Part shown: piece by piece, positions 1-64,000 of the stretch
Layout: each line of letters opens with the position of its first letter
Numbering within the stretch: the first letter of the stretch is position 1
IMG/VR virus record: IMGVR_UViG_3300049489_001336
Coordinates: 124,001 to 188,000 of that record
DNA from: a virus
Strand: one strand, 5' to 3'
Length of the DNA stretch: 64,000 nucleotides
Position numbers and translations under genes: made by a program
Notes under the pieces: model-generated
Databases searched by the model: none
The model's input: only the letters and a program-made list of their open reading frames with translations
What the model was told of the DNA's origin: nothing

Positions 1-267
1 TGTTAAAAAGAACCAGAAGTTCTCACTGAACTTCTTGAACCGCTCTGATTTACCCTCTAATGACTCTCTGTAATTAACATCAGTTCGATCCTTATAAACA
101 CTGATTCGCGTATTACTGTTAATGCAACTAGGCACTATTGACGTGCTTGTAGGCCATGCGCAATACGCTGCAAACGTATTATCTAGACAGAACTGGGCGT
201 CGAGTTCCCATACGGCAATAAGCGTACGTACATCGACAGCCTTTAAAACGTTGGACGGTATTCGCAT
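1..267 (-). CDS. array gene, family I, 3' part outside window
   Basis: The first 89 codons of a minus-strand gene are visible and stay open to the window edge. The product begins Met-Arg-Ile-Pro-Ser-Asn-Val, matching the M-x-[VI]-P-x-x-V start shared by the next seven genes upstream (family I). Its start lies 25 bp inside the 3' end of the gene at 243-743, the usual overlap in this run. Function unknown; the array clearly continues beyond the left edge. Confidence 0.7.
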   Translation of the reverse strand, partial: MRIPSNVLKAVDVRTLIAVWELDAQFCLDNTFAAYCAWPTSTSIVPSCINSNTRISVYKDRTDVNYRESLEGKSERFKKFSENFWFFLT

Positions 268-743
268 ACTTTGCCTTGGTCGTCTAATTGAATGCGCGCA
301 TACCCTGGTGCTCGTAATACTGCACCTCTAAATAGCAGATAATGATTATTAAAACGCGTCCCATGGACGTGAGAATAGTAATAATCTACGTAGGTAGTAT
401 GGCTTGAGCGCTGATGAAACACGGAAATGACGCTTAACCCAAAAACCCATAACGTGACGTGGTTGTTTGACACGGTTATCAAACCGCGGAGTCGTTCGTA
501 GAACGAGATACGTGATTCTCGGTTTTCGTCATAGTCGCCCTCTTTTAATATATCCCTATTACGCCGTTGCCCCTTTCGAACGCTGTAGCTTTGAACTTTC
601 CAGGGGGACAGTAAAGGGTTGCCTGTAAAAATCGTCCAAGTAAGGCCGTGTTTCTTTATGTCTACAAAAAAAGAATCTATCTCATGGGTATAATCTAATT
701 GAAGCCCGTTTATTCGCTCGAAGACAACTTGGGGGACATACAT
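243..743 (-). CDS. array gene, family I, unknown function
   Basis: 166 residues. ATG preceded by a GAGGG ribosome binding site. Begins MYVPQVVFERINGL (family I start). The middle (residues 93-110) has NNHVTLWVF followed by VISVFH, then a Tyr/His-rich stretch DYYYSHVHGTRFNNH (120-134), and the end is IQLDDQGKVC (151-160). These blocks recur in order in the neighbouring gene at 710-1183, so the two are paralogs. No membrane segment or signal peptide. Predicted mostly beta structure by eye; no known family recognised. Confidence 0.8.
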   Translation of the reverse strand: MYVPQVVFERINGLQLDYTHEIDSFFVDIKKHGLTWTIFTGNPLLSPWKVQSYSVRKGQRRNRDILKEGDYDENRESRISFYERLRGLITVSNNHVTLWVFGLSVISVFHQRSSHTTYVDYYYSHVHGTRFNNHYLLFRGAVLRAPGYARIQLDDQGKVCEYRPTF

Positions 744-1183
744 AGGATTCCCTCTTTATTGAGAAAAATAGAACAAAAAGATTCGTGATTAGCTACGTCC
801 TGATACAACGCATTGTGATTAATGAAATCAGTAGGATGGACATGGGCGTAATAGTATTCAGTGTGCTCTACGTGATAGATCACCGAAATGACGTGGTAGT
901 TGAACATCCACAATGACACGTGCTGCGTACTGTACATAACAAAGGACGACAGGCGTGTGTAAAACTCCGCGTACATTTGCCATTCTGAGTTTGCTTTTTC
1001 GAATTTATTTTTACCCTTTTTTAAGCTGAAAGTACGCACTATCCAGGGCACTAAAACAGCGCGCGCAGGATTGGTCCATGTGGCTTTGCGTGCTAATCCA
1101 CGAAAGTGGGCGGGTTCCATTTCAAAGACGCAATCTAATTTATTGCCCACAATGGCTTGGGCTACGCGATATGGGACGCGCAT
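710..1183 (-). CDS. array gene, family I, unknown function
   Basis: 157 residues from the Met-Arg-Val-Pro start at 1183. An in-frame ATG at 1213 exists, but only the 1183 start has a good Shine-Dalgarno (AAGG, 7 nt spacing) and matches the family start. Contains QHVSLWMF, VISVIYH and EYYYAHVHPTDFINH, aligned with the same blocks in the gene at 243-743, and ends with IFLNKEGILC. These two are the closest full-length family I pair in the window. Function unknown. Confidence 0.8.
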   Translation of the reverse strand: MRVPYRVAQAIVGNKLDCVFEMEPAHFRGLARKATWTNPARAVLVPWIVRTFSLKKGKNKFEKANSEWQMYAEFYTRLSSFVMYSTQHVSLWMFNYHVISVIYHVEHTEYYYAHVHPTDFINHNALYQDVANHESFCSIFLNKEGILCMSPKLSSSE

Positions 1184-1184
1184 A

Positions 1185-1655
1185 TTAGGCCTTACAAATG
1201 ATGTGGTTTTCATTGAGGCGAATCTTCACGTGATCTCTCCAATAAACGGGTTCGTAAATTCCCAGGTAACCCGTGACGTGCTCCCGTTGCAACGTGTAAA
1301 AACAATGCCAGTACATGATTGACCCACTGGCGACGTGCAGTGCAAACACGTGCTCTTCGCGAGAGAGCTCTAAAAGAGTACAGTGGTAGGAGTCCATTGC
1401 TTGCCATTTGGTCTGCATCTGGGACCATAGGTGCGAATTATTGGCGATGTTAAGCAAGGTGGTGGTGTACGTGCCATACCCTTTGCCTATACAAATACAT
1501 TCGCATTTTTTGTGCGGAGGCACAGTGGCGCGTACAACCATCGCGCTGTGTATGGTAACGCGTTGCGTATTGAACCGTACCGCGTCGTGGATTTCGTAAC
1601 AGTTGTAGAGCTTCCGCCGTAGCAGTACATCGGCGACTGCTTTAGGTACGCGCAT
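1185..1655 (-). CDS. array gene, family I, divergent
   Basis: 156 residues, ATG with an AAGGTGG ribosome binding site. Keeps the family I ends (MRVPKAVADVLLRRKL at the start, IRLNENHIIC at the end), but the middle has drifted: the V-S-L-W block is replaced by EHVFALHVASGSIMYW and the Tyr/His stretch by YLGIYEPVYWRDH. It ends one base before the start of the next gene. Function unknown. Confidence 0.75.
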   Translation of the reverse strand: MRVPKAVADVLLRRKLYNCYEIHDAVRFNTQRVTIHSAMVVRATVPPHKKCECICIGKGYGTYTTTLLNIANNSHLWSQMQTKWQAMDSYHCTLLELSREEHVFALHVASGSIMYWHCFYTLQREHVTGYLGIYEPVYWRDHVKIRLNENHIICKA

Positions 1656-2120
1656 TTACCACCTTATAACAATGTGCCTGTTTACCCCTTTTACCAGATA
1701 GAGCGCCTCAGTATTCGTGTATACGAATTTACTGGCGATGTATTCGTGATTAGGTTTGTAATAAGCGCCTGTCTCGTTGAATTTAGACAGGTAATAGTTA
1801 ACTCCGCCTTCGTTGCGCGTTAGTACAGTAATTACCCAACCGCCGTCCAACAGCCATAAACTACTGCTTGTAGCGTATTCACCCGTATAGAGATTTCTTA
1901 GAGTTTGCCAGAACGGAGCATCTACTTGGATAGAATCATCCCAGACCGCCTTGCCTTTATTAAGCGAAAAACGCAAGGCGTGCAGGACAGGATGCAGTCC
2001 TTGTGTATTATTTACAAAATTTATATGCTTGGTGGATGTGAAAGGCTGTCCACTAAACTCAAGGCAACTCAAGAGGCAACGCCCGTAGAGTTTGTGAGCG
2101 ACTTTACGAGGGACGTACAC
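1656..2120 (-). CDS. array gene, family I, GTG start
   Basis: 154 residues, beginning at a GTG codon with a GGAG site upstream; the deduced start (V/M)YVPRKVAHKLYGRCLLSC fits the family closely, which supports the GTG. The middle keeps SSLWLLDGGWVITV. The C-terminus departs from the family: it ends LVKGVNRHIVIRW rather than in the usual L-[ND]-x-[ED]-G-x-[VI]-C. It abuts the next gene without a gap. Function unknown. Confidence 0.75.
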   Translation of the reverse strand: MYVPRKVAHKLYGRCLLSCLEFSGQPFTSTKHINFVNNTQGLHPVLHALRFSLNKGKAVWDDSIQVDAPFWQTLRNLYTGEYATSSSLWLLDGGWVITVLTRNEGGVNYYLSKFNETGAYYKPNHEYIASKFVYTNTEALYLVKGVNRHIVIRW

Positions 2121-2562
2121 AGTACACTACTCCGTCTTTATTGAGTCGCACTAGACACTGGGATTTGTGCTTTGTATTGTCAAACAATCGGTCCCAGTAG
2201 GAGGCTACCTTATCATGCACCGGAAATGCGTCGTTGAAATCGCAGTAGTAATACTTACGAAGGCGTTGATTGTCTTTGTTTATATACGTGACCTCGTACA
2301 ACACCAAATTATGCGCAAACAACCACATGCTAACATTCTTGGCGCTAATGCCTGTACTATTCACAAATAGGTGCTGATAAAACAGACCCATATCAAACGT
2401 ATTAGTCCTTATTTTAAATTCTCTATGATTAACCGAAATACGCTTGTAATTAGTAGCGATGCCCTTAGCAAGGCATGCGGCTTCGGATAACCACTTAAAG
2501 TCCATGGCGCATTCAAGGCGCTTGCCTTCGATGAGTTCCCCTACTTCGTTAGGGACGTACAC
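2104..2562 (-). CDS. array gene, family I, GTG start
   Basis: 152 residues from a GTG with an AGGAG ribosome binding site. Start (V/M)YVPNEVGELIEGKRLEC; middle KNVSMWLFAHNLVLYEVTYIN; then RKYYYCDFNDAFPVHD; end VRLNKDGVVYCVRPS. All family I blocks are present. It overlaps the following gene (1656-2120) by 17 bp. Function unknown. Confidence 0.8.
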   Translation of the reverse strand: MYVPNEVGELIEGKRLECAMDFKWLSEAACLAKGIATNYKRISVNHREFKIRTNTFDMGLFYQHLFVNSTGISAKNVSMWLFAHNLVLYEVTYINKDNQRLRKYYYCDFNDAFPVHDKVASYWDRLFDNTKHKSQCLVRLNKDGVVYCVRPS

Positions 2563-3046
2563 AGGTTAATTCTCCTGTTTGAGGGTCGTGTTTTAAGTAA
2601 ATGCCTGAATGCTCCAAAGAACTTATTTTACCCAAAAACTGATGATTCGTGAAATTGGTTTCATCAAATATTGTTTGGTAGAAATGATGAATAAGAGGGT
2701 GTTCATGCTCCACGTGCAGAACCGAGGTGTAAATTGTAATGATTGTTTTGAAATTACAAAATAGAAAAGTCATTAAATCGGCATGATCTCGTTTAAAGAA
2801 TATACGTATATGCTCTGCTATATTATCTATTAGGACACAGTGGCGGTCATTAGGGATGACACCCCTTACTTTTGTATAATCAGATTTGCGTAATAAAGAC
2901 TCAACGCTTTTACCTTCAACAAAGCCTGATTGTAAAAACGCCCTAGTCAAACTCCGATTGACTTCAGGACCTGTCATCATAGCTATACGCTTTACCTTTA
3001 GCCCCGGTATTATATGAGCGACTTCAATGGGGATTAACAGAGACAA
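2549..3046 (-). CDS. array gene, family I, TTG start
   Basis: 165 residues. The best start is a TTG at 3046 with GAAGG about 8 nt upstream; it gives MSLLIPIEVAHIIPGLKVK, which lines up with the family I start. No ATG nearby fits. The middle (DLMTFLFCNFKTIITIYT, then HFYQTIFDETNFTNH) and the end (IYLKHDPQTGELTCVRP) keep the family order. It overlaps the upstream gene's end by 13 bp. Function unknown. Confidence 0.72.
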   Translation of the reverse strand: MSLLIPIEVAHIIPGLKVKRIAMMTGPEVNRSLTRAFLQSGFVEGKSVESLLRKSDYTKVRGVIPNDRHCVLIDNIAEHIRIFFKRDHADLMTFLFCNFKTIITIYTSVLHVEHEHPLIHHFYQTIFDETNFTNHQFLGKISSLEHSGIYLKHDPQTGELTCVRP

Positions 3047-3501
3047 ATGACACCTTCTTCATCCAGTTTAATACGAACTAATCCTGCTCGCGGTCTGTCA
3101 CTACACGCGGATCCGTGGTTAATGCCTAGTCTCGGATTAGTAAGATAAAATGTTTTTGTGACCCATCCACTTTCTTGAAGAGGTCTGTAGTGATAAATAG
3201 ACACAATACGGGTAGACTTTAATACCCACAATGTGACATTTACAATCGCTTTATTATTGGAAATGTTTATAACACTCGCCCAAAAGTCCTGGCTGTGTTC
3301 GTACGCTTGTGAACGGTCCGATAACCTTGGTCTGGTAAGGCCCTTACGTACAGACCGAACCCTGTAAGGAAAAGAACTTCGAATGATAAAGTCATCGGGA
3401 CAAGGGTCCAGGTCTTTTAGTAGCTCTGGTTTAACCATTTCTATGCAGCAAATGATCGTGTCACCGCTAATCTTTTTTGCGAGGAATCTAGGAATCCACA
3501 T
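3034..3501 (-). CDS. array gene, family I
   Basis: 155 residues from an ATG at 3501 giving MWIPRFLAKKISGDTIICCIEM, a clear family I start; an in-frame upstream start at 3543 would add 14 residues unlike the family and a longer overlap. Contains VNVTLWVLKSTRIVSIYHY, TKTFYLTNPRLGINHG and the typical end VRIKLDEEGVICLC. The ribosome binding site is weak, so translation may be coupled to the upstream gene, whose end it overlaps by 14 bp. Function unknown. Confidence 0.77.
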   Translation of the reverse strand: MWIPRFLAKKISGDTIICCIEMVKPELLKDLDPCPDDFIIRSSFPYRVRSVRKGLTRPRLSDRSQAYEHSQDFWASVINISNNKAIVNVTLWVLKSTRIVSIYHYRPLQESGWVTKTFYLTNPRLGINHGSACSDRPRAGLVRIKLDEEGVICLC

Positions 3502-3967
3502 CGAACTTAGCCATTTCAAATTTAATACTTTCCTGAAAAACACTAGCTTTAACTATTCGTATATGTAACGTATCTGTAAGAAAACCTACGTGAGAAAGAA
3601 GCATCCACCCTGAATAATCATCAAAAATGTAACAAGCCATGTGAACTAGTCCTAATTCACTACGCCGTATATCGATGTAATTAATCCAATCGTCGAGCAA
3701 TCGATGTATAAGCACCCTAGCTACACCCTTTTGTATTCTAATGGCACCTTTGTTAGAGATCCGCGTGACATAGGCATATTCAAGCCACTCGTTACACGTA
3801 ATCGAATGCGGGTTTTTGAGGTTGAGCGGGTATCTAGTAAGATTGACCCAGCTAGTCGGGCTACTCAGCTCTAACTGATATTTTAAACTTTTACCCCTTG
3901 TTTCCTTTTTTATTTTCGTTAGTGCTTTGCTGTAAAGACGAGGAGCAACCTTGATATACGTTGTCAT
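3488..3967 (-). CDS. array gene, family II, unknown function
   Basis: 159 residues, basic at the N-terminus. Shares with the two genes upstream (3964-4389 and 4367-4807) a block near the end, here ACYIFDDYSGWMLLSHVGFL, which defines family II ([VI]-[YF]-x-D-[YF]-[TS]-G-W-[VM]-L). Its start codon overlaps the stop of the upstream gene by 4 bp (ATGA type), suggesting translational coupling. No known domain recognised. Confidence 0.75.
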   Translation of the reverse strand: MTTYIKVAPRLYSKALTKIKKETRGKSLKYQLELSSPTSWVNLTRYPLNLKNPHSITCNEWLEYAYVTRISNKGAIRIQKGVARVLIHRLLDDWINYIDIRRSELGLVHMACYIFDDYSGWMLLSHVGFLTDTLHIRIVKASVFQESIKFEMAKFDVDS

Positions 3968-4389
3968 ACGTGCTCACACAAAATCACTGAAGCGTCAGCT
4001 CGACATTCAATGCTGTAGTACTCTAACGCCCCGTCATGTCTATAAAACAAAACCCAACCCGTAAAATCAGAGTACACAAAAACCGACGCTGTATCGAAAG
4101 GTACAACACTATTACGCGTGCGTATTCTTATTTTAGCGATTAATGCTCGCTCGTTACGTATACTATTCGAATACGCAGACGCCAGACATCGGCCTCTAGG
4201 AAAAGAAATATTACGTTGATCTAATGTTAAAGCAGGATACCCTGGCGAAAGACTCTCAGGTTTAAATACGTTTCCTGTTAGCCTGTAGTACGGATAGACT
4301 TTGCTAGGTAACACGAAGTGATAGAGTAATTCCTCTTTTCTTCGTTGATACTCTTCGCGTAATTGTTTAAAAAGGTAGTCTTTGGTCAT
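3964..4389 (-). CDS. array gene, family II
   Basis: 141 residues. The N-terminal helix FKQLREEYQRRKEELLYHFV is almost the same as in the neighbouring gene at 4367-4807, and the nucleotide sequence of this part is also similar, so the pair looks recently duplicated. The C-terminal block SVFVYSDFTGWVLFYRHDGA followed by YYSIEC is shared too; the region between them has diverged. Overlaps the upstream gene by 23 bp. Function unknown. Confidence 0.78.
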   Translation of the reverse strand: MTKDYLFKQLREEYQRRKEELLYHFVLPSKVYPYYRLTGNVFKPESLSPGYPALTLDQRNISFPRGRCLASAYSNSIRNERALIAKIRIRTRNSVVPFDTASVFVYSDFTGWVLFYRHDGALEYYSIECRADASVILCEHV

Positions 4390-4807
4390 GATACGCGACT
4401 AAGCACAGGCTACTCGAATGCCACTCAAAGGCGTAGTAAGCAGTATCGCCTTGGTTAAGGCTAAACAAAACCCAACCGGTATAGTCACGGTAAACATAAA
4501 CGTTAACACACAGAATGTCTGTAGGGGTATTCCGGATTTTTTCGCGTACTCGCGCTAAGAGTACATGGTCATTTTGTACCGGGTCTAGCGATACACGGTT
4601 ACCGTATCTAGACTTTGGAAAAGATAAACTTCTTTTTTCAAGAGTATTTAATGGGTATTTGTGTGAGAGGCACGGTACGTCATCGTACGCGTTGTTTACT
4701 CCACCGTATATAAAATACCTAGGCGGCAAAACGAAGTAATAAAGCAGTTCCTCCTTTCTACGTTGATACTCTTCTTTAATCTGTTTACGTAGTAGCGACT
4801 CGTCCAT
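4367..4807 (-). CDS. array gene, family II
   Basis: 146 residues, ATG preceded by AAAGAGAC. N-terminal IKEEYQRRKEELLYYFVLPP matches the gene at 3964-4389; SLSFPKSR and VNVYVYRDYTGWVLFSLNQG are further shared blocks. Charged amphipathic helix first, then a beta-rich C-terminal half by eye. Overlaps the upstream gene by 23 bp. Function unknown. Confidence 0.78.
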   Translation of the reverse strand: MDESLLRKQIKEEYQRRKEELLYYFVLPPRYFIYGGVNNAYDDVPCLSHKYPLNTLEKRSLSFPKSRYGNRVSLDPVQNDHVLLARVREKIRNTPTDILCVNVYVYRDYTGWVLFSLNQGDTAYYAFEWHSSSLCLVAYHDQRLPF

Positions 4808-5126
4808 ACTGTCTCTTTAGCTTTTTTACGCTTTCATGCCGATGCCGCAGTGTGTATCTATTATCGCGTACTACGCGGTGTACGCTGATATTAAACACGT
4901 CATTATACGTGTAGTGAATAACGACGTAGCCCTCTAAAGTATCCGTCAAATACATTGACACATGCTTTAGGCCAATACCATTCCCTCTATAATTATCGTA
5001 GATATTGTACGTCGTGTGAAAGAACTTATCGAAGAGATCATCGCCGCCTTGCCTTTTAAAGCGAACACAACGCATCGCTGAAGGGTGCCGAGGTATCCGT
5101 TTGTAATAAGACAGCACTCGATACAT
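4785..5126 (-). CDS. array gene, family I-like, start codon apparently lost
   Basis: The first ATG (5126) gives 113 residues, but the same frame is open without a stop up to 5271 and reads like coding sequence (YVRVIELDPEAFSILCRAKW), with the right length and hydrophobic pattern for a family I N-terminus. The codon where the usual ATG would sit is ATC (5241-5243), and no ATG, GTG or TTG lies between 5126 and 5271. The C-terminal part keeps KHVSMYLTDTLEGYVVIHYTY. Either a rare start codon, a shortened protein, or a decaying gene. Confidence 0.6.
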   Translation of the reverse strand: MYRVLSYYKRIPRHPSAMRCVRFKRQGGDDLFDKFFHTTYNIYDNYRGNGIGLKHVSMYLTDTLEGYVVIHYTYNDVFNISVHRVVRDNRYTLRHRHESVKKLKRQYGRVATT

Positions 5127-5266
5127 TGGGTAGTTCGTACCAAGACTCGCTAGGTCTTTGGTAATACAACGCCCTGTAAACCATTTAGCGCGGCACAGGA
5201 TGCTAAAAGCTTCTGGATCGAGTTCGATGACGCGTACGTAGATAAGAAATCCAAGAAGGCTTGGGA

Positions 5267-5815
5267 TTATTCATGTGTTTCTATATGTAAAGGAAACTTA
5301 TAAAAGCACTCAATGTCCGTATCAGAACCTCGTCGAGTGCTCCAACAAGCCGCGTATGTAGTCGCCATACGCGTATTGTCGAAGTAAGTGACATCGGTGT
5401 AGATGGCTTCTATGACTGCGAAGCTGCCTGAACTGCCTCCTTCAAAGACGTGCACGCGGCAGTAATCAAAGTTATCGCTACGTGCTGCGTGAAGGATGCG
5501 ATCAACCTCACGCATTAAAATGTTGTTGTGCGCAGCCGCAAGACGCCTAACCCTACCCTTGAGAACGTTATAAATATCTACGTCGGCTAGTTCAGGAATT
5601 ACAGTACGAGCTAGCGTCAGATTGCGAACAGGCTTTTCTCCTTTTCTGTAATTTTTGTATTCAATAAAGGTGAGATCCGCGTCGGCAATGCTATTCGCAG
5701 CCCACGCATCCTTATAAAGATGAATGCTGCTCGTGATATAGTTTTCAATCGTAAACAAGCGCTTCTTGATTTTTAGTAATGCGCGTAAGGGACTGTTATT
5801 GTCATAGCGTATCAT
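5267..5815 (-). CDS. array gene, family III-like, unknown
   Basis: 182 residues, ATG overlapping the upstream stop by 4 bp. Basic helical N-terminus (LRALLKIKKRLFTIENYI), a middle helix with RVRRLAAAHNNILMREVDRIL, and a final strand-rich part (YCRVHVFEGGSSGSFAVIEA). Only loosely similar to the five genes upstream, with which it shares size, the internal Arg/His helix followed by a Y-x-x-V-[YH]-[VI]-F strand, and position. Function unknown. Confidence 0.72.
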   Translation of the reverse strand: MIRYDNNSPLRALLKIKKRLFTIENYITSSIHLYKDAWAANSIADADLTFIEYKNYRKGEKPVRNLTLARTVIPELADVDIYNVLKGRVRRLAAAHNNILMREVDRILHAARSDNFDYCRVHVFEGGSSGSFAVIEAIYTDVTYFDNTRMATTYAACWSTRRGSDTDIECFYKFPLHIETHE

Positions 5816-6315
5816 GCTGAAAACCGCTCGTCGTATTTAGTAATCCATTCTTGATCTAGGCTTAGTTGAACGTCTTCTCTAATTTCTTCGCCTCTCACGG
5901 GCCAATAAATAGTACGGGCCACGTACCTGTAATAGCAGGTAGACCCATCATCTTGTTTAAAGATATACACAGTACTGTGTAAAACAGTAGGCTTACCTCT
6001 GTTAATCTTATTTAAGATGGCTCGGTCCGCGTTCTTATATAGATGCGTGGATGAATAATCACGCCGTATGCTGCTAACCACTGCTTGGCGGGCGCGATTA
6101 ATACCTTGCTCATGAAATCGTACTTTCTTGCCGGCACCGCGGTAATACGATATCGTGATTTTATCACTGTGTGTATGGGGTGTAACACAGATACGCCCTG
6201 CTAAATGGGTCACTGGCGATAGCCAACCGTACACATCTTCAATACACGCTACGTACTTGTATCCATTGAACTCTAATGTATCACGTAATTGTCGTATTAA
6301 CGTAATAGGGTTCAT
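5812..6315 (-). CDS. array gene, family III
   Basis: 167 residues from MNPITLIRQLRDTLEFNGYK. A longer form from 6417 is possible, but the 6315 start matches the paralog at 6281-6802 and leaves a normal 35-bp overlap. Shared with that paralog: YVACIEDVYGWLSPVTHLAG against LVACIEQPQAWMTPNTHYKG. Later LHSTVYIFKQDDGSTCYYRY aligns with STLYLYGTPNNYLKYVVY. Function unknown. Confidence 0.72.
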   Translation of the reverse strand: MNPITLIRQLRDTLEFNGYKYVACIEDVYGWLSPVTHLAGRICVTPHTHSDKITISYYRGAGKKVRFHEQGINRARQAVVSSIRRDYSSTHLYKNADRAILNKINRGKPTVLHSTVYIFKQDDGSTCYYRYVARTIYWPVRGEEIREDVQLSLDQEWITKYDERFSA

Positions 6316-6802
6316 TGTAAAGGCAATCCCAGGTGTCTCTTTCTCCGTATTGAACCGTTTCAGCCAAGTATAGAGGTACTTCATTGACGATATCGACGTA
6401 AAGAGCGTAAACCACATACTTTAAATAGTTGTTGGGTGTTCCGTATAAGTACAACGTACTGTATTGAACACGATTAAGACGTATCCAAAGACGTTCTAAT
6501 AGGAGCATATCAACGTAAGACTGTGCGAAAATTTTCTTTAGGTAACCAGTACCCGTCGCGTACAAGAGATACCGTTTGCGTCCACTGTATAATCCCCATT
6601 GGCTGTATTTATCCAACCGATACATCGACAGGAAAATGTCCTCATCATAACACGCTGCGGTACCGCTGTAGTCGCCTTTGTAGTGCGTATTAGGGGTCAT
6701 CCAGGCTTGAGGCTGTTCAATACACGCGACTAAATTTGTTCGATTACCTGTTAGTTGTTTATGTTGTTCTTTTATTACTTGTAGGGCTTGCGGACTTGGC
6801 AT
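6281..6802 (-). CDS. array gene, family III
   Basis: 173 residues. Starts MPSPQALQVIKEQHKQL and carries the family III motif [LY]-V-A-C-I-E-x4-W-[LM]-[ST]-P-x-T-H-x-x-G at about residues 24-42. A long helical middle (YVDMLLLERLWIRLNRV) precedes the Tyr-rich strands. ATG only weakly preceded by a ribosome binding site; the 28-bp overlap with the upstream gene suggests coupling. Function unknown. Confidence 0.75.
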   Translation of the reverse strand: MPSPQALQVIKEQHKQLTGNRTNLVACIEQPQAWMTPNTHYKGDYSGTAACYDEDIFLSMYRLDKYSQWGLYSGRKRYLLYATGTGYLKKIFAQSYVDMLLLERLWIRLNRVQYSTLYLYGTPNNYLKYVVYALYVDIVNEVPLYLAETVQYGERDTWDCLYNEPYYVNTTIT

Positions 6803-7329
6803 AATACAACGGTCTTATGCAGCTTTTCAGAGACGGCCAGCCAGTCGTAACGCGCCGAGTTGATGTGGAACAAATACACGTAGATTTGTTTTTTACTTTT
6901 ACTTTCGATGTAACGGTAAACAAATAAACGCCCGTATTCTGTGTGTAGGTCTACATGCCCTTCTACGAGGGCGTGTTCACGGGACACTTTATTCAACGAA
7001 TTAAAGTACGAAACAAACGGCATAAAGTACGAAGATTCCCGCATTCTATTTAATGCTTGAATCCTGTAAGCATAAGGATGGTCTCTATTCTTTAATAACA
7101 AAGACACACGCTTTGATCGGTACCCGTTGCAGTCGGCTGTAAACGTAATGGACCACTTTCTCATTTTAAATCTAGTACCTGCACCATAGCTAAGCGCACT
7201 AAACGTCGAAATATCTTCGTAAATGCCAACGCGCTCGCCTCCATGCCTTAGGATGTAATCGTGACAATGCTTTAATGCCGCAAGGCACGACATTCTTTCT
7301 ATGGTTTGGCTAGGTTTAAGTAAAGGCAT
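6775..7329 (-). CDS. array gene, family III-like
   Basis: 184 residues. Near the start, CLAALKHCHDYILRHGGERVGIYEDISTFSAL looks like a diverged version of the family III helix plus A-x-I-E-[DE] block (here VGIYED). Then RMRESSYFMPFVSYFNSLNKVSREHAL and LFVYRYIESKSKKQIYVYLF, again helix then strands. Overlaps its upstream neighbour by 14 bp. Function unknown. Confidence 0.72.
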   Translation of the reverse strand: MPLLKPSQTIERMSCLAALKHCHDYILRHGGERVGIYEDISTFSALSYGAGTRFKMRKWSITFTADCNGYRSKRVSLLLKNRDHPYAYRIQALNRMRESSYFMPFVSYFNSLNKVSREHALVEGHVDLHTEYGRLFVYRYIESKSKKQIYVYLFHINSARYDWLAVSEKLHKTVVLCQVRKPYK

Positions 7330-7834
7330 TTAACGTAATGATGGTTTGGCGCTGTATTAGTGCGTACCTATTTTGGTTAGGTACAGGTTCAGGGTACCAC
7401 GTGAGCTTATGCGCACTGTCATACCCTAATTCTCGTACAAGCACACCGCCTTGTTTTGTGTCTTCAGTAAGATATACAAAACTAGTCATGTATTTACTGG
7501 TTGGAAAAGGAATGCTCCAAAGGGCTTGTTGTACTCTTGAAAAAGCCACGGTGTGCTTATTAAGTATAATAGGTTTTTTCTGATGGCTAATTACTTTGTC
7601 AGCCGCATGCATGGCTGTATTGAGCACAGTTTCACCTAGTATATGGTCACTCCTATTTTCTACGACCGCCACAAGGCGTAGTCCCAGACTGCACAGCTCT
7701 GTATGCGCTCGTTTAGTGGCGCTATACAGGCGTCGCAATTTACACGATACTTTAGGTATTCGTACGTAGTCATCCCTCATCAATTGAATAAACAGAGGGT
7801 TCAAAGCCAAGTCGAGTATAGATGCGTTGTCCAT
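7316..7834 (-). CDS. array gene, family III-like
   Basis: 172 residues. ATKRAHTELCSLGLRLVAVVENRSDHILG carries the helix-Gly-VAxxE pattern of family III; later ALWSIPFPTSKYMTSFVYLTED corresponds to the Y-x-x-x-[VL]-Y strand. A 45-residue N-terminal extension is not seen in the paralogs at 5812-6802. Overlaps the upstream gene by 34 bp. Function unknown. Confidence 0.72.
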   Translation of the reverse strand: MDNASILDLALNPLFIQLMRDDYVRIPKVSCKLRRLYSATKRAHTELCSLGLRLVAVVENRSDHILGETVLNTAMHAADKVISHQKKPIILNKHTVAFSRVQQALWSIPFPTSKYMTSFVYLTEDTKQGGVLVRELGYDSAHKLTWYPEPVPNQNRYALIQRQTIITLNAFT

Positions 7835-8277
7835 ATGTGGTTGTCGTTGGAGGTTAACACGTCCCAGGCAGGTATTGGGTTTGAGTAAGCGCCGCGTCTT
7901 TGTATGAAACCGTAGAGCAGAGACGCCTTTGCCGTAGTTTCTGTGTGGTAATAACTTAGGTACTCACCGCGTAATACATCTCCGATGTTATGCATACTCA
8001 CAACGGTGTTCTTCGTGTACATGCCGTAGCCTACGTAGCTCTTTTTACTAGTTGAAGGATAAACACTCATCCGGTTAATGGGGTAAGGCGTTTTAGCGTG
8101 TACACTGTACAGAGGGTGATTGTTGTAGGGGTAAACCAAAGCCCAATACTCGTTGATATCTGTAATGTGAGTTGTTACTTTAAACCCTTGGCTCAAGCAT
8201 GTCTTATGCAGTTCTTTAGCTTTAGCAAAACACCGAAAATAAGACTTATTACAATAGACATGGTTGGCGAAGCTCAT
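7801..8277 (-). CDS. array gene, family III-like
   Basis: 158 residues from MSFANHVYCN at 8277; the ATG overlaps the upstream stop as ATGA, which favours it over the in-frame GTG at 8298. AKELHKTCLSQGFKVTTHITDINEYWALVYPYNNH keeps the helix-Gly-[VI]-x-[DE]-x-x-x-W order of family III. Rich in Tyr, His and Ser. Function unknown. Confidence 0.72.
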   Translation of the reverse strand: MSFANHVYCNKSYFRCFAKAKELHKTCLSQGFKVTTHITDINEYWALVYPYNNHPLYSVHAKTPYPINRMSVYPSTSKKSYVGYGMYTKNTVVSMHNIGDVLRGEYLSYYHTETTAKASLLYGFIQRRGAYSNPIPAWDVLTSNDNHIWTTHLYSTWL

Positions 8278-8789
8278 TTTAGGGAAAGCTCTTCCCACTG
8301 CTGGTACCTGTTTAAAAAGTGCACTCTGTTAAAATGCCTCGTGTCTTTACCAATAGGTTCCCACTGAGTCGTCTGGGTCATAAAGTAGTGTTGATTAAAT
8401 TGATAAAAAGTCATATAGAGTGAACGGTCATGTCTAATACATGGGTGAACATTAAGTATTTGAAATAGACGAGAATCCTCTTCACCCACAGCACTCGCGG
8501 TTTTATGCAGATACTCCTGTGTGTAACACTTAAAAATAAAAGATGGCGAGTGGAGGCTCTTCACAGATAACCCCTCGCCATCTACGTACGCGCGTGGAAC
8601 ACTATGTTCCAGTTCGTTCTTGTACGCAGCGTCTAGCGTATGGGACACGCCCATCCTGGCGTGGTTAATAAACCACCACCAGTGAAACGCGTCCTCAATA
8701 ACGCGTAACTTTTTATATTTTTCGTAGTGTTCCCGTTCATACCGGGGAAGAAACTGAAAATAATAGGTCAGAGGTCGAGCGGCTTCCAT
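8274..8789 (-). CDS. array gene, unassigned family
   Basis: 171 residues with an excellent GGAGG ribosome binding site. Aromatic-rich: YYFQFLPRYEREHYEKYKKL near the start, then FHWWWFINHARMGVSHTL and SLYMTFYQFNQHYFMT. I see no convincing alignment with families I-III other than size and the late Y-x-x-F/Y strand. Overlaps the upstream gene by 22 bp. Function unknown. Confidence 0.75.
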   Translation of the reverse strand: MEAARPLTYYFQFLPRYEREHYEKYKKLRVIEDAFHWWWFINHARMGVSHTLDAAYKNELEHSVPRAYVDGEGLSVKSLHSPSFIFKCYTQEYLHKTASAVGEEDSRLFQILNVHPCIRHDRSLYMTFYQFNQHYFMTQTTQWEPIGKDTRHFNRVHFLNRYQQWEELSLK

Positions 8790-9277
8790 CCTTCCTCCGG
8801 AGTATCTTCATTGTACTCCCATTGATCAAATACGCGCGTGTACACGTAGTAGTAATTGCCTGACGACTGCTTAAAGACTTGTAGATTCGACGAATCCGCA
8901 ATCAGCGGTTCGTTGTACTGAACCGCGTATTTGCGAAATAGACTTACAAGTCTTTGTTCATAGTCATTGATTGGTTTTTGTTCCTGAACCAAGTCAATCA
9001 ACGAATGTTTTCGCAGAATAACCTTGATCACTTTTTCAGGAATCAACATGTGTACGCTGTGAATGCGCCAGTGTAGCCCCTCTTCTTCAAGGTGGTGATC
9101 TACAATGTCCGCAAACCGTTGACTCGGACCTACGTACGTGAGGTCGTATTGCGTCTTGACGATTTGGTGCGACTCCACCGAAGGGTCTTGGAGCTTCTTT
9201 TTGACAATCTCATAGAGGTTGTACACCGCATGGGCATTCGCAAGCGTAGTTTCGTACTGCTTCTCAGTAGATGACAC
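8768..9277 (-). CDS. array gene, unassigned family, GTG start
   Basis: 169 residues. The GTG at 9277 is chosen because GAGGAG lies 7 nt upstream; an in-frame TTG at 9298 has no ribosome binding site. Acidic helical N-terminus (YETTLANAHAVYNLYEIVKKKL), IHSVHMLIPEKVIKVILRKHSL in the middle (the I-P-x-x-V piece faintly recalls the family I start) and NYYYVYTRVFDQW near the end. Function unknown. Confidence 0.72.
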   Translation of the reverse strand: MSSTEKQYETTLANAHAVYNLYEIVKKKLQDPSVESHQIVKTQYDLTYVGPSQRFADIVDHHLEEEGLHWRIHSVHMLIPEKVIKVILRKHSLIDLVQEQKPINDYEQRLVSLFRKYAVQYNEPLIADSSNLQVFKQSSGNYYYVYTRVFDQWEYNEDTPEEGWKPLDL

Positions 9278-9485
9278 AGGACTCTCCTCGTACGGCAAAC
9301 TCAGCCATCGTTTTTATGAGGTCAAATAGATTAGGCTGATATTCAGGCCCTTCAAATTCAATTACTTGAGACACATCCGAACCAATGTAAATAGCCCGTG
9401 CTTCTTCCGACATAAGGTCTAGGTTCTGTTTGGTAGTGAAACCCAAACATCTTCCGTCATGTCCTTTGAGGGCTACGTAAAGCAT
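9264..9485 (-). CDS. small first gene of the array
   Basis: 73 residues from an ATG at 9485 with AAAGG 5 nt upstream (an in-frame GTG sits 6 bp earlier). MLYVALKGHDGRCLGFTTKQNL is a plausible beta-strand start; the rest is acidic and ends AVRGESCVIY. It is the promoter-proximal gene of the run and follows directly after a terminator-like hairpin, with no space for a separate promoter. Overlaps the next gene by 14 bp. Function unknown. Confidence 0.65.
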   Translation of the reverse strand: MLYVALKGHDGRCLGFTTKQNLDLMSEEARAIYIGSDVSQVIEFEGPEYQPNLFDLIKTMAEFAVRGESCVIY

Positions 9486-9499
9486 ACGCACCTTTAATT

Positions 9500-9532
9500 A
9501 AAAAGCCTCGCTTGGTTTTACCCAAACGAGGC
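9500..9532 (-). terminator. rho-independent terminator-like hairpin
   Basis: On the minus strand GCCTCG and CCAA pair across one mismatch (505-515 with 522-532, 6-nt loop) and are followed by TTTTTAATTAA. It would end transcripts of the AT-hook gene at 9616-10122. The ribosome binding site of the first array gene starts directly after the T-tract. Confidence 0.7.
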
Positions 9533-9615
9533 GACCGAGCTGCGACACCTGTAACATGAAGGGGGGGCGAACAGGCGACTGGAATGAAGGGGGTGGGGCG
9601 TATTCCGTTGCAGCG
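9533..9615. other. G-tract direct repeat in a 3' untranslated region
   Basis: Two imperfect copies of ATGAAGGGGG(T/G)GGG-CG lie at 9556-9569 and 9584-9600, giving runs of seven, five and four G on the plus strand. They fall between the stop of the AT-hook gene and its terminator. Otherwise nothing coding is seen here. Confidence 0.5.
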
Positions 9616-10122
9616 TCAGGTCGTCAGCGAGTCTTCCACAAATGCCGGGGCACTTGCAACATATTCTTCTACCACAGGCGGGGTATCCGTAGAGTAAGTA
9701 ATAAAATTGCGGGCTTCTTCAGGCACAAATGCCTGCTCTTCAGCCTCTTCAACAGCTACTGCTGCAGCCGTTTCAGGTTCTGCAAGGGCACTTGCTGGTT
9801 CTTCTGCAAACACAGGTTCACTCTCTGTAGCTTCAACGCCTTCGGGTGCTGCCGCTGCTGCTTTAACCTTGGGCTTGTTCTTTGAACCCTGAGGACGGCC
9901 CCTGGGTTTACCGCTCAGTTCACAGAGGTAAAGCTTGTCTTTACGCTCACGGACCTGGAAAAACTGCCCGTCTACGTTCACCGTGGCGCCGTTTGCACAA
10001 GTCTTGATGGCCTTGAGGGCGTCTTGGACGCGGCGCTCAGCGACATCGAGGTGCTCCATGGCAGCATTGTACTCAACCAGAGCTTGGCGAACGTCGGGAC
10101 TTTGGGTATTGGAATCGCTCAT
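9616..10122 (-). CDS. single AT-hook, acidic-tailed protein
   Basis: 168 residues from MSDSNTQSPDV (GGGGAG ribosome binding site; the ATG at 10137 lies in that site and is less likely). A helical N-terminal third, then a basic AT-hook-like piece GKPRGRPQGSKNKPK at about residues 72-86, then a long Ala/Glu/Pro tail. This is the general build of small nucleoid or DNA-minor-groove binding proteins. Its partner in style is the eight-AT-hook protein at 20400-21290. Role in phage DNA compaction or gene control is inference. Confidence 0.7.
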   Translation of the reverse strand: MSDSNTQSPDVRQALVEYNAAMEHLDVAERRVQDALKAIKTCANGATVNVDGQFFQVRERKDKLYLCELSGKPRGRPQGSKNKPKVKAAAAAPEGVEATESEPVFAEEPASALAEPETAAAVAVEEAEEQAFVPEEARNFITYSTDTPPVVEEYVASAPAFVEDSLTT

Positions 10123-10176
10123 CGTAAAACTCCCCATAGCACGAATGCTAGTGGAGAGTTATTATCACGCCGGTTT

Positions 10177-10794
10177 TCAAAAACCAAGTTGTTTATGGTC
10201 TTTGAGCTCGTACTTACTTGAAGTTAAATCGAGCTGGATGAAGAGACTTCCTCCTTCGTGTTCTTCGAACCCTGTGGGGATCGAGAAGATAGATGTGTCG
10301 TCGGGACCATTGGCTTTGAGCGTGGTCCAAGCGGCGACCATGGCTTTGGTAGGGACGACCCAGCCAATGGGGCCATCGAAGCAGGTGAATAGGTAATAGT
10401 TAGGGGCGTTGTCACGCAAGAAGTTGCGCACCCCGAAAACGCAGCAGGATGCCGTGGTGGGCTCGTTGGCGTAGCGCCAATTCACGTACACGTTTTTGCT
10501 GCTGCGTCGCAACATCAAATACTGTGTGGCTTTGCAGTCGTGCACCACAATGCGGATCCCCAAAGGGTCCATGAGATATTTCACTGCACCCAGGCCCAAG
10601 CGATGGGACAAACCCCATTCAACACGCTTACGGCCGAGCAGTGCGGGTTCTTTGAACACGGCATCGAATAGCCCGCCATCGTAGTACCCATCAACAACTA
10701 CGATGCCCTTTGCACTCAACATCTTTTTCACGTCAGTGGCAGACTTCTTCAGCTCTGTCGCCAGCGCATCCACGCGGCGTAGACGGATTGTCAT
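10177..10794 (-). CDS. unknown protein, 205 residues
   Basis: Good AAGGGG ribosome binding site. The N-terminus (RRVDALATELKKSATDVKKMLSAKG) resembles a small helix-turn-helix-like start as in IF2 N-terminal domains, followed by a mixed domain with DPLGIRIVVHDCK, YVNWRYANE and YYLFTCFDGPIGWVVPTK. I do not recognise the family; a nuclease-like or DNA-binding role would be a guess. It stands in a row of small minus-strand genes. Confidence 0.7.
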   Translation of the reverse strand: MTIRLRRVDALATELKKSATDVKKMLSAKGIVVVDGYYDGGLFDAVFKEPALLGRKRVEWGLSHRLGLGAVKYLMDPLGIRIVVHDCKATQYLMLRRSSKNVYVNWRYANEPTTASCCVFGVRNFLRDNAPNYYLFTCFDGPIGWVVPTKAMVAAWTTLKANGPDDTSIFSIPTGFEEHEGGSLFIQLDLTSSKYELKDHKQLGF

Positions 10795-10814
10795 TGTTAA
10801 GCCCCTTCAGGTCG

Positions 10815-11180
10815 TCATACCGAACCTTCAATCATCTCTCGAATGTCACACAGGCGTATTCCAATCAGGAGTTCGCCTGCCCCTACATCCGAGGGCGTTC
10901 GGTACCACCAGTCAATGGTGTAGTGCAAATCAAAATCACGTATGGTTTTATCTACTAAACGGTAGATAGCGGATGTTACAATACGGGCCATGTGCCGTGT
11001 GAAATACTGATTAAAGCCAATGATTAATTCATAGGGTACATCCACGTGCTCATTGGCTTCTGCGTAGGTGAATAACACTGATACAACGTCGTCAGGATGT
11101 GTTGTACATAGAATAAACGTCGCAGGACGTGTTGCGTGTTTAGAGACTTCACGTTTTTTCATAACTAAAAAAACGGACAT
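10815..11180 (-). CDS. unknown protein, 121 residues
   Basis: Start at 11180 (MSVFLVMKKREVSKH) has AAAGG at 7 nt; a TTG at 11240 would extend into a strong hairpin (11217-11250) and has no ribosome binding site. Contains ILCTTHPDDVVSVLFTY and IRDFDLHYTIDWWYRTPSD, ending IRLCDIREMIEGSV. No known domain recognised. It is the first gene left of the structured noncoding island at 11.2-11.8 kb and is transcribed away from it. Confidence 0.68.
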   Translation of the reverse strand: MSVFLVMKKREVSKHATRPATFILCTTHPDDVVSVLFTYAEANEHVDVPYELIIGFNQYFTRHMARIVTSAIYRLVDKTIRDFDLHYTIDWWYRTPSDVGAGELLIGIRLCDIREMIEGSV

Positions 11181-11580
11181 GTATAGCCTTTGATAATGTA
11201 CTAAGAATCGACGAAGCAGCGTAAATTTGAGCTTTGTCAAATTTGCGCTGATGAGTCGAGTTCTTTGTAAATTTTTGAAGAGCTCTTACTGAAGACAACG
11301 CAAGCGGAGCGCCTGCAACTACAGTGGTGCGCTATACATGTCGAAACTATTTACCACACACTCGTTTTGTACGATCACGAAGGAGCTCTGGTGCCCACAA
11401 GAGTTCACTTGATAGGTATCACGCGTAGCACCCCAAGCGGAGCTTGGAAAAAAGAGACTGGCGATTCACCAGTCACAGGTATTTTATGGGTTACAAGGCT
11501 GTGAGCGCGTCAGGGGCCTCTGCAGCAGACGAATAACGTCACGCAATACCTTTGGGACAGTTTCTGTGTGGTTGCGAATT
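11181..11580 (+). ncRNA. structured noncoding island, left half
   Basis: No convincing gene. Dense stem-loops: a 13-bp stem 11217-11229/11238-11250 (one G-T pair, which is a pair only if the plus strand is the RNA), GGTGC/GCACC closing 11390-11432, CCAAGC-GGA-GCTTGG at 11433-11447, GACTGG/CCAGTC at 11456-11474, and AGGTATT/AATACCT closing 11477-11551, whose 3' arm follows ACGC. This resembles the islands at 16.7-19.4 kb. Plus strand is inferred; it sits between a divergent and a convergent minus-strand gene. Confidence 0.5.
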
Positions 11581-11584
11581 ATGG

Positions 11585-11811
11585 TGTAGTGTCCTTGTTT
11601 CCTAATAAATATATAAAGAACTATTTGAAGTTATAGTTTTGAAATGGCTACCATTACGCGGCGAGTATCAATACTGATCCGCGCAGCGGCACAGAGAAAA
11701 TGGCGGTACGCCATTCTTGGGAGCGTTATTTCACGCAGAGTACTCATCCCTCGCGATGGGCCTTTCCAATGCATCCACGACGCATCCCTTCGTACGATGT
11801 TCGACACTACA
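11585..11811 (+). ncRNA. multi-branch RNA domain N (CTTG family)
   Basis: A 9-bp perfect stem (TGTAGTGTC 11585-11593 with GACACTACA 11803-11811) encloses about 210 nt. CTTG follows the 5' arm directly (11594-11597), as in domains A, B, D and F. Inner hairpins: AACTAT/ATAGTT at 11619-11638 and AATGGCG-GTA-CGCCATT at 11699-11715 (GNA triloop). The 3' arm is preceded by TC instead of the GC seen in most other copies. A second hairpin uses the 3' arm region (11802-11832) and would compete with it. Confidence 0.5.
11605..11614. promoter_or_regulatory. ATAAATATAT box
   Basis: A/T-rich decamer identical to the one at 18268-18277 and similar to T4-type late promoter TATAAATA elements. Whether it is a promoter is unproven; here it lies inside RNA domain N, which weakens that reading. 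Confidence 0.25.
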
Positions 11812-11849
11812 GACAACTAGTCTCAGTAGTCGTAAAAAACGTGAATTTC

Positions 11850-12080
11850 TTACGACACAGAATCTTCGGCAACAACGCGAAGCTGAGTCTTGGAAAATTC
11901 AGCGATGGTTACTGCGAAGGGGCTTGTCTCCCTTTGCGTTACCGCGAACCCCACAACGTGCCCACCCCGCACATGCAGATATCGCGGATGTACCACAGCT
12001 ACGTCATCCCCCCGGATGAGTAGCGAGACAATTTTCTTGGACGTCCCCCTCGTAACTTCACTATCGACTGTATTTTTCAT
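11850..12080 (-). CDS. small unknown protein, 76 residues
   Basis: ATG with an AAAGGGA ribosome binding site. KIVSLLIRGDDVAVVHPRYLHVRGGHVVGFAVTQ reads as a compact beta-barrel-like small protein; no named domain recognised. It ends against the plus-strand noncoding island at 11.2-11.8 kb. The opposite strand frames are low in protein-like features. Confidence 0.6.
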   Translation of the reverse strand: MKNTVDSEVTRGTSKKIVSLLIRGDDVAVVHPRYLHVRGGHVVGFAVTQRETSPFAVTIAEFSKTQLRVVAEDSVS

Positions 12081-12158
12081 AGTTCCCTTTGGTGGCTTTA
12101 AGAGACTCTACTCATCTTCGTGCACTATGCACCTTTTATTTAGTACAGCGGGTTGTTT

Positions 12159-12569
12159 TTAATGCACCGGTTCAATTCGCACGACTTTCGCTATGGGAAT
12201 AGCAAAGGCTTTATGCGGCATGTCCCGTGGCAACGTGTAAATAGAACCGCCTACTTCGGGCAATTTCCCGGTAATGCGGATGTGCTCTCGAATGGAGTCG
12301 AGAGACGCTTCCGCTTCACCTAGGTGATGCTCCACAAATACTTTTACCGTATTTGCGTCCTTTGTACTGATTTCTGAGGGCGGCTCAGAACTAAAGAACG
12401 CGCGCATTTTGTTTACCATGTCTGCACGCGTTAAACGTTGGGTCACAGTTTTACACTGTGTGCAGAGCATTTCGGCTTCGCCCGTCGCAATGACAGGACG
12501 CACTCGTTGCTCTGTATTAATTTTGCACCGAGGGCAAAGGCAGTATTGCGCGAATTTAGGAAGCGTCAC
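12159..12569 (-). CDS. zinc-ribbon protein
   Basis: 136 residues from a GTG that overlaps the upstream stop by 4 bp. An N-terminal four-Cys zinc ribbon is clear: LCPRCKIN near residue 11-16 and LCTQCKTV near 35-40. The remainder is helical then beta, ending FAIPIAKVVRIEPVH. Zinc ribbons of this kind bind nucleic acid or protein partners; the specific role is unknown. Belongs to the same operon as the paralogous trio upstream. Confidence 0.72.
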   Translation of the reverse strand: MTLPKFAQYCLCPRCKINTEQRVRPVIATGEAEMLCTQCKTVTQRLTRADMVNKMRAFFSSEPPSEISTKDANTVKVFVEHHLGEAEASLDSIREHIRITGKLPEVGGSIYTLPRDMPHKAFAIPIAKVVRIEPVH

Positions 12570-12964
12570 AAACGTACTCTAATACGCTGCACGAGTTTGT
12601 TAAAGCGCTCTGCATTGCAAAGAATGTGAATGGGGTCGTCTTCGTTCACGGTTTTCTTCACAACACGCTTATGTTCATCGCGTTCTTCGACGTAATTGAG
12701 CCTGTGGTGGGTCTTGAAATTTACTTTTCCGTGTTTAGAGACGTTAATAGGCGCTGCGTAGTGCGCGTACATTCGGTAGCGTTGGACACGTTCTTCTGTG
12801 CAACGTTGTTCCCATGTTTGGTTCAAACGTGTGTCATAGAGGACCGTACCATAGTTAGTGTCACGGACTGCTTTGGTGTTAAAGCGAATAACGACTTCGT
12901 CTTCGGTCGTGACCAAAACTTCCCGCTCAGGGAGTTTCTCTAGGAGTGCTTTAGGTTTGCCCAT
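12566..12964 (-). CDS. paralogous trio member 1
   Basis: 132 residues. Shares with the two upstream genes (12968-13330, 13327-13728) a charged middle with a [KS]-K-x-G-[KQ]-x-x-F turn (SKHGKVNFKT) and the end L-x-[RK]-[LM]-[VA]-x-[RV]-[IV]-x-[VI]-[RK]-L, here FNKLVQRIRVRL. Very charged, no membrane segment. Function unknown. Confidence 0.75.
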   Translation of the reverse strand: MGKPKALLEKLPEREVLVTTEDEVVIRFNTKAVRDTNYGTVLYDTRLNQTWEQRCTEERVQRYRMYAHYAAPINVSKHGKVNFKTHHRLNYVEERDEHKRVVKKTVNEDDPIHILCNAERFNKLVQRIRVRL

Positions 12965-12967
12965 GGG

Positions 12968-13330
12968 TTAAAGCCTTATTTGGATGACCCTGGCAAGCTT
13001 CCGTAAGTGTTCAGGATCGTCGTCGTAGCTGTACGGCTCTTCTTCGATCCCTGCGTTGTATTTTTCTTGAAAAGCTATTTCTTCCTCAAACTGCGTGTTA
13101 TGTTCAGGATAACACTTAGAATAGAGTTCCCAACGCTGTTTGGTGCGTTCGACGTCGTAAGGTGTTTTTTGCACTTTACCTTCGAAAAACCGGTACTTGC
13201 CTTTCTTGCTACAATAACCGGGGGGCGTTTTTGCGGTGTAACCCTTTGCTTCAAGCGGAATGGCCAAGTTTAATTTGTAAACCAGCTCATCTTTGACCGT
13301 GATTACGAAGTGCCCTGGAATGTAGGTCAT
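12968..13330 (-). CDS. paralogous trio member 2
   Basis: 120 residues. CSKKGKYRFFEGKVQKTPYDVERTKQRWEL aligns with VDKKGQYSFFAGKKQIITEEEYKEKF in member 3. Then a conserved E-E-P-Y-[ST]-Y-D-x-[DN] piece (EEPYSYDDDPEHLRKLARVIQIRL). Start overlaps member 3's stop by 4 bp. Function unknown. Confidence 0.75.
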   Translation of the reverse strand: MTYIPGHFVITVKDELVYKLNLAIPLEAKGYTAKTPPGYCSKKGKYRFFEGKVQKTPYDVERTKQRWELYSKCYPEHNTQFEEEIAFQEKYNAGIEEEPYSYDDDPEHLRKLARVIQIRL

Positions 13331-13728
13331 AGTTTTATAACCACGCGCTGTACCATTCGATGTAAATCGCCGATATTTACGTCGTAGGTATAGGGCTTGT
13401 CAGGGTCATTACAGTAAAGCCACGTATATTGGCTCCTGAATTTGTACAATTTCTTGGGGTCGTTTTTACATTGCGTGAATTTCTCTTTGTACTCTTCTTC
13501 TGTGATAATTTGCTTTTTACCCGCAAAGAACGAGTACTGGCCTTTTTTGTCGACGTGACCGAGGTGTACGTTGTTCACGACATAGAAATCCTGAGAACAG
13601 TAGTCATAGTTATTTTGTCTGTACAACAGCCAGGATTGCGTAGAAAATGCGAACAGGTTACTACTGAGAACGTACTTTAGGTCTCCCTCGACAGAGTTGA
13701 GGAAGAACCCTTCTGCAGAGATTGCCAT
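13327..13728 (-). CDS. paralogous trio member 3
   Basis: 133 residues. Contains VDKKGQYSFFAGKKQ and DKPYTYDVNIGDLHRMVQRVVIKL, which match member 2. N-terminal half is rich in Asn, Tyr and Phe. The trio looks like a local gene amplification comparable in style to the array at 1-9.5 kb but with different sequences. Function unknown. Confidence 0.75.
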   Translation of the reverse strand: MAISAEGFFLNSVEGDLKYVLSSNLFAFSTQSWLLYRQNNYDYCSQDFYVVNNVHLGHVDKKGQYSFFAGKKQIITEEEYKEKFTQCKNDPKKLYKFRSQYTWLYCNDPDKPYTYDVNIGDLHRMVQRVVIKL

Positions 13729-13731
13729 GGT

Positions 13732-14613
13732 TCACTCTTTGGTTGCGCTCTTTCGCTTACGAGATTTGGCAACGGCCAAGCGCAGCTTTTCTAGGCTGTT
13801 TTGGAATTGAACCGCGACGTCGCCCTTGAGCGTGATTTCGTCTTTCTCGAAGATCTTCAGCATTTGAAGAGCTGCGTCGTTGTCGCCGAAGCGCACTTGT
13901 TCTTCGACACGGCGTTTCATTTGGTCGAGAGCCGTCGCCTTTTCAAAGTACTTCTTGGAGACCTCGCAAATCTCGTCAGAAATACCGGGCATGCCTCTGT
14001 ACAGGGTTTTGTTGATTTGGCGTTCAAGCTCCTGGCCTTCTTTGCCTTTGGCTTCGATTTGCTCAATCAGAGCTTTGCGCTTTTCTTCGATGCTCTTTAC
14101 ATGAGCCCGGAATTGACCAATGGTCATGTTTTGGTCGATGTCTGCCAGCGAAATATCCTCGCTGAGCTCATTGAGCTCATCAACAAGGTCTTGCGCCTCG
14201 GTTTCGAGCGCGTCGCGGCGAATCATCTTGGTAGCTGTCTCGGGGTCCAAGACTTCCATTGCTTTGTTGATGCTCGGAAGCATCTTCAACAATTCGGTGA
14301 CGCGATTGTTGACGATAATTTCAAGGTCTTGGACAGACCGCTCTGTGCCCGCTACTAGGTCTCCCGAGTAGTACTGTTGCCCCCAGTTGCTACGGCCGAT
14401 TTCTTCGCCGAGTTCCCGGAAACGAGGCGTGCCCAAGAAGTGCTTCTCATTGGCACGCCGCGCAATCTCGTAGCTAATACGCCTAAAGATATAAATTTCA
14501 GCGTTGGCGCGTTTGTTGAAAAGGGCAACGTAGTCTTTCTTCTTGTCGTCGCTCCAGGTAGCGATGGCGCCGGAGTTCTCAGAAGCAACAACCAGACTGT
14601 CGAATTCACTCAT
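13732..14613 (-). CDS. coiled-coil protein
   Basis: 293 residues from MSEFDSLVVASEN at 14613. A longer reading from 14694 crosses a terminator hairpin (14644-14662) and is rejected; AAGGAAA supplies the ribosome binding site at 14613. Mostly helical and charged with long heptad-like stretches (about residues 120-200: LETEAQDLVDELNELSEDI, IEEKRKALIEQIEAKG) and a basic tail KSRKRKS. A cytoplasmic scaffold or DNA-associated role is possible; no family recognised. Confidence 0.72.
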   Translation of the reverse strand: MSEFDSLVVASENSGAIATWSDDKKKDYVALFNKRANAEIYIFRRISYEIARRANEKHFLGTPRFRELGEEIGRSNWGQQYYSGDLVAGTERSVQDLEIIVNNRVTELLKMLPSINKAMEVLDPETATKMIRRDALETEAQDLVDELNELSEDISLADIDQNMTIGQFRAHVKSIEEKRKALIEQIEAKGKEGQELERQINKTLYRGMPGISDEICEVSKKYFEKATALDQMKRRVEEQVRFGDNDAALQMLKIFEKDEITLKGDVAVQFQNSLEKLRLAVAKSRKRKSATKE

Positions 14614-14643
14614 TTTACGTTTCCTTGTTAGACAAATAAAAAT

Positions 14644-14662
14644 GGCCCTTGTGAGAAGGGCC
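14644..14662 (-). terminator. rho-independent terminator
   Basis: GGCCCTT (14644-14650) pairs with AAGGGCC (14656-14662), 5-nt loop, and the minus strand continues ATTTTTATTT. It ends transcripts from 14703-16380. The next gene's ribosome binding site begins about 20 nt later. Confidence 0.8.
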
Positions 14663-14702
14663 GCGTTAGACATACGTCTATGTACTTTTACCAAAAAACT
14701 GA

Positions 14703-14948
14703 TTACAGTTTTTCTGGGGGTGTAATAAAGGCTTCAACGGCTTCGGCTAATTTGTCATCTTCGATTTGAAATAACAAATCAGGGCATGCGTTGAGAAGTA
14801 ATTGACCAAGCCGTTGTTCAGGAACCGACAACCACGCGTTAAAAATGCGAATCAGAATCTCTTTCTTTGTACGAGCCGAAACAGCGCGCCCACGCCGCTC
14901 AAGCTCTTTTTCAATTTCACTGGGGCTGGGTATCATTGGTATACCCAT
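14703..14948 (-). CDS. small unknown protein, 81 residues
   Basis: ATG within the 3' end of the exonuclease gene (32-bp overlap), so probably co-translated with it. Helical: PSEIEKELERRGRAVSARTKKEILIRIFNAWL, ending in an acidic helix and TPPEKL. No domain recognised. Last gene before a strong terminator. Confidence 0.65.
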   Translation of the reverse strand: MGIPMIPSPSEIEKELERRGRAVSARTKKEILIRIFNAWLSVPEQRLGQLLLNACPDLLFQIEDDKLAEAVEAFITPPEKL

Positions 14949-15759
14949 TATAGATAGCCTCCAAGTACTTGCGTTGTTCCTCGGATAGGTTATCCATCCG
15001 CAAGCAGAATTCCAGGTAGTCGGGCTCGATGCTGAGTACTTCCGCTACAAAGCGCCCTGAATGTTTTCCTGCGGTGAATTTCCAAATGTTATTTTCGGAA
15101 TCAACCTTGGTGATGATTTTGCTGAAGCTCTTAGGCTTCTCCAACGCTTCTTTCACAGCATTGGCATCAACAACGATTTGACCCTTGAGGGTGTCACGCA
15201 TTTTCTTGAGGATATCCACCATGGCGAGCACGTCGCTTAGAGACGTATGCGCTTCGGTGTGAGTCACACCGTAGGCTTCGCTCAAGACCTGCAAACGGTA
15301 GGCAGGGCGCATAGCCCCCAACGTCACCAAGTCAGTGAAAATGGCAACGCCAACCGTGTCCAACCCATGATAACCAAAGATACTGTCATAGCCCTTGGAG
15401 TGCTTTTCCTTTTTCCAGTGCTTGTTGAACAAAGCCTTGAGAAAGCCACGGTCAAAGGGCAAGTTGTGCGCAATCTGTTTGAGACGGCTGTAGCCCTTTA
15501 AAAAGGCGTACACGCCGTTAAACATTTCTTCTTGGGTGACGGCACCGAGAGAATCCCATTTCTCTTTGGTATAGCCGTTGACTTTAAGAGCGCCTTCGTC
15601 AATAACGGCACCCTCGGATGGATGCGCGAAAAAAGTAACACCACTGACCGTATTGAGAGACTCATCTAATACGAGCATGCTGATGCTAATGATTTCGTTT
15701 ACTTCTTCGTTGAGACCTGTGGTCTCTGTATCAAAGGCGAGAAACTCAGCTTTAGGCAT
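14917..15759 (-). CDS. DnaQ-like 3'-5' exonuclease
   Basis: 280 residues. ExoI motif FDTETTGL at residues 9-16 (Asp10, Glu12), a middle HNLPFDRGFL (ExoII, Asp in NLPFD) and ExoIII-type HTEAHTSLSDV with the final catalytic Asp, giving the DEDDh set of the RNase T / DNA polymerase III epsilon family. It removes nucleotides from 3' ends, as proofreading or DNA/RNA processing. The 80-residue C-terminal extension is not assigned. The dNMP kinase gene lies 3 bp upstream, in the same operon. Confidence 0.85.
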   Translation of the reverse strand: MPKAEFLAFDTETTGLNEEVNEIISISMLVLDESLNTVSGVTFFAHPSEGAVIDEGALKVNGYTKEKWDSLGAVTQEEMFNGVYAFLKGYSRLKQIAHNLPFDRGFLKALFNKHWKKEKHSKGYDSIFGYHGLDTVGVAIFTDLVTLGAMRPAYRLQVLSEAYGVTHTEAHTSLSDVLAMVDILKKMRDTLKGQIVVDANAVKEALEKPKSFSKIITKVDSENNIWKFTAGKHSGRFVAEVLSIEPDYLEFCLRMDNLSEEQRKYLEAIYNGYTNDTQPQ

Positions 15760-15762
15760 GTT

Positions 15763-16380
15763 CTAAAACCCCAGTGTGCTAAGGAATTCTTCTACGAGAT
15801 CTCGCAGAAGATACAATTCCCGCCCTTTGTTGTCGATGACATAATCTTCTTTTATCTCGCTTAATTCCGTTTCTGATTTATGCGAGGATGTTTGCAAGTC
15901 CGCTTCGGGGCGCTTCACGCGTACGATCAAACCGCCTGCGTTTTGTATCGCATTTGCCTCGGACAGAAAGCGAATGTCAGACACCACCACAAGCTTTGTA
16001 TGGTTGCTCGGGTGGTCGAGGAGCTTGCGCGCACGTCCAATCATAAGTTTCGACCAAACGTCTTCGTGGACATGGCGAAACCCTTCTGTACCTACGTACT
16101 GCAAAATACGCCGCCCACTCCAACCGGGGACGCTTTCTAAAAGCGCTTCTTTTTGGGCTTGAGAGCCGTAGAACGCTTCGCGAGGAACATCGAACGCCGT
16201 CGAGAACACGTCAAAGCACATTTCTTTGAGCGGATCTGCACAGGCAATTTTGGTTGCTTGGTGGAAGTGTTTGCTGCGGAGCTTGACAAGCTCGCAGATA
16301 AAGTCTGAAACGGTGTCTTTGCCTGCCCCTGCGCGGCCAGTAATCCCAAGGATGGGCGTTGCCAATTCAATTTTTGCCAT
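15763..16380 (-). CDS. deoxynucleoside monophosphate kinase
   Basis: 205 residues. P-loop ITGRAGAGKDTVSDFI (residues 13-28), then ADPLKEMCFDVFSTAF, a lid region with GWSGRRILQYVGTEGFR, VVSDIRFLSEANAI, VKRP and a final HKSETEL. These match the T4 gene 1 type dNMP kinase family, which phosphorylates dNMPs (including modified ones in some phages) to feed DNA synthesis. First gene of a minus-strand operon, divergent from the plus-strand gene at 16432. Confidence 0.85.
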   Translation of the reverse strand: MAKIELATPILGITGRAGAGKDTVSDFICELVKLRSKHFHQATKIACADPLKEMCFDVFSTAFDVPREAFYGSQAQKEALLESVPGWSGRRILQYVGTEGFRHVHEDVWSKLMIGRARKLLDHPSNHTKLVVVSDIRFLSEANAIQNAGGLIVRVKRPEADLQTSSHKSETELSEIKEDYVIDNKGRELYLLRDLVEEFLSTLGF

Positions 16381-16431
16381 CCGCGCAAGATATCAAATAC
16401 ACATTTAGGTGTAAATGGCTATGCTTATGCC
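16381..16431. promoter_or_regulatory. divergent intergenic region
   Basis: Only 51 bp separate the divergent starts at 16380 (minus) and 16432 (plus), so promoters for both directions should be here or overlap the genes. A small inverted repeat TACAC-atttag-GTGTA lies at about 16399-16414. No clear -35/-10 pair seen. Confidence 0.3.
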
Positions 16432-16728
16432 ATGAATACAGTAACAGTACGTGGAGTACTCAAAACATGTCCCGCAACGGGCGCACGTAAATGGGCGGGT
16501 TACGTGTCAGAAGACACAGAAGTACCTGCTGGTTTGGTGGCAGCCTCAATTGAGGTGTTGGACCCTGAAGACCAGACGGGTAATCGCTGGATTTTAGCAG
16601 TCTCGGAGCCCTTGACGCCTTTGGATTCTGCGACATTAGACGCGCTTGCGCAGGGAGACGCTGTGCGCTTGGCAAAGTCTAAGCTAACCGACGCAGACCT
16701 CGCGGCATTGGGTCTCACGCGCGAATAG
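16432..16728 (+). CDS. small unknown plus-strand protein, 98 residues
   Basis: MNTVTVRGVLKTCPATGARKW reads like a small beta protein, and the C-terminus LDALAQGDAVRLAKSKLTDADLAALGL is helical. The opposite strand frames are far less protein-like. It is the only plus-strand gene in this part and is followed at once (7 bp) by the structured RNA island A-B-C on the same strand, so the RNAs could be its 3' untranslated region or be processed from its transcript. Ribosome binding site weak (GGTG about 20 nt upstream). Confidence 0.6.
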   Translation: MNTVTVRGVLKTCPATGARKWAGYVSEDTEVPAGLVAASIEVLDPEDQTGNRWILAVSEPLTPLDSATLDALAQGDAVRLAKSKLTDADLAALGLTRE

Positions 16729-16734
16729 CTAAAA

Positions 16735-16884
16735 AAGAGTGAGTGCCTTGAGTAGCCTACTTGCTACACAGTAGGCTGTGCTTTGTCACGAGATAAGAGA
16801 GTCGATCTCGTGATTAAGCGTGTGCATAAAACATCTCAGTGACGGAGCGTCACTGGTTGCGTGTTCACGCGCGCACCCACTCTT
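16735..16884 (+). ncRNA. multi-branch RNA domain A (CTTG family)
   Basis: Closing stem of 12 positions, 11 paired: AAGAGTGAGTGC (16735-16746) with GCACCCACTCTT (16873-16884). CTTG follows the 5' arm; CGCGC precedes the 3' arm. Inside: AGCCTAC/GTAGGCT (16754-16777, 10-nt loop), CACGAGAT/ATCTCGTG (16787-16812, 10-nt loop), CAGTGACG-GAG-CGTCACTG (16837-16855) and GCGT/ACGC (16859-16870). The arms do not form a tRNA. No open frame fits. Confidence 0.65.
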
Positions 16885-17023
16885 AAACTCTACCTTGGTT
16901 ATCTGGAAGACCAAGTCCGAAGGACAGGGTCTGACTTTTACTTTTTAACCACCAAAGGCCTATTTATGCATGACGGAACATCATGCCGATAAGGATCTTG
17001 TCATCAAGACGCGTAGAGTTTAA
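16883..17023 (+). ncRNA. multi-branch RNA domain B (CTTG family)
   Basis: An 11-bp perfect closing stem, TTAAACTCTAC (16883-16893) with GTAGAGTTTAA (17013-17023). CTTG follows the 5' arm and ACGC precedes the 3' arm. Inner hairpins: CTTGGT/ACCAAG (16894-16915, 10-nt loop), TCC-GAA-GGA (16916-16924), GCATGA/TCATGC (16968-16986, containing TGACGGAACATCA) and CTTG/CAAG (16997-17008). Shares two bases with domain A's closing stem, so A and B are packed end to end. Confidence 0.65.
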
Positions 17024-17208
17024 CCATGCTTTTTAGTTTGGCCTGGAGCCGTGCTGGAGTGTGCGAAATTTCTCATGCGACCGACCGAAAATTTCGCGAC
17101 ACGGAAGCTTCGGCGCAAGGGCCCGACGTCGTATTAAGCGTGCTTAATCGCGTCGGTGTTCTATTTGATCAGCGGTACACTGATGCGTTTATCCTAGGAT
17201 GCCATGGT
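17023..17208 (+). ncRNA. multi-branch RNA domain C
   Basis: Closing stem ACCATG/CATGGT (17023-17028/17203-17208), shorter than in A and B. CTTT follows the 5' arm and GC precedes the 3' arm. Inner elements: GCGAAATTT/AAATTTCGC (17063-17097), CCGACG/CGTCGG (17123-17156) with a nested ATTAAG/CTTAAT, ATCAG/CTGAT (17168-17184) and the palindrome ATCCTAGGAT (17191-17200). It ends 13 bp before the stop of the convergent coiled-coil gene. Confidence 0.5.
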
Positions 17209-17220
17209 CAAACAAAACTA

Positions 17221-18222
17221 TTACGACTTACGCTGCGAACCGTTGTTCTCGGCGCGCACCGTTTGCAGGTCGCGAAGCTCGGTAAGAGCCTGACGACCCG
17301 AAGCAGCGTCGAGCGCCTTTTCGGACAAAGAAACGTTCTTGGCGTAGGCTTCGCTGAGCTTGACGCCAAGGTCCGTGACTTGTGCGCTGAGGCGAGAAAC
17401 CTCGTCCTTCGCAGCATGCAGTTGTGCTTGTAGTTGGGCCACTTGAGACGCGTGGTCGCGCGAAGCCAGTTCGGACGCGTGCTTGTGATCGCGAGAAATG
17501 GCACTTGCAACAGTAGCCACTTCCTTCTTCACCGCAGCGTCGATTTCATCCTGGATGCCAGCAATGCGAGTCATTGCAGCAATAAATTCAGACTCGCGCG
17601 CCTTGAGGGCGCTTTCACGAGACTGGAAGTTACGTTCGAATTCCGCCGCGCGAAGGCTTTCGGCCCGCTTGGCGTCTTCCATGGCGTTTTTCCACACGGT
17701 CTCTTCGTTCCGGCGACGGAGATCTCGCTCGTACTTGTACTGCTCTTCTTCGCGAATGCGCGTCTTAAGCGCTTCGTCGTTTCGTTCCTGGACCAGCTTG
17801 GCGTGTGCGGCCTTTTCGACATCCCACTGCTGACGAAGTGCCGCAATCTCGCTTTCCAGAGCCAACTTCTGCCGGTCATGGTCTTCGACCAACGCGGCAA
17901 GCGACGAACCAATGACCTCTTTGGCAAACAACGCCTCAAGGTCTTTCTGTTTGACCTGAATTGCGAGATCGATCTCTTCGAGACGACGGGTCTTTGCCGT
18001 GAGCGTTTCGCTCAAGCTCGAAAGAGCACGGACGGTGCTCAAGCTGGCGTCCGTGATTTCTTTGACCACGGAGTCTACGGTGATTCCCTGAACCGCTTTG
18101 CGTGCAGTATCTGCGCGGGCTTCTGCTGCTTCACGTTCCTTGGGAGGAATTCCCGAAGCCTGAGACAACTGAGCCTTAAGATTTGCAACGTCGCGTTCGA
18201 GATCTGCTTTGGTCTTACCCAC
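17221..18222 (-). CDS. long coiled-coil protein
   Basis: 333 residues from a GTG with an AGAGGT ribosome binding site. Almost entirely helical with heptad character: KADLERDVANLKAQLSQ at the start, LTAKTRRLEEIDLAIQVKQKDLEALFAK, LALESEIAALRQQWDVEKAAH, and QVAQLQAQLHAAKDEVSRLSAQVTDL. No Walker motifs, so not an SMC ATPase. May be a filament, scaffold or nucleoid-associated protein. It lies between RNA island A-B-C and island D-G, on the opposite strand to both. Confidence 0.75.
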   Translation of the reverse strand: MGKTKADLERDVANLKAQLSQASGIPPKEREAAEARADTARKAVQGITVDSVVKEITDASLSTVRALSSLSETLTAKTRRLEEIDLAIQVKQKDLEALFAKEVIGSSLAALVEDHDRQKLALESEIAALRQQWDVEKAAHAKLVQERNDEALKTRIREEEQYKYERDLRRRNEETVWKNAMEDAKRAESLRAAEFERNFQSRESALKARESEFIAAMTRIAGIQDEIDAAVKKEVATVASAISRDHKHASELASRDHASQVAQLQAQLHAAKDEVSRLSAQVTDLGVKLSEAYAKNVSLSEKALDAASGRQALTELRDLQTVRAENNGSQRKS

Positions 18223-18267
18223 AAGTACCTCTGTCTTTTACTTTACCGAATTCAAAAAATGCAGGTG

Positions 18268-18277
18268 ATAAATATAT
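18268..18277 (+). promoter_or_regulatory. ATAAATATAT box ahead of RNA island D-G
   Basis: Identical decamer to 11605-11614, reading GATAAATATATCG, 10 bp before the closing stem of domain D. It could serve as a -10-like or T4-late-like promoter element with a start near 18285; that would place the RNA domains at the very 5' end of the transcript. No -35 element seen. Confidence 0.35.
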
Positions 18278-18287
18278 CGCGTTTTTA

Positions 18288-18443
18288 ACGGCAACGCTTG
18301 CTTTTAAGAGGTTTGAAAGGTCTGTAGCGTACACGCTAGTGCAGCGAAAGACCCGCAAACCGAGAAAGTTGCGCAGCAATGCGCGATTAATCAGTATTTT
18401 TGGCGGTGCGCCAAATTCCGTTTGTAGACGGAGCCGTTGCCGT
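18288..18443 (+). ncRNA. multi-branch RNA domain D (CTTG family)
   Basis: A 9-bp perfect closing stem, ACGGCAACG (18288-18296) with CGTTGCCGT (18435-18443). CTTG follows the 5' arm and GC precedes the 3' arm. Inner hairpins: GGTCT/AGACC (18319-18353) over TAGCG-taca-CGCTA, GCGCA-GCAA-TGCGC (18371-18384, GNRA loop), TTTGGCG-GTG-CGCCAAA (18399-18415) and TCCGT/ACGGA (18417-18432). Confidence 0.65.
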
Positions 18444-18460
18444 AATGCTGTGCTCTACAG

Positions 18461-18504
18461 ATAATGCGGACCGGAACCCTGGAAGGGTGTAGGTCCTACA
18501 TTAT
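18461..18504 (+). ncRNA. extended hairpin E
   Basis: Three stacked helices: ATAATG/CATTAT, GGACC/GGTCC and ACCCT-GGA-AGGGT, separated by small bulges, topped by a GGA triloop. It sits between domains D and F. The bases 18505-18576 contain only a weak CTAG/CTAG pairing. Confidence 0.5.
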
Positions 18505-18576
18505 TTGTATACTGGCTAAGTTTGTTATTATTTAACACTAGCGGTTCACTAGCTTACTGTTTAAGTGCCATTACGA

Positions 18577-18707
18577 ACAGCTATGCTTGAATGCTCAAAA
18601 CTTGGAATCCCGCAAGTTTTGGGCGGATCTCGGAAGGACCCCGCGTAGGGGTACGAAGTTGACGGAACGTCAACCAGGGAGTGGCTTTACCACAACGCCA
18701 TAGCTGT
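18577..18707 (+). ncRNA. multi-branch RNA domain F (CTTG family)
   Basis: A 9-bp perfect closing stem, ACAGCTATG (18577-18585) with CATAGCTGT (18699-18707). CTTG follows the 5' arm and ACGC precedes the 3' arm. Inner hairpins: CAAAACTTG/CAAGTTTTG (18596-18621), ACCCC-gcgta-GGGGT (18638-18652), GTTGACG-GAA-CGTCAAC (18658-18674) and GTGG/CCAC (18681-18693). The third has the same core as hairpins in A and B. Confidence 0.65.
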
Positions 18708-18709
18708 CA

Positions 18710-18840
18710 CCTCTTCCTGTATTGCCCCGCTTTATTGCATTCGGTGGAGCATTGGAGAGCCATACGCGAAGCGTGGTCGCGCTGGGACTATCATATACAA
18801 GACCGGCGAAACACCGATCGATACAACGATTGCGAAGAGG
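18710..18840 (+). ncRNA. RNA domain G, closing stem holds a ribosome binding site
   Basis: Closing stem CCTCTTC (18710-18716) with GAAGAGG (18834-18840), the latter being the Shine-Dalgarno of the membrane peptide at 18846. GC precedes the 3' arm; CTGT follows the 5' arm. Inner pieces are shorter: ACGC-GAA-GCGT (18764-18774, containing GCGAAGC) and ATCG/CGAT (18817-18830). A regulatory leader that hides the start site is the simplest reading. Confidence 0.5.
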
Positions 18841-18845
18841 CCAAA

Positions 18846-18968
18846 ATGATTAAGACTATTCTGGATATACCTTTAAGTCAGGTTGATCTAGTTACTGCAT
18901 TGTGGATCGCACCTTTCTTTATTTGTATTCCAGCTGTCTTTTCTGCGTTCATGAACGCAGGTAAATAA
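18846..18968 (+). CDS. 40-residue membrane peptide
   Basis: MIKTILDIPLSQVDLVTALW then IAPFFICIPAVFSAFMNAGK: a short amphipathic start and one hydrophobic span of about 20 residues, no signal-cleavage site. ATG with GAGG 6 nt upstream. A longer in-frame reading from 18681 runs through structured RNA and is rejected. Candidate roles are a small holin-like, toxin-like or inner-membrane regulatory peptide; the sequence alone does not decide. It is bracketed by RNA domains on the same strand. Confidence 0.6.
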   Translation: MIKTILDIPLSQVDLVTALWIAPFFICIPAVFSAFMNAGK

Positions 18969-18971
18969 ATC

Positions 18972-19028
18972 CACACGCCTGGTGTGTAATAATTTTAATT
19001 AAAAGCGTAGCATTTAATTAAAATTATT
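18972..19028 (+). ncRNA. two hairpins, one a 16-bp perfect A/T stem (H)
   Basis: CACAC/GTGTG (18972-18986) is followed by a 16-bp perfect stem made only of A and T (18988-19003 with 19013-19028) with the 9-nt loop AGCGTAGCA. It comes 3 bp after the membrane peptide's stop. It is not followed by a T-tract on either strand, so it is not a classic terminator. Confidence 0.55.
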
Positions 19029-19043
19029 TGAGCAACGCGTACC

Positions 19044-19207
19044 ACACTGAAAGTGTACACGTATTTAACTACAACGACGGTTCGTCGTCTTGTGAGCTTT
19101 CCGGAATGAAGCTAACTCACAATTTGGTTCGCGTGTGATGACATGCCTGTTATGTGTAAGCGACTTATTACTTAACAACGCAGTTGTTAATTAATAAGGC
19201 AGCGACG
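19044..19207 (+). ncRNA. structured segment I
   Basis: Hairpins ACACT-GAA-AGTGT (19044-19056), ACGACG-GTT-CGTCGT (19074-19088), TTGTGAG/CTCACAA (19090-19122), ACAT/ATGT (19141-19155) and a 15-bp arm with one mismatch ending in TTAACAAC-GCA-GTTGTTAA (19164-19198). CGTCGT (19083-19088) is followed by CTTG and could instead pair with GCGACG (19202-19207), which would make this another CTTG-type domain. No gene seen. Confidence 0.45.
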
Positions 19208-19219
19208 TTAGCGTACCGA

Positions 19220-19313
19220 CTTCTTTCGAAGAAATTTTAACGGACTAATAGCGTAGGCGTAAGCCGTAGTTATTAGTACTTTAAAATTGCGTCCCCACAG
19301 GGGTCGAAAGAAG
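19220..19313 (+). ncRNA. RNA domain J
   Basis: A 10-bp perfect closing stem CTTCTTTCGA/TCGAAAGAAG (19220-19229/19304-19313) encloses one long arm of nested stems, AATTTTAA/TTAAAATT (19233-19288), ACTAATA/TATTAGT (19244-19277) and GGC-GTAA-GCC (GNRA loop), plus a small CCCC-ACA-GGGG hairpin. It lacks the CTTG/GC junction of the other domains. Confidence 0.5.
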
Positions 19314-19318
19314 GCGAC

Positions 19319-19394
19319 GCGCAGTATCCTATACAGCCGTGATGGCGATACGCCATCTAAAGGAATTCCTTAGCGCATGTCGTAAATACTGCGT
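19319..19394 (+). ncRNA. RNA domain K
   Basis: Closing stem CGCAGTAT (19320-19327) with ATACTGCG (19386-19393), plus one G-T pair, around GATGGCG-ATA-CGCCATC (19341-19357) and the palindrome AAGGAATTCCTT (19360-19371). It follows J directly. From here to the thyA stop (19446) only a weak CTTTT/AAAAG pairing is seen. Confidence 0.5.
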
Positions 19395-19445
19395 ATACCG
19401 AAGTACACGCGTAGTCAAATTCTTTTACCGTAAAAGGTACATTTA

Positions 19446-20330
19446 TTAGACTGCGACAGGGAATTTGATGGCTGGATGAGGGTCGTAGCCTTCTAGGCGG
19501 AATAAAGACAGAAGCTTCTCAAGAGGAGGCTTTTCTGTAATCAACGCTTCAATGTCTTTGAGCTCTTTAATCGAAGAGTCAATGATAAGTCTAGGAAGCT
19601 CCCTAGGTTCCCTCTTCAACTGTTCTTTGATACCGTCAATTTGGTCTACATAGATATGGGCATCGACAAGGGTATGAGCAAATTCTCCGACCTTCAGGCC
19701 AGACAAGTGTGCCATGAGGTGGAGCAAGAACGAATACCCCGCAAGGTTGTAAGGCACACCAAGAGGCACGTCACAGCTGCGCTGAAGTAGCGCAAGGTTA
19801 AGACGCAACTCTCCTTGTTTGTCGTATTGGGTGTTGAGCACCCAAGTTACGTGACAGGGAGGAAGCTTGCTGGTTTGGGCATTTCCAGGTGCCCACGCAG
19901 AAATCACAATTCTGCGTGATAGGGGGTTTGTTCGCAGCTCGTTGAGCGCGAACTTGATCTGGTCGTTGTACGCAGCAATGGAACCTGTCGTTTGTCCATC
20001 AAAGCTAGAAAGCTTTTGGTGAACAGGAAATCTTACCCAGTAGTTACCGTAACTACTCGGCACTTCACCTGCTTCATCAGCCCAGGGGTCCCAGAACTTC
20101 ACACCGTAATGGCGAAGAAAGTCAATGTTTGTAGCCCCCGACAAAAACCATAGATTCTCAATCACAATATGTTCCCACTTCATCGCCTTGGTGGTCAACA
20201 AAGGGAAACCATTGTTTAAGTCATGTTTATAGAAATACCCAAAGACACCGATCGTATCGACGCCTGTGCGGTTTTCTTTACGGGTACCATTTGTCAAAAT
20301 ATGCTCAGCAAGAGCCAAGTACTGTTCCAT
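19446..20330 (-). CDS. thyA: thymidylate synthase
   Basis: 294 residues from MEQYLALAEHIL at 20330, which has GGAG 8 nt upstream; the longer reading from 20372 starts inside a terminator. Classical ThyA: RTGVDTIGVFG at residues 21-31, catalytic Cys159 in LPPCHVTW, phosphate-binding QRSCDVPLG (183-191), NLAGYSFLLHLMAH, and DAHIYVDQ where cellular enzymes have DxHIYxNH. It makes dTMP from dUMP with methylene-tetrahydrofolate and fits the nucleotide genes (dNMP kinase, ribonucleotide reductase) in this window. Confidence 0.95.
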   Translation of the reverse strand: MEQYLALAEHILTNGTRKENRTGVDTIGVFGYFYKHDLNNGFPLLTTKAMKWEHIVIENLWFLSGATNIDFLRHYGVKFWDPWADEAGEVPSSYGNYWVRFPVHQKLSSFDGQTTGSIAAYNDQIKFALNELRTNPLSRRIVISAWAPGNAQTSKLPPCHVTWVLNTQYDKQGELRLNLALLQRSCDVPLGVPYNLAGYSFLLHLMAHLSGLKVGEFAHTLVDAHIYVDQIDGIKEQLKREPRELPRLIIDSSIKELKDIEALITEKPPLEKLLSLFRLEGYDPHPAIKFPVAV

Positions 20331-20349
20331 TACGGTAATCTCCAATAAA

Positions 20350-20381
20350 AAGCCCTGCGTGATACTTACCACGCAGGGCTT
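20350..20381 (-). terminator. rho-independent terminator
   Basis: AAGCCCTGCGTG pairs with CACGCAGGGCTT (12 bp, 8-nt loop), followed on the minus strand by TTTTTATT. It ends the AT-hook gene transcript. The thyA Shine-Dalgarno GGAG begins directly after the T-tract. Confidence 0.85.
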
Positions 20382-20399
20382 AAAAGTAATTGAGTAATT

Positions 20400-21290
20400 T
20401 CAGTTCACAAGAGCTTCGGTGTAACCACGGTCCTTGGGCACGATCGTACCGTCAGCAAGGATGGTCACTTCTTCCCCATCGTCGAACTCTTCGCTAGGGT
20501 CTTCTGTGGAAGTCACCGTGTAGCTCTGTACGGTCTGAGCAGCTTCGAGCTTGGCACGCTCTTCGGCTTCTTTCACAGCTTTCGGCTTGCGGCCACGGCG
20601 CTTAGGCTGGGCGGCAGTTTCAGCAACAGGTTGTGCGTCAGTCTTTGGCTTTCGTCCTCGCTTTGCGGGCACGGGGGCGGGAGCAACGTCGACCTTTGGC
20701 TTGCGACCCCGCTTTTTAGGTGCCTCAGCGACTACAGGAGCAGCTTGAACCTTGGGCTTGGGCCCGCGCTTTTTAGGAGCTTCTGCAACAGGAGCTGCAA
20801 CCACGGGATTCTTCGGGGGACGACCGCGACGCTTCGGAGCCTCGGCGGCAACGGGGGCTGCAGCGACAGGGTTCTTCGGCGGACGACCTCGACGCTTGGG
20901 AGCTTCAGCAACAGGAGCTGCCACGGCCACGGGATTCTTCGGTGGGCGGCCCCGACGCTTGGGAGCTTCGGCAATTGGCGCAACAGGCGCCGCGGCAACC
21001 TTAGGCTTGGGCCCGCGCTTCGCAGCAATCTTCGCAACAGGTGCAGGAGCTGCTGTAGCTACTACGGGGCTCGGAAGCTGCAGATTGGCAACGTGCGCAA
21101 ACTGCGTCAGCTGCTTTTTAGCGACGCGCACAGCGTCTTTGTAGCCCCGGACTTCTTCAGCCGTGAGCAGCTTATTCTCAGCAAGCGCGCGTTCCACGGA
21201 ACTGATTGTGTCAGTCAGACGAGCGACCTGATTCTGAGCAAGTCGAAGTCCATATTCGAGGGTACGCAAAGCATTAGGACGGGCAGCCAT
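20400..21290 (-). CDS. eight-AT-hook histone H1-like protein
   Basis: 296 residues from ATG at 21290 (AGGAG ribosome binding site; a TTG 6 bp earlier is unlikely). A helical N-terminal domain (about 1-75: LEYGLRLAQNQVARLTDTI) is followed by a Pro/Ala/Lys-rich region with eight AT-hook-like cores: RGPKPK twice, RRGRPPKNP three times and RGRKPK three times (about 90-245), then an acidic tail. Such repeats bind the minor groove of A/T-rich DNA and compact it. Inferred nucleoid-associated or DNA-silencing protein. Its leader can hide the ribosome binding site. Confidence 0.8.
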   Translation of the reverse strand: MAARPNALRTLEYGLRLAQNQVARLTDTISSVERALAENKLLTAEEVRGYKDAVRVAKKQLTQFAHVANLQLPSPVVATAAPAPVAKIAAKRGPKPKVAAAPVAPIAEAPKRRGRPPKNPVAVAAPVAEAPKRRGRPPKNPVAAAPVAAEAPKRRGRPPKNPVVAAPVAEAPKKRGPKPKVQAAPVVAEAPKKRGRKPKVDVAPAPVPAKRGRKPKTDAQPVAETAAQPKRRGRKPKAVKEAEERAKLEAAQTVQSYTVTSTEDPSEEFDDGEEVTILADGTIVPKDRGYTEALVN

Positions 21291-21296
21291 AAACAA

Positions 21297-21355
21297 CTCC
21301 TACCAATAACTCTTTATTGATTAACGAAATTCAAGTTAGAGTTATTGGCTAGGAG
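21297..21355 (-). promoter_or_regulatory. leader stem that buries the AT-hook gene's Shine-Dalgarno
   Basis: On the plus strand CTCCTA (21297-21302) plus CCAATAACTCT (21303-21313) pair with AGAGTTATTGG (21338-21348) and TAGGAG (21350-21355): 17 base pairs with one bulged base. On the minus-strand mRNA the 3' arm ends in TAGGAG, the ribosome binding site of the gene starting at 21290. The stem would block initiation unless opened, for example by the ribosome, a protein or the gene's own product. Confidence 0.6.
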
Positions 21356-21379
21356 AGTCAAGTAGCGCAGCTGTATTTT

Positions 21380-21787
21380 TTATGCGTTTGCGTCATAAAA
21401 ATCTTGAGCCCCGATACAAATGCTGTCGAACTCTTCGAGCAACGCCGCCTTCTTTTCGGGAGTCATGGTTTTTGCTTCTTCTGCGTTTTGAGGTTGGCCG
21501 TAGGCGATGCGTAATTGAATGGTTGCCAATGCAATTCCGAAAACCGTTTCAATATCGCTTAGTTCGCGCAGCTTTTTCTGTTCGACGACAAAGGCGATGA
21601 GGTCTTCACAGAAGCTCCCGGCACGCGTGATGAACTCTGTCTCCCGTTGTTGCTGATACTTTTTGAGGGCTTCTGGCTTTATTTGTTGGCCCTTGGCCAC
21701 TGAGACGTATTCGGCTTCGCCTCCTGCACTGAGGAACTGCCTGCTGAACGTATCGAGGCCTTTAATACTGATGTCTTGCTTAGCCAT
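21380..21787 (-). CDS. unknown helical protein, 135 residues
   Basis: Starts MAKQDISIKGLDTFSRQFLS. Helical with charged stretches (EALKKYQQQRETEFITRAG, LIAFVVEQKKLRELSDIETV), ending FDSICIGAQDFYDANA. No domain recognised. GAGGGAG ribosome binding site upstream. It follows a terminator, so its transcription must start between 21788 and 21833 or pass through that hairpin. Confidence 0.7.
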   Translation of the reverse strand: MAKQDISIKGLDTFSRQFLSAGGEAEYVSVAKGQQIKPEALKKYQQQRETEFITRAGSFCEDLIAFVVEQKKLRELSDIETVFGIALATIQLRIAYGQPQNAEEAKTMTPEKKAALLEEFDSICIGAQDFYDANA

Positions 21788-21833
21788 GTACGGCTCCCTC
21801 TCTGAACTAGATTTAGAAACCTAAAATAAAAAA

Positions 21834-21862
21834 CCCTTCCCTGCAACGCGTGCAAGGAAGGG
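21834..21862 (-). terminator. rho-independent terminator
   Basis: CCCTTCC (21834-21840) with GGAAGGG (21856-21862), extended by TGC/GCA across a mismatch, followed on the minus strand by TTTTTTATTTT. Ends transcripts of the operon 21894-26128. Confidence 0.85.
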
Positions 21863-21893
21863 CTAACGCCTACGTAACCATTGTGAACAGTTA

Positions 21894-22223
21894 TTAGTGC
21901 CCGATGATGCGGCCATTACCTGTTTTATCGGATAGCTGCTTGAGTAAGTCGGCTTTGCTGAGTCGAACACTACGAGGGGTAAACTCGCCACAGTTGGCAC
22001 GAACTTCCCCTTTGCGAACAATGACAGGCTCTGCGCGTTCGCCAGGCTCTGCGCGGGTTACCCCGGAAGGGAACTTCTGACCGGGTCCCTCTTTAGCAGG
22101 GTATTTACTTTTCTTAGCGCACCAACCCCACGCAGTTTCACGCAGGCCGCCTTTGGCAGTCTGTCCGCGCATGACGGGGTCAAAGTGCTCGCAACTGTCG
22201 CAAGGCTTATCGTTGATGGCCAT
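21894..22223 (-). CDS. four-Cys small protein
   Basis: 109 residues. Cysteines at CDSC (8 and 11), GWC (35) and NCGEF (77), with Arg, Lys and Gly between, could bind zinc or an iron-sulfur cluster; the spacing (C-x2-C-x23-C-x41-C) recalls small high-potential iron-sulfur-like or zinc proteins, but I cannot assign it. The C-terminal helix is SKADLLKQLSDKTG. Last gene before a terminator. Confidence 0.65.
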   Translation of the reverse strand: MAINDKPCDSCEHFDPVMRGQTAKGGLRETAWGWCAKKSKYPAKEGPGQKFPSGVTRAEPGERAEPVIVRKGEVRANCGEFTPRSVRLSKADLLKQLSDKTGNGRIIGH

Positions 22224-22228
22224 AGTGG

Positions 22229-22726
22229 TTACATCTTATAAGGGCGTATCTTAAATGACTCAAGTTTTTTCTTGAGCTCTGGGTCAAAATACAGACGCAT
22301 CATCGCTTGGATGAGCTGAAAGCACCCTTCGTCACGGGTACGTGCATTAGGTACGGCAAGCATCCAGCCGTCACCTCGTTGGATATAAAACTTGAGGTTG
22401 GTGCTTTTTTGAACAGGGAGCTGCGCAATCACGAGACCGAACTCTGTAAAAGTTGGTTCAATCTCTTTTCGGTGGGCTACGCAGAACTCAAGTAAACGTA
22501 CGGCCGCAGCTTGGATATGGTCCGTACCAGTTACCGTAATACCCCCGTAGCCTTTCAGTTCAATGGTTGCCGTTGCTGCGTGGGTCTCGTTGTTATCAAT
22601 GTCCTCTGCGTCTACCTCTGGAGGTTCCTGAGCTTCTACTTGACGAGAAGGTGCGGGGGCTGCTGGAACCGCAGAGCGCCAAGGGTCCCGCAATAAACCA
22701 GGTGTTTTTTTACCAGAGGTAGGCAT
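22229..22726 (-). CDS. unknown protein, 165 residues
   Basis: Low-complexity Pro/Ala/Glu N-terminal third (about 1-50), then a compact domain: ATIELKGYGGITVTGTDHIQAAAVRLLEF, FTEFGLVIAQL, KFYIQRGDGWMLAVPNAR, ending KKKLESFKIRPYKM. No family recognised. It lies 6 bp from each neighbour in the DinG operon. Confidence 0.68.
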   Translation of the reverse strand: MPTSGKKTPGLLRDPWRSAVPAAPAPSRQVEAQEPPEVDAEDIDNNETHAATATIELKGYGGITVTGTDHIQAAAVRLLEFCVAHRKEIEPTFTEFGLVIAQLPVQKSTNLKFYIQRGDGWMLAVPNARTRDEGCFQLIQAMMRLYFDPELKKKLESFKIRPYKM

Positions 22727-22732
22727 GCGCTA

Positions 22733-23161
22733 TCACCCTGTGATTAGGATGTTTGAGGAGTGTTTATTTAAACCAGGGTTAGCGCAATCGCAGTGCACAA
22801 AATACACGCGTTCGTTGAGTGAAATGCCCACATCGCTAGGGTCATTAGGGTTTACGGCGCGCGGGTCAAGCACCTGAAACACCGGTTGAACCATGTCTGT
22901 GGCTGCAATGTGTTTCTTACAGCGAACGCATTGTTGGATATCGGGGGTCATTTTCCATTCCTTGGCGGAAGGCTTCTGGCAATCGAAGTGTACCCAAACA
23001 TTTCGTATTTGAGCCCCGATAATACCTAATTCAACTTGCCGCTCAAAGCTCCGTAAGTCGTGGCGCAAGTATGCAGTAAGTACGAGGTGTGTGTCTACAA
23101 AGCCCTTGTCACAGGCGGCGCAGCGGTGAGCAAGAGCTTCGATTTTTAGGCTATCGAGCAC
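22733..23161 (-). CDS. double Cys-pair (zinc-binding) protein
   Basis: 142 residues from a GTG that overlaps the helicase stop by 11 bp. Cys pairs RCAACDKG (about 14-17) with HFDCQKP (about 61), and QCVRCKKH (about 78-81) with VHCDCANP (about 124-126), suggest two zinc sites. Probably co-translated with the helicase. A helicase-associated or regulatory role is only inferred from position. Confidence 0.68.
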   Translation of the reverse strand: MLDSLKIEALAHRCAACDKGFVDTHLVLTAYLRHDLRSFERQVELGIIGAQIRNVWVHFDCQKPSAKEWKMTPDIQQCVRCKKHIAATDMVQPVFQVLDPRAVNPNDPSDVGISLNERVYFVHCDCANPGLNKHSSNILITG

Positions 23162-25328
23162 GGTTTTCTAACCCTTTACACACAGCGTCTAGACTTGAGT
23201 GATACTTATGTAGACCTAGCGTGTCAAAGACCCTTTTTCGATAGCGTTTGTTTGGATCGAGTACACGCGTGTCTAACAAGGCAATTAAGCCGCGATCTTT
23301 TTGAGTTCGAATCAGACGCCCAACCCCTTGGCGCAAATCAAAAAGCATTTCGGGAACGTCCACGGCATTAAAGCCTACCCCGAAATTGGAGTAAGTCTCT
23401 TTTCGTGCGGAATTGATGCGATCTTTGAAATTGGGAAACGGCAGTTTCGTAATAATGACTAGAAACAGCTTGTCACCCGGTACGTCGATACCTTCCCAAA
23501 AACTCTTCACTCCCAGAATAGAGGACTGCGGTGTCGCCTTGAATCGTGCGAGTACGTCGGATGCTGCCATCCCATCCTGGGTAAAGAACGGATAGGGGTA
23601 ATTATGCGAATCCAAGTAACGTTGTACGTGCAGCATTTCTGCGCGCGAGGTGAACAGCACAAAGGCGTCGCCGCGATTTGCTGTAAGTAGTCTGCGAATG
23701 ACTTCTGCGGACTTATCGCGGTAGTTGTCTTGAGCAAACCCGCCTTGGGTCACGGGCTCAGGGACGTCTTCTGTTTTAGGAATATACAACAACGCTTGTT
23801 TGGTGATGTCAAAAGGAGACGGAAAGACCTCTGACTGGTACGGGATGTTGGTAACGCCCACCCGTCCTGCAAAGACATCGAAATTATTTTCAAGAGCCAG
23901 CGTCGCCGAAAGATATGTGACGTCTTTCTTAGGCATGAAGCATCCGATGTTTACCGGCATGCTTTTAAGAGTCAGGTATTGCTGACCCTTGAAGAAGGTC
24001 GTGTCGATGTCCCATGTACGATTTTTCTGAGTCCCTGCCAACGCCTCGAATGTCTGTTGGGATTCCTTGACCATGTCTAAGAAGATTTCGAGAACAGCAA
24101 GGCGCTCTTGGTCTTGGTCCAACAGGTTGAATTGGGGCGTAGCAACGCCTCCACCATTGACAGCTGCGGGGCCTGTTGCGTCGTTAACAGGTGCAGTACT
24201 TATTTGGGTGGTGGGATTAACCCCTTTTGCAGCGTAGACAGACTGCAAATATCGCTGCATGGAGTTGTACTTTTGGCCAAATACTTCAGTGATAAACTTT
24301 TCACTGGTGGCTTGGACCAAAACTGCGTCAAGCCATTTCACCGTGTCGGCAACGGACATTTCTGCATACGAAGGCAACACTCTGTCGCCGCTTTGTAGAA
24401 CTCGTTGCAGGTCTTGGAATACGAGGTCCCAAGCAGGTTGAAGTGCTTGTAGTTCTGGGAGCTCTAAAGGTACTGCAGCGTGCGCACTGAGATCATCGAA
24501 TGCTTTTTGGATTTTCGTAGGTTGATCTAAACGCGTTTCGTAGGTGTACGCTTGTCGAATGCCGTCTTCGATTTTATGGGCTTCATCAACAATGAGATGC
24601 TCAAAAGGACCCAATAAGCTGATATTGAGCTCATCCCGGCATTTGTAATGCATGCCGAGGAGCCAGTTATTGGTGACAACGATTTGCGCTTGCGCAACGT
24701 TGTTACGCGCTTTGATATACCCACATTGCTTGTAGTAGCTGCACGATGCACCGATACAGTGCTCTGCGCTCAAGCTTTGATCTAAACGCAAATGCAGTTT
24801 ATCTGCGTCATCCCAACGCCCGTAATCGCTTTGATTGAAGAACGTTTCGTAGTTGGGCCAATTCGCTTTATCGTGCTGCTTTTCGCGTTTGCAGCGGGTG
24901 TAGCAGGCGTAACGGTTTTTTCCGTAGGCTCCAAAGAAGGCAAAATCACCGGAGGGGTGTCCGAGTTTGTTTAAATGGCTTTGGATGTACGGCAGGTCTT
25001 TTTCCAGCAGCTGGGTCTGCAGCGTGACTTTGGCCGTAGAGATAACGATGCGTTTTCCGGAAATGATGGCGGGCAGAAGGTAGGCAAAGCTTTTACCAAC
25101 GCCTGTGCCGGCTTCAAAAAGCGACACTTTGTTGTGGCGAATGCCTTCGGTGACTTCTTCAGCTAAAGAGATCTGCCCCTTTCGAATCTCATTAACAAAT
25201 CCCAACGCAGGCTGACTCAATAAGTCAGCTGCGTCGGGGACTTGCCGTCCTGCACAGTAAATACAGTCATAACCATAGGGTTCGTCTTCGACGAACGGCA
25301 TTGTACTTTTGCAAGATCGGCAATACAT
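23151..25328 (-). CDS. dinG: DinG/XPD-type iron-sulfur helicase
   Basis: 725 residues. N-terminal zinc ribbon CRSC (3-6) and CIYC (22-25), Walker A EAGTGVGKS (72-80), Walker B box DEAH (248-251), and between them four cysteines at 142, 191, 196 and 202 as in the 4Fe-4S domain of DinG/XPD. C-terminal half has YLSATLAL, GVKSFWEGIDVPGD and motif VI QGVGRLIRTQKDRG. These are superfamily 2 5'-3' DNA helicases that unwind R-loops and forks. In phages such genes may aid replication. Gene symbol is by family only. Confidence 0.9.
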   Translation of the reverse strand: MYCRSCKSTMPFVEDEPYGYDCIYCAGRQVPDAADLLSQPALGFVNEIRKGQISLAEEVTEGIRHNKVSLFEAGTGVGKSFAYLLPAIISGKRIVISTAKVTLQTQLLEKDLPYIQSHLNKLGHPSGDFAFFGAYGKNRYACYTRCKREKQHDKANWPNYETFFNQSDYGRWDDADKLHLRLDQSLSAEHCIGASCSYYKQCGYIKARNNVAQAQIVVTNNWLLGMHYKCRDELNISLLGPFEHLIVDEAHKIEDGIRQAYTYETRLDQPTKIQKAFDDLSAHAAVPLELPELQALQPAWDLVFQDLQRVLQSGDRVLPSYAEMSVADTVKWLDAVLVQATSEKFITEVFGQKYNSMQRYLQSVYAAKGVNPTTQISTAPVNDATGPAAVNGGGVATPQFNLLDQDQERLAVLEIFLDMVKESQQTFEALAGTQKNRTWDIDTTFFKGQQYLTLKSMPVNIGCFMPKKDVTYLSATLALENNFDVFAGRVGVTNIPYQSEVFPSPFDITKQALLYIPKTEDVPEPVTQGGFAQDNYRDKSAEVIRRLLTANRGDAFVLFTSRAEMLHVQRYLDSHNYPYPFFTQDGMAASDVLARFKATPQSSILGVKSFWEGIDVPGDKLFLVIITKLPFPNFKDRINSARKETYSNFGVGFNAVDVPEMLFDLRQGVGRLIRTQKDRGLIALLDTRVLDPNKRYRKRVFDTLGLHKYHSSLDAVCKGLENRAR

Positions 25329-25330
25329 GG

Positions 25331-26128
25331 CTAGCTTGCGTCTCCTTGAACTGGAATCCTGAAAAATTCGAATTCATGAATGAGATATCGTGCGTAACTA
25401 CCGTGAGTAGCACTGAGGTAGAGATCACTACCACCCCAGTTGTACCGTTCAACCACCATAAGCTCCCTGGCAAGCTTTGCTGCAGGGGTCCCCTTTCGTG
25501 GTCCCATTACGCCAAAAAAAGCCAAATCAGCGTTAGAACGCTCCTTTACATGAAGGCGAGTAAACGCAGCAGAGCGATACATCTGGATGTACCCTGCCAC
25601 GCGCTGAGTGAGAATACACGCCCCTACGAGATACGCGTACTCTATGTCATTGAGGAGTCGGTGTAAATCCGAGGATTCTCCTACGCCACAAGTTTTTGCG
25701 GGCCGTGAAGGAGCCCGTACTTGCATAACGCCAAAATCGGCACGTGTCACCCCTTTCGGAAGGTTAGACAACACCGTGTTATCATCAAGGCGTACGACAG
25801 ATCGGAACGAGGATTCCCGAAAGGCCAACGCAGCAATAAGCGCTGGCAAATCTCTTTCGGGACTGAATTCGGTCCAGCCGCCAATCTCAACGAAATCTTC
25901 CCACTCCTCACGATACTGGTCTGCGGCTGAAACGATAGCGATAGCGTGTTCGATTGCGCGAAGTTCCCTTTCGTCAGTGTCCCCCAGTGCACCACGGGTA
26001 TAAGGTGCATCTGGCAATTTATCTAGTATCCTGCTCGTCAGATGGAGTACTCTGTAATCCGGTGCCTGTGCGTGGGTTGCACTGTTAAAAAATAACGCGA
26101 ACAACACCACAAGCATCGTAATGTGCAT
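25331..26128 (-). CDS. secreted lytic transglycosylase-like protein
   Basis: 265 residues. Signal peptide MHITMLVVLFALFFNSATHA, likely cleaved after Ala20. SLT-type motifs: AFRESSFRS with the putative catalytic Glu105, FGVMQVRAP (132-140, like GLMQI), YLVGACILTQRVAGYIQMY and VVERYNWGGSDLYL near the end. Members cut peptidoglycan glycan strands in the periplasm. It lies on the early (minus) strand beside the virion operon, so it may act in lysis or in superinfection effects rather than in the tail. Divergent from 26175. Confidence 0.78.
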   Translation of the reverse strand: MHITMLVVLFALFFNSATHAQAPDYRVLHLTSRILDKLPDAPYTRGALGDTDERELRAIEHAIAIVSAADQYREEWEDFVEIGGWTEFSPERDLPALIAALAFRESSFRSVVRLDDNTVLSNLPKGVTRADFGVMQVRAPSRPAKTCGVGESSDLHRLLNDIEYAYLVGACILTQRVAGYIQMYRSAAFTRLHVKERSNADLAFFGVMGPRKGTPAAKLARELMVVERYNWGGSDLYLSATHGSYARYLIHEFEFFRIPVQGDAS

Positions 26129-26174
26129 AGTTTCCTCCGTTTTCTTTTACCGTAATTAAGCCAAGGAATAGGAA
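26129..26174. promoter_or_regulatory. divergent promoter region of the virion operon
   Basis: A 46-bp gap between the secreted transglycosylase (minus) and the first virion gene (plus). Contains TTTTCTTTTACCGTAATTAAG; the core CTTTTACCGTAA also occurs just after thyA (near 19431). No consensus -35/-10 pair. The ribosome binding site for 26175 is AGGAATAGGAA. Confidence 0.3.
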
Positions 26175-26810
26175 ATGAACCGACCCGTGATCGGCGCATA
26201 CCGCAAAAAGTCGCCTACCTCAGACTCGGATATTCAGACAAATATCGGAGCTGAGCCTGAGATTATTAATCGCCAACCTAAAGTTGAAACTCCCGCGACT
26301 TCCCTATCAGAAGGTATTCAGGAAGATTTGCAAGAGAGTATCGACAAGACAAAAGGGTTAGCGGACAAAGCAAAGACATACGAGCAGATCCTTTCAGAGC
26401 GAGGCATTACTCTGAGTAAGGCCCATGCAGTAATCGATTCGATGCTGGAAAAAGGGTATTACGAAGAAATAATACCCCTCAAACTGCCTACTCCTGCACC
26501 CATCACCGTCACTTTCAGAACACGCACTCAAGCAGACTACATTCGTTATTTGCGTGCGCTAGAACTTTATAATCCCAAATACGTAGAAGAACAACAAGAG
26601 TTGCAACTACGTTACTTCTTGGCAGCGTCTTTAATTTCTTTCAAGGGAAAAACGTTCACAAATACAGATCCCGATAAATTAATTGATGAAAAAATTGAGT
26701 GGCTTGAGAAAATGCCTGAGCGCATCGTCAGTCTTTTGGGCCTAAAACTGACAGAATTCGACCTACAAATTCAGGCAATTATGACTGAAGGAGCCGTCGA
26801 AAATTTCTAG
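26175..26810 (+). CDS. tail assembly chaperone (short form)
   Basis: 211 residues. Disordered polar N-terminus, then IDSMLEKGYYEEIIPLKLPTPAPITVTFRTRT and YIRYLRALELYNPKYVEEQQELQLRYFLAASL, helical at the end. Sequence similarity to known chaperones is not obvious; the call rests on position (two genes before the tape measure) and on a canonical -1 slippery site directly at its stop codon, the arrangement of lambda G/GT and many tailed phages. These proteins coat the tape measure during tail assembly. Confidence 0.75.
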   Translation: MNRPVIGAYRKKSPTSDSDIQTNIGAEPEIINRQPKVETPATSLSEGIQEDLQESIDKTKGLADKAKTYEQILSERGITLSKAHAVIDSMLEKGYYEEIIPLKLPTPAPITVTFRTRTQADYIRYLRALELYNPKYVEEQQELQLRYFLAASLISFKGKTFTNTDPDKLIDEKIEWLEKMPERIVSLLGLKLTEFDLQIQAIMTEGAVENF

Positions 26811-26868
26811 CAACCCCGAGAGGGACAGTGCGCGCGGAGCTGTACGTCCGTTCACTGCCCACTCGGGG
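26801..26868 (+). promoter_or_regulatory. programmed -1 ribosomal frameshift site
   Basis: Heptamer A-AAT-TTC (26801-26807) in the zero frame, with stop codon TAG right after. A shift gives CTA GCA ACC CCG AGA GGG ACA and joins the next frame at the GTG at 26828. Six bases downstream a 7-bp stem CCCCGAG/CTCGGGG (26814-26820/26862-26868) with inner CAGTG/CACTG (26826-26830/26853-26857) can act as stimulator. Confidence 0.75.
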
Positions 26869-27262
26869 GCTCCCGCCTCGGGGCTCTATCCAAGACCGAA
26901 TCGCGTGTGAGATGGTGCTTCGAGAACGGCGGCGCAGCGTTGTAGAGCAAGTTTACTTAGCACGAATACTTTCATCGAGTCTTAGAATTCCAGAGAAACT
27001 CTTGCAGCTTTGGACGACGATGCTTTCTATGGAAGTTTTCCAAGAAAGCTACTCCCCAGAGGTGGTCAAAGAGAAGGAGCACGCACTAAAATTAATCCAA
27101 GAAAACGTCACGCAACGCAACGACGCGCAAGTGCGTATGTTCAAGAAGCTGCACAAGCTTACCGCGAACGAGCACGACTTACGTCCTGCGACTCCCAAGG
27201 AGATCGAGGAATTTAGACGTAAGCTGCGTAGGCGACACCTAAATGCGGCCCAGGGTAATTGA
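26828..27262 (+). CDS. tail assembly chaperone frameshift extension
   Basis: 144 residues if started at the GTG at 26828 (AGAGGG upstream), but in frame with the -1 product of the preceding gene, so it is probably also, or mainly, made as the C-terminal part of a fusion of roughly 360 residues. Helical and charged: ELYVRSLPTRGLPPRGSIQ, VLRERRRSVVEQVYLARIL, EEFRRKLRRRHL. In the GT system this part contacts tail tube subunits. It overlaps the tape measure reading frame only at its last bases. Confidence 0.72.
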   Translation: MRAELYVRSLPTRGLPPRGSIQDRIACEMVLRERRRSVVEQVYLARILSSSLRIPEKLLQLWTTMLSMEVFQESYSPEVVKEKEHALKLIQENVTQRNDAQVRMFKKLHKLTANEHDLRPATPKEIEEFRRKLRRRHLNAAQGN

Positions 27263-27264
27263 GA

Positions 27265-30200
27265 ATGCCATCTTTCCAAGACCAACAGGCAATCCAGCAA
27301 TTACTGTCTGGGCTGAATACTATGCAAATGCAGGCGGGCTTGATGCCAGGAGGCATCCCTGCTGTTAACCAGACGAATCAAGTTACGCCCCCGCGAGTTA
27401 TGACTCCGGGGGAGTTTTCTAATAATCTATTACTCAATCTAAATAGAACGTATTCGCCAGTACCTCTGACGCCGCCTATGTTTGGCGGTGTTACTCCCGT
27501 TCCGCGCAATGACTTTGCCAATAGCATTTTACCTCCCAACACCATGGGTGGGTGGGGCGCTGCCAGGCAACAAGCTAACGCGGGTGCAAACAGCTGGCTC
27601 ACCAACGCACAAACCGTAGCGGGTTTAACAGGTCGAACAGGCTTTGACGCTGCTGCAGGTTTGGCAGGTCGCGCAGTCGCTGGCCGCTATTTAGGCGGTA
27701 TTTTGGGGTCGGCTGCTGGACCTGTAGGTACCGTGGCTGGCGCATTTTTAGGCGATGCGTTGTTAGGCGGAACGGTTGAGTCAATGATGACGATGCCTTT
27801 CCAGCCTTGGATTCAACAAAGACAGCGCGCCTTACAATTACAGAATTCTAGCTTAGGGTTTGTGAATCGCGGCCCTGACATGAGCGCTGCGGGCATGGGT
27901 TTAACGCTTAATGCGTCCATGGACTTAGAGCGCCAGCTTGTACGCATGTCGGGTAATACCCAGTTTAAGATGGATACGCAGAATGCGTTTACCAAACAAG
28001 ACATGATGAAGTTGACGCATTTAGCGTCACAAACCGGTCTCTTAGATAATGCGCAGTCGGTAGATCAAATTGCCCGGAATATGGGCAAAATATCGCGAGC
28101 CCTCCACACCTTCATGAAAATCGTGGAAGAGCCCGACGTGCAGCAAGCCATGCAGATGATGGGCAACATGCGTCGTCTGGGCATGAGCATTCCCGAGACC
28201 AACGTGGCAGCGGCCAATGCGCGTGTATTTGCACGTATGGCAGGCACTTCTGTGCAAGGCGTCATGCAAGCCGGCATGCAGGGTGCAGGGATTTACCAAC
28301 AATACGGTATGTCTGCCGCAAGCGGCTTAAATGCAGGTATGGCTGCTACAGGCGCTGCAGGTTTACTGGGAACTATTCTAGACCCCCGCACTTTGAACAT
28401 GCTGGGTGGGCGCGAAGGAATCGCACAAAATCTCGTGGGAGCGTCTGCGAGAATGACGCAAATTGACGCGATTTTACCTGCGTTGCTCAAAGCAGGTAAA
28501 GACGGTCTTTCTGTGGACCAGAGCGCTTTGCTTGATTTAGCGCGGGGTAAACGAGATATCACAGGGCTCGTCCAAGAGAGCGCTCGCCGCATGACGGGGT
28601 TTGGCCCGAAGGGCTTTGTCAACGAATACTCTACGCGTCAGAGTGAGCTCAAAGACGAATTAATGAATTCGTTTGGCGGCCAAGGCGCGTTGTTAGCCCC
28701 GATGGCTCTTGCGCGCAGCATTATGCAAGAACAAGGCGTTGATTTTAGAGGCGCCTTAAGCCTGATGTATCCTGACGACGAAAAAATGCGTCGTACGCTT
28801 GAAGTCGCGTATCGCAGCAAAGATTTTTGGTCAGGGTTAAAAGAACAACAACGCCTTGAGCCTTTGCACAGACAGGGACAAGTCGCTGAGCGTAGACGCC
28901 AAACGGACAGCGCCGCAAGAACTAAAGCATTTCGTAAATTGGGAGTAGGGGCTGCGAATGCTTTGTTAAGCATCACAGGGGACGAGACGGGCAGGCAAGC
29001 CACTGTAGAAGATATTGCTAAAGATTTACGTTACGCTGGAAATAGAGTAGACGCCTTTTTTCAAGAGAATTTTGGAGAAGACACCGACCTCGAAGAAATA
29101 CAAGCGGCTACGGGTGGAGGCGCTGTTATACGCACGGTGCGATCGGGTTTACGCTCGGCGGACCAATTGCGGCAGGTACGCGAAGCCATCGCTACGCCAC
29201 AAGGCGCCGAGAGCATGCGTAGACGCGTTAGACGCCTTCAGAAAGAAGTTATCGAACCTGGTATTGCTCAAGAAGAGGCGGAGGGTAGGCGGCGTGCGCA
29301 TCGCTTATTTGGAGGGCCCGACGCGTTCATAGGTAACTTGAGTGGCGAATACTTACGCGACACCGTGTTACGCAATGAGGGCTGGGTTACCCGTGCAAAA
29401 CACGCATTAGCTATCGGGGGAACACCTTCCGATGAGTACGTAAATGCACGTGCGCGTAATATGATGGATAGCGGTGCGCTCCTCGAAGACGCACGTGCAA
29501 CACGTTATGACGTTGCTCGCACACGCCGAGTCGCAGAAGCAACAGGCCTTAAAGGAGATGACTTTAATAAAGCGATGGGCACTGCGTCTGCTGCTTTCAG
29601 TGGTTATACAAAAAGCATCCTTGGCGAGTTCGGAGAACAGTCAGGGAAATTTGATATGGAAGGCGCAAAATACAAAGTACGCGAGGCCTTGCTTAAACAA
29701 GGGTCGTTGAAGGCGAGTGACGTAGACCGCCTTATGAAAAACCCTGACTTTATGAAGGAAGTCATCGCTACGGGAGAGTTTACACGTAGTGAAGGGGAAC
29801 AAAAGATTATTGATAAAGCCATTTCTGCAGGCGCTGAAGTTTCAGGAAATATCGAAGCGCGAACCCGAAAATTATTAGTAGGCAGCGCCGATGCACACCG
29901 TAAGAATGTGTTGAAGTACCTTGGTGTTTACGGGGATAGTGCTTCTACGGATGAAAAGAAGACACTACTCGGTATTTTTGGCGAGACAGGTAAAAAAGGT
30001 GAGATACGCCAAAAGTTACTTGTCGCCAAAGCCCTAGCTGCTCAAGGAAAAAATGAGCAAGCCGATCAACTAATCCAAGAAGTAAAAAATAGCGGTATTA
30101 GTGAAAAAGAACTTGCAGCGGAGATGGACTACGTCGATGGGGCGAAGTCTACCATAGACGACGCCACTATGCGTGACGTCGGTAAGAAGTTTTCTGACCA

Positions 30201-30753
30201 CTTCGACGCACGTGAGTTTGTTTTTAAGCGAGCCCGCGAAGAAGCTACAAACGTTAAGACCAAAGAAGTAGGCTCTGCGTTAGCAGATCGAATCGGAGCC
30301 GACGCTTTCGCAAAGTATAATGAAAAAGGTATTGAAGGTCTTAAAGAATTTATCAATGGATCCGGTAAAGACCGTTTAGGAAAACTCAGTAAAGAAGAGA
30401 CTGCGCGTATCCTTTCGGGGGATATGTCAGAAACCGAACTAGAGCGAAGCGCTGTTGACAGTCTTAGTTCTAGAGCCGACGCGGTGGTTGCAGACGGTCT
30501 TACCCAACGAACAGACGCTGCAACCAATGAAGTAACAGATCAATTAATCTCCACTCTCTCCGAAGCCGCCAAACGCGACAATGAGCGTATGGAAAAGACT
30601 TATGGAGATTTCGATAAGTCCGTGGGTACTTTCGATAAAGCGTCGCATACTTTGTTACAGGCAGCAGAAGTGATGCGGGACGGAAAAATAACCGAAGGGT
30701 TGAACCGTGCAGCCCGTGAAGCATTTACTTGGGGTAACGAGGAGAACCGATGA
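27265..30753 (+). CDS. tape measure protein (putative)
   Basis: 1162 residues from ATG at 27265 (AGGG ribosome binding site). The longest protein of the operon, directly after the chaperone pair. A glycine-zipper-like hydrophobic stretch at about 140-172 (AGRYLGGILGSAAGPVGTV...LGDALLGG), Met-rich helices near 200-340, and long charged helices to the end. Tape measure proteins set tail length and pass through the tube at infection. The assignment is by position, length and helix content; no motif is specific. Confidence 0.7.
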   Translation: MPSFQDQQAIQQLLSGLNTMQMQAGLMPGGIPAVNQTNQVTPPRVMTPGEFSNNLLLNLNRTYSPVPLTPPMFGGVTPVPRNDFANSILPPNTMGGWGAARQQANAGANSWLTNAQTVAGLTGRTGFDAAAGLAGRAVAGRYLGGILGSAAGPVGTVAGAFLGDALLGGTVESMMTMPFQPWIQQRQRALQLQNSSLGFVNRGPDMSAAGMGLTLNASMDLERQLVRMSGNTQFKMDTQNAFTKQDMMKLTHLASQTGLLDNAQSVDQIARNMGKISRALHTFMKIVEEPDVQQAMQMMGNMRRLGMSIPETNVAAANARVFARMAGTSVQGVMQAGMQGAGIYQQYGMSAASGLNAGMAATGAAGLLGTILDPRTLNMLGGREGIAQNLVGASARMTQIDAILPALLKAGKDGLSVDQSALLDLARGKRDITGLVQESARRMTGFGPKGFVNEYSTRQSELKDELMNSFGGQGALLAPMALARSIMQEQGVDFRGALSLMYPDDEKMRRTLEVAYRSKDFWSGLKEQQRLEPLHRQGQVAERRRQTDSAARTKAFRKLGVGAANALLSITGDETGRQATVEDIAKDLRYAGNRVDAFFQENFGEDTDLEEIQAATGGGAVIRTVRSGLRSADQLRQVREAIATPQGAESMRRRVRRLQKEVIEPGIAQEEAEGRRRAHRLFGGPDAFIGNLSGEYLRDTVLRNEGWVTRAKHALAIGGTPSDEYVNARARNMMDSGALLEDARATRYDVARTRRVAEATGLKGDDFNKAMGTASAAFSGYTKSILGEFGEQSGKFDMEGAKYKVREALLKQGSLKASDVDRLMKNPDFMKEVIATGEFTRSEGEQKIIDKAISAGAEVSGNIEARTRKLLVGSADAHRKNVLKYLGVYGDSASTDEKKTLLGIFGETGKKGEIRQKLLVAKALAAQGKNEQADQLIQEVKNSGISEKELAAEMDYVDGAKSTIDDATMRDVGKKFSDHFDAREFVFKRAREEATNVKTKEVGSALADRIGADAFAKYNEKGIEGLKEFINGSGKDRLGKLSKEETARILSGDMSETELERSAVDSLSSRADAVVADGLTQRTDAATNEVTDQLISTLSEAAKRDNERMEKTYGDFDKSVGTFDKASHTLLQAAEVMRDGKITEGLNRAAREAFTWGNEENR

Positions 30754-30989
30754 AAACACAAATCCTATATCCCAATGCCATCGACTACATCCGGCTCATT
30801 AACAAAAACGCAGTAGATAATGCGCTAGGTGGACGTAGCGCGTTTGTGTTGTTGCCTTCTTTGTATCAGCGTGCATTTATTTTGACGCACGAAACAGGCG
30901 AATTGCCTCTTACGTCAGACTTTGTTGCACCGGATGAGACGACAACGACCGAGCGCAAAAACCAAGTCAACATTATCACAACAGCGTGA
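30750..30989 (+). CDS. small virion-operon protein, 79 residues
   Basis: ATGA overlap with the tape measure stop. MKTQILYPNAIDYIRLINKN then ALGGRSAFVLLPSLYQRAFIL and a polar end. No domain recognised. Short genes here often encode tail or baseplate parts. Confidence 0.65.
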   Translation: MKTQILYPNAIDYIRLINKNAVDNALGGRSAFVLLPSLYQRAFILTHETGELPLTSDFVAPDETTTTERKNQVNIITTA

Positions 30990-30995
30990 CCTGAC

Positions 30996-32153
30996 ATGGC
31001 GATACCCGGCATTATTACAGGGAATCCAGGACCGATATTTACGTCACGCATGGATGCTTTCGTCCCTGTGAATGACAGACGCGGTGTTTTTGCGGGGCAC
31101 CCCGGAGCTACGCCTAAGACTGCTATCAATCGCGGTCCTCGCGACGCAGAGCACAAAGAGTCTATGGCGCGTATTTTTATTGACGTACCTGAGGCGCGTC
31201 GGAATGAAATACTGCGTACTGTCTCAAAAGAGGCAGAGCCTCTAGCCAAAGTTCTTCTTACAGGAACGGGTACAGGCGGAGCGCTTGGTACCGGTTTCAT
31301 AGACTTCTTACTTACAAACGTTCAAGAGAATTTCACCGAGAAATTCCAAATCACAGACACGCTTACGGATAACTACGTAGTGTATTTCTCGGGGCGAGAG
31401 CCCACGATGTGCAGTTATTCTGGTGTATTGCTTAATACGTACCAGGATGATCAACGTGTTTGGATGTTGCGGCTTTACAGTGAGCTGCTTCGAGGTACAC
31501 GCCTTGCGACACGCAATATAATTGCGCGTATTCGCTATGACAGCTTGATTGTGTCGGGCTATTTAACTGATTTACGCTTAGGTCTTGAAGGCGCGACAGA
31601 TCACAACGCGTCACAGTTTAGTTTTAACTTAATTGCAAAACGTATCCAGATAGTCACGCCAACGGTATCGCAACCAACGATCTTAGCCACAGCGGTAACA
31701 ACTGACGGCGCGCTTGATAGCTCTGAAAACTTAGCGAGAACGCAGACGAGAGCGGGGGACGTGACTGCAGAAACGCCGCCCACTGCCAGAACAGCCCCCG
31801 CTGCTGAAGTCGTTGCGGCTACGAATGCAGCTACACGCGCGGCCCTACGCGCCAAAGGACTAAGTGATTCTCAAATTGTAGCAGTCATGGCGCGTTCTAT
31901 GGAGATTAGCGTCAGGCCTGAGGTAGACCCGCGAGAGCAACAAAACACACAAGCACAACAAGGGGCACAGCGGGTTTACGACCTCGTAAAGGGCACAGAC
32001 CCCTCAAAAACAAATCCTGATAATATTTCAAATGACGCTGCAGGTGGACGCACTAACATTCTGGGTTCTACAAATCCAGAGGCGCAACCCCTCGTAGCGC
32101 GCAACGCCAATCGTACCCGAGGGTCAAGGGCTTTTCACACTGCCACACTATAA
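30996..32153 (+). CDS. tail/baseplate structural protein (putative)
   Basis: 385 residues. The ordered part (about 110-225) has ENFTEKFQITDTLTDNYVVYFSGREP, LNTYQDDQRVWMLRLYSELLRGT and a beta-rich DSLIVSGYLTDLRLGLEG, which reads like the tube or hub domains of contractile and flexible tails. The last 150 residues are Ala/Thr/Gln-rich and probably flexible. Exact part unknown. Confidence 0.65.
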   Translation: MAIPGIITGNPGPIFTSRMDAFVPVNDRRGVFAGHPGATPKTAINRGPRDAEHKESMARIFIDVPEARRNEILRTVSKEAEPLAKVLLTGTGTGGALGTGFIDFLLTNVQENFTEKFQITDTLTDNYVVYFSGREPTMCSYSGVLLNTYQDDQRVWMLRLYSELLRGTRLATRNIIARIRYDSLIVSGYLTDLRLGLEGATDHNASQFSFNLIAKRIQIVTPTVSQPTILATAVTTDGALDSSENLARTQTRAGDVTAETPPTARTAPAAEVVAATNAATRAALRAKGLSDSQIVAVMARSMEISVRPEVDPREQQNTQAQQGAQRVYDLVKGTDPSKTNPDNISNDAAGGRTNILGSTNPEAQPLVARNANRTRGSRAFHTATL

Positions 32154-32187
32154 TTAGGCGTTCGCAGAACGAAAGGTACCTAGCTAC

Positions 32188-33609
32188 ATGCCCGCCAGCA
32201 TTGTTATTAACCAAACAGGCCAGCCGGCAGGAGTCGCAGGTACCGCACGCGATGACGGTGTAACAGGCCAGTTGGTGACATGTAGCAACGCTACGGTCGC
32301 TGCTACGTATTTGTGGACCCTTGTTGACGTGCCTATCCGTTCTGCGCTTTTGCGTGGCACCACAGGTACGAGCGCTACTTTTACGTTTACGCCCGACGTA
32401 AAAGGCACATATCTTGTGAGTCTGCGGGTGAATAACTCGCCCATTACGGCAGATAATGCGCAAAGTTTTATCGCTATTTTAAGCAGCGGAACTGACACCC
32501 GTGGCTGGCGATACCTAGCAGCGGGTGAGACCAAAGCAGATACCTTAGAATACCCTGGTCTTGGGTTTACTTCTAATGTGAATACTCGTGGCTGGGCAAC
32601 CAATGATGATTTGCAGCGAGAAGAAATAGAAGTAGCAGTTTCTCGGGTATACGGTGCGGTTAGCGTTTCCCCAGGAGCCGGGTCTTCTCCTTTAGTAAAA
32701 CTTAATTCACTAACAGGTCAACTAGACGCTACTTTAGTCGCAGCAGTAACAGCCATTTCTATTGCGTCGGCAAACGGTTTTGCGGGCTCCGTAAGTAACC
32801 CGACGACAACACCAGAGTTGACCCTTAGCACATCCATAACCGGTTTATTAAAAGGAAACGGCACGGCCATTAGCGCTGCTGTTTCCGGAACGGACTACCA
32901 AGCTGCCGGTAATTACATCACAGCATTGTCAGGAGACGCTACAGCGACAGGCCCTGGCAGTGCTGCAGTGAGTGCAGTCAAAGCCTCTGTCCTAAAGTCG
33001 GCAACCACAGAAATAGATATAGTATCAGCAACAGCCCCTGTAAATGGGCAGGTGCTTACTGCTACCAGTGGCACTGCCGCAACGTGGCAAACGCTTAACG
33101 CGATTACCGCTTTAACAGGAGATGTAACCGCTACAGGTCCTGGTAGCGCTGCAGCCAGTGCGGTCAAAGCGTCCGTACTTAAGTCTGCTACGACAGACGT
33201 TAACGTAAGCGCTGCTACTGCCCCTGTAAGCGGGCAAATTCTGACGGCCACAAGCAGCACGACTGCAACATGGCAAACGTCTATTTACGCAACTAAGTTT
33301 ACTGCGGGGACTGCGATAAGCAGCACCCCCACGACACTAGCCGCGTCTGATGCGTATAAATATCGAGAAGTAACAACGGTAGGCGCGCAGCTAATAAACA
33401 TATCAGGCACCGCAGGTCACGCAGCAGGGGACCGCATTCAGATTTACCACAACGGCACAAGTACCCTTACTTTTGCGGGTACCAACGGCATGACCGTCGA
33501 GAAACCTGCAGGCGCGGCATTAACTGCGTTTGATAGGTACTCGTGGATTGAGATTGTATTTTTATCCGCGACGCGTTGTTCGCTCGTAGGAAGGTTGACA
33601 CCGGCATGA
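32188..33609 (+). CDS. fibre-like protein with 62-residue tandem repeats
   Basis: 473 residues. N-terminal Ig/PKD-like region (ATYLWTLVDVP...GTYLVSLRVNN, about 39-85), then a Ser/Ala/Thr-rich shaft with two tandem copies of a 62-residue unit (32917-33102 and 33103-33288: ITAL[ST]GD[AV]TATGPGSAA...VLTATS-type), then a C-terminal domain with AGDRIQIYHNGTSTLTFAG. Stop overlaps the next start (ATGA). A tail fibre or decoration role is likely. Confidence 0.68.
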   Translation: MPASIVINQTGQPAGVAGTARDDGVTGQLVTCSNATVAATYLWTLVDVPIRSALLRGTTGTSATFTFTPDVKGTYLVSLRVNNSPITADNAQSFIAILSSGTDTRGWRYLAAGETKADTLEYPGLGFTSNVNTRGWATNDDLQREEIEVAVSRVYGAVSVSPGAGSSPLVKLNSLTGQLDATLVAAVTAISIASANGFAGSVSNPTTTPELTLSTSITGLLKGNGTAISAAVSGTDYQAAGNYITALSGDATATGPGSAAVSAVKASVLKSATTEIDIVSATAPVNGQVLTATSGTAATWQTLNAITALTGDVTATGPGSAAASAVKASVLKSATTDVNVSAATAPVSGQILTATSSTTATWQTSIYATKFTAGTAISSTPTTLAASDAYKYREVTTVGAQLINISGTAGHAAGDRIQIYHNGTSTLTFAGTNGMTVEKPAGAALTAFDRYSWIEIVFLSATRCSLVGRLTPA

Positions 33610-34277
33610 GCAGTACAGGAGCCATTGCGTCTAGTCACCCTCTTTACACTGTCGCCAACGCGTACTGGCACGGCAGTGATATTATCGATAACGGCGCAAT
33701 ACCTCCCAGGCTATCAAGCTGGACAGACCGGCTAGGAGGTTACGTAATTAACGCGGATGGCGGCACTGCCGCAGGGGTAGCCACATCGCCTTGGCGTTCC
33801 TTAGGCGGGGGATCTGGGTTAAATGAGGCGTTTGCGCGGTCCTCCGCGCTTGTTGACGGCTGCAAGAATCGCGGTGTGTTCTCGTTTGTGATGCGTACAT
33901 ACCCAACAACCACCAGTAACTGGTGGGGTATTTACCCCGACACGACAACTTCTCGGTTTTTGACGGCGCTCGATGCTACGAACAATCGGATTAACATACA
34001 ACGCGACACGACTACACTGCAATTCAGTACGACGATTGACGCTGCGGTGAAATATACGGTTGGTTACGTTTACGACGGCACTAATTCTATTGTGTATAAG
34101 AACGGGGCGCTAGTTGGTAGTCAGGCTGCTACCCAAAACATTAACACAGATGCAACACGCTGGGGGCGTCGTACGAGTAGCCCTTTAGATGGAGCCGTAA
34201 AACTGTGGATAGGTGTTGCGTTGACCGCCGCACAAATGGCGTACGAGCATACGCAATTAACCGCTGAATTCCCTTGA
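33606..34277 (+). CDS. lectin-like (LamG-type) fibre protein
   Basis: 223 residues from the ATG at 33606; an in-frame start at 33576 is less likely. The block FSFVMRTYPTTTSNWWGIYPD, INIQRDTTTLQFSTTID, YTVGYVYDGTNSIVYKNGALVG and GAVKLWIGVALTAAQMAYEH follows the jelly-roll order of LamG / concanavalin-like domains often found in phage fibres that touch cell-surface sugars. Co-translated with the preceding fibre. Confidence 0.7.
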   Translation: MSSTGAIASSHPLYTVANAYWHGSDIIDNGAIPPRLSSWTDRLGGYVINADGGTAAGVATSPWRSLGGGSGLNEAFARSSALVDGCKNRGVFSFVMRTYPTTTSNWWGIYPDTTTSRFLTALDATNNRINIQRDTTTLQFSTTIDAAVKYTVGYVYDGTNSIVYKNGALVGSQAATQNINTDATRWGRRTSSPLDGAVKLWIGVALTAAQMAYEHTQLTAEFP

Positions 34278-34304
34278 AATAAAATAACGAATGCAGAGAC
34301 CGCA

Positions 34305-34496
34305 ATGAATAAGTTAGAACAAACAGAGCTAACCATCCCCGCAGCATGGGCCAATATTGTTAGAGTCGTGCGTGCTTTCACAGCAGATGCACAGACGCAT
34401 GAGATTCTCCGTGACTCTCTCGCAGTAATCAAACAACGTGTCGAGCGTTGTAATGAACTTGAAAAAGCCGTCGAAAAGACGGAAGTGCAGGAATAA
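34305..34496 (+). CDS. small helical protein, 63 residues
   Basis: MNKLEQTELTIPAAWANIVR then a helix ILRDSLAVIKQRVERCNELEKAVEKTEVQE. Stop and the next ATG are adjacent. Coiled-coil propensity at the end; perhaps a fibre chaperone or oligomerisation factor, unproven. Confidence 0.6.
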   Translation: MNKLEQTELTIPAAWANIVRVVRAFTADAQTHEILRDSLAVIKQRVERCNELEKAVEKTEVQE

Positions 34497-35381
34497 ATGT
34501 CAACTTGGGGTCGAGGTTCTTGGGGTGTAGCGCAGTGGGGCGACCTTACGGGGATCTCGGCCTTAATGGTTGCGAGTACGTCCCCTCAGATTATTGAACG
34601 TTACCCGGTAGCTAACGAAACGGCAGTCGTTGAAAACCCTGTAATCACTTTAAAGTTTTTCTCTAAGTACGACATATTAGATCCTACCAAGACAATTGTG
34701 TGGATCAATAACGAGATTGTGTACGACGGGTCTGTAGGGTTTACCGCGGGCTATGCCGGCAGTACGCAAGACTTGTCTACCGTCTTTGTTTTACAGTTTA
34801 CCAAAATCAACGGTTTTTCTTTTGGTGAAAAAGTAACTGTACGGGCTTACATAGAAGACACAAATACTATTTCAGTTGATCAAACGTGGTCTTGGCAAAT
34901 ACGTAAAGACACATCGGTCTATGACGGTATTCGGCCTTTGGCAATTGAGACCGCAATACAGCAGCCACTGACTACTGCCTTAGAGCTCGAATTGTTCAGA
35001 CAGATTTTCCTGAACAACGCACTCCGCGTACAAACGCGCTCTACAGACGCTGCAGGCAATAAGGCAGCGCGGGTACTGTACCAGACAGCGTTTGCTACAG
35101 AGCTTTCGACGCTCCAAAATGCGTTTGCTTTGCGCGATGAAAACGCATTGGCGGTCACGGTCGCCGAACGGCAAAGCACACGTGTTTTAGACAACGTGTT
35201 GAGCAAATACAGAGACCGGATTCCTACCGCCATCTCGTCTATGCAGACGCTAGGAATCCTTCCTGAAGCCTACACTTCCGGCTTCCGGGATTATCTTGAT
35301 TCTGCGCTGTACGTCTACCGTGTAAGTTTAGTCGCAAATATGTTACTATACGCCAAAGCATACGAATTACAGCGGGTATGA
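34497..35381 (+). CDS. virion structural protein, 294 residues
   Basis: N-terminus MSTWGRGSWGVAQWGDLTG, then beta-rich stretches (VVENPVITLKFFSKYDILD, FGEKVTVRAYIEDTNTISVDQTWSWQIR) resembling an Ig-like fold, then a helical C-terminal half (LFRQIFLNNALRVQTR, DYLDSALYVYRVSLVANMLLYAK). No family recognised; position suggests tail or baseplate. Confidence 0.65.
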   Translation: MSTWGRGSWGVAQWGDLTGISALMVASTSPQIIERYPVANETAVVENPVITLKFFSKYDILDPTKTIVWINNEIVYDGSVGFTAGYAGSTQDLSTVFVLQFTKINGFSFGEKVTVRAYIEDTNTISVDQTWSWQIRKDTSVYDGIRPLAIETAIQQPLTTALELELFRQIFLNNALRVQTRSTDAAGNKAARVLYQTAFATELSTLQNAFALRDENALAVTVAERQSTRVLDNVLSKYRDRIPTAISSMQTLGILPEAYTSGFRDYLDSALYVYRVSLVANMLLYAKAYELQRV

Positions 35382-35382
35382 C

Positions 35383-38139
35383 ATGGCGAATGAGACGCGA
35401 GATCCTGATACAATCAACGTAAATCGCGCGTTTCAAACAGCGTGGATTGTTTACATCAACGGGCTCGAAGTCCCCGTGTCGTCGGTGTCCATCACAAGCG
35501 GTGTTTGGGAAATTCCCCAAGCAGAGATTGTAATGGTGCCTGACCCCACGATTTTACGCTTTGGCGCAGAAGATCGCGTCACCGTACAAGTTTTTTATTG
35601 TGATCAATGGATAAACCCGGCAAAGCCAGAGTTTAGGCTTTGTTTTGACGGCGAAATTGTGGCGTGGAATTACGTCAACGTAAATAAGAATCGTACGATT
35701 TCTTTTACGGCTATTGATTATATTCAGATATTTACGCAGATATTCTTTTTCTTCATGTCGAGTATTGATGACATGGCGGTTGGTGCAACAGGAGCTTTAT
35801 TAGGCGTAGACGCTAGCGGCGTAAAGCTCGCGGGCCTTGGTGCTTTGTTTCCTTACTCTCTATTTGCACAAGGACTCACACAACAAACACCAACGGCTGA
35901 AGACGGTAGCATCGCACTCATTAAGCGTCCCATTGAGTATGTCTACAACTTGGTAGACGGGATGACTTTGGCGAATATACCTAACCGCAGTCTTCCTGTA
36001 GCGAACTTTTTTGCACCTTGGGCACAGCGTACAAATTTCAATAAGCGTTTTTTGGCGTTACCTAAGCTAGAAGACAGTGATAAGCCGGGAATTTTCCCTA
36101 TCTTACGCGCTGTACAAGCCGACTTTGCAGTTTCTGCAGTCGCGCAACTTACGTCAAACATCGGTACCGCGGGTGCTGTGTATGACGTATTCAAAGAAGT
36201 ATTATCAACGCTGATGATGGAAATCGCGATGATTCCAACACCAGCAGCGGTGCAGAGCGATTACAAAACATTGGACATTATGGGACCGCCTCAGGCGGAT
36301 AGTCCTACTTTTCTAGGAAATTACTTTGTAAAGCCTCAATTTTTGTTTGGATTACCCCCCTCATGTAACGTGTTTTTTCCTTCGCAGATTAGCTATTTTG
36401 GATATCAAGAAAATTACGCGACGCAGCCGACAAGGCTTTACTTCAATGCTGAGAGTTGGCTTTCGTACTTGAATGTAAAAAACGCCAGTCCAGGGTTACA
36501 ACAAACGGTACGGGCTGCTCTTACCGTAGCGCACCCTGAAGAAGTACACCAAGCCCTTGTCGCGGCACTGGCAGATAAAAAGACGACACAAAATGGCAAG
36601 AACGTCTTAGCGTACCCTGACGAGTTCTTTAGAGGACCTGTCGTTGATAAAAGGTCCATGCCGCGTTGGTTTATGTTTCTAAGCAAAGCACAAGGCGGCT
36701 ACGATGCGGCGAATCTTAATGACGTACAGGAAGAACAATTAGCACGAGAAATCCTTCCGGGAGACTCCGAGCGTAATATTTATCGTAAGTACGCTGCTTA
36801 TGAATTTACCAAAGAAAAATATTCACGGCGTAACGGTGCCATCATGATGGCGTTCAACCCGTACCCTGTGCCTGGTTTTCCCTGTGCCGCATTCGACCGA
36901 CGTTCTTCTCAAGTAGACATTTTTGGGTACATTATGAATGTACGCCAGACCCTTTCTACGCGAGAAATGTCGACTACTGTTAGCTATTCTTATGGACGCA
37001 CTTTTCAAGAAGCTTTTGCGCTTCTTAGACGCCAGATTGATCTTGAGAATGCTGTTATCGAAAACAATAAGAGTACGGCGTCACAAGTAGACGACTCCCC
37101 TGCTGATTTATTAAATATGGAACGCATCGGAGCTATAGCAATTGCTCCTGCGGAACCCCTTGTTGAAGTCCGTGATGAAATACAGAACTTTGTACGTGCT
37201 GAGAACTTTTATAAGTCTCTTTTTTATCGTGTAAAAGCTCCCTCTGCAGACACCGTAACACAAAACCAATTACAAACAGAGTTAACACGCACACCCGATG
37301 CGGGTGTTGCGAATATAAGTGCGACGCCTATCAAGGCATACGCCTCTGACAGCTCTCAAGTAGCTAAAGATGTAGGTCAAAAAGACGCGTCTTTTCAGTA
37401 TTATAAAATCATAGATTTCGTCACGGACGAAGGTAAGAAAGAGGGCATCCAATTATCAGGGATTGACGCTACTACCCGTATACGTATTGTAAACATTTTA
37501 GATAAAATGCGAACAAAGTCTGCGTCTGAAGAAGAAGTAGACCTTGTCCGTAGAAGCCTAAATCGTCCTGAACTCGAACAACCTGTAGAAGTCACTTTTG
37601 ATTTGTCTGGGTCTACGGATACTTATTCAACGCGCATTGCTCAGATTAATCAAGCAGAAGAGTTTGTCCAAAATTTACAGACCACTACAAACCTTAGTGG
37701 AGATCGCCAAGTGGCGCCCACTACGGCAGCTCAAGGTTATTTCGAAAGCTATGAGGCTGCGATGCTTTACAACGCGCGGCCTATTTGTACCTTAGACGAG
37801 TATATTAAGTTTTTGGGTACGCATGCAGTCGTAGAAGGCAAAGTGGTTCCTGGAAGGGCTCTTACGACAGAAGACCCGCGAACCTTCCCCGCCGTTTACT
37901 ACAAGCGCATTCGCAAGTACCGTCCAGGCCCTCCTGCGGTTCTGCCAGAAGGCTTATCGCAGCTGACCAATGCAGGCGTCATTTCTTCACCTAATGGTGC
38001 AACAGCAACGTTAAGCGAAGCCCCTACGGCTACACTACAAGCATTACCTGCGGACTTCCCGCAAACGAGTCAAGACTGGGACAAGGTTTTGTTTGCTTAC
38101 CGCAGTAACGTTTTAGCAAAGCTTGCCCCTGGACGGTAA
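35383..38139 (+). CDS. large baseplate/tail hub-like protein (putative)
   Basis: 918 residues. The first 130 residues (AWIVYINGLEVPVSSVSITSG, AEIVMVPDPTIL, RVTVQVFYCD, CFDGEIVAWNYVNVNKNRTISFTAIDYI) look like the beta-barrel start of gpD/gp27-like hub proteins, in which a tube-like domain precedes a large insert. A hydrophobic stretch IFTQIFFFFMSSIDDMAVG follows. The rest is mixed with a Ser/Thr/Ala-rich tail. The hub role is an inference. Confidence 0.6.
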   Translation: MANETRDPDTINVNRAFQTAWIVYINGLEVPVSSVSITSGVWEIPQAEIVMVPDPTILRFGAEDRVTVQVFYCDQWINPAKPEFRLCFDGEIVAWNYVNVNKNRTISFTAIDYIQIFTQIFFFFMSSIDDMAVGATGALLGVDASGVKLAGLGALFPYSLFAQGLTQQTPTAEDGSIALIKRPIEYVYNLVDGMTLANIPNRSLPVANFFAPWAQRTNFNKRFLALPKLEDSDKPGIFPILRAVQADFAVSAVAQLTSNIGTAGAVYDVFKEVLSTLMMEIAMIPTPAAVQSDYKTLDIMGPPQADSPTFLGNYFVKPQFLFGLPPSCNVFFPSQISYFGYQENYATQPTRLYFNAESWLSYLNVKNASPGLQQTVRAALTVAHPEEVHQALVAALADKKTTQNGKNVLAYPDEFFRGPVVDKRSMPRWFMFLSKAQGGYDAANLNDVQEEQLAREILPGDSERNIYRKYAAYEFTKEKYSRRNGAIMMAFNPYPVPGFPCAAFDRRSSQVDIFGYIMNVRQTLSTREMSTTVSYSYGRTFQEAFALLRRQIDLENAVIENNKSTASQVDDSPADLLNMERIGAIAIAPAEPLVEVRDEIQNFVRAENFYKSLFYRVKAPSADTVTQNQLQTELTRTPDAGVANISATPIKAYASDSSQVAKDVGQKDASFQYYKIIDFVTDEGKKEGIQLSGIDATTRIRIVNILDKMRTKSASEEEVDLVRRSLNRPELEQPVEVTFDLSGSTDTYSTRIAQINQAEEFVQNLQTTTNLSGDRQVAPTTAAQGYFESYEAAMLYNARPICTLDEYIKFLGTHAVVEGKVVPGRALTTEDPRTFPAVYYKRIRKYRPGPPAVLPEGLSQLTNAGVISSPNGATATLSEAPTATLQALPADFPQTSQDWDKVLFAYRSNVLAKLAPGR

Positions 38140-38142
38140 TTT

Positions 38143-38820
38143 ATGGACAAAGACGTCGAGCTCTACAACCAATGGCGTAAAACACAATCTCCATTGGATA
38201 TGGAGAAGCTGCTTAAGCAGCTCGATCCTTTGATTCAATCAGAGGTAAATCGACGTGCGGGGTCGTTGTCACGTGCGTTGTTAGAAACACAAGCAAAGAC
38301 GCTGGCCGTTAAAGCCATCAAGGGTTTTAGTCCTGACAAAGGCGCGAAACTCTCTACACACGTGACAAATCAGCTGCAGAAGTTGAGCCGCGTTAATTAC
38401 GCCCATCAAAAAGCAGCGCGTATTCCTGAACATTCCGTGCTGCAGCACAAGACGTACACTTTTGCTCTGGAAGACTTTAAGACAGAGCACGGGCGAGATC
38501 CCTCAGCCGAAGAGCTGTCCGACACGCTGGGCTGGAGCCCTAAAAAGCTAGAACAATTTCAGACCCAGTTTAGGCCTGAATTGTTAGAGAGCAAAGATTC
38601 TCCCACAGATATGTTCGTGCCGTATTCGCACGATCCCCGTATCGACTATGCCTATCACAGCATGTCACCACGCCAGCAACAGATATTCGAGCACACGACC
38701 GGCTATTTAGGGCGTCCTGTTCTATCGAATACCAAGCTCATGCAGAAGCTCAATATTACGCAGGGTGTACTGAGCTACGAAAAGAACAAAATTAAGTCGT
38801 TGCTGGAGGGGCTGCAATGA
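38143..38820 (+). CDS. sigma-70-like factor
   Basis: 225 residues. Region 2-like helices with TLAVKAIKGFSPDKGAKLSTHVTNQLQKLSRVNY (about 52-86), then a region 3-like segment FKTEHGRDPSAEELSDTLGWSPKKLEQF, and a region 4-like end with MSPRQQQIFEHTTGYLG and a helix-turn-helix LMQKLNITQGVLSYEKNKIKSLL. Fits a phage-encoded alternative sigma used for late transcription. It is located inside the virion operon between hub-like and amidase genes. Target promoters unknown. Confidence 0.8.
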   Translation: MDKDVELYNQWRKTQSPLDMEKLLKQLDPLIQSEVNRRAGSLSRALLETQAKTLAVKAIKGFSPDKGAKLSTHVTNQLQKLSRVNYAHQKAARIPEHSVLQHKTYTFALEDFKTEHGRDPSAEELSDTLGWSPKKLEQFQTQFRPELLESKDSPTDMFVPYSHDPRIDYAYHSMSPRQQQIFEHTTGYLGRPVLSNTKLMQKLNITQGVLSYEKNKIKSLLEGLQ

Positions 38821-40301
38821 CCTCACGTGATAATCTGTTAACGCCCGGATTGCGCCCTTTAGACGCCTCACATACAGCGGGGCTGAATGCATTCGAAGGG
38901 ACTGCTCTTACTGAAAATACCGAGCTACTAGACCAAAGTTATCAAAAGGAGCTCGCAGCCGTAAGTCGGTTTTTTGAAGAGAATCAATCAGGCTATGAGA
39001 ACATAACACGGCAACAACGTACCAGCGGTGTAAGTCAACGTCTTATTTCAAACACAGGTTTAGACTTGTTGTTTAAACCTGATTTTGGTCTTGTCGAACG
39101 CGGGCGCGGAGCCCCTGTTTTTAGGTATTTTTCTCCTAAAACAAACAACGGCATTCGAAAATTTAAAGATACGATTTATTTCGTGGTAATGCACAGTTTT
39201 GGACGTGGGTATGACTATACGATTACGCAACGCAACAATAGCCGTACTGTACCTATTGACCCAGAAACAGGCCATAGCCCTGCGAGGTTTGCATTAGGCA
39301 TTCGTACGCTCACGGGCCCGTCCGCGCGAGACGGCGTAAGCATACACCATTTAGTCAGTTTACGCGGCGATTTGGTCAATTCTGTATCTTGGGATAACCG
39401 CTGTGTGCATGGTGAAGGCGGGGGCATCAATGGTGTCAACGACTACTCGATAGGTATTGAACATGAGGAATGGTACATACGCTTATTAAATAATGGGCGA
39501 TCTCCACGAGAAATTGAAGATCATGGCCCGTACACCGACGCCCAATACGCTATTGACGCCTTCATCATAAAAAAACTCGAAGCGTATACTGGATTATCCT
39601 ATACGAATTATTTAGGGCACGGACCGGAACTAGCAGCCAATATACGTGCTAAAGTTCCTGGTTGCTTCAACCACGCGTCAACGTCTCGGCACGCAGACCC
39701 CGGCGCTGAGTTCTTTTTACCTCCAGGCTTTACAATCGGTATGGACTTTAGCCAAGCACCCATGGCTAGGGACCGGCCCGGCGCCTGGGAACGGCGCATG
39801 GCTATCTGGTACAGAGATTTACCTCGTGGGACTAAAATAAGTGCTTATGATCGTATTTTTGACAAAGTAGCGCGTTTACGTAGTTTCGATTTACAAACCG
39901 AAGTGTTCGATCCTTCCATAAACAATGGAAGAATTCAAATCGCGGTGCCGGAAGTCACAGGAACCACCACGGTAGCCGCAGCGCAACGGGCAACGCAAGA
40001 CCGCTTGTCTAGCATAGACCGTGCGCAAGCTATGCAATCTCAAACGCGCGCGAACATGTACCAAGCGGCGAAGCGTACAAACAACGCAGTGTCTGAGACT
40101 TGGGCACGGCAGACCGCCGCTCTTACGCGGATATCTTCGGCAGCTGCTGCACTGCCGGTCATTGAGAATGCCCTCGGTTTTGACAAAACTACAGGGCAGT
40201 GGGTCAACGCCACTACTGTTAACATGGCACGCACTAGTACTGCGGTACAGCCTGCGACGCCCGCTACAGTAAATATGAGCATAGATGGCCAAGAAGTTTG
40301 A
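38817..40301 (+). CDS. tail-associated N-acetylmuramoyl-L-alanine amidase
   Basis: 494 residues. Amidase_2 / PGRP-like domain at about 115-310: IYFVVMHSFG (His126), SIHHLVSLRG, SIGIEHEEWY (218-227), TDAQYAIDAFIIKKL, and GCFNHASTSRHADPGAEFF with His295 and Asp304. These are the zinc ligands and typical C-terminal D-P-G of the family. It would cut peptidoglycan stem peptides during DNA entry. A 110-residue N-terminal and an Ala/Thr/Gln-rich C-terminal part are flexible. Start overlaps the sigma stop (ATGA). Confidence 0.85.
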   Translation: MTSRDNLLTPGLRPLDASHTAGLNAFEGTALTENTELLDQSYQKELAAVSRFFEENQSGYENITRQQRTSGVSQRLISNTGLDLLFKPDFGLVERGRGAPVFRYFSPKTNNGIRKFKDTIYFVVMHSFGRGYDYTITQRNNSRTVPIDPETGHSPARFALGIRTLTGPSARDGVSIHHLVSLRGDLVNSVSWDNRCVHGEGGGINGVNDYSIGIEHEEWYIRLLNNGRSPREIEDHGPYTDAQYAIDAFIIKKLEAYTGLSYTNYLGHGPELAANIRAKVPGCFNHASTSRHADPGAEFFLPPGFTIGMDFSQAPMARDRPGAWERRMAIWYRDLPRGTKISAYDRIFDKVARLRSFDLQTEVFDPSINNGRIQIAVPEVTGTTTVAAAQRATQDRLSSIDRAQAMQSQTRANMYQAAKRTNNAVSETWARQTAALTRISSAAAALPVIENALGFDKTTGQWVNATTVNMARTSTAVQPATPATVNMSIDGQEV

Positions 40302-40740
40302 CATTCACTTTCAGGTACTCCCTGAAGCCGAACAGCGAGAGACTTCAACTCTCGTGTCGTTTGGTACAACTTCTTCCTTGGGTGTGAAGGGCTTTCAAAT
40401 GCTCATCAACCAGTGGGTGAAGTGTCTTTTAACCCCACGCGGGAGCGATCCTACCGATTTAGCCTACGGGACTGATTTTACGAAACTAGTAGGGTCTAAT
40501 ATTTCTATTGCTGATTCCCGCGATGTTGTTGCGGTGGCTGTTGACCAGTGCAACGAACAGCTTTTTTCTTTTCAGGACAACGACCCGACACTTACGCCAA
40601 GTGAACGCTTGGCTAGTGCTGAAATTATCGAGTTTATCGAGTATCCTGAGGAACCAGGGTTCCGTGTTAGGGTTGAGCTCAAGAATCAAGCCCAAGAGCG
40701 CCTCGCAGTGAGCGTGCCTGTCACTACGTTAACGGAGTAG
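40285..40740 (+). CDS. gp25-like baseplate wedge protein
   Basis: 151 residues. LVSFGTTSSLGVKGFQMLINQWVKCLLTPRG, the turn YGTDF, then DVVAVAVDQCNEQLFSFQDND, and IEFIEYPEEPGFRVRVELKNQAQERLAVSVPV match the T4 gp25 / P2 W fold, which sets the sheath initiation site on the baseplate. It directly precedes the J-like gene, the usual order. This implies a contractile tail. Confidence 0.75.
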   Translation: MAKKFDIHFQVLPEAEQRETSTLVSFGTTSSLGVKGFQMLINQWVKCLLTPRGSDPTDLAYGTDFTKLVGSNISIADSRDVVAVAVDQCNEQLFSFQDNDPTLTPSERLASAEIIEFIEYPEEPGFRVRVELKNQAQERLAVSVPVTTLTE

Positions 40741-40747
40741 TCGAAAA

Positions 40748-42718
40748 ATGCCGATTGAGATTAATGCCGATGACGTAGCTCGCGCCGAAGCGTTCTTAGA
40801 AGTTCTTTTGACTGAAAGTATTCCGGAAGGTCGGTTTACTCCTGGAACCGCTCTTAGAGATCTAACCGTAAAGGCGTTAGCTTTTACTTTTGGCGCAATC
40901 CAAAAAGACAACGCGCAAGTAAAAGCGCTGCAGAGTCTTTTGTCTGTACAGAGTATTGCGACAGCCGACCCCGACGTTGACCGTGCTGTTGCGTCTGCCA
41001 CTGACGCTATTTTATCTAACTGGTTTATCAAACGTAAAGCGGGCGGGTTTGCCCGTGGCCTTGTGTTTGTCGAAGTAAGTAAGCGGCAAGACTACTTGAT
41101 TAGCGGTAATCACAGGTTCTCGTACGATAGAGATCACGTTTTTTATCCCGATGTAACCGACCCCAGTCAGACCATCATTGTCAAAGCCAGTGATTTAATC
41201 CCTGTTCTAACTGTAGACGGTACGGTCCAGGGTTATCAGTTTTCTCAGCGGGTTATCGCTGCCCGTACAGGTGCTGATTTCAACGTGGCTCCGGGTACGT
41301 GGGCTGGTGGAACTACATTTAGCCCTTTTGCCGTGCGCGTCTTTAGCGCGACTAAATTCGAGGGTGGTAAAGGGCGAGAGACTACGACAGAGCTCATCGC
41401 ACGCTCTGAAACTGCCACGTCAACGCGAAACCTGATTAATACGCGCTCCATTGACGCGACACTTCGCGACAAGTTTACGACCATAAATCGCATGCTCGTA
41501 GTCGGCATGGGCGACCCTGAAATGCAACGCGACATGAAAGTCGAGTTAGCTACAGGGTCAAAAATACACGTGGGTGGCCATTATGACGTGTATTTAGAGC
41601 TTCCGAGGGTTCAAGCGGTATTCGAAGGCCAAGTAGGCGGTTCGTATATTCGCCCTGACGGCGTAATCAATGTGTTTAGAGATTCTACAATCTCGAATTG
41701 GAACACCACAGGCATCCAGTTAGGCGACGTAATTCGAATCTCGTCTGTGTATGAAGATTCACCGCCTAAAGACTTCGTAATTAAGGAAATCACCAGCACA
41801 GAGTTGCGCGTCAGTGAAAACACGCCCTTTGCAGTGGCTACCGACGAGCTAGGTGACTTTGTTGACTACTACATTTACCGGCCTATTTATGGCGCTGACG
41901 TACAACTGCTTCCTACGCTGAGCGTCAATACAACAGGTCAAACGTCTCGACGGGTTCAGGTGCCCAATCGGGTAGTTTTGCCGGGCGGAGCCCATTACGA
42001 CATTTTGGATGTCGCGGTGATTAACCCAGATGCAGGGGACCCGTATATCAATCCCACAGATGGGTATGTACATTTCCCTGTGCGTTCTAATGAGACGCCC
42101 GCCACGGTGACATCACAGCAGTATTTAGAATATCAGGTCGTCAGCAAAAACACGGGCGTAGCGCAGTCTCAGTTGTGTTTCGAAGAATTGTACTTAGTCG
42201 CTGCGTACAACGAAAAAACAGTACGTGTGACATACGAAACGTTAGCTAGCTTAGACGTTATTCACGATTTCGCACGAGATCGCTTTGAGCGCGTCGTTGC
42301 GGGCAATATTTTAACCCGCGGCTACAACCCCGTGTATTTGTCGATGGTGGTGCCTTATCGGCGTAAACCACTTATTCAGACCACGATCAACGAAGACGCG
42401 ATTCGGCAAAATTTGACCGACTATATCAACGCGTTTGATCCCAACGACATTATCGACGTTTCAGACATCGCTACTTTTGTTAGAAATGAAAGTACTGCGA
42501 TTGGTGCTGTTCTTCCTTTCGAGATTAATTACAAACTAATTTTGCCGGACGGTCGAACAATCCAGTTCACCACAGAAGACCAAGTGCTCATCGATCCTGC
42601 GCGAATTAATGACGACTTGGCGAATTCGTCTCTTACCAACGCGCTGTCTCTTGGATTAAGTGACCGCACAGTGCGCTACTTTACTTCGATTGAACGTATC
42701 GCGTTAGAGGAGCGCTGA
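40748..42718 (+). CDS. baseplate J-like wedge protein
   Basis: 656 residues. N-terminal FLEVLLTESIPEGRFTPGTALRDLTVKALAF is typical of gpJ/gp6 wedge proteins; the middle beta-rich part has GKGRETTTELIARSE and a central pattern of the family; near the end YRRKPLIQTTINEDAIRQNLTDYINAF then DVSDIATFV. It joins wedges of the contractile baseplate. Partner: gp25-like gene upstream. Confidence 0.82.
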   Translation: MPIEINADDVARAEAFLEVLLTESIPEGRFTPGTALRDLTVKALAFTFGAIQKDNAQVKALQSLLSVQSIATADPDVDRAVASATDAILSNWFIKRKAGGFARGLVFVEVSKRQDYLISGNHRFSYDRDHVFYPDVTDPSQTIIVKASDLIPVLTVDGTVQGYQFSQRVIAARTGADFNVAPGTWAGGTTFSPFAVRVFSATKFEGGKGRETTTELIARSETATSTRNLINTRSIDATLRDKFTTINRMLVVGMGDPEMQRDMKVELATGSKIHVGGHYDVYLELPRVQAVFEGQVGGSYIRPDGVINVFRDSTISNWNTTGIQLGDVIRISSVYEDSPPKDFVIKEITSTELRVSENTPFAVATDELGDFVDYYIYRPIYGADVQLLPTLSVNTTGQTSRRVQVPNRVVLPGGAHYDILDVAVINPDAGDPYINPTDGYVHFPVRSNETPATVTSQQYLEYQVVSKNTGVAQSQLCFEELYLVAAYNEKTVRVTYETLASLDVIHDFARDRFERVVAGNILTRGYNPVYLSMVVPYRRKPLIQTTINEDAIRQNLTDYINAFDPNDIIDVSDIATFVRNESTAIGAVLPFEINYKLILPDGRTIQFTTEDQVLIDPARINDDLANSSLTNALSLGLSDRTVRYFTSIERIALEER

Positions 42719-42722
42719 GTCC

Positions 42723-45700
42723 ATGGCGAATTTCAGCAATCAAGCACGCGGTATTATCGAAGGTTTGTCTGATTTTTGGTTGGTCTATTTCAAGGAAATT
42801 GACCAATTAAAGACGTTATACACAGGCACAGACATCTTGATGGGCCAGTCCTATTTGGACTTATTGTCCCTTTTGATGAACAACAGCGTTCAAGACGCCC
42901 CGTTGTACAACAAAGAGTACTTTAAACAGATAAATATCAAGGAAACTGAGACTAAGTATTTGCAGGGTACAAATCCTGAAACGGATTGCTACAGGTACAT
43001 CGCTGAGGAAAATCTTGTAACCGCACCTTTTTTGAATAACAAGATTTTCAGTGTTACGGCGTCTCTTGAACGCGATGTCGATTACCGTATGGTGAATCGG
43101 CAGTTTGAGTTCAAATACGACCCGCTCAATGCGTATTATCAAAAGACGTTTGGTACGGGTAACTCTAAGTTTACGGTACGTACCCGAGATCCCTTGGCTA
43201 CCAACGTACGCATCTCGTTGTCTGATGATGGCACAGCGCCGGTTGCCGTATCGCGATCGGGCACAGAGAATGACGTCCTTGTCCAGTATGACGGCACTGC
43301 CAACACAAACACCACGTCTGCACGGGGCATTGTCCAAGCCATTAACCTGCATCCCGAATTAAAGGGACTTATCTATGCAGAGCTGGAATTAACCGATGGG
43401 GGCGCCGCCGCACCCGCGGACACTGGCGGGTTTATCGCGCTTGCACGGGCATCGCGCAACGCCTTAGACGGGTTTGCTACACGCAGCATTGAACAGAGCT
43501 TCGGTGGCAAGTTCACCAGCACAAGCGTTTCCAACTGGGTGACTGCTGGCGTACAAAAAGGCGACATTTTACGCTTAGTGTCTGGGCCTAGTATCGGTAC
43601 ACCGCAGGAATTACGAATTGATTTAGTCCGTGAAGACGCGCTTTATTTAAATGCTGATGAGCCGATTACGAATATCAAAGCAGGCGATAAAATAGAGTTT
43701 AGAGTTATCCGCGAACCGCGTGAGCATACTGTTATTCAGGCGCCGTTAGCAGCGAGTTGTACGTCGATTCAGACGAACTCCGATGGAGAACTTGCAGCGG
43801 ATACCCGCCAATTTTATGCGCCTTCTGCGACCTTTTCACCCCTTCACGTAGGCGATTTAATCGAAATACTGGGCACGTCTAATGCAGGCTACGCCCGTAT
43901 TTTAAGTTGGGTAAACGCGCAGACGGTGACCGTTGGCTATACCGACGCGGCTACGGAAACAGGCCTTGTTTGGAATCATTTATCGACGTTTACGGCGTCA
44001 GGTACCCTTAACGGTGACTTCACAAACAACGGCAATGGCACCGCTACTTTTGTACAAGCGGGAGGTCCCTTCACGACAGACCCCGTAGGAACTGTTATTC
44101 GTATTCGACGTGGCACGGGTGAATTAGAATCCTACGAAATCATAGAAAAAGTAGATGCTACAGAAGTCATTGTTAAGGCAGCGACTACCGCAGTAACTGC
44201 CACCGGACTTACCTGGGCCTGGGCGAGTTATATCCCGCCAGTCACCACAGTGGCCTACGCGCAAATCAAAGGCAAAAGCGCCAATGTGCAAGCACGGCGT
44301 TATGTCGATGAACAAGCCGTTGTTGAAGGCCGTGATTTTATCGTTTTAGAAGACACGGCGCAGATAAAGCCTCTCACGACGTGGCGACCTGCGGTCGATA
44401 ATGCGCTTGATTACGCTTACCGGCTGCTAGTGGTGAGCAACACCAGCACGTTGCAAAACGGCTCGGACGGTACCGTGACATACGGTGCTACGAGCACTTT
44501 TTCGGCACCAACTGCGAATTTCTCTTATAACGATATTGGCCAAGCCCTACGAATTTCTAATTCGGGTATTCTCACAGGGGCGAATAACAACGTTACGTAC
44601 TTTATTGCAGGAGTTACGTCGGCCACGACGGTCACGCTTACGAGTTCCGTGGCGACTACCACAGACCCCAACAACGGGTCTTTAACGTGGGAATTGCTCC
44701 CACGAGGCACTTTTGAGACGTCGAATGTTACGGCGTTCATACAAGAGACCTCGTTCTGGGCACCTGATGCGTTGGTGGACCGATTCCATCTGTACAACAC
44801 GTTTGGTTACTTGATTAATCGCTACGAAGTTTCTAGCGAAAGCTATAGATCGCTAATTCGAGGCATTTTCCAACTGTTTATGTTGGGACCGACGCTGGAA
44901 CGCTTTGAGTCGGCTATTAACATCATCGCAGGGTTTCCTACGGTTCGTGACGACGGCGAAATCTTGCTGGATTACGTCACAGGGTCAACGCAGAGCGGTT
45001 CAGATGGCGTCTTAGACGGCACAACACGTACGTTCTCAGCGGCGTCTGCTGCCTTTACGCAAGAGTCAGAATACGGATATATTTATATCAGTACAGGCTT
45101 AAACGAAAACAAGCTGTACAAAATTATTGCAGTGCTGAGCTCTACGCAAGTGCTGTTGGATTCGACTATCACAACAGATAGCGCGGTCGCGTGGGAGTTC
45201 TCGTCAACAGGACAGCATACGGTCACCACGTCTAGGCAGGCTTACACGTTTGCCCGCACGGTGCCTTTGCGCAGCGTAGTGACAGACCCTGCCAACGTTG
45301 GGGTGAAAGTATTTCGTGCTTTCGAGGTACTTACGGACGTATTTAGCGTCACGGACTATGTAGAGACCCCTGATTGGTGGACCCGTGTTCAAATCCCGCA
45401 AGAGCTCTGGGAAGGCGAAGATGCCTTACGGCGACAGTCTACACCAGTGCTCTTTGAGAACGTCATTGGCCCCGCCGATGACGGGCGAATTGGAGATCCT
45501 GGGTTTTTTATTGGGGCGGATAGCTTGGGATTTGTACCGCCTGCGATGGTTAAGTACCCTGGAAGTAATAACGGGGTACTGACAGGGGATATCCTGTATC
45601 CGTTCTCGAACAACGTTTACTTCGAGAGTGCTACTGCATCTTTTACGATCGATGATGTCGGCAACACTGTAGAACTAGCTTCGGGCAGCTACCGTATCCT

Positions 45701-46034
45701 TGATAGGCTTTCAGCCACACGCGTACAGCTTGAAGCGTTTAACAACGTAACCAGCGCTTCAGGACTTACATGGTCCGTAAAGAGCCAAGCAACACCCCTG
45801 CGCCACAAGGCAGCGTTCGTTATTCTGGATACTTGGCTGAAGTATCAAATGTTCTTTGTGACGTTCAATCCAGTGCTTCTAGGAAAGTTATCAGCAGCGT
45901 TCCTAACGAGTCTGGAAGACCTTGTATATGTGGCTAAACCCGCATACACATATCTTGTCGTTTCGCCATCGTCTTTGTTTAAAGAGACGATAAATGTGAC
46001 GGAAGATGAACTCGAAATTACGGTGAACCCCTAA
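42723..46034 (+). CDS. large baseplate/tail protein with repeated beta modules
   Basis: 1103 residues. N-terminal NQARGIIEGLSDFWLVYFKEIDQL. From about residue 350 at least four modules recur: a hydrophobic [FA]-[SA]-[AP]-x-[AS]-x-F-[ST]-x-x-D-[IV]-G-like start, then a strand pair ending L-T-W (examples TFSAPTANFSYNDIGQALRI, YFESATASFTIDDVGNTVEL and endings GLTWAWAS, SLTWEL, GLTWSV). The last ~100 residues are helical. A wedge-to-fibre connector is likely from position; unproven. Confidence 0.68.
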   Translation: MANFSNQARGIIEGLSDFWLVYFKEIDQLKTLYTGTDILMGQSYLDLLSLLMNNSVQDAPLYNKEYFKQINIKETETKYLQGTNPETDCYRYIAEENLVTAPFLNNKIFSVTASLERDVDYRMVNRQFEFKYDPLNAYYQKTFGTGNSKFTVRTRDPLATNVRISLSDDGTAPVAVSRSGTENDVLVQYDGTANTNTTSARGIVQAINLHPELKGLIYAELELTDGGAAAPADTGGFIALARASRNALDGFATRSIEQSFGGKFTSTSVSNWVTAGVQKGDILRLVSGPSIGTPQELRIDLVREDALYLNADEPITNIKAGDKIEFRVIREPREHTVIQAPLAASCTSIQTNSDGELAADTRQFYAPSATFSPLHVGDLIEILGTSNAGYARILSWVNAQTVTVGYTDAATETGLVWNHLSTFTASGTLNGDFTNNGNGTATFVQAGGPFTTDPVGTVIRIRRGTGELESYEIIEKVDATEVIVKAATTAVTATGLTWAWASYIPPVTTVAYAQIKGKSANVQARRYVDEQAVVEGRDFIVLEDTAQIKPLTTWRPAVDNALDYAYRLLVVSNTSTLQNGSDGTVTYGATSTFSAPTANFSYNDIGQALRISNSGILTGANNNVTYFIAGVTSATTVTLTSSVATTTDPNNGSLTWELLPRGTFETSNVTAFIQETSFWAPDALVDRFHLYNTFGYLINRYEVSSESYRSLIRGIFQLFMLGPTLERFESAINIIAGFPTVRDDGEILLDYVTGSTQSGSDGVLDGTTRTFSAASAAFTQESEYGYIYISTGLNENKLYKIIAVLSSTQVLLDSTITTDSAVAWEFSSTGQHTVTTSRQAYTFARTVPLRSVVTDPANVGVKVFRAFEVLTDVFSVTDYVETPDWWTRVQIPQELWEGEDALRRQSTPVLFENVIGPADDGRIGDPGFFIGADSLGFVPPAMVKYPGSNNGVLTGDILYPFSNNVYFESATASFTIDDVGNTVELASGSYRILDRLSATRVQLEAFNNVTSASGLTWSVKSQATPLRHKAAFVILDTWLKYQMFFVTFNPVLLGKLSAAFLTSLEDLVYVAKPAYTYLVVSPSSLFKETINVTEDELEITVNP

Positions 46035-46564
46035 TGGACAATTTTAGCAGTTCTCTTAATTTTCGAGGGGACCTTAGGGTCATTCGCAGAGACGCGTACG
46101 ATTATCGTATTCTTTCCGTTTGGGAAAAGAAAAACGTAATTACGTACAACGGTACTGACAGCATTATTCGACTGCTAGCCCCTAATGCTGCTTTGGGTGC
46201 GAATATCCAAGAAGAAAGCCAGATCAAATCTATGCGATTTGGCACGAATGCAACTGCACCACAGCGTACAGACACCAACCTACTCTCGGAAGCCGTCGTC
46301 AGCGGAAACCCTGTTCGTATAGAACTGCTGGATGCTAATCGTATTATCGGGGGTGCAAGCACCGTAGAGTACGTTGCCACGTTAGGTTCTGGGGACGGAA
46401 ACGGGGTTACCTACCGTGAGGCGGGATTATTCACAAGAGGTACCGCTGACGCTCCTTTGCTCACAACAGCATCGCGTATGTTCGCGCGACAGGCTTTTTC
46501 TGACCAAGTGAAGACCATAGCCGTCGTCTTAGAATTCCGCTGGCGCATCACCATCACTGCTTGA
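46034..46564 (+). CDS. baseplate or fibre-linker protein, 176 residues
   Basis: ATG overlaps the preceding stop by one base. MDNFSSSLNFRGDLRVIRRD, VWEKKNVITYNGTDSIIRLLAP, IKSMRFGTNATAPQRTDTNL, GVTYREAGLFTRG and IAVVLEFRWRITI. The pattern F-G-x-x-x-x-[AP]...D-T-x-L followed by R-E-A-G-L-[FY] occurs in phage tail proteins next to fibres. Probably connects the tail fibre to the baseplate. Confidence 0.68.
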   Translation: MDNFSSSLNFRGDLRVIRRDAYDYRILSVWEKKNVITYNGTDSIIRLLAPNAALGANIQEESQIKSMRFGTNATAPQRTDTNLLSEAVVSGNPVRIELLDANRIIGGASTVEYVATLGSGDGNGVTYREAGLFTRGTADAPLLTTASRMFARQAFSDQVKTIAVVLEFRWRITITA

Positions 46565-46582
46565 TTTAGAGAGAAGAACAAA

Positions 46583-49500
46583 ATGGGAACAGAGCAAAAA
46601 GGTTTTGTTGATTTTCTCAACGGCGGTGACACGGGGCAAGACAACATTGCTTCGGTTCAACCTGTTTCCGACAATGAAGGTGCGACGCAGTTAGTGCTGC
46701 GGCGTCCTACGGAAAATATTCGTTCGCGTACTGAGATTTTGCGCGATGAGATAGAGGAATTGAAGTACTACCGGGATTACGGTCATTTAATGATCGAATA
46801 TACGGGAGGCACCCTTGATTGGGCTGGCCCCGGTAATCTCGCCGATTTTAGCGGAGGAACTTTCCGAATTTCTCCTATGCTTGCCCCTGGGTCTGCAAAA
46901 AAAGGCAGCCTTGGCATTGGTATGGCAGGGGTAAATCGTGTCATTTATACCATAGCAACAGGCGCGTATGCCACTCACGGCATGAACGCCATCACGGTAG
47001 AGCACAGAGATGGCGGCGTTGGAACTGCTCTTAGTGCTCAGATTACTGCAGGGCCCGTTCGACGTATTTTAGTGGTCTTTGATAGCACTAATACAAGCCA
47101 TCACGCCACGGCGGCAAAAGCCGTAATAGACGCCGCAATTGCCGCGGATACAGGTACTCCTGATTTAACTGGAAAAATCAACGTAACGGTAGATACAGCA
47201 GATCTTGTGGCTATTACGGCCAGTGCCGAGACGCGCATTGAAGGTACTGCAGACGACGAAGTTCACGTTATTCAAGCTACAGACATCACGGCACTAGGGA
47301 ATTTAGCCATTGGGGATGGTGTTGCTGTTTGGTATAGGTATTTAATTGAACCAGACGCAGGTTTTGGCTCAGACCCCAAACTAGGTTTGGCAGGCGGGCG
47401 TGCCGAATCGTCAAGCACTCGCGGCACTAGCGCTATCCCGTCTGCCGCGTTGTTTAAGACGACGGCTAACCCCGAAAAAATACCAGGGGCAATCCCCATC
47501 TGTAAGGTCGCATCGAACGGCCAGCTGGTGTTTTACGACGGAACCCGTGTAGAAGCTGGGGCTACGGGGTTTGCGTTTAAAAGTTACCAAAAAATGATTG
47601 TCGACGTCGTAGCTGCTTACGCAGCACCAGGCGGTGCTGCCTTGATAGGTTACGCCGGAGGTAATGCGTGGCATGACGGAACTGGGAATGGTCAAACAAC
47701 TGTAGAGCTTCAACTTGATAAAATTGTTGACGACCTTGCAGATGACAGTGTCACGTCTGGTGCTAAAAAGATTGGACTTTACAGCACTAATTTTTCAGGA
47801 GCGCTTACCGCTACTGGCGGTGGCGGTCTTATAAGCACCGATGAAGACCTCCAAGTAGCCTTAGAAAGAGTGAATACGCAACTTGTAGCTCGGCGTGCCT
47901 TTACAGGGGTAGTTACTGACGGTACGACAACGGTAGGAGGGGACATTAACAGCGCTACCCCGGTCCCCACGTTGATGTCTACGTTCACGAATGGCGGAAG
48001 CTTCATGTTCCGCTGTGGCGCATATAACATAGCTGCGGGGGTAACGTATAATGATACAGCGCATTGGATAGGGGAGCGTGCGGGGGCGGTTACGCTCACT
48101 AACTCCAGTGCTGCAGAAATCGCGTTTACGCCGGCGAGCGTAACTCTTACTCAATCTTTTGAAAACATTTATTGGCGGGGTACCGCCGCCGCGCTGTCCC
48201 GTACCGTTTTTTATGACGGTAATTTTGAGCTAAAAAACTGCGTAGCTACCGCTGGCGTACTTATATTTTCGTCAAGTGCGGCTAAAACTACTGTAAGTAT
48301 CGATAATTTACAAATACTTGTAGATGACAACGTCAGTGATGCCGACCAAGGTGTCCAATTTGTTGGGGATAATTCAAAACCTTTAACAGGCACCGTTCGT
48401 AATTTATCTGTTAAAGTAATCCCAGCGGCGGACGCCACCACCGACGCTAAGTACGCGTTACGCTTGTCGAACATGTCTAGCTATACTGACAGTTCTCTCG
48501 TTTTTGAGAATTGTACTTTTTCAATAGCGACAGGCTTTGGGCTTGCAGGGGGTGTAATTGTTCAAATTAGTTCTTGTAGCCAACCTGTCGTATTTCGCGG
48601 ATGTGTTTTTGCGTGTACACAAGCTTCTGCAACGGTCACGGTACTCCAAATAACTAGTAGTTCAAACATAATTTTTGAAGACTGCACGTTTACCCAAGAC
48701 GGCCTAGGGAAACTCATTGACATTGACTTGAGCAGCAACGTGCACTTTAAACGGTGTAAATTCTATACAAGTACGTTGGCTGCGAATGAAGGGGATATTT
48801 CTGTAGGATATTCTACAGGAACTATCGTGATGGACCCTGTGACATTTGAGAAATGTCATATAGACATCCGCTTTGGAAGTAGCACATTTCTACGACGAAT
48901 TCGCTTAAACGGAGGCGCCGGTTCAACCCAAGAAAGCGGCGTATGCCCTGTACATTTATATGATGTTTCTATAAAGTTAAATTATTCTAATACAGGTTAT
49001 GTAAATTCACGTATGTTCGCTATGTACTCCTTAACGGGAGTCGCGCAAAGTATCGCGCAGAATCTAACATTTGATCTAAACAGTAAAGAGTTATTACTGT
49101 CAAATGATGACGTAATCTATTTTGGCGGGGATCCTTATCAGAAACTACTAGTTAAAAACCTAGAATTACTGAATGTAAGAGAGCCTGTAGGAACTGCTTC
49201 TTACTTAGTACAATTGTTACGTACAGAAATAGACGGAGGGCACATTGTACCGAATGCAAACGCTTCTGGTACGCGTTGGCAAGCCCTTTTCTATTTGAAT
49301 GCAGGATCTACTTTAAAAGGAGTACGTTATGCAGCGATCAACCTCTTACACGGGCACTTTGCAGACGTACACGGTACAGAGACTGCTATCCTCGATAACG
49401 TTATCGAGGGTGCCCCTAACACCAGTGAACAAGGTGACAACGGTTACGGCTGGTTTGTACGTATACGAGATACCGCAGAGCGTACTCTTATAAGTAGAAA

Positions 49501-49828
49501 CCACGTGCGATTAACCGCAGACGGTAACTTTGCGTTTTCGGGAATTTCAAATGTAATTCACGTGATGGGAGTAGACTGTGTAATCAGCGCGAACATTATT
49601 CGCACAAATACTACTCCTAAGGGACTCGTAACTGCCGTTGACGCTGCGCGCGTTTCTATAAATGGAAATGTTTTTAGACTGAACTCTACGGGTGCTTTTA
49701 TTTCTCTAAACAATACTACGTCTAGCTCTGTAATAGGGAATATTTTACAAGGCACGTCCGGTACGGCCTCGATATCCGATACAGGGGGTTCTAACAACGT
49801 CATTGACTTGAATACATTAACAGCCTGA
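46583..49828 (+). CDS. tail fibre / tailspike with beta-helix
   Basis: 1081 residues. N-terminal MGTEQKGFVDFLNGGDTGQD with a coiled region TEILRDEIEELKYYRDYGH (attachment part), a Thr/Ala-rich shaft, then from about residue 530 a right-handed beta-helix pattern with short repeating strands such as NIYWRGTAAALSRTVFYDGNFELKNC, LVFENCTFSIATGFG, VVFRGCVFACTQA, IIFEDCTFTQDGL, VHFKRCKFYTS, ending NVIDLNTLTA. Typical of receptor-binding spikes. No catalytic residues assigned. Confidence 0.78.
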   Translation: MGTEQKGFVDFLNGGDTGQDNIASVQPVSDNEGATQLVLRRPTENIRSRTEILRDEIEELKYYRDYGHLMIEYTGGTLDWAGPGNLADFSGGTFRISPMLAPGSAKKGSLGIGMAGVNRVIYTIATGAYATHGMNAITVEHRDGGVGTALSAQITAGPVRRILVVFDSTNTSHHATAAKAVIDAAIAADTGTPDLTGKINVTVDTADLVAITASAETRIEGTADDEVHVIQATDITALGNLAIGDGVAVWYRYLIEPDAGFGSDPKLGLAGGRAESSSTRGTSAIPSAALFKTTANPEKIPGAIPICKVASNGQLVFYDGTRVEAGATGFAFKSYQKMIVDVVAAYAAPGGAALIGYAGGNAWHDGTGNGQTTVELQLDKIVDDLADDSVTSGAKKIGLYSTNFSGALTATGGGGLISTDEDLQVALERVNTQLVARRAFTGVVTDGTTTVGGDINSATPVPTLMSTFTNGGSFMFRCGAYNIAAGVTYNDTAHWIGERAGAVTLTNSSAAEIAFTPASVTLTQSFENIYWRGTAAALSRTVFYDGNFELKNCVATAGVLIFSSSAAKTTVSIDNLQILVDDNVSDADQGVQFVGDNSKPLTGTVRNLSVKVIPAADATTDAKYALRLSNMSSYTDSSLVFENCTFSIATGFGLAGGVIVQISSCSQPVVFRGCVFACTQASATVTVLQITSSSNIIFEDCTFTQDGLGKLIDIDLSSNVHFKRCKFYTSTLAANEGDISVGYSTGTIVMDPVTFEKCHIDIRFGSSTFLRRIRLNGGAGSTQESGVCPVHLYDVSIKLNYSNTGYVNSRMFAMYSLTGVAQSIAQNLTFDLNSKELLLSNDDVIYFGGDPYQKLLVKNLELLNVREPVGTASYLVQLLRTEIDGGHIVPNANASGTRWQALFYLNAGSTLKGVRYAAINLLHGHFADVHGTETAILDNVIEGAPNTSEQGDNGYGWFVRIRDTAERTLISRNHVRLTADGNFAFSGISNVIHVMGVDCVISANIIRTNTTPKGLVTAVDAARVSINGNVFRLNSTGAFISLNNTTSSSVIGNILQGTSGTASISDTGGSNNVIDLNTLTA

Positions 49829-49833
49829 TAAAA

Positions 49834-50214
49834 ATGACAAATTTACAAAAGTATTCCATATCTAAAAAATGGAAGCGTTGGCTCCTATGGCTTCCGCTCT
49901 CCCTCGCCGTTCTTTTTTCTTTATTGATCTTGTATTGGAAATACAGGAAAAAGAACAAAGAGCTCACCGGATTGCGTACGGAAGCCGAGATTAAACGCAC
50001 GCAATTAGCCCACTTACAACACAAGCTCGATACTGAAGAAGACAAGGTTGTGTTGGAAAGGCTCAAGACTGAATTCAATGAAACAGCCCACGCGGTGGAC
50101 TTGATACAGCGCACTATTGTGAAAACCGAAGCGGATGCGCAAGCGGCTTTGAAGCAAATCGAGGCTCTTAAAACATGGGACGACTTAGACAAATACAATC
50201 GATCGGGGCGGTAG
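49834..50214 (+). CDS. inner-membrane coiled-coil protein (spanin-like)
   Basis: 126 residues. One N-terminal transmembrane helix (WLLWLPLSLAVLFSLLILYW, about 16-35) after a basic start, then a long coiled coil (ELTGLRTEAEIKRTQLAHLQ through ALKQIEALKTWDD). The Rz-type i-spanin build. The next gene starts inside it (40-bp overlap in another frame), as in nested Rz/Rz1 pairs. Confidence 0.65.
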   Translation: MTNLQKYSISKKWKRWLLWLPLSLAVLFSLLILYWKYRKKNKELTGLRTEAEIKRTQLAHLQHKLDTEEDKVVLERLKTEFNETAHAVDLIQRTIVKTEADAQAALKQIEALKTWDDLDKYNRSGR

Positions 50215-50666
50215 TACTTCTACTTTGTACGACTCTGCCCGTCAGTGCTTCGTCGGATGAATTTTTTAGGCTAAAGCCGTTGCCCGATAGGCTTATTCCT
50301 GAGTACACGCCTTGTACATACAAGAACAGCCAGTTTGCCTGCTTTGACAAAGCTCAAGTGCTGGAGCTCTACAGACTTGAGGTGCGTGCAAAGTACTGGC
50401 ACGACCAGTGGATTAACGTCATTGACGTGGCATCTAAAAAAGACACACAGATAGGGCACTTGCAGGCGCAGATTGCTAAGTACATCGAGATGCAGCAGCA
50501 AGACCAGGTGCATATCGAAGGGCTGAACAACAAGCTTGCGGACGAGATTGAGAAAAAGAACGAATACCGCGCCCAAACAGAAAACCCGCCTACATGGCCG
50601 TATTGGCTCGGGGGCGGGCTTGCTCTGTTAGGCGTAGGTGCTTTTTTAGGCGCCCTGTTCAACTAA
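50175..50666 (+). CDS. exported coiled-coil protein, nested with the previous gene
   Basis: 163 residues. Signal peptide IGAVVLLLCTTLPVSASS (cleavage after Ala near 25-27; no true lipobox), four Cys early (CTYKNSQFAC among them), a coiled coil IGHLQAQIAKYIEMQQQ, and a C-terminal transmembrane helix PYWLGGGLALLGVGAFLGAL. Unlike Rz1 it is not a short lipoprotein, so it may be a unimolecular-type spanin or another envelope protein. Its end overlaps the convergent gene at 50646. Confidence 0.6.
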   Translation: MGRLRQIQSIGAVVLLLCTTLPVSASSDEFFRLKPLPDRLIPEYTPCTYKNSQFACFDKAQVLELYRLEVRAKYWHDQWINVIDVASKKDTQIGHLQAQIAKYIEMQQQDQVHIEGLNNKLADEIEKKNEYRAQTENPPTWPYWLGGGLALLGVGAFLGALFN

Positions 50667-50906
50667 CACTTTCTTTTGGTCGAGTAGAGCAAACAGCTCC
50701 TCAGACGTTACGACGTCTGCAACTTCGGCGATGCTGGCGACTCGGCTCACAAAACCAGGGTCTTTGTATTGAATGAGTTGGTCTTGCGCCGCTTCTTCGT
50801 TGGCAGCTTCGACCATCGAATAGAACTGCAAACGAATGGGCGGCATCTGCGTGCCTTCCACGGTGCGGCCGACAGTAGCTTCGTGCGTAATTAGAAATTT
50901 CTTCAT
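50646..50906 (-). CDS. small unknown protein, 86 residues
   Basis: ATG at 50906 with AAAGAG upstream. MKKFLITHEATVGRTVEGTQ, then IRLQFYSMVEAANEEAAQDQLIQYKD, ending LFALLDQKKVLVEQGA. Reads as a beta-strand plus helix; no family. Overlaps the upstream gene by 4 bp. Confidence 0.65.
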   Translation of the reverse strand: MKKFLITHEATVGRTVEGTQMPPIRLQFYSMVEAANEEAAQDQLIQYKDPGFVSRVASIAEVADVVTSEELFALLDQKKVLVEQGA

Positions 50907-51196
50907 GGCTCTTTTACCTTTTGCAGAATATCGTCCCCGCCTGCGCCTACTGTTCGACAACTAAACTCAACCCAGCGCACACAGTGGCTTCCTTGGAAAA
51001 AAGAAACCCGCAACCCGAGAGCCCACTCACTGGGCTCTACTGGATTTTGGGTTAGTTCATATATTGGACTAACTGTTACTTTATCAAAGTGCGGGTGTAC
51101 AGGGTGATATTCACCGACACCCAAGCTTAGATAATAGGCAGCGCGTCTCAACAATATGGGCGTAATGCCCATTCGGTGATCGTCTTTAGTGCTCAT
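50903..51196 (-). CDS. small unknown protein, 97 residues
   Basis: From MSTKDDHRMGITPILLRR at 51196, which overlaps the upstream stop by 4 bp. Contains YLSLGVGEYHPVHPHFDKVTV and WALGLRVSFFQGSHCVRWVEFSC. No domain recognised. Confidence 0.65.
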   Translation of the reverse strand: MSTKDDHRMGITPILLRRAAYYLSLGVGEYHPVHPHFDKVTVSPIYELTQNPVEPSEWALGLRVSFFQGSHCVRWVEFSCRTVGAGGDDILQKVKEP

Positions 51197-51414
51197 CGAA
51201 AGGCTTCGACGCACGTTCCTTGTAGAGGTTGGAAAATAGAATCAGGCGTTTCTCGTGTGAGAGTAAGGCGGAGCGTGCGTGCACCTTCTTGGCCTTCTTC
51301 ACTGAGGACGCCGATCACCTGGCCTTTTTGTACGATAAGGATTGTGTTGTCGTCTCGCTCGAAGGAGCCGTTAAGGTCGACGGGAGTGGCGGTGGTCATA
51401 CATAGTCGAAGCAT
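51193..51414 (-). CDS. small unknown protein, 73 residues
   Basis: ATG at 51414 with AAGAGG 7 nt upstream. MLRLCMTTATPVDLNGSFERDDNTILIVQKGQVIGVLSEEGQ is a compact beta pattern. It follows the reductase gene directly and could be co-transcribed with it. Function unknown. Confidence 0.62.
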   Translation of the reverse strand: MLRLCMTTATPVDLNGSFERDDNTILIVQKGQVIGVLSEEGQEGARTLRLTLTRETPDSIFQPLQGTCVEAFR

Positions 51415-51425
51415 GTTCAAACCTC

Positions 51426-54400
51426 TTACTTAAATACCACTTCGCAGGTTCCACCATCACAAAAGCGGTCCTCGACTTCGTGAGTGGAGAGATTTGACAA
51501 ATCAAGCGGTTTTAGCTGAGCCGTATACGCGTCGTATTCCTCTTTAGTAATGACCGTCTTAGGAGGCTGTACGTACCCGTGATCTTCTCTTGGGAAGAAA
51601 GACACTCCCTTTAGGCGATGTGCGTACATCGTCAAAGCACGCCCGATTTCAGGGCCCTCAGACTCCTTGTCAAAATCCACGCTAATAGAAACTTGATTGT
51701 CAGCCCAATGGGCCTGCATTAGCGCGGCAAGTTCCAGCTGTTCCCACATAGTGGGTGCGCGCTTTCTCGTCCGGGGATAATGCATTGGGAAATACGCTAC
51801 AACCGTATTCCTTTCATTTACCGCTTTTTCAACTCGGTAATTAGCCGCAATAAGGCGTGGAATGATTGGAGAGTCATCATTCAAGCGAATTGCTTGAAGT
51901 TCATATTCGCCCTTAGACTCATGGATCCCCTCACGAAGACCTACTAGTTTACTTACAGTATTGTGGCTCTTGAAAGCCCCCGCGTAATACCAGTGCGTAT
52001 TTTCAACTTCAATATCGTATGTGGGTTGTTTTTCTTGAATGTGTTCAATCTTAAGGACTTTACCAGGAAACAGCCTGTTGTGAGTACAGACTTCGTGATG
52101 CCAAGGCCCTTTCCCGGCCATTTTACAGCTATTGCGCATAAGCACAGCATGCGCTTCGGGAGTTACGTGTTGACTAAGCGTTAGCAACCACATGTGTTTT
52201 CTTTTGACTTGCCAGTTAGAGCCCAAGCTGTTTAAAGAGCGCCCAAAACCAAGGCCAACACTCCAAGCCACTTCTTGTAAGTGTTTGGCAAATAAGTCTT
52301 CGGCAGAGGCAAGCGTTATTTTACAACGATCCGCTAACTGAGATACACAACCATCGGAGTCAATAAGCCCTGCGATAAACGCCAAAATATGGTCCCTAGA
52401 CGACTCGCGAACTACCTTAGGGATGATATCTAGGTTATCTGCGTGATACTTATAAATGTCGTTTTTAATCAGCCAATGCCAAAGATACTTAGAACTAATA
52501 TCAAAAGCGCTAGCGTCTCTGTCGGAGCATTTAACGATATTAGCAGTAACACCAAAGTTGTCGTAAATAATTCGTTGGCATTTGTATAGATGTTCCTCGT
52601 TCTGGTCTATGAAACGAATACGATAATGGTTAGGCGACATTGCGCCGTCACCCCACAAATACCCAAGCATCCATGCGATGTCTTCGGACATGTGTGTAGG
52701 TTGTGTAATGGGTGCGTGGTCGCATCGCATTTTAATGGCCGCAGCGTTGAGGCGCTTAAACGCAGCAGGTTCTGTTTTCGTATAACTGCCCAGCTTGAAT
52801 TCAATAATGTCACCTAGACAGATCTTATCTGCGCGTACCCAGTCGTTCACAGACAACATCTTCTGTGTTCTATCATGGTCATAATTAGAGGCTACGTACC
52901 ACTGGTGATTAGGTGTAGTTAGTAGCTCTATGCCGTAGCTGAGCGTGAGTTTGATAAGCTCAGATTCTCCATTGACGTATGTTCTAGTAATACGCGATTG
53001 CGTCGCACCTTGTTGTGCAAAGATTTCTTTTTTAACGGGAGACCATTGCTGATTGTCTTCGTGATCCTCGAACAACTCTTGGAGAGTAAAAATACCCTTA
53101 TCAGTGCTGGTTAAAGCGTCCCAAGGACGACAGCCGCTAGGCTTAATCGACGTCGTCTTTATGCTACGTGGAATGCAAAGCCAGTCACTGTAAATTACAT
53201 CAAGCTTTTGGATGTAGTTATAACCCTTATCACACCAGTCAAGATGGTTACGCAGTCCTATTTTTTCAATATTATCTTGAATACCGGATTGACTGCAACC
53301 AATGCGCCGATTACGCAACATAACTGCGTTAGTTTCGGGGCTTTGCGTTGGTACCAGCGTTACTGTTTTTGCGTAAAGATACGCCATTTTCAATGTGCGC
53401 TGATAATCTTCGTAATCATCACAATTACTGGGAAAAGTTTCGACTAAGCAGCAGAGCTCAAAATCTTCGAGCGTCTGCTCCATGCAGTTCGATACAAGTA
53501 AACCGCCCGTCCAATACGTATGCTCCTCCGCGTCAACCGTAAGGTCAAATACTTCCATTTCTCCGAGCATTTTTACGTCTACGATCTCATACGTTGTTTT
53601 TGGACGACTGTGTGCGTAAGGACTTACGTTTATCCTCGCATTTACTTCCGCGAGTTTTTCATTCTTATAAGGCTGAATAAATCCAATCAATGCTTGGAAT
53701 TTATCTCGGTCTGTTGAAATGTTAAGGTCATAGCTCTCAACACACGTGTAAGTCCCGTTAGGGAATGTTACGGTGTGTGGTTTATTTGTTGTATAGTACG
53801 TACGAATGCCCAAAGCAGAGAGCATTTCTTGGACTTGCAAAAGAAGCTGCTTTGACGTTGTCTTAAGCGTAATTCTGTTGTTAATTACAGAACCATTAGC
53901 AGAGTAAAGTCCGCGAAGAAAGCCTCGTGTCTTTAAAGTGTCTCCGAAGTGAAAACGCTCCGGAATACAGCGCTGAGAGAGCTCCGGAAGTTCTTCAGGG
54001 GTAATTGTCGTACGTACGATGTACGATTTTTCACTCGCGTATTTATCAATAATCAGTTCTTTTATTTCGGAAGTGAAATAAGACTGATCTTTATCGCCAA
54101 CATGTAACAGCACTTGCTTATGGGGCAAATCCCGTGTTTTGGGGCTGCGCCGAGATCCGTCACCTACCACAAGCCCGTCCATCACATCTTCTACATTTAG
54201 AGGGGCTACCGTGGGCATTACAGGGCCTTGACAGACGTCGATGGCCTCTGCGTGCTTTACTTCGACTTTTTCACCGTTAGAAACTACTCGGTGATTCTCT
54301 GTACCAATAAACACCCCTGCACGGGTGTGGTACTCGAACACTTCTTTGACCCCCGTGGACCACTTATTCGTAACTTTAGTCCATTGGCGACCTGACCAGA

Positions 54401-55568
54401 CCGTGTCCCCTATCTTAATATCACCGACGGTGGAAATACCTGTAGGGGTCAACACTGTCGCAAAGGCGGGTTGGCATGGGTTAGCTCCCAACGCGCGATG
54501 ATCTTTATCGTTCGGGGGGTCTGCCATTCTTCCAAAGCGTTGCGCGTTTTTCAAAAAGAGATACCCAGGCTCTCCATTTAAAACAGTAAGCTGTGCAAGA
54601 CGTTCAAAGTTAGAATATTCATCGACGCTAACACTGTTATTAGAAGCCCAACGAGGCCATTCAGACGCTTCTTTATTTTCTACGTAATTTTTTAAATTGA
54701 GAAATTGCTCGTCATCAGGTTCCCCGAAACCTATTTCGGCCGTCCTGCGCACCCCTCCTGCTACTACACATTCTCCAACTGCATTAGCGACGTCCACGAT
54801 ATAACGGGAGTCTACAAACGTATCCGCATAAAGTTCACCTAATTTTACAATGCGGTCAGTCAACGTAGCAAGAGCTTCAGGACCCGAGGCCGTTCCTCCA
54901 AAGCCTTTAATCTTGGCTCCTTTTGGCCGTACTTGCGAATAATCCGCAATAGGAAAGGGGACACCTGAGTCGACATAAGACTGAAGCAAGAGCCTTAGAT
55001 AATCGCACCAACCTTCACGGCTATCTTCAACGGTGTGCGGGCGTTTAATGACAGGTTTGATAATCTTTACGGAGCCCGCCCCTTTGGTGTCAAAACCGAC
55101 GCCGACACCTACCATCGAATTCGACATCAACCAAACAAACGGAGACGCGAACGCGTCTTTGATATTGGGGTTGCCAATATCCTTGGTAGAGCGGAACCCG
55201 CAGTTATTAAGGCAAGCACCTCCAATTTTGAACATAATTTCGGTGCCCATCTTCGATAGGCCCCGTCCAGGCGGAAGGAACTTAAAATTGAACATCCGCG
55301 CATACATGTCTTGGGCGCTGCGCTGCGCTTTTTCGTCATTCCAGGGTAAGTTATGCTTTAAGCAATGCCCTTTTTGAATTCGATACGTGCCCTCAACAAC
55401 CCGCGCGCATGTTTGCCACCATGCTTCCATTGAACCGTCAGGTAACTCTAAAGAGTAAGTTCTGAGATATGTGATTTCCCCCAACGCTCCAAACTTAGGA
55501 GGCGTAGCTGCATACGTAGCAAGGAAGCTTGGATTCAACGTAAAGTCAGCGCGCGGAACAAGCATCAT
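51426..55568 (-). CDS. nrdJ: class II (B12-dependent) ribonucleotide reductase with two inteins
   Basis: 1380 residues as translated; removing two inteins (residues 365-694 and 813-1203) leaves 659, near the size of the monomeric Lactobacillus-type ribonucleoside-triphosphate reductase. Motifs: GGACLNNCGF (Cys119), NPC-MEQTLEDFELCC split by intein 1, CIPRSIKTTSIKPSG-TVSKLVG split by intein 2, and the C-terminal Cys pair FCDGGTC (1370 and 1375), which reduces the active site. It makes deoxynucleotides, using adenosylcobalamin. No separate small subunit gene is seen here. Exact subclass is inferred from these motifs. Confidence 0.88.
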   Translation of the reverse strand: MMLVPRADFTLNPSFLATYAATPPKFGALGEITYLRTYSLELPDGSMEAWWQTCARVVEGTYRIQKGHCLKHNLPWNDEKAQRSAQDMYARMFNFKFLPPGRGLSKMGTEIMFKIGGACLNNCGFRSTKDIGNPNIKDAFASPFVWLMSNSMVGVGVGFDTKGAGSVKIIKPVIKRPHTVEDSREGWCDYLRLLLQSYVDSGVPFPIADYSQVRPKGAKIKGFGGTASGPEALATLTDRIVKLGELYADTFVDSRYIVDVANAVGECVVAGGVRRTAEIGFGEPDDEQFLNLKNYVENKEASEWPRWASNNSVSVDEYSNFERLAQLTVLNGEPGYLFLKNAQRFGRMADPPNDKDHRALGANPCQPAFATVLTPTGISTVGDIKIGDTVWSGRQWTKVTNKWSTGVKEVFEYHTRAGVFIGTENHRVVSNGEKVEVKHAEAIDVCQGPVMPTVAPLNVEDVMDGLVVGDGSRRSPKTRDLPHKQVLLHVGDKDQSYFTSEIKELIIDKYASEKSYIVRTTITPEELPELSQRCIPERFHFGDTLKTRGFLRGLYSANGSVINNRITLKTTSKQLLLQVQEMLSALGIRTYYTTNKPHTVTFPNGTYTCVESYDLNISTDRDKFQALIGFIQPYKNEKLAEVNARINVSPYAHSRPKTTYEIVDVKMLGEMEVFDLTVDAEEHTYWTGGLLVSNCMEQTLEDFELCCLVETFPSNCDDYEDYQRTLKMAYLYAKTVTLVPTQSPETNAVMLRNRRIGCSQSGIQDNIEKIGLRNHLDWCDKGYNYIQKLDVIYSDWLCIPRSIKTTSIKPSGCRPWDALTSTDKGIFTLQELFEDHEDNQQWSPVKKEIFAQQGATQSRITRTYVNGESELIKLTLSYGIELLTTPNHQWYVASNYDHDRTQKMLSVNDWVRADKICLGDIIEFKLGSYTKTEPAAFKRLNAAAIKMRCDHAPITQPTHMSEDIAWMLGYLWGDGAMSPNHYRIRFIDQNEEHLYKCQRIIYDNFGVTANIVKCSDRDASAFDISSKYLWHWLIKNDIYKYHADNLDIIPKVVRESSRDHILAFIAGLIDSDGCVSQLADRCKITLASAEDLFAKHLQEVAWSVGLGFGRSLNSLGSNWQVKRKHMWLLTLSQHVTPEAHAVLMRNSCKMAGKGPWHHEVCTHNRLFPGKVLKIEHIQEKQPTYDIEVENTHWYYAGAFKSHNTVSKLVGLREGIHESKGEYELQAIRLNDDSPIIPRLIAANYRVEKAVNERNTVVAYFPMHYPRTRKRAPTMWEQLELAALMQAHWADNQVSISVDFDKESEGPEIGRALTMYAHRLKGVSFFPREDHGYVQPPKTVITKEEYDAYTAQLKPLDLSNLSTHEVEDRFCDGGTCEVVFK
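51960..53132 (-). mobile_element. intein 2 in the reductase (LAGLIDADG)
   Basis: 391 residues (813-1203), starting CRPWDALTSTDKGIF, with block B TTPNHQWYVAS, two LAGLIDADG motifs WMLGYLWGDGA (966-976) and FIAGLIDSDGC (1064-1074), and ending IEVENTHWYYAGAFKSHN before Thr1204. Extein site is KPSG-TVS, a conserved loop of these reductases. Differs in sequence from intein 1, so the two are separate insertions. Confidence 0.88.
53487..54476 (-). mobile_element. intein 1 in the reductase (LAGLIDADG)
   Basis: 330 residues (365-694), Cys1 in CQPAFATVLTPTGIST, block A-like; block B TENHRVVSNGEK with the His; LAGLIDADG-type motifs VMDGLVVGDGS (462-471) and FLRGLYSANGS (550-560); ends FDLTVDAEEHTYWTGGLLVSN with terminal Asn before Cys695. 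Inserted directly before the predicted radical-forming Cys (extein GANP-C-MEQ). Self-splicing protein element with homing endonuclease. Confidence 0.88.
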
Positions 55569-55575
55569 CTACCCC

Positions 55576-56136
55576 TTATATCGCACCCACAAAACGCTTC
55601 TTTTGCGTCTTGCGTTTCGGTTTTTTCAGGTCTTTGTTTTTCAGCGTTCTTATGACATCGAGTTGATGTCGTTTGCACGAGGACGGCCACGTTAGCTCTT
55701 TTGCGATTTGAGCAAGGCCATAGGCATCGGCAAGGTTGTTGTCTTGTATCACGACGCCCCATTGCTTCTCAATAGCAAAAATAACTTCTTCTTTTGAAGC
55801 AGAGCCTTTTGCGGTTATAAATTTCTTCAACGCTTTTGGGGCAGCTTCAAATAAAGCGTCGCCATGGTCATAAAGCGCGAGCTTGGTAACAGCTCCAACT
55901 TCACCTAGTAAAAAAGGCTTGTTAAAGCTCCCATAAGAATAGCCTTCCATCACGCCCGTAACAAAACGGCGCTCTGCAAAAATAGTCGCGTAGGCATCGC
56001 GAATAAATGCTAAACGTTCTTGGTTCTGTAGGCCCTTGGGTTCTACCAGACCAAGGTAACAGACCTCTCCTGCCTGGTTTAGGATACAAATCCCCGTATG
56101 ATGCAGCGATTGGTCTATTCCAACGACGTAGGGCAT
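55576..56136 (-). CDS. RuvC-like Holliday junction resolvase
   Basis: 186 residues. RNase H fold pattern with acidic residues: GIDQSLHHTG (Asp8), VMEGYSYG (Glu64) and NNLADAYGLA (Asp137), plus a basic tail KKPKRKTQKKR. The family cuts four-way junctions or branched DNA; phages use it to debranch DNA before packaging. It lies 7 bp upstream of the reductase gene and is divergent from 56171. Confidence 0.85.
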   Translation of the reverse strand: MPYVVGIDQSLHHTGICILNQAGEVCYLGLVEPKGLQNQERLAFIRDAYATIFAERRFVTGVMEGYSYGSFNKPFLLGEVGAVTKLALYDHGDALFEAAPKALKKFITAKGSASKEEVIFAIEKQWGVVIQDNNLADAYGLAQIAKELTWPSSCKRHQLDVIRTLKNKDLKKPKRKTQKKRFVGAI

Positions 56137-56170
56137 AGGCTATACTAAGTGAGCTAAAAAAGCGGGGACC
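56137..56170. promoter_or_regulatory. divergent intergenic region
   Basis: 34 bp between the resolvase and the plus-strand trio. TATACT at 56141-56146 could be a -10 element for the plus direction, but no -35 at the usual distance is seen. Weak call. Confidence 0.25.
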
Positions 56171-56902
56171 ATGGCTAGTTATATCTCGGCAGTCTTCGAA
56201 AAGACCCACTTGGTTACAGCAGATCAAGTGCGTGTCATCGTGCGTAACCGGGATGACGGCGATGGTGCGCCGAACCCTAGCGCGTCCTACTATCCCACAG
56301 TCCCTGATGATCTTCGAGGGTTTATTGTAGGTAATTACCTCAACGATATGCAGGGGGAGTCGTTTCAACGCGTTGCGACGTTGGCAGACGTATCTGGAGG
56401 ATCCCCTCTTCCGTTGTTGTCGTTAGATTTTTTTCAAGACACCAACGCAACCTTTCTAGCAGGCCCGAACCCTGTACAAGTCAATGATATTGTAACGATC
56501 ACTCTCAGTAACGCTGCTGATATTGAACGCTGGCAATCCGACGAATACAACAGCGGAAACCCTTTCAAATTTAGAGTTAAAACCGTTGCGAGTACCACGC
56601 TTCTTCAGTTTGACCGCCCATTACCATCATTCAAGACCAACCTTACCTGGTCAATTTCGGAACGCGGCAAAAGCGGCACAACCGGCGCAACAAGGCGCGT
56701 TGTCGTTACGACACCGGGGCCCGTTTACACGGTAATATCTCCTGGTCTGTTTAGAGATACGCGTTTTAATCGCTATTTTACGTCGGCTGTGACCGCAGAA
56801 AACGCGGTTGCTACTATGAAAACGGATATGAAGGTTTTAGCTACAGCCGATACCGGAGCCTCTCTCACCACAGAAATCGTATCCATCGGATCCAGCATAT
56901 GA
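56171..56902 (+). CDS. paralogous trio member, 243 residues (putative virion protein)
   Basis: Beta-rich. The block ESFQRVATLADVSGGSPLPLLSLDFFQD (about 62-89) lines up with TFSHVASVYDLETYP in the next gene and TFSRVCNTADFTEYQ in the third. Later VVVTTPGPVYTVISPGLFRDTRFNRYF. Probably capsid-decoration, tail or baseplate parts; not recognised. Confidence 0.65.
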   Translation: MASYISAVFEKTHLVTADQVRVIVRNRDDGDGAPNPSASYYPTVPDDLRGFIVGNYLNDMQGESFQRVATLADVSGGSPLPLLSLDFFQDTNATFLAGPNPVQVNDIVTITLSNAADIERWQSDEYNSGNPFKFRVKTVASTTLLQFDRPLPSFKTNLTWSISERGKSGTTGATRRVVVTTPGPVYTVISPGLFRDTRFNRYFTSAVTAENAVATMKTDMKVLATADTGASLTTEIVSIGSSI

Positions 56903-57279
56903 GCACGTCAGTACAGCTTAAAGCGTTAATGGCGAGGCAAATCCCCAGCGATGGGGTCTACGCTGTGCAGGTTGACATCATCGATGCCGTAAATATTGAC
57001 TTTGACGTGCTCGTGTTCAGCACCGAACACGACACATTTTCACATGTAGCATCCGTTTATGATTTAGAGACGTATCCCGTAGGTAAGACTACGGCAGCGG
57101 CTTTAGGTTTAGATTTTTATCGCGGGCGCGGTGCCGTTGTTAATTTTGCGACCATTAAAGACGCTACGGGTTTTGAAACAGTTACCAAACACCGATTAAA
57201 ACTACTTGCCGTAGCCTGGGCATCCATCGTAGATGCTTTCTCAGGTAGCGAAGTCGTTACAGTTAACTCTACTACGTGA
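56899..57279 (+). CDS. paralogous trio member, 126 residues
   Basis: ATGA overlap with the gene before. VYAVQVDIIDAVNIDFDVLVFSTEHDTFSHVASVYDLETYP followed by AALGLDFYRGRGAVVNF; ends FSGSEVVTVNSTT. It looks like the minimal version of the shared domain. Function unknown. Confidence 0.65.
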   Translation: MSTSVQLKALMARQIPSDGVYAVQVDIIDAVNIDFDVLVFSTEHDTFSHVASVYDLETYPVGKTTAAALGLDFYRGRGAVVNFATIKDATGFETVTKHRLKLLAVAWASIVDAFSGSEVVTVNSTT

Positions 57280-57286
57280 GTAAGTC

Positions 57287-58270
57287 ATGGCTGGTACACA
57301 AGTTTCAATGCAACGCAAGTCCGTCGTTGCTTCAGGTACGACACGTTATGAAATCAGCACTGCTTGCACTGTGCGTGGCACATTGCCTGACACGAATATT
57401 TTCCTGTTAACCATACTTACGGCGGATGACCCCAAGGACGACACGTTTAGCCGCGTCTGCAATACCGCAGATTTTACAGAGTACCAGACCAATCGCGACG
57501 CTGCTGTAGACGACGCGGATGGGAGCTGGCGGTCATCGTCGATGACACTCAGTTATACAGACGTAGAAGTTGCGAACGCCGCTTGGAAAGAGCTGTCAAG
57601 CCGCATTAATTCTCTCGTTGAGAATTACGACGCCTTTTTAGAAGACTTTGAGACCTTCGATGAAGGTGAAGTCATTTCTTATCCAACGGCGGATGAATCT
57701 ACAAAAACGGCTCTAAAAGACGCGTATTACGCGGCCGACACTGCATTAACCGAAGCACAAGACGCAGTTACCGAGAAGACGGAAGAGTGTTCTTCTGACG
57801 ACGAGGAAGTCGCAGAAATCGAAGCTGATTTACAGCAGGCACAGTCTGACCTCACGCAAGCATTACGTATACAAGCAACTGTCAATGCTTGTAACGTTTC
57901 TTATGTATCTATACACACCGCGTTATTTGCTAATAATACAAGTCTTCGTAGTGCAATAACCTTGTCGGATGCAACAGAGACACAGCAAGCAGGCATGTTG
58001 TCTACGTTGTCGCAAAATGACGCGCAATTAAACGTCTTCACCACACAGAATACTGCACTTTCCGGGGCGATAACAGACATCACAAGTCAAGTGTCCACGC
58101 TTCAAGCGCGTGTAACTTCATTGCAGCAAGCCAAGAATACAGCCCTTGTGGACCTAAATAAATGCAGCACTGAAATCGCTAGACTCCAGGCTGCATCTAC
58201 TGCCGCTCAGGAAAAGCGAGAAGCTGCGCTTGCAGCGGTTCTGGCTATTTGTCCTGATTTCGTGCCCTAA
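57287..58270 (+). CDS. paralogous trio member with coiled coil, 327 residues
   Basis: N-terminal third shares DDTFSRVCNTADFTEY with its neighbours; the rest is a long helical hairpin or coiled coil (AEIEADLQQAQSDLTQALRIQ; ISTLQ-type heptads in TSQVSTLQARVTSLQQAKNTALVDLNKC) with several Cys. Ends VLAICPDFVP. May be a fibre or neck protein; unproven. Convergent with the gene at 58267, with 4 bp overlap. Confidence 0.65.
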   Translation: MAGTQVSMQRKSVVASGTTRYEISTACTVRGTLPDTNIFLLTILTADDPKDDTFSRVCNTADFTEYQTNRDAAVDDADGSWRSSSMTLSYTDVEVANAAWKELSSRINSLVENYDAFLEDFETFDEGEVISYPTADESTKTALKDAYYAADTALTEAQDAVTEKTEECSSDDEEVAEIEADLQQAQSDLTQALRIQATVNACNVSYVSIHTALFANNTSLRSAITLSDATETQQAGMLSTLSQNDAQLNVFTTQNTALSGAITDITSQVSTLQARVTSLQQAKNTALVDLNKCSTEIARLQAASTAAQEKREAALAAVLAICPDFVP

Positions 58271-59676
58271 TAGAAAGGCACTGGCATCGTGTTATTTGCG
58301 TAATTATTGGCTTCTACTTTTAATGTGGGCCGCAGCAAATTGTAGTAAGATTCTACGCTACTTCCAGGGTGTAGTTCCGCAGCGACGAATTTGCTGCGTG
58401 TGGTACACCCTTGTTGTACTACGCTGCCTCGATCAAACGTAATTGCATATTGGGGATGCGGTTGATGCCCGCTCCCGTGTATGGTGCGTTTGGTTGCGAA
58501 AATCGCGTGGGCCAATACGTGTTTGGCGTGTATCTCTACATCAGGTACCGCGTTTGCGCGAGGCAGAAGCGGGTACATTTTCTGCAGTTCTTCGTAATTG
58601 TCAAACTTCTTGTAGCGCTGCAGGTCGCCTTTAGCCGCTGCTACTTCGTAATAGAGTTTGCCTGAAGTAAGACGAAATCCCGCAAGAATTGTTTCGGTAT
58701 TACGCGCAGGGGTAATCGCCCTGTTTGTGTAACACGTACCTGATGCATGAATCAAATAACGGATTTGCTTCGTTGTGAAAGACGCGGTGCCCTCTGTCAT
58801 AGGCGTCGAGTCGTGCAGCCAACGGAAAAGCACGTCCCAGGCAGTGCTTTCCAACACGTGCGATTTGCAGTTATTAATCAGGCCGCAGTCTTTCACTGTG
58901 CCGTCGTATTTCTTATACGAGAAGACGCATTGGGGACATTCTATTTTTCGGTGCGCAAAACGACGTGCGCTATCAGCACCGCGCTCGGCGAGTTCCTTCT
59001 TGCGCTTGTATATGGCTTCGAAATTGTGGTTATCCCAAGGACGAATCGCGTCATTGAAATCGAGCTCGGTGGTGAGAGCTCCACTCACGTATTCGAAACC
59101 TTGAACTTCTTGATACCGTTTACGCTTATAAACGGTTAAGTCCAAATTGTTGTACAACTTGGTATCTGTAAGTACAGGGAAACGCGCGTACGCCGTAATA
59201 GGTAAGCACGTGCCTTCTGCTAATGCTGAACAGGGGCAATGGCCTGTGAATCGCTCCAGGCGGGTACAGTCGTCGTATACGTCGTCGAATTCAACAAATG
59301 CGGCTTCTGAGCCAGGGTCATTGATGTTGTTCAATACCCAGCCGCTTAGACGCGTCTGTGCCAGATACTCGTATTCCCCGTCATTTGCGAATAATCGGAG
59401 CTTTTTACGCGGAAAGGGGAAATCAGTCGTATTGAACGACGCCGCAATTGTGTTTGGATCAACGCGTAACGCGACAACCGTTGAACTATTCTCGTGCAAA
59501 CCCGATAACGTCCACAAGGCTTTTTGGATGTCTTTAAATTCTAGGACATCTTCTGTGTCGTGAAACAAGTAACCCTGCCCTGCCTTAGGATACACCAATT
59601 CCCATTCAGTTCTTTTCCGGCGTCGATACGTCCGTAGAGATCCCGTCATGAGGCAAATGGTGTAGTACCGTGACAT
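58267..59676 (-). CDS. Cys-rich unknown protein next to the reverse transcriptase
   Basis: 469 residues; ATG has GGAG 8 nt upstream and lies 71 bp inside the RT gene. Two Cys clusters: DDCTRLERFTGHCPC...GTC (about 136-157) and IECPQCVF...KDCGLINNC (about 250-272), suggesting zinc or iron-sulfur sites. The C-terminal half has HVLAHAIFATKRTIHGSGHQPHPQ, rich in His. No family recognised. Last gene of the four-gene RT operon. Confidence 0.7.
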   Translation of the reverse strand: MSRYYTICLMTGSLRTYRRRKRTEWELVYPKAGQGYLFHDTEDVLEFKDIQKALWTLSGLHENSSTVVALRVDPNTIAASFNTTDFPFPRKKLRLFANDGEYEYLAQTRLSGWVLNNINDPGSEAAFVEFDDVYDDCTRLERFTGHCPCSALAEGTCLPITAYARFPVLTDTKLYNNLDLTVYKRKRYQEVQGFEYVSGALTTELDFNDAIRPWDNHNFEAIYKRKKELAERGADSARRFAHRKIECPQCVFSYKKYDGTVKDCGLINNCKSHVLESTAWDVLFRWLHDSTPMTEGTASFTTKQIRYLIHASGTCYTNRAITPARNTETILAGFRLTSGKLYYEVAAAKGDLQRYKKFDNYEELQKMYPLLPRANAVPDVEIHAKHVLAHAIFATKRTIHGSGHQPHPQYAITFDRGSVVQQGCTTRSKFVAAELHPGSSVESYYNLLRPTLKVEANNYANNTMPVPFY

Positions 59677-60694
59677 GGTGCAACTCCGCTTCCATTAGCT
59701 GCTGTTTCAGTTTCGCGGCTTTTTCAGGGTTAATCATGTGATAGTAAGAGATTTTGCCTTCAATTTGGGACTTCAACTGTTCCCCGTTTTGAAGGCCCAT
59801 CTCTTTTGCCACGGAATCAAATCCCTGGTACTTACAATGATGAATCCGAGCACGTAGCCGGCGATAATGAAGACGAATCACATTGGGTTTTTCGTTCACC
59901 GTCATGCCAAGCAAGCGTTGATGTCGTCCAGGACGAGCAACACGAAGCTTCTTACGGTTGACGGTGTATCCACCCTTTTTGATTAATCTGCAGATACTTC
60001 TAATGAAAGCGTTGGTCTCTTGCCGCGTAAACACACGGTTAGATGAGAATGCCAAATCATCCGCGTAACGTGTATACGTAACGTCCCATTTCTTGCATTC
60101 TTCAAGAATGGGTTGATCAATGCGATGATGGGCTACCCAATTACAAACCGCGCCGCTTGTAGGAGCACCCTGCGGAACCACATAACGAGGCCCCACAGGA
60201 GTTTCAACACGGATGGTGGATAAATCCGCGATGGCACTGGCTACTTCAAACGGCAAACAAAACTGGTCTTGCAAAGCTCTACGTATCCAAGCACGTCGCG
60301 TAGACGGGAAAAAGTCTTTCAAGTCAATGACGATGAGGATCTTTTTACCACTGTGTTTTTCCGCGCTGTGCCGCGTGGTACGGTTTGGAACGTACGCACT
60401 AATATGTTCGGGATACTCGATTTTGCTGAAAAATCGTTCCAAGAGACGTGTTTGAACGAATTTCAGCTTTCGGTCTGGGGCGTGGATCGTACGTTTTCCA
60501 CCAGACTTCTTGGGTATCACAAAACGTTTATACAACTTAGAACGCGTAATAATCATTGCCATGAGCGTTCGATTACGAATACCTAGCGAATGCGCTAGTG
60601 ACATCGTGTCGATTACCCAAGGCACTCCTGCCGGTATTTTTGTAAAATCCGGCAAGTCAATGATATTAATCGTCGTTCTGTTGTACGCTGGCAT
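59606..60694 (-). CDS. retron-type reverse transcriptase
   Basis: 362 residues with a GGAGGGGG site upstream. RT motifs in order: KSGGKRTIHAP (63-73), VIDLKDFFPST (122-131, Asp124), VPQGAPTSGAVCN (173-185), TRYADDLAFSS (208-218, catalytic YADD), KGGYTVNRKK and RLLGMTVNEKPNV (260-272). The C-terminal thumb HYRRLRARIHH and KSQIEGKISYYHMINPEKA look like retron RTs. Retron region X (NAxxH) reads SAEKH and region Y (VTG) reads LLG. It is not a DGR-type RT (no IGxxxSQ). No msr-msd space upstream: the preceding gene overlaps by 29 bp. Confidence 0.88.
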   Translation of the reverse strand: MPAYNRTTINIIDLPDFTKIPAGVPWVIDTMSLAHSLGIRNRTLMAMIITRSKLYKRFVIPKKSGGKRTIHAPDRKLKFVQTRLLERFFSKIEYPEHISAYVPNRTTRHSAEKHSGKKILIVIDLKDFFPSTRRAWIRRALQDQFCLPFEVASAIADLSTIRVETPVGPRYVVPQGAPTSGAVCNWVAHHRIDQPILEECKKWDVTYTRYADDLAFSSNRVFTRQETNAFIRSICRLIKKGGYTVNRKKLRVARPGRHQRLLGMTVNEKPNVIRLHYRRLRARIHHCKYQGFDSVAKEMGLQNGEQLKSQIEGKISYYHMINPEKAAKLKQQLMEAELHHVTVLHHLPHDGISTDVSTPEKN

Positions 60695-61319
60695 CTGTAG
60701 ATCCCCCTCCGATTTCAGAAAAGTCTAACGCCTTGTAACAGACGTCTTCTCCAGGAGTGCATGCTCCTTGTAAATGCAAGAGTGCACGCGGACACACCGA
60801 ACAAATAGGGCGAATGGCGTCGTCTGGAGGGGGGTTGGGCGTCGCCAAATACGCAAACTCGTTCAGAGGCGGTTGGACTACTTTTAATCGTCGTTTTGCC
60901 TGTTGGGCAAACCAGGTCTTCGTGCTCAAGTACCGAGGACGTACCTTTTTACGCACAATTGACGTAAGCACAGGTACTACGACAAGGCGTTCGCCTATAT
61001 CGATTTCTTGGTCTAGCTCGGACCACCACTGTGCAACTTCTTCTCGGCTATGGGAACGCCCATTGATGACTTTATCGTCAATTTCCGTCGGGATGTGCAA
61101 ATGCCCATCATTACGGTAGAAATGTTTTCGGGATAGTTCCTTGGGTCGGAGTTTGAAAAGACTATCTTTGAAGTCATCGGTCAACGGCAAGACGATCGCG
61201 TATCCGAAAATGCGTGGAACAAGCAATCTGTCTTTCGGATAAAAGAGGTACACCTTATCGAAGGGTATCTCTTTTCCTGCCGCTGCACGATGGATGTGAA
61301 TGTCGATGACGTTAGACAT
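60666..61319 (-). CDS. four-Cys unknown protein in the RT operon
   Basis: 217 residues. N-terminal half is a mixed domain (DIHIHRAAAGKEIPFDKVYLFYPKD, VPRIFGYAIVLPL); the middle GERLVVVPVLTSIVRKKVRPRYLSTKTWFAQQAKRRL is basic; the end has a Cys cluster PICSVCPRALLHLQGACTPGEDVC (C-x2-C-x11-C-x6-C) that may hold zinc or an iron-sulfur cluster. Overlaps the VWA gene by 8 bp and the RT by 29 bp, so all are likely co-translated. Function unknown. Confidence 0.68.
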   Translation of the reverse strand: MSNVIDIHIHRAAAGKEIPFDKVYLFYPKDRLLVPRIFGYAIVLPLTDDFKDSLFKLRPKELSRKHFYRNDGHLHIPTEIDDKVINGRSHSREEVAQWWSELDQEIDIGERLVVVPVLTSIVRKKVRPRYLSTKTWFAQQAKRRLKVVQPPLNEFAYLATPNPPPDDAIRPICSVCPRALLHLQGACTPGEDVCYKALDFSEIGGGSTDASVQQNDD

Positions 61320-63075
61320 TCGCGTCCTCTAGTTGGTAATCCTTCATCATGATGGTGATATGCCCGCTGTCTGCCATGACGGGTTGTCCACGGGGCGTGA
61401 GCAACCAGACGCAAGGGATGGGAATGCGCGTGGTAGGCGGCGGCGCGTAGCCATCAGTGCAATAAATCATGATATCCGGGGCCTTGTCTGTACGGCGTGT
61501 CATTTCGAGAACGTGCTGGAAAGCAGGCTCGAAATCGGTGCCGCCTCGGCCTGTGAGACCAAAATCGATTTCATCGGAAGGACCAATCCAATATTCTTTG
61601 GAGATATGCGTGTCGATGTAGATGACACAGATATCGATATCGGAATCCGCTTTTTGAATGTGCTGTAGTTCAGAAAGGCCCAGGCTGAGTTCATCACGGC
61701 CCATGGAGCCTGACGTATCTACAACATAAACAATGGTGAATTTATTGTTTTGTTTGATGCCTGGAAATACAGGCATACGTCGAATCATTCGATTGAGGTG
61801 AATGAAACGAGGGTCGCCTTCTTCCTCTTTCAAGCGTGCGTACACCTTTAGTGCCGACAGCTTTTTAGAGGGACGGCTCATGCCGCGTTCTTTCTTGGTC
61901 TGCCTGGTGCGTTGCACGATATTGTGCAAAAACTGCGTCCACGGCACGACAGGCGGCGTGAGCATTTTGCGGATCATTTCCATGATATGCCCAGGCAAAG
62001 TGCCTCGGGATTTCTCATGGCTCGACAACGTGGCCTTAATTAGCTCACGCCCGTGTTCCGCTAATTTATGTGCTTCGCCTTCATCCGTTTGATCGCTTGT
62101 TATTTGCCAAGCGAGGTGCGGACGCAGGCTGTGCATAATCATTTCAAGGATTTTTTGGTCGACCGGGTCGAGGTTTTCGAGGTCGCTGAGGAGGTCTTCG
62201 GGGTTACCTTGACCTTGACCTTGACCGTTGCCTTGGTTTTGACCTTGGCTCCCTTCTCCTTGCCCATCCCCTGCTTGGGGTTGAGAAGGTGGCATCGAAC
62301 CAGAACCCTGCCCTTGCGAGTCCTGACTGTTATCCTTCTTTTGGCTATCGTCTTTAGACGAGCCTCCGCTACCGTTTTCTTGCTCTTTCTCTTCTTTGTC
62401 GGCGTCGTTACTGCCATCGCCGTTTTGGTTTTCTTTGGAAAACGCTTTCTGTAAAGCTTTTTGTTCTTTGTCCAGTAGCTTTTTAGCTAGCTGATATATT
62501 GCCTGAGGAGGCGTCTTAAGCCGCTGCTTAAGAAGATCGATCAACATATGCTGATAGTCTTCGTAAGCCATGTCTTTAGGCATGGGCGGGTCAAAGCTTT
62601 CAGGTAAGACCCACATGCCTAGAGGCTTATTGACTTGATCTTTTATCTTGGCCCAATTGCGCGCAAGAAGCTCATTCGCTGCAGCGTCAACGCCAAGATT
62701 GCTCGTCAAGTCAAACAGCTGTTGGTCCTCTTCGAGCGCAAAAATTCGGCGCTTTTGCAAGCTGCGCGGAATGTGATCCAGAATTATGTGGAGCACCTCG
62801 TGCTCACACGTGGCGCATACTTCTTCGAAAGTAACGCGCGCAGCAAAAACAGGGTCGTATATGAAAATGTACCGCCCGTGCTGAACAGACACTCCCATGG
62901 TTCCAAAACCAGGGATTGCGACACGGTCCATTTGATTGATAACACGCGCGTAAAAATTACCAACTTTGTTGCCTGTAAGGTACGTCAAAGCATCGGCAAC
63001 GCTGTCCCGCCCAACGCGTACGGTCTCAGCAAGCTTCTCCTGGTCTACTTTTACTTTCTCTACACCTGTTCTCAT
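61312..63075 (-). CDS. metallopeptidase-like / VWA domain protein (DUF2201-type)
   Basis: 587 residues. N-terminal putative metallopeptidase with HEVLH at 92-96 (CEHEVLHIILDH), a Gln/Gly/Ser-rich linker (about 213-292), and a C-terminal VWA-like domain with MIDAS residues DTSGSMG (453-459), Thr513 in GRGGTDF and CTDG (539-542). This pair of domains occurs in bacterial proteins usually next to a MoxR-type AAA ATPase, none of which is in view. First gene of the RT operon. Likely a chaperone-like or metal-dependent remodelling protein, by family. Confidence 0.85.
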   Translation of the reverse strand: MRTGVEKVKVDQEKLAETVRVGRDSVADALTYLTGNKVGNFYARVINQMDRVAIPGFGTMGVSVQHGRYIFIYDPVFAARVTFEEVCATCEHEVLHIILDHIPRSLQKRRIFALEEDQQLFDLTSNLGVDAAANELLARNWAKIKDQVNKPLGMWVLPESFDPPMPKDMAYEDYQHMLIDLLKQRLKTPPQAIYQLAKKLLDKEQKALQKAFSKENQNGDGSNDADKEEKEQENGSGGSSKDDSQKKDNSQDSQGQGSGSMPPSQPQAGDGQGEGSQGQNQGNGQGQGQGNPEDLLSDLENLDPVDQKILEMIMHSLRPHLAWQITSDQTDEGEAHKLAEHGRELIKATLSSHEKSRGTLPGHIMEMIRKMLTPPVVPWTQFLHNIVQRTRQTKKERGMSRPSKKLSALKVYARLKEEEGDPRFIHLNRMIRRMPVFPGIKQNNKFTIVYVVDTSGSMGRDELSLGLSELQHIQKADSDIDICVIYIDTHISKEYWIGPSDEIDFGLTGRGGTDFEPAFQHVLEMTRRTDKAPDIMIYCTDGYAPPPTTRIPIPCVWLLTPRGQPVMADSGHITIMMKDYQLEDANV

Positions 63076-63101
63076 TTCTCACCCACTGCTATAATCCAGG
63101 C

Positions 63102-64000
63102 ATGTCGATTATGGATCAATACAACGGAGATCCCGCTTACGCGCACTTGCACGTAATTACGCGAGAATTCCCGTTGGCGCGCACAATGCTAAAACAAGCG
63201 TCATTTGAGGAAAATAAGTCGAAAATCGACGCGTTACCGGATAGTGCTTTCGCCTGGGAAGAGGAACGCAGGTTTCCGGTACATACACGCGAGGATTTGA
63301 TTGCTAGTATCTTTTACCGCAACAAGCTCGGTTCTGCGGTACCTGCACACGTAGACGAGAAGCTTAGTTTAGCAGTCTCTGTCTACAAAATTGAGCCTTC
63401 AGTTTTTTCACGGGAAAAGCAGGCTTCTACGCATGTCGAAGAAGAGTATGCCCTTCCTCAAGAAAAGCGCTTGCCCTTAAATGGTCCAACGCAAATCAAA
63501 GTTGCTGAAGAAGTGCTCCATCGAGACGGCGAAATGCTGAATCTCGAAAGACGCGCTGAGGCTTACAGCAGGCTGTACAAAGCCGCCCAAAAATTTGACG
63601 TGACGCTTACGCCCTTCTCCCTGAAGATGGCTGGTGTCACTGTTTGTAACCCTAGCAAACTTCGGGACTGGTTGGAAGCGCGGTCTGTGGCTGCCACAGA
63701 GAACCTACACAAAGAAGCATTTTCCAAACTGGCCAGTGCTACAAAAGCACTGCCCACGGTCTTGACAGATCGTAAAGAGCTTGTTAAGCTGGCTTCTACG
63801 ATCGCACAGCTCGATAAGGTCGCAGGCTTGGATAAGCTCTACGACCGAAAGCTGCCAGACCCCCTCCTCACGGTCTTCAATACAGAGAAGACAGCTGAAG
63901 AGACCTGCGACGTTGGCGGCGTGCAAGTGCCTTGTCCTGCATTGATGTCCCTGCCTCCCGAAGTCTGGGAGCAAATCGATGCCCCTGAATTGGCCGAAAT
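63102..64000 (+). CDS. plus-strand gene, 3' part outside window
   Basis: About 299 residues visible from ATG at 63102 (a second ATG is at 63111), weak AGG upstream. HVITREFPLARTMLKQASFEENKSKIDALPDSAFAW, then HTREDLIASIFYRNKLGSAVPAHVDEKLSLAV, and a helical rest with EVLHRDGEMLNLERRAEAYSRLYKAAQKFDVTL. Lacks known catalytic motifs. Divergent from the VWA gene across 26 bp; a TATAAT at 63090-63095 lies too near the ATG to judge. Function unknown. Confidence 0.75.
   Translation, partial: MSIMDQYNGDPAYAHLHVITREFPLARTMLKQASFEENKSKIDALPDSAFAWEEERRFPVHTREDLIASIFYRNKLGSAVPAHVDEKLSLAVSVYKIEPSVFSREKQASTHVEEEYALPQEKRLPLNGPTQIKVAEEVLHRDGEMLNLERRAEAYSRLYKAAQKFDVTLTPFSLKMAGVTVCNPSKLRDWLEARSVAATENLHKEAFSKLASATKALPTVLTDRKELVKLASTIAQLDKVAGLDKLYDRKLPDPLLTVFNTEKTAEETCDVGGVQVPCPALMSLPPEVWEQIDAPELAE

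Follow-up and report, generated by a model that had tools for sequence, protein, structure and literature searches.

Candidate natural multi-template retrons: tandem, diverged msr-msd-like units in the noncoding DNA of large phages

Introduction

To our knowledge, known retrons are bacterial defence cassettes in which one reverse transcriptase (RT) is served by one template. Retron RTs carry the motif NAXXH in their region X. Their region Y is marked by the motif VTG (PMC6868368). The retron noncoding RNA (ncRNA), as described in the literature, has two arms, a1 and a2, a priming G within a conserved AGC just 3' of a1, the msr stem-loops and the msd.

Here we analyse a window of 64 kb, bases 124001-188000 of a virus contig of 189,879 bases, which encodes a terminase and PolA and, inside the window, a thymidylate synthase. 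An earlier note on this DNA had described a series of structured domains, lettered A to N and read on the plus strand, as a candidate new RNA family. Our comparisons of sequence and predicted structure indicate that these noncoding stretches are very probably natural multi-template retron arrays. The domains do form a family, though not a new class of RNA, since they share the anatomy of the retron msr-msd ncRNA and each phage with an array has kept a retron-type RT.

Results

The arrays of the window

On the minus strand, domains A to G and three further ones make up about ten tandem, diverged units. They are given below with the arms on either side of the junction letters, together with domain N and the T runs that close two of the arrays.

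11167..11173, minus strand: T7 run; in the minus sense it immediately follows the final unit of the first array and precedes the start of a minus-strand gene
11176..11342, minus strand: unit W1a, retron-like ncRNA; putative a1/a2 stem GACATGTATAGC, 12 bp; junction GCA...AAAG; hairpin TGCAGGCGCTCCGCTTGCG; descriptor match
11585..11811, minus strand: domain N; 9-bp stem and G..G junction, without a YGNNYCG hairpin at the proper distance
16731..16736, minus strand: T6 run; in the minus sense it comes behind unit A's putative a2 arm
16735..16884, minus strand: unit A; AAGAGTGGGTGC, GCG...CAAG, GCACTCACTCTT; descriptor match
16883..17023, minus strand: unit B; TTAAACTCTAC, GCG...CAAG, GTAGAGTTTAA; descriptor match
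17018..17213, minus strand: unit C; GTTTGACCATG, GCA...AAAG, CATGGTTAAAC; descriptor match
18288..18443, minus strand: unit D; ACGGCAACG, GCT...CAAG, CGTTGCCGT; descriptor match
18440..18576, minus strand: unit E; TCGTAATG, GCA...ACAG, CATTACGG; descriptor match
18576..18708, minus strand: unit F; GACAGCTATG, GCG...CAAG, CATAGCTGTT; descriptor match
18709..18841, minus strand: unit G; GCCTCTTC, GCA...ACAG, GAAGAGGT; hairpin UG-UUU-CG, as in the Eco1 msr; descriptor match
18972..19137, minus strand: unit H; CACACGC, GAA...CCAG, GCGTGTG; hairpin about 42 nt past the arm and so outside the strict descriptor
19140..19381, minus strand: unit I; GACATGC, GCT...ACAG, GCATGTC; descriptor match

This inventory departs in part from the copies first proposed. 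The unit at 11176-11342 (12-bp stem, CTTT and GC on the plus strand), H and I had been overlooked, and E fits as well. Domain N has the junction for which it had been listed, lacks a hairpin at the right distance, and is either a degenerate unit or a chance resemblance; the stem at 11474-11554, also put forward as a member, does not fit. Between units G and H the opposite strand holds a 40-aa ORF with a hydrophobic stretch (18846-18968, plus strand), its ATG preceded by a GAGG that lies within the arm of unit G; this ORF may be a chance one. Positions 243-11240 are taken up by a row of about 20 short genes on the minus strand, each encoding 110-205 aa.

Anatomy, strand and covariation

Read on the minus strand, the consensus unit starts with a 5' arm of 6-12 bp, followed by a G that is invariant and by a C in about two thirds of the cases; the A of the retron AGC is not conserved. 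A small hairpin, a short linker and a hairpin with a YG-NNY-CG apex come next, then 40-180 variable bases, AG and the 3' arm, with little or no spacer before the following unit. The triloop hairpin is found in every unit used, and its closing pairs are identical in Eco1.

For 18 units, an ungapped alignment could be made of the closing stem together with the triloop hairpin. All 216 core pairs are standard on the minus strand, 13 of them being G-U, whereas the plus strand offers 203 Watson-Crick pairs, no G-U and 13 A-C mismatches (94% standard pairs against 100%), and the plus-strand reading of the earlier note was rejected on this count. Arms and hairpin stems covary (score of 1.16 versus 0.27 after shuffling, reached in 0 of 500 shuffles), a result partly built in for the closing helix, the arms having been found through their complementarity; the mismatch-class test and the descriptor shuffles are free of this circularity. 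A family of structured RNA domains with covarying arms and one conserved junction, as had been suggested, is upheld.

After the last unit, in the minus sense, stands a U-run in the window's first two arrays, a U7 terminator in one relative (G005) and a U-rich stretch in the other (G004), and the genes flanking the arrays run in the same direction as the units. Together with the standard core pairs, these features place the RNA on the minus strand. U-runs or a terminator at array ends, just ahead of the next gene, would also be expected if the arrays were cis-acting structures that served the adjacent minus-strand operon as 3' UTR, as terminator or in processing. We hold this to be very unlikely, as it leaves the conserved internal hairpin, the invariant G and the link with the RT unexplained. 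Palindromes acting at the DNA level are not favoured either, because the core motifs all face one direction.

Folding as such says less about the strand. At full length, all six loci give z-scores of -4 to -9 on both strands, and neither the folding energy of whole arrays nor the composition of their unpaired bases separates the strands; z-scores in 140-nt windows do not discriminate, the whole genome being structured. No purine excess was seen among the unpaired bases of the arrays, unlike in this phage's own group I introns. Two such introns lie on the minus strand of locus L010 (3462-3912 and 7531-7713), where eight tRNA genes are also located, and a ninth tRNA (Tyr) is found in L011.

Strong folding and tandem multi-helix domains would suit a new large ornate phage RNA of the GOLLD/ROOL kind, built of cloverleaf-like domains, unrelated to the RT and with a structural or multivalent protein-binding role. 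A search of the arrays with Rfam covariance models returned no msr and no other family (a tmRNA_permuted match in G004, E 0.26, was judged to be chance), which this explanation would accommodate, and the setting in a phage is that of GOLLD and ROOL (PMC12286853). However, the plan of the unit is that of the Eco1 ncRNA, element for element, a retron-type RT is present in all phages with arrays, and in two further phages described below the arrays lie beside the RT. We therefore find such an RNA unlikely.

Specificity of the junction and of the unit

The closing stems, with CTTG, CTTT or CTGT on one side and GC on the other (plus-strand letters), were found in A, B, C, D, F and G where the earlier note had placed them, with F decoded there as 18577-18707 and G as 18710-18840. 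When stems with at least 9 Watson-Crick pairs were compared, those flanked by CTT and GC numbered 6 out of 17 for the noncoding loci (of the window and the two relatives), versus 1 of 554 elsewhere in the genome. Moreover, the noncoding loci contain 25 triloop hairpins, and their closing stems scoring at least 9 showed the inner mismatch C..C in 16 instances and all other classes together in 7 (16/23 for C..C). The signature is therefore not a common accompaniment of random inverted repeats in this genome. What proved too narrow was CTTG as the general form: it is merely the commonest CTNN, and the relatives have CTAT, CTAG, CTTC and CCTC. The near-invariant element is C..C on the plus strand, that is G..G on the minus strand. 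This conserved junction is probably read by a protein.

The descriptor of the unit was made before retrons came into consideration. In the 64-kb window it gave 9 matches, all on the minus strand and all inside four noncoding stretches, compared with 0.005 per shuffle; the opposite strand of the noncoding loci gave none, and the remaining 126 kb of the genome two isolated ones. In the sequence of G004 and G005 that was examined, it found only the arrays and, close to where G004 ends, one further site (L027, 19699-19886). Over the 3.8 million strand-bases of all examined loci there were 71 matches, those outside arrays being scattered and mostly in GC-rich loci.

As a positive control, the E. 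coli C locus gave one match, the Eco1/Ec86 retron ncRNA itself, on the right strand (TGCGCACCCTTA, GCG..GACG, TAAGGGTGCGCA, hairpin GGATGTTGTTTCGGCATCC); the letters of the Eco1 msr query were confirmed in 48 E. coli genomes. The descriptor found no ncRNA close to four other retron-type RTs of phages, so it is not a general test for retrons. When viral contigs were screened by pattern for three UAC-loop hairpins in tandem, 25 stretches came up, with units in G005 only; the others that were inspected look like protein-gene repeats. No unit was present in the ncRNA gap of ICP1, and in distant helicase relatives no array was found near the helicase.

Arrays and reverse transcriptases in other phages

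Two relatives, G004 (104 kb) and G005 (180 kb), were found through the terminase. In both, the corresponding position beside the dNMP kinase gene is taken up by structured noncoding DNA, and it is there that their arrays lie. All three array phages encode a retron-type RT, which in the window belongs to the following group of genes.

58267..59676, minus strand: 469-aa gene downstream of the RT and overlapping it; conserved with the RT
59606..60694, minus strand: retron-type RT of 362 aa with YADD; Pfam RVT_1 9e-20, PADLOC RT_XIII 2e-70, PDB retron RTs 2e-24 and down
60666..61319, minus strand: 217-aa gene overlapping the RT start; conserved with the RT
61312..63075, minus strand: DUF2201 metallopeptidase-like and VWA-like protein; lies upstream of the RT and accompanies it in all three phages

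The best PDB matches of the window's RT are retron RTs, and PADLOC RT_XIII matches the three phage enzymes at 2e-70, 6e-68 and 7e-72. The RT is 76% identical to that of G004 and 64% to that of G005. By eye, and without structural alignment, SAEKH stands in the place of NAXXH and RLLGMT (LLG) in that of VTG. The distance from RT to array is 34-49 kb in the three phages (about 40 kb here, 49 kb in G004 and 34 kb in G005). No PADLOC model matched the other genes of the RT operon, and no known retron effector lies beside the RT; the DUF2201 and VWA-like protein is a possible partner of the retron. At 51426-55568 the window also has a gene for ribonucleotide reductase that includes domains for intein splicing and LAGLIDADG homing.

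A search with the RT led to retron-type RTs in two other large phages, Staphylococcus phage S6 and Listeria phage LPJP1. In each, a noncoding gap of 1.2 kb directly upstream of the RT (L179, 1180-2458, and L180, 1301-2509, respectively) contains tandem structured units. S6 has four stems with a G..G junction (L179, 1283-1495, 1537-1729, 1732-1939 and 1945-2111), and in three of the four the G is followed by a closely similar pair of hairpins. LPJP1 has units with one and the same msr part at L180 1489-1638, 1777-1937 and 1945-2104; a further one, at 1300-1473, has this msr as well, its junction being G..T. As the stems were picked after looking and AT-rich DNA yields stems by chance, the recurrence of the msr part is here the stronger evidence.

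The phage of the window also encodes a Ro60-like (TROVE/VWA) protein, at contig 85070-86836 (L011, 5070-6836; Pfam vWA_Ro60 7e-14, TROVE 2e-7). Ro60 proteins bind structured ncRNAs, and the units might be its ligands, as in a Ro60/Y-RNA system. No Ro60 was found in the array phages G004 and G005, a weak negative, and we regard this explanation as extremely improbable.

Discussion

If the noncoding stretches are retron arrays, they would be transcribed on the minus strand along with the neighbouring genes. The closing stem would correspond to the a1/a2 duplex, and the invariant G that borders this stem on its inner side would be the one used for priming (branching). Two hairpins, the small one and the one with YG-NNY-CG, would be msr stem-loops, the latter being the putative recognition stem of the RT, and the variable 3' part would be the msd. 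Encoded about 40 kb from the array, the RT would have to act in trans; priming at the G of each unit, this single enzyme could produce a set of different RNA-linked single-stranded DNAs (msDNAs) during infection.

What such a set might serve is a matter of conjecture. Our guess, made with low confidence, is that the msDNAs or their RNPs act as decoys and keep sensors or effectors of the host occupied, for example those of host retrons. We place this as more likely than a defence against rival phages, which comes close behind. The wider proposal, in which some large phages combine one trans-acting RT with a diversifying tandem array into an msDNA library for counter-defence, one example being to tie up the effectors of host retrons or other ssDNA/RNP sensors, is put forward tentatively and may well be wrong. 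Use of the msd as an editing donor for the phage's own genes is disfavoured, as no unit matched the rest of the phage genome better than E 0.07.

We found no description of natural multi-template retrons in the open-access literature, which does not prove that none exists. The presence of natural arrays with many diverged templates in three groups of large phages, which seem to be separate, suggests that phages put retrons to uses of their own and that many distinct msDNAs are possible within one cell. The purpose of msDNA diversity thereby becomes directly testable, and the arrays provide natural designs for multi-template retron tools.

These retron-like arrays are a variant and not a canonical retron, as msr-msd and RT, 34-49 kb apart, do not form one compact cassette. 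The likeness to Eco1 (Ec86) extends to the a1/a2 stem, the G-C just inside it, a small hairpin followed by a triloop hairpin closed by UG/CG, a variable msd and a G before a2. However, Eco1 is a single copy adjoining its RT and effector, whereas here there are about ten diverged copies, an RT 40 kb off and no recognised effector. Type XIII (PADLOC RT_XIII) is the top-scoring class for the RTs of all three phages, but the scores of several other retron RT models come close and the type XIII partner genes are not recognised. S6 and LPJP1 each share the tandem arrangement (about four units), the G..G junction and a common msr part with differing arms and msd; they differ in the array being directly upstream of the RT, in another msr sequence and in an RT with a long N-terminal extension. 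GOLLD and ROOL are likewise large structured noncoding phage RNAs, but they are single large folds that form RNA-only assemblies (PMC12286853), and no RT goes with them. Finally, engineered retron arrays (Gonzalez-Delgado 2024, cited in PMC12548924) likewise have several templates per RT; those are man-made, whereas the arrays described here would be natural.
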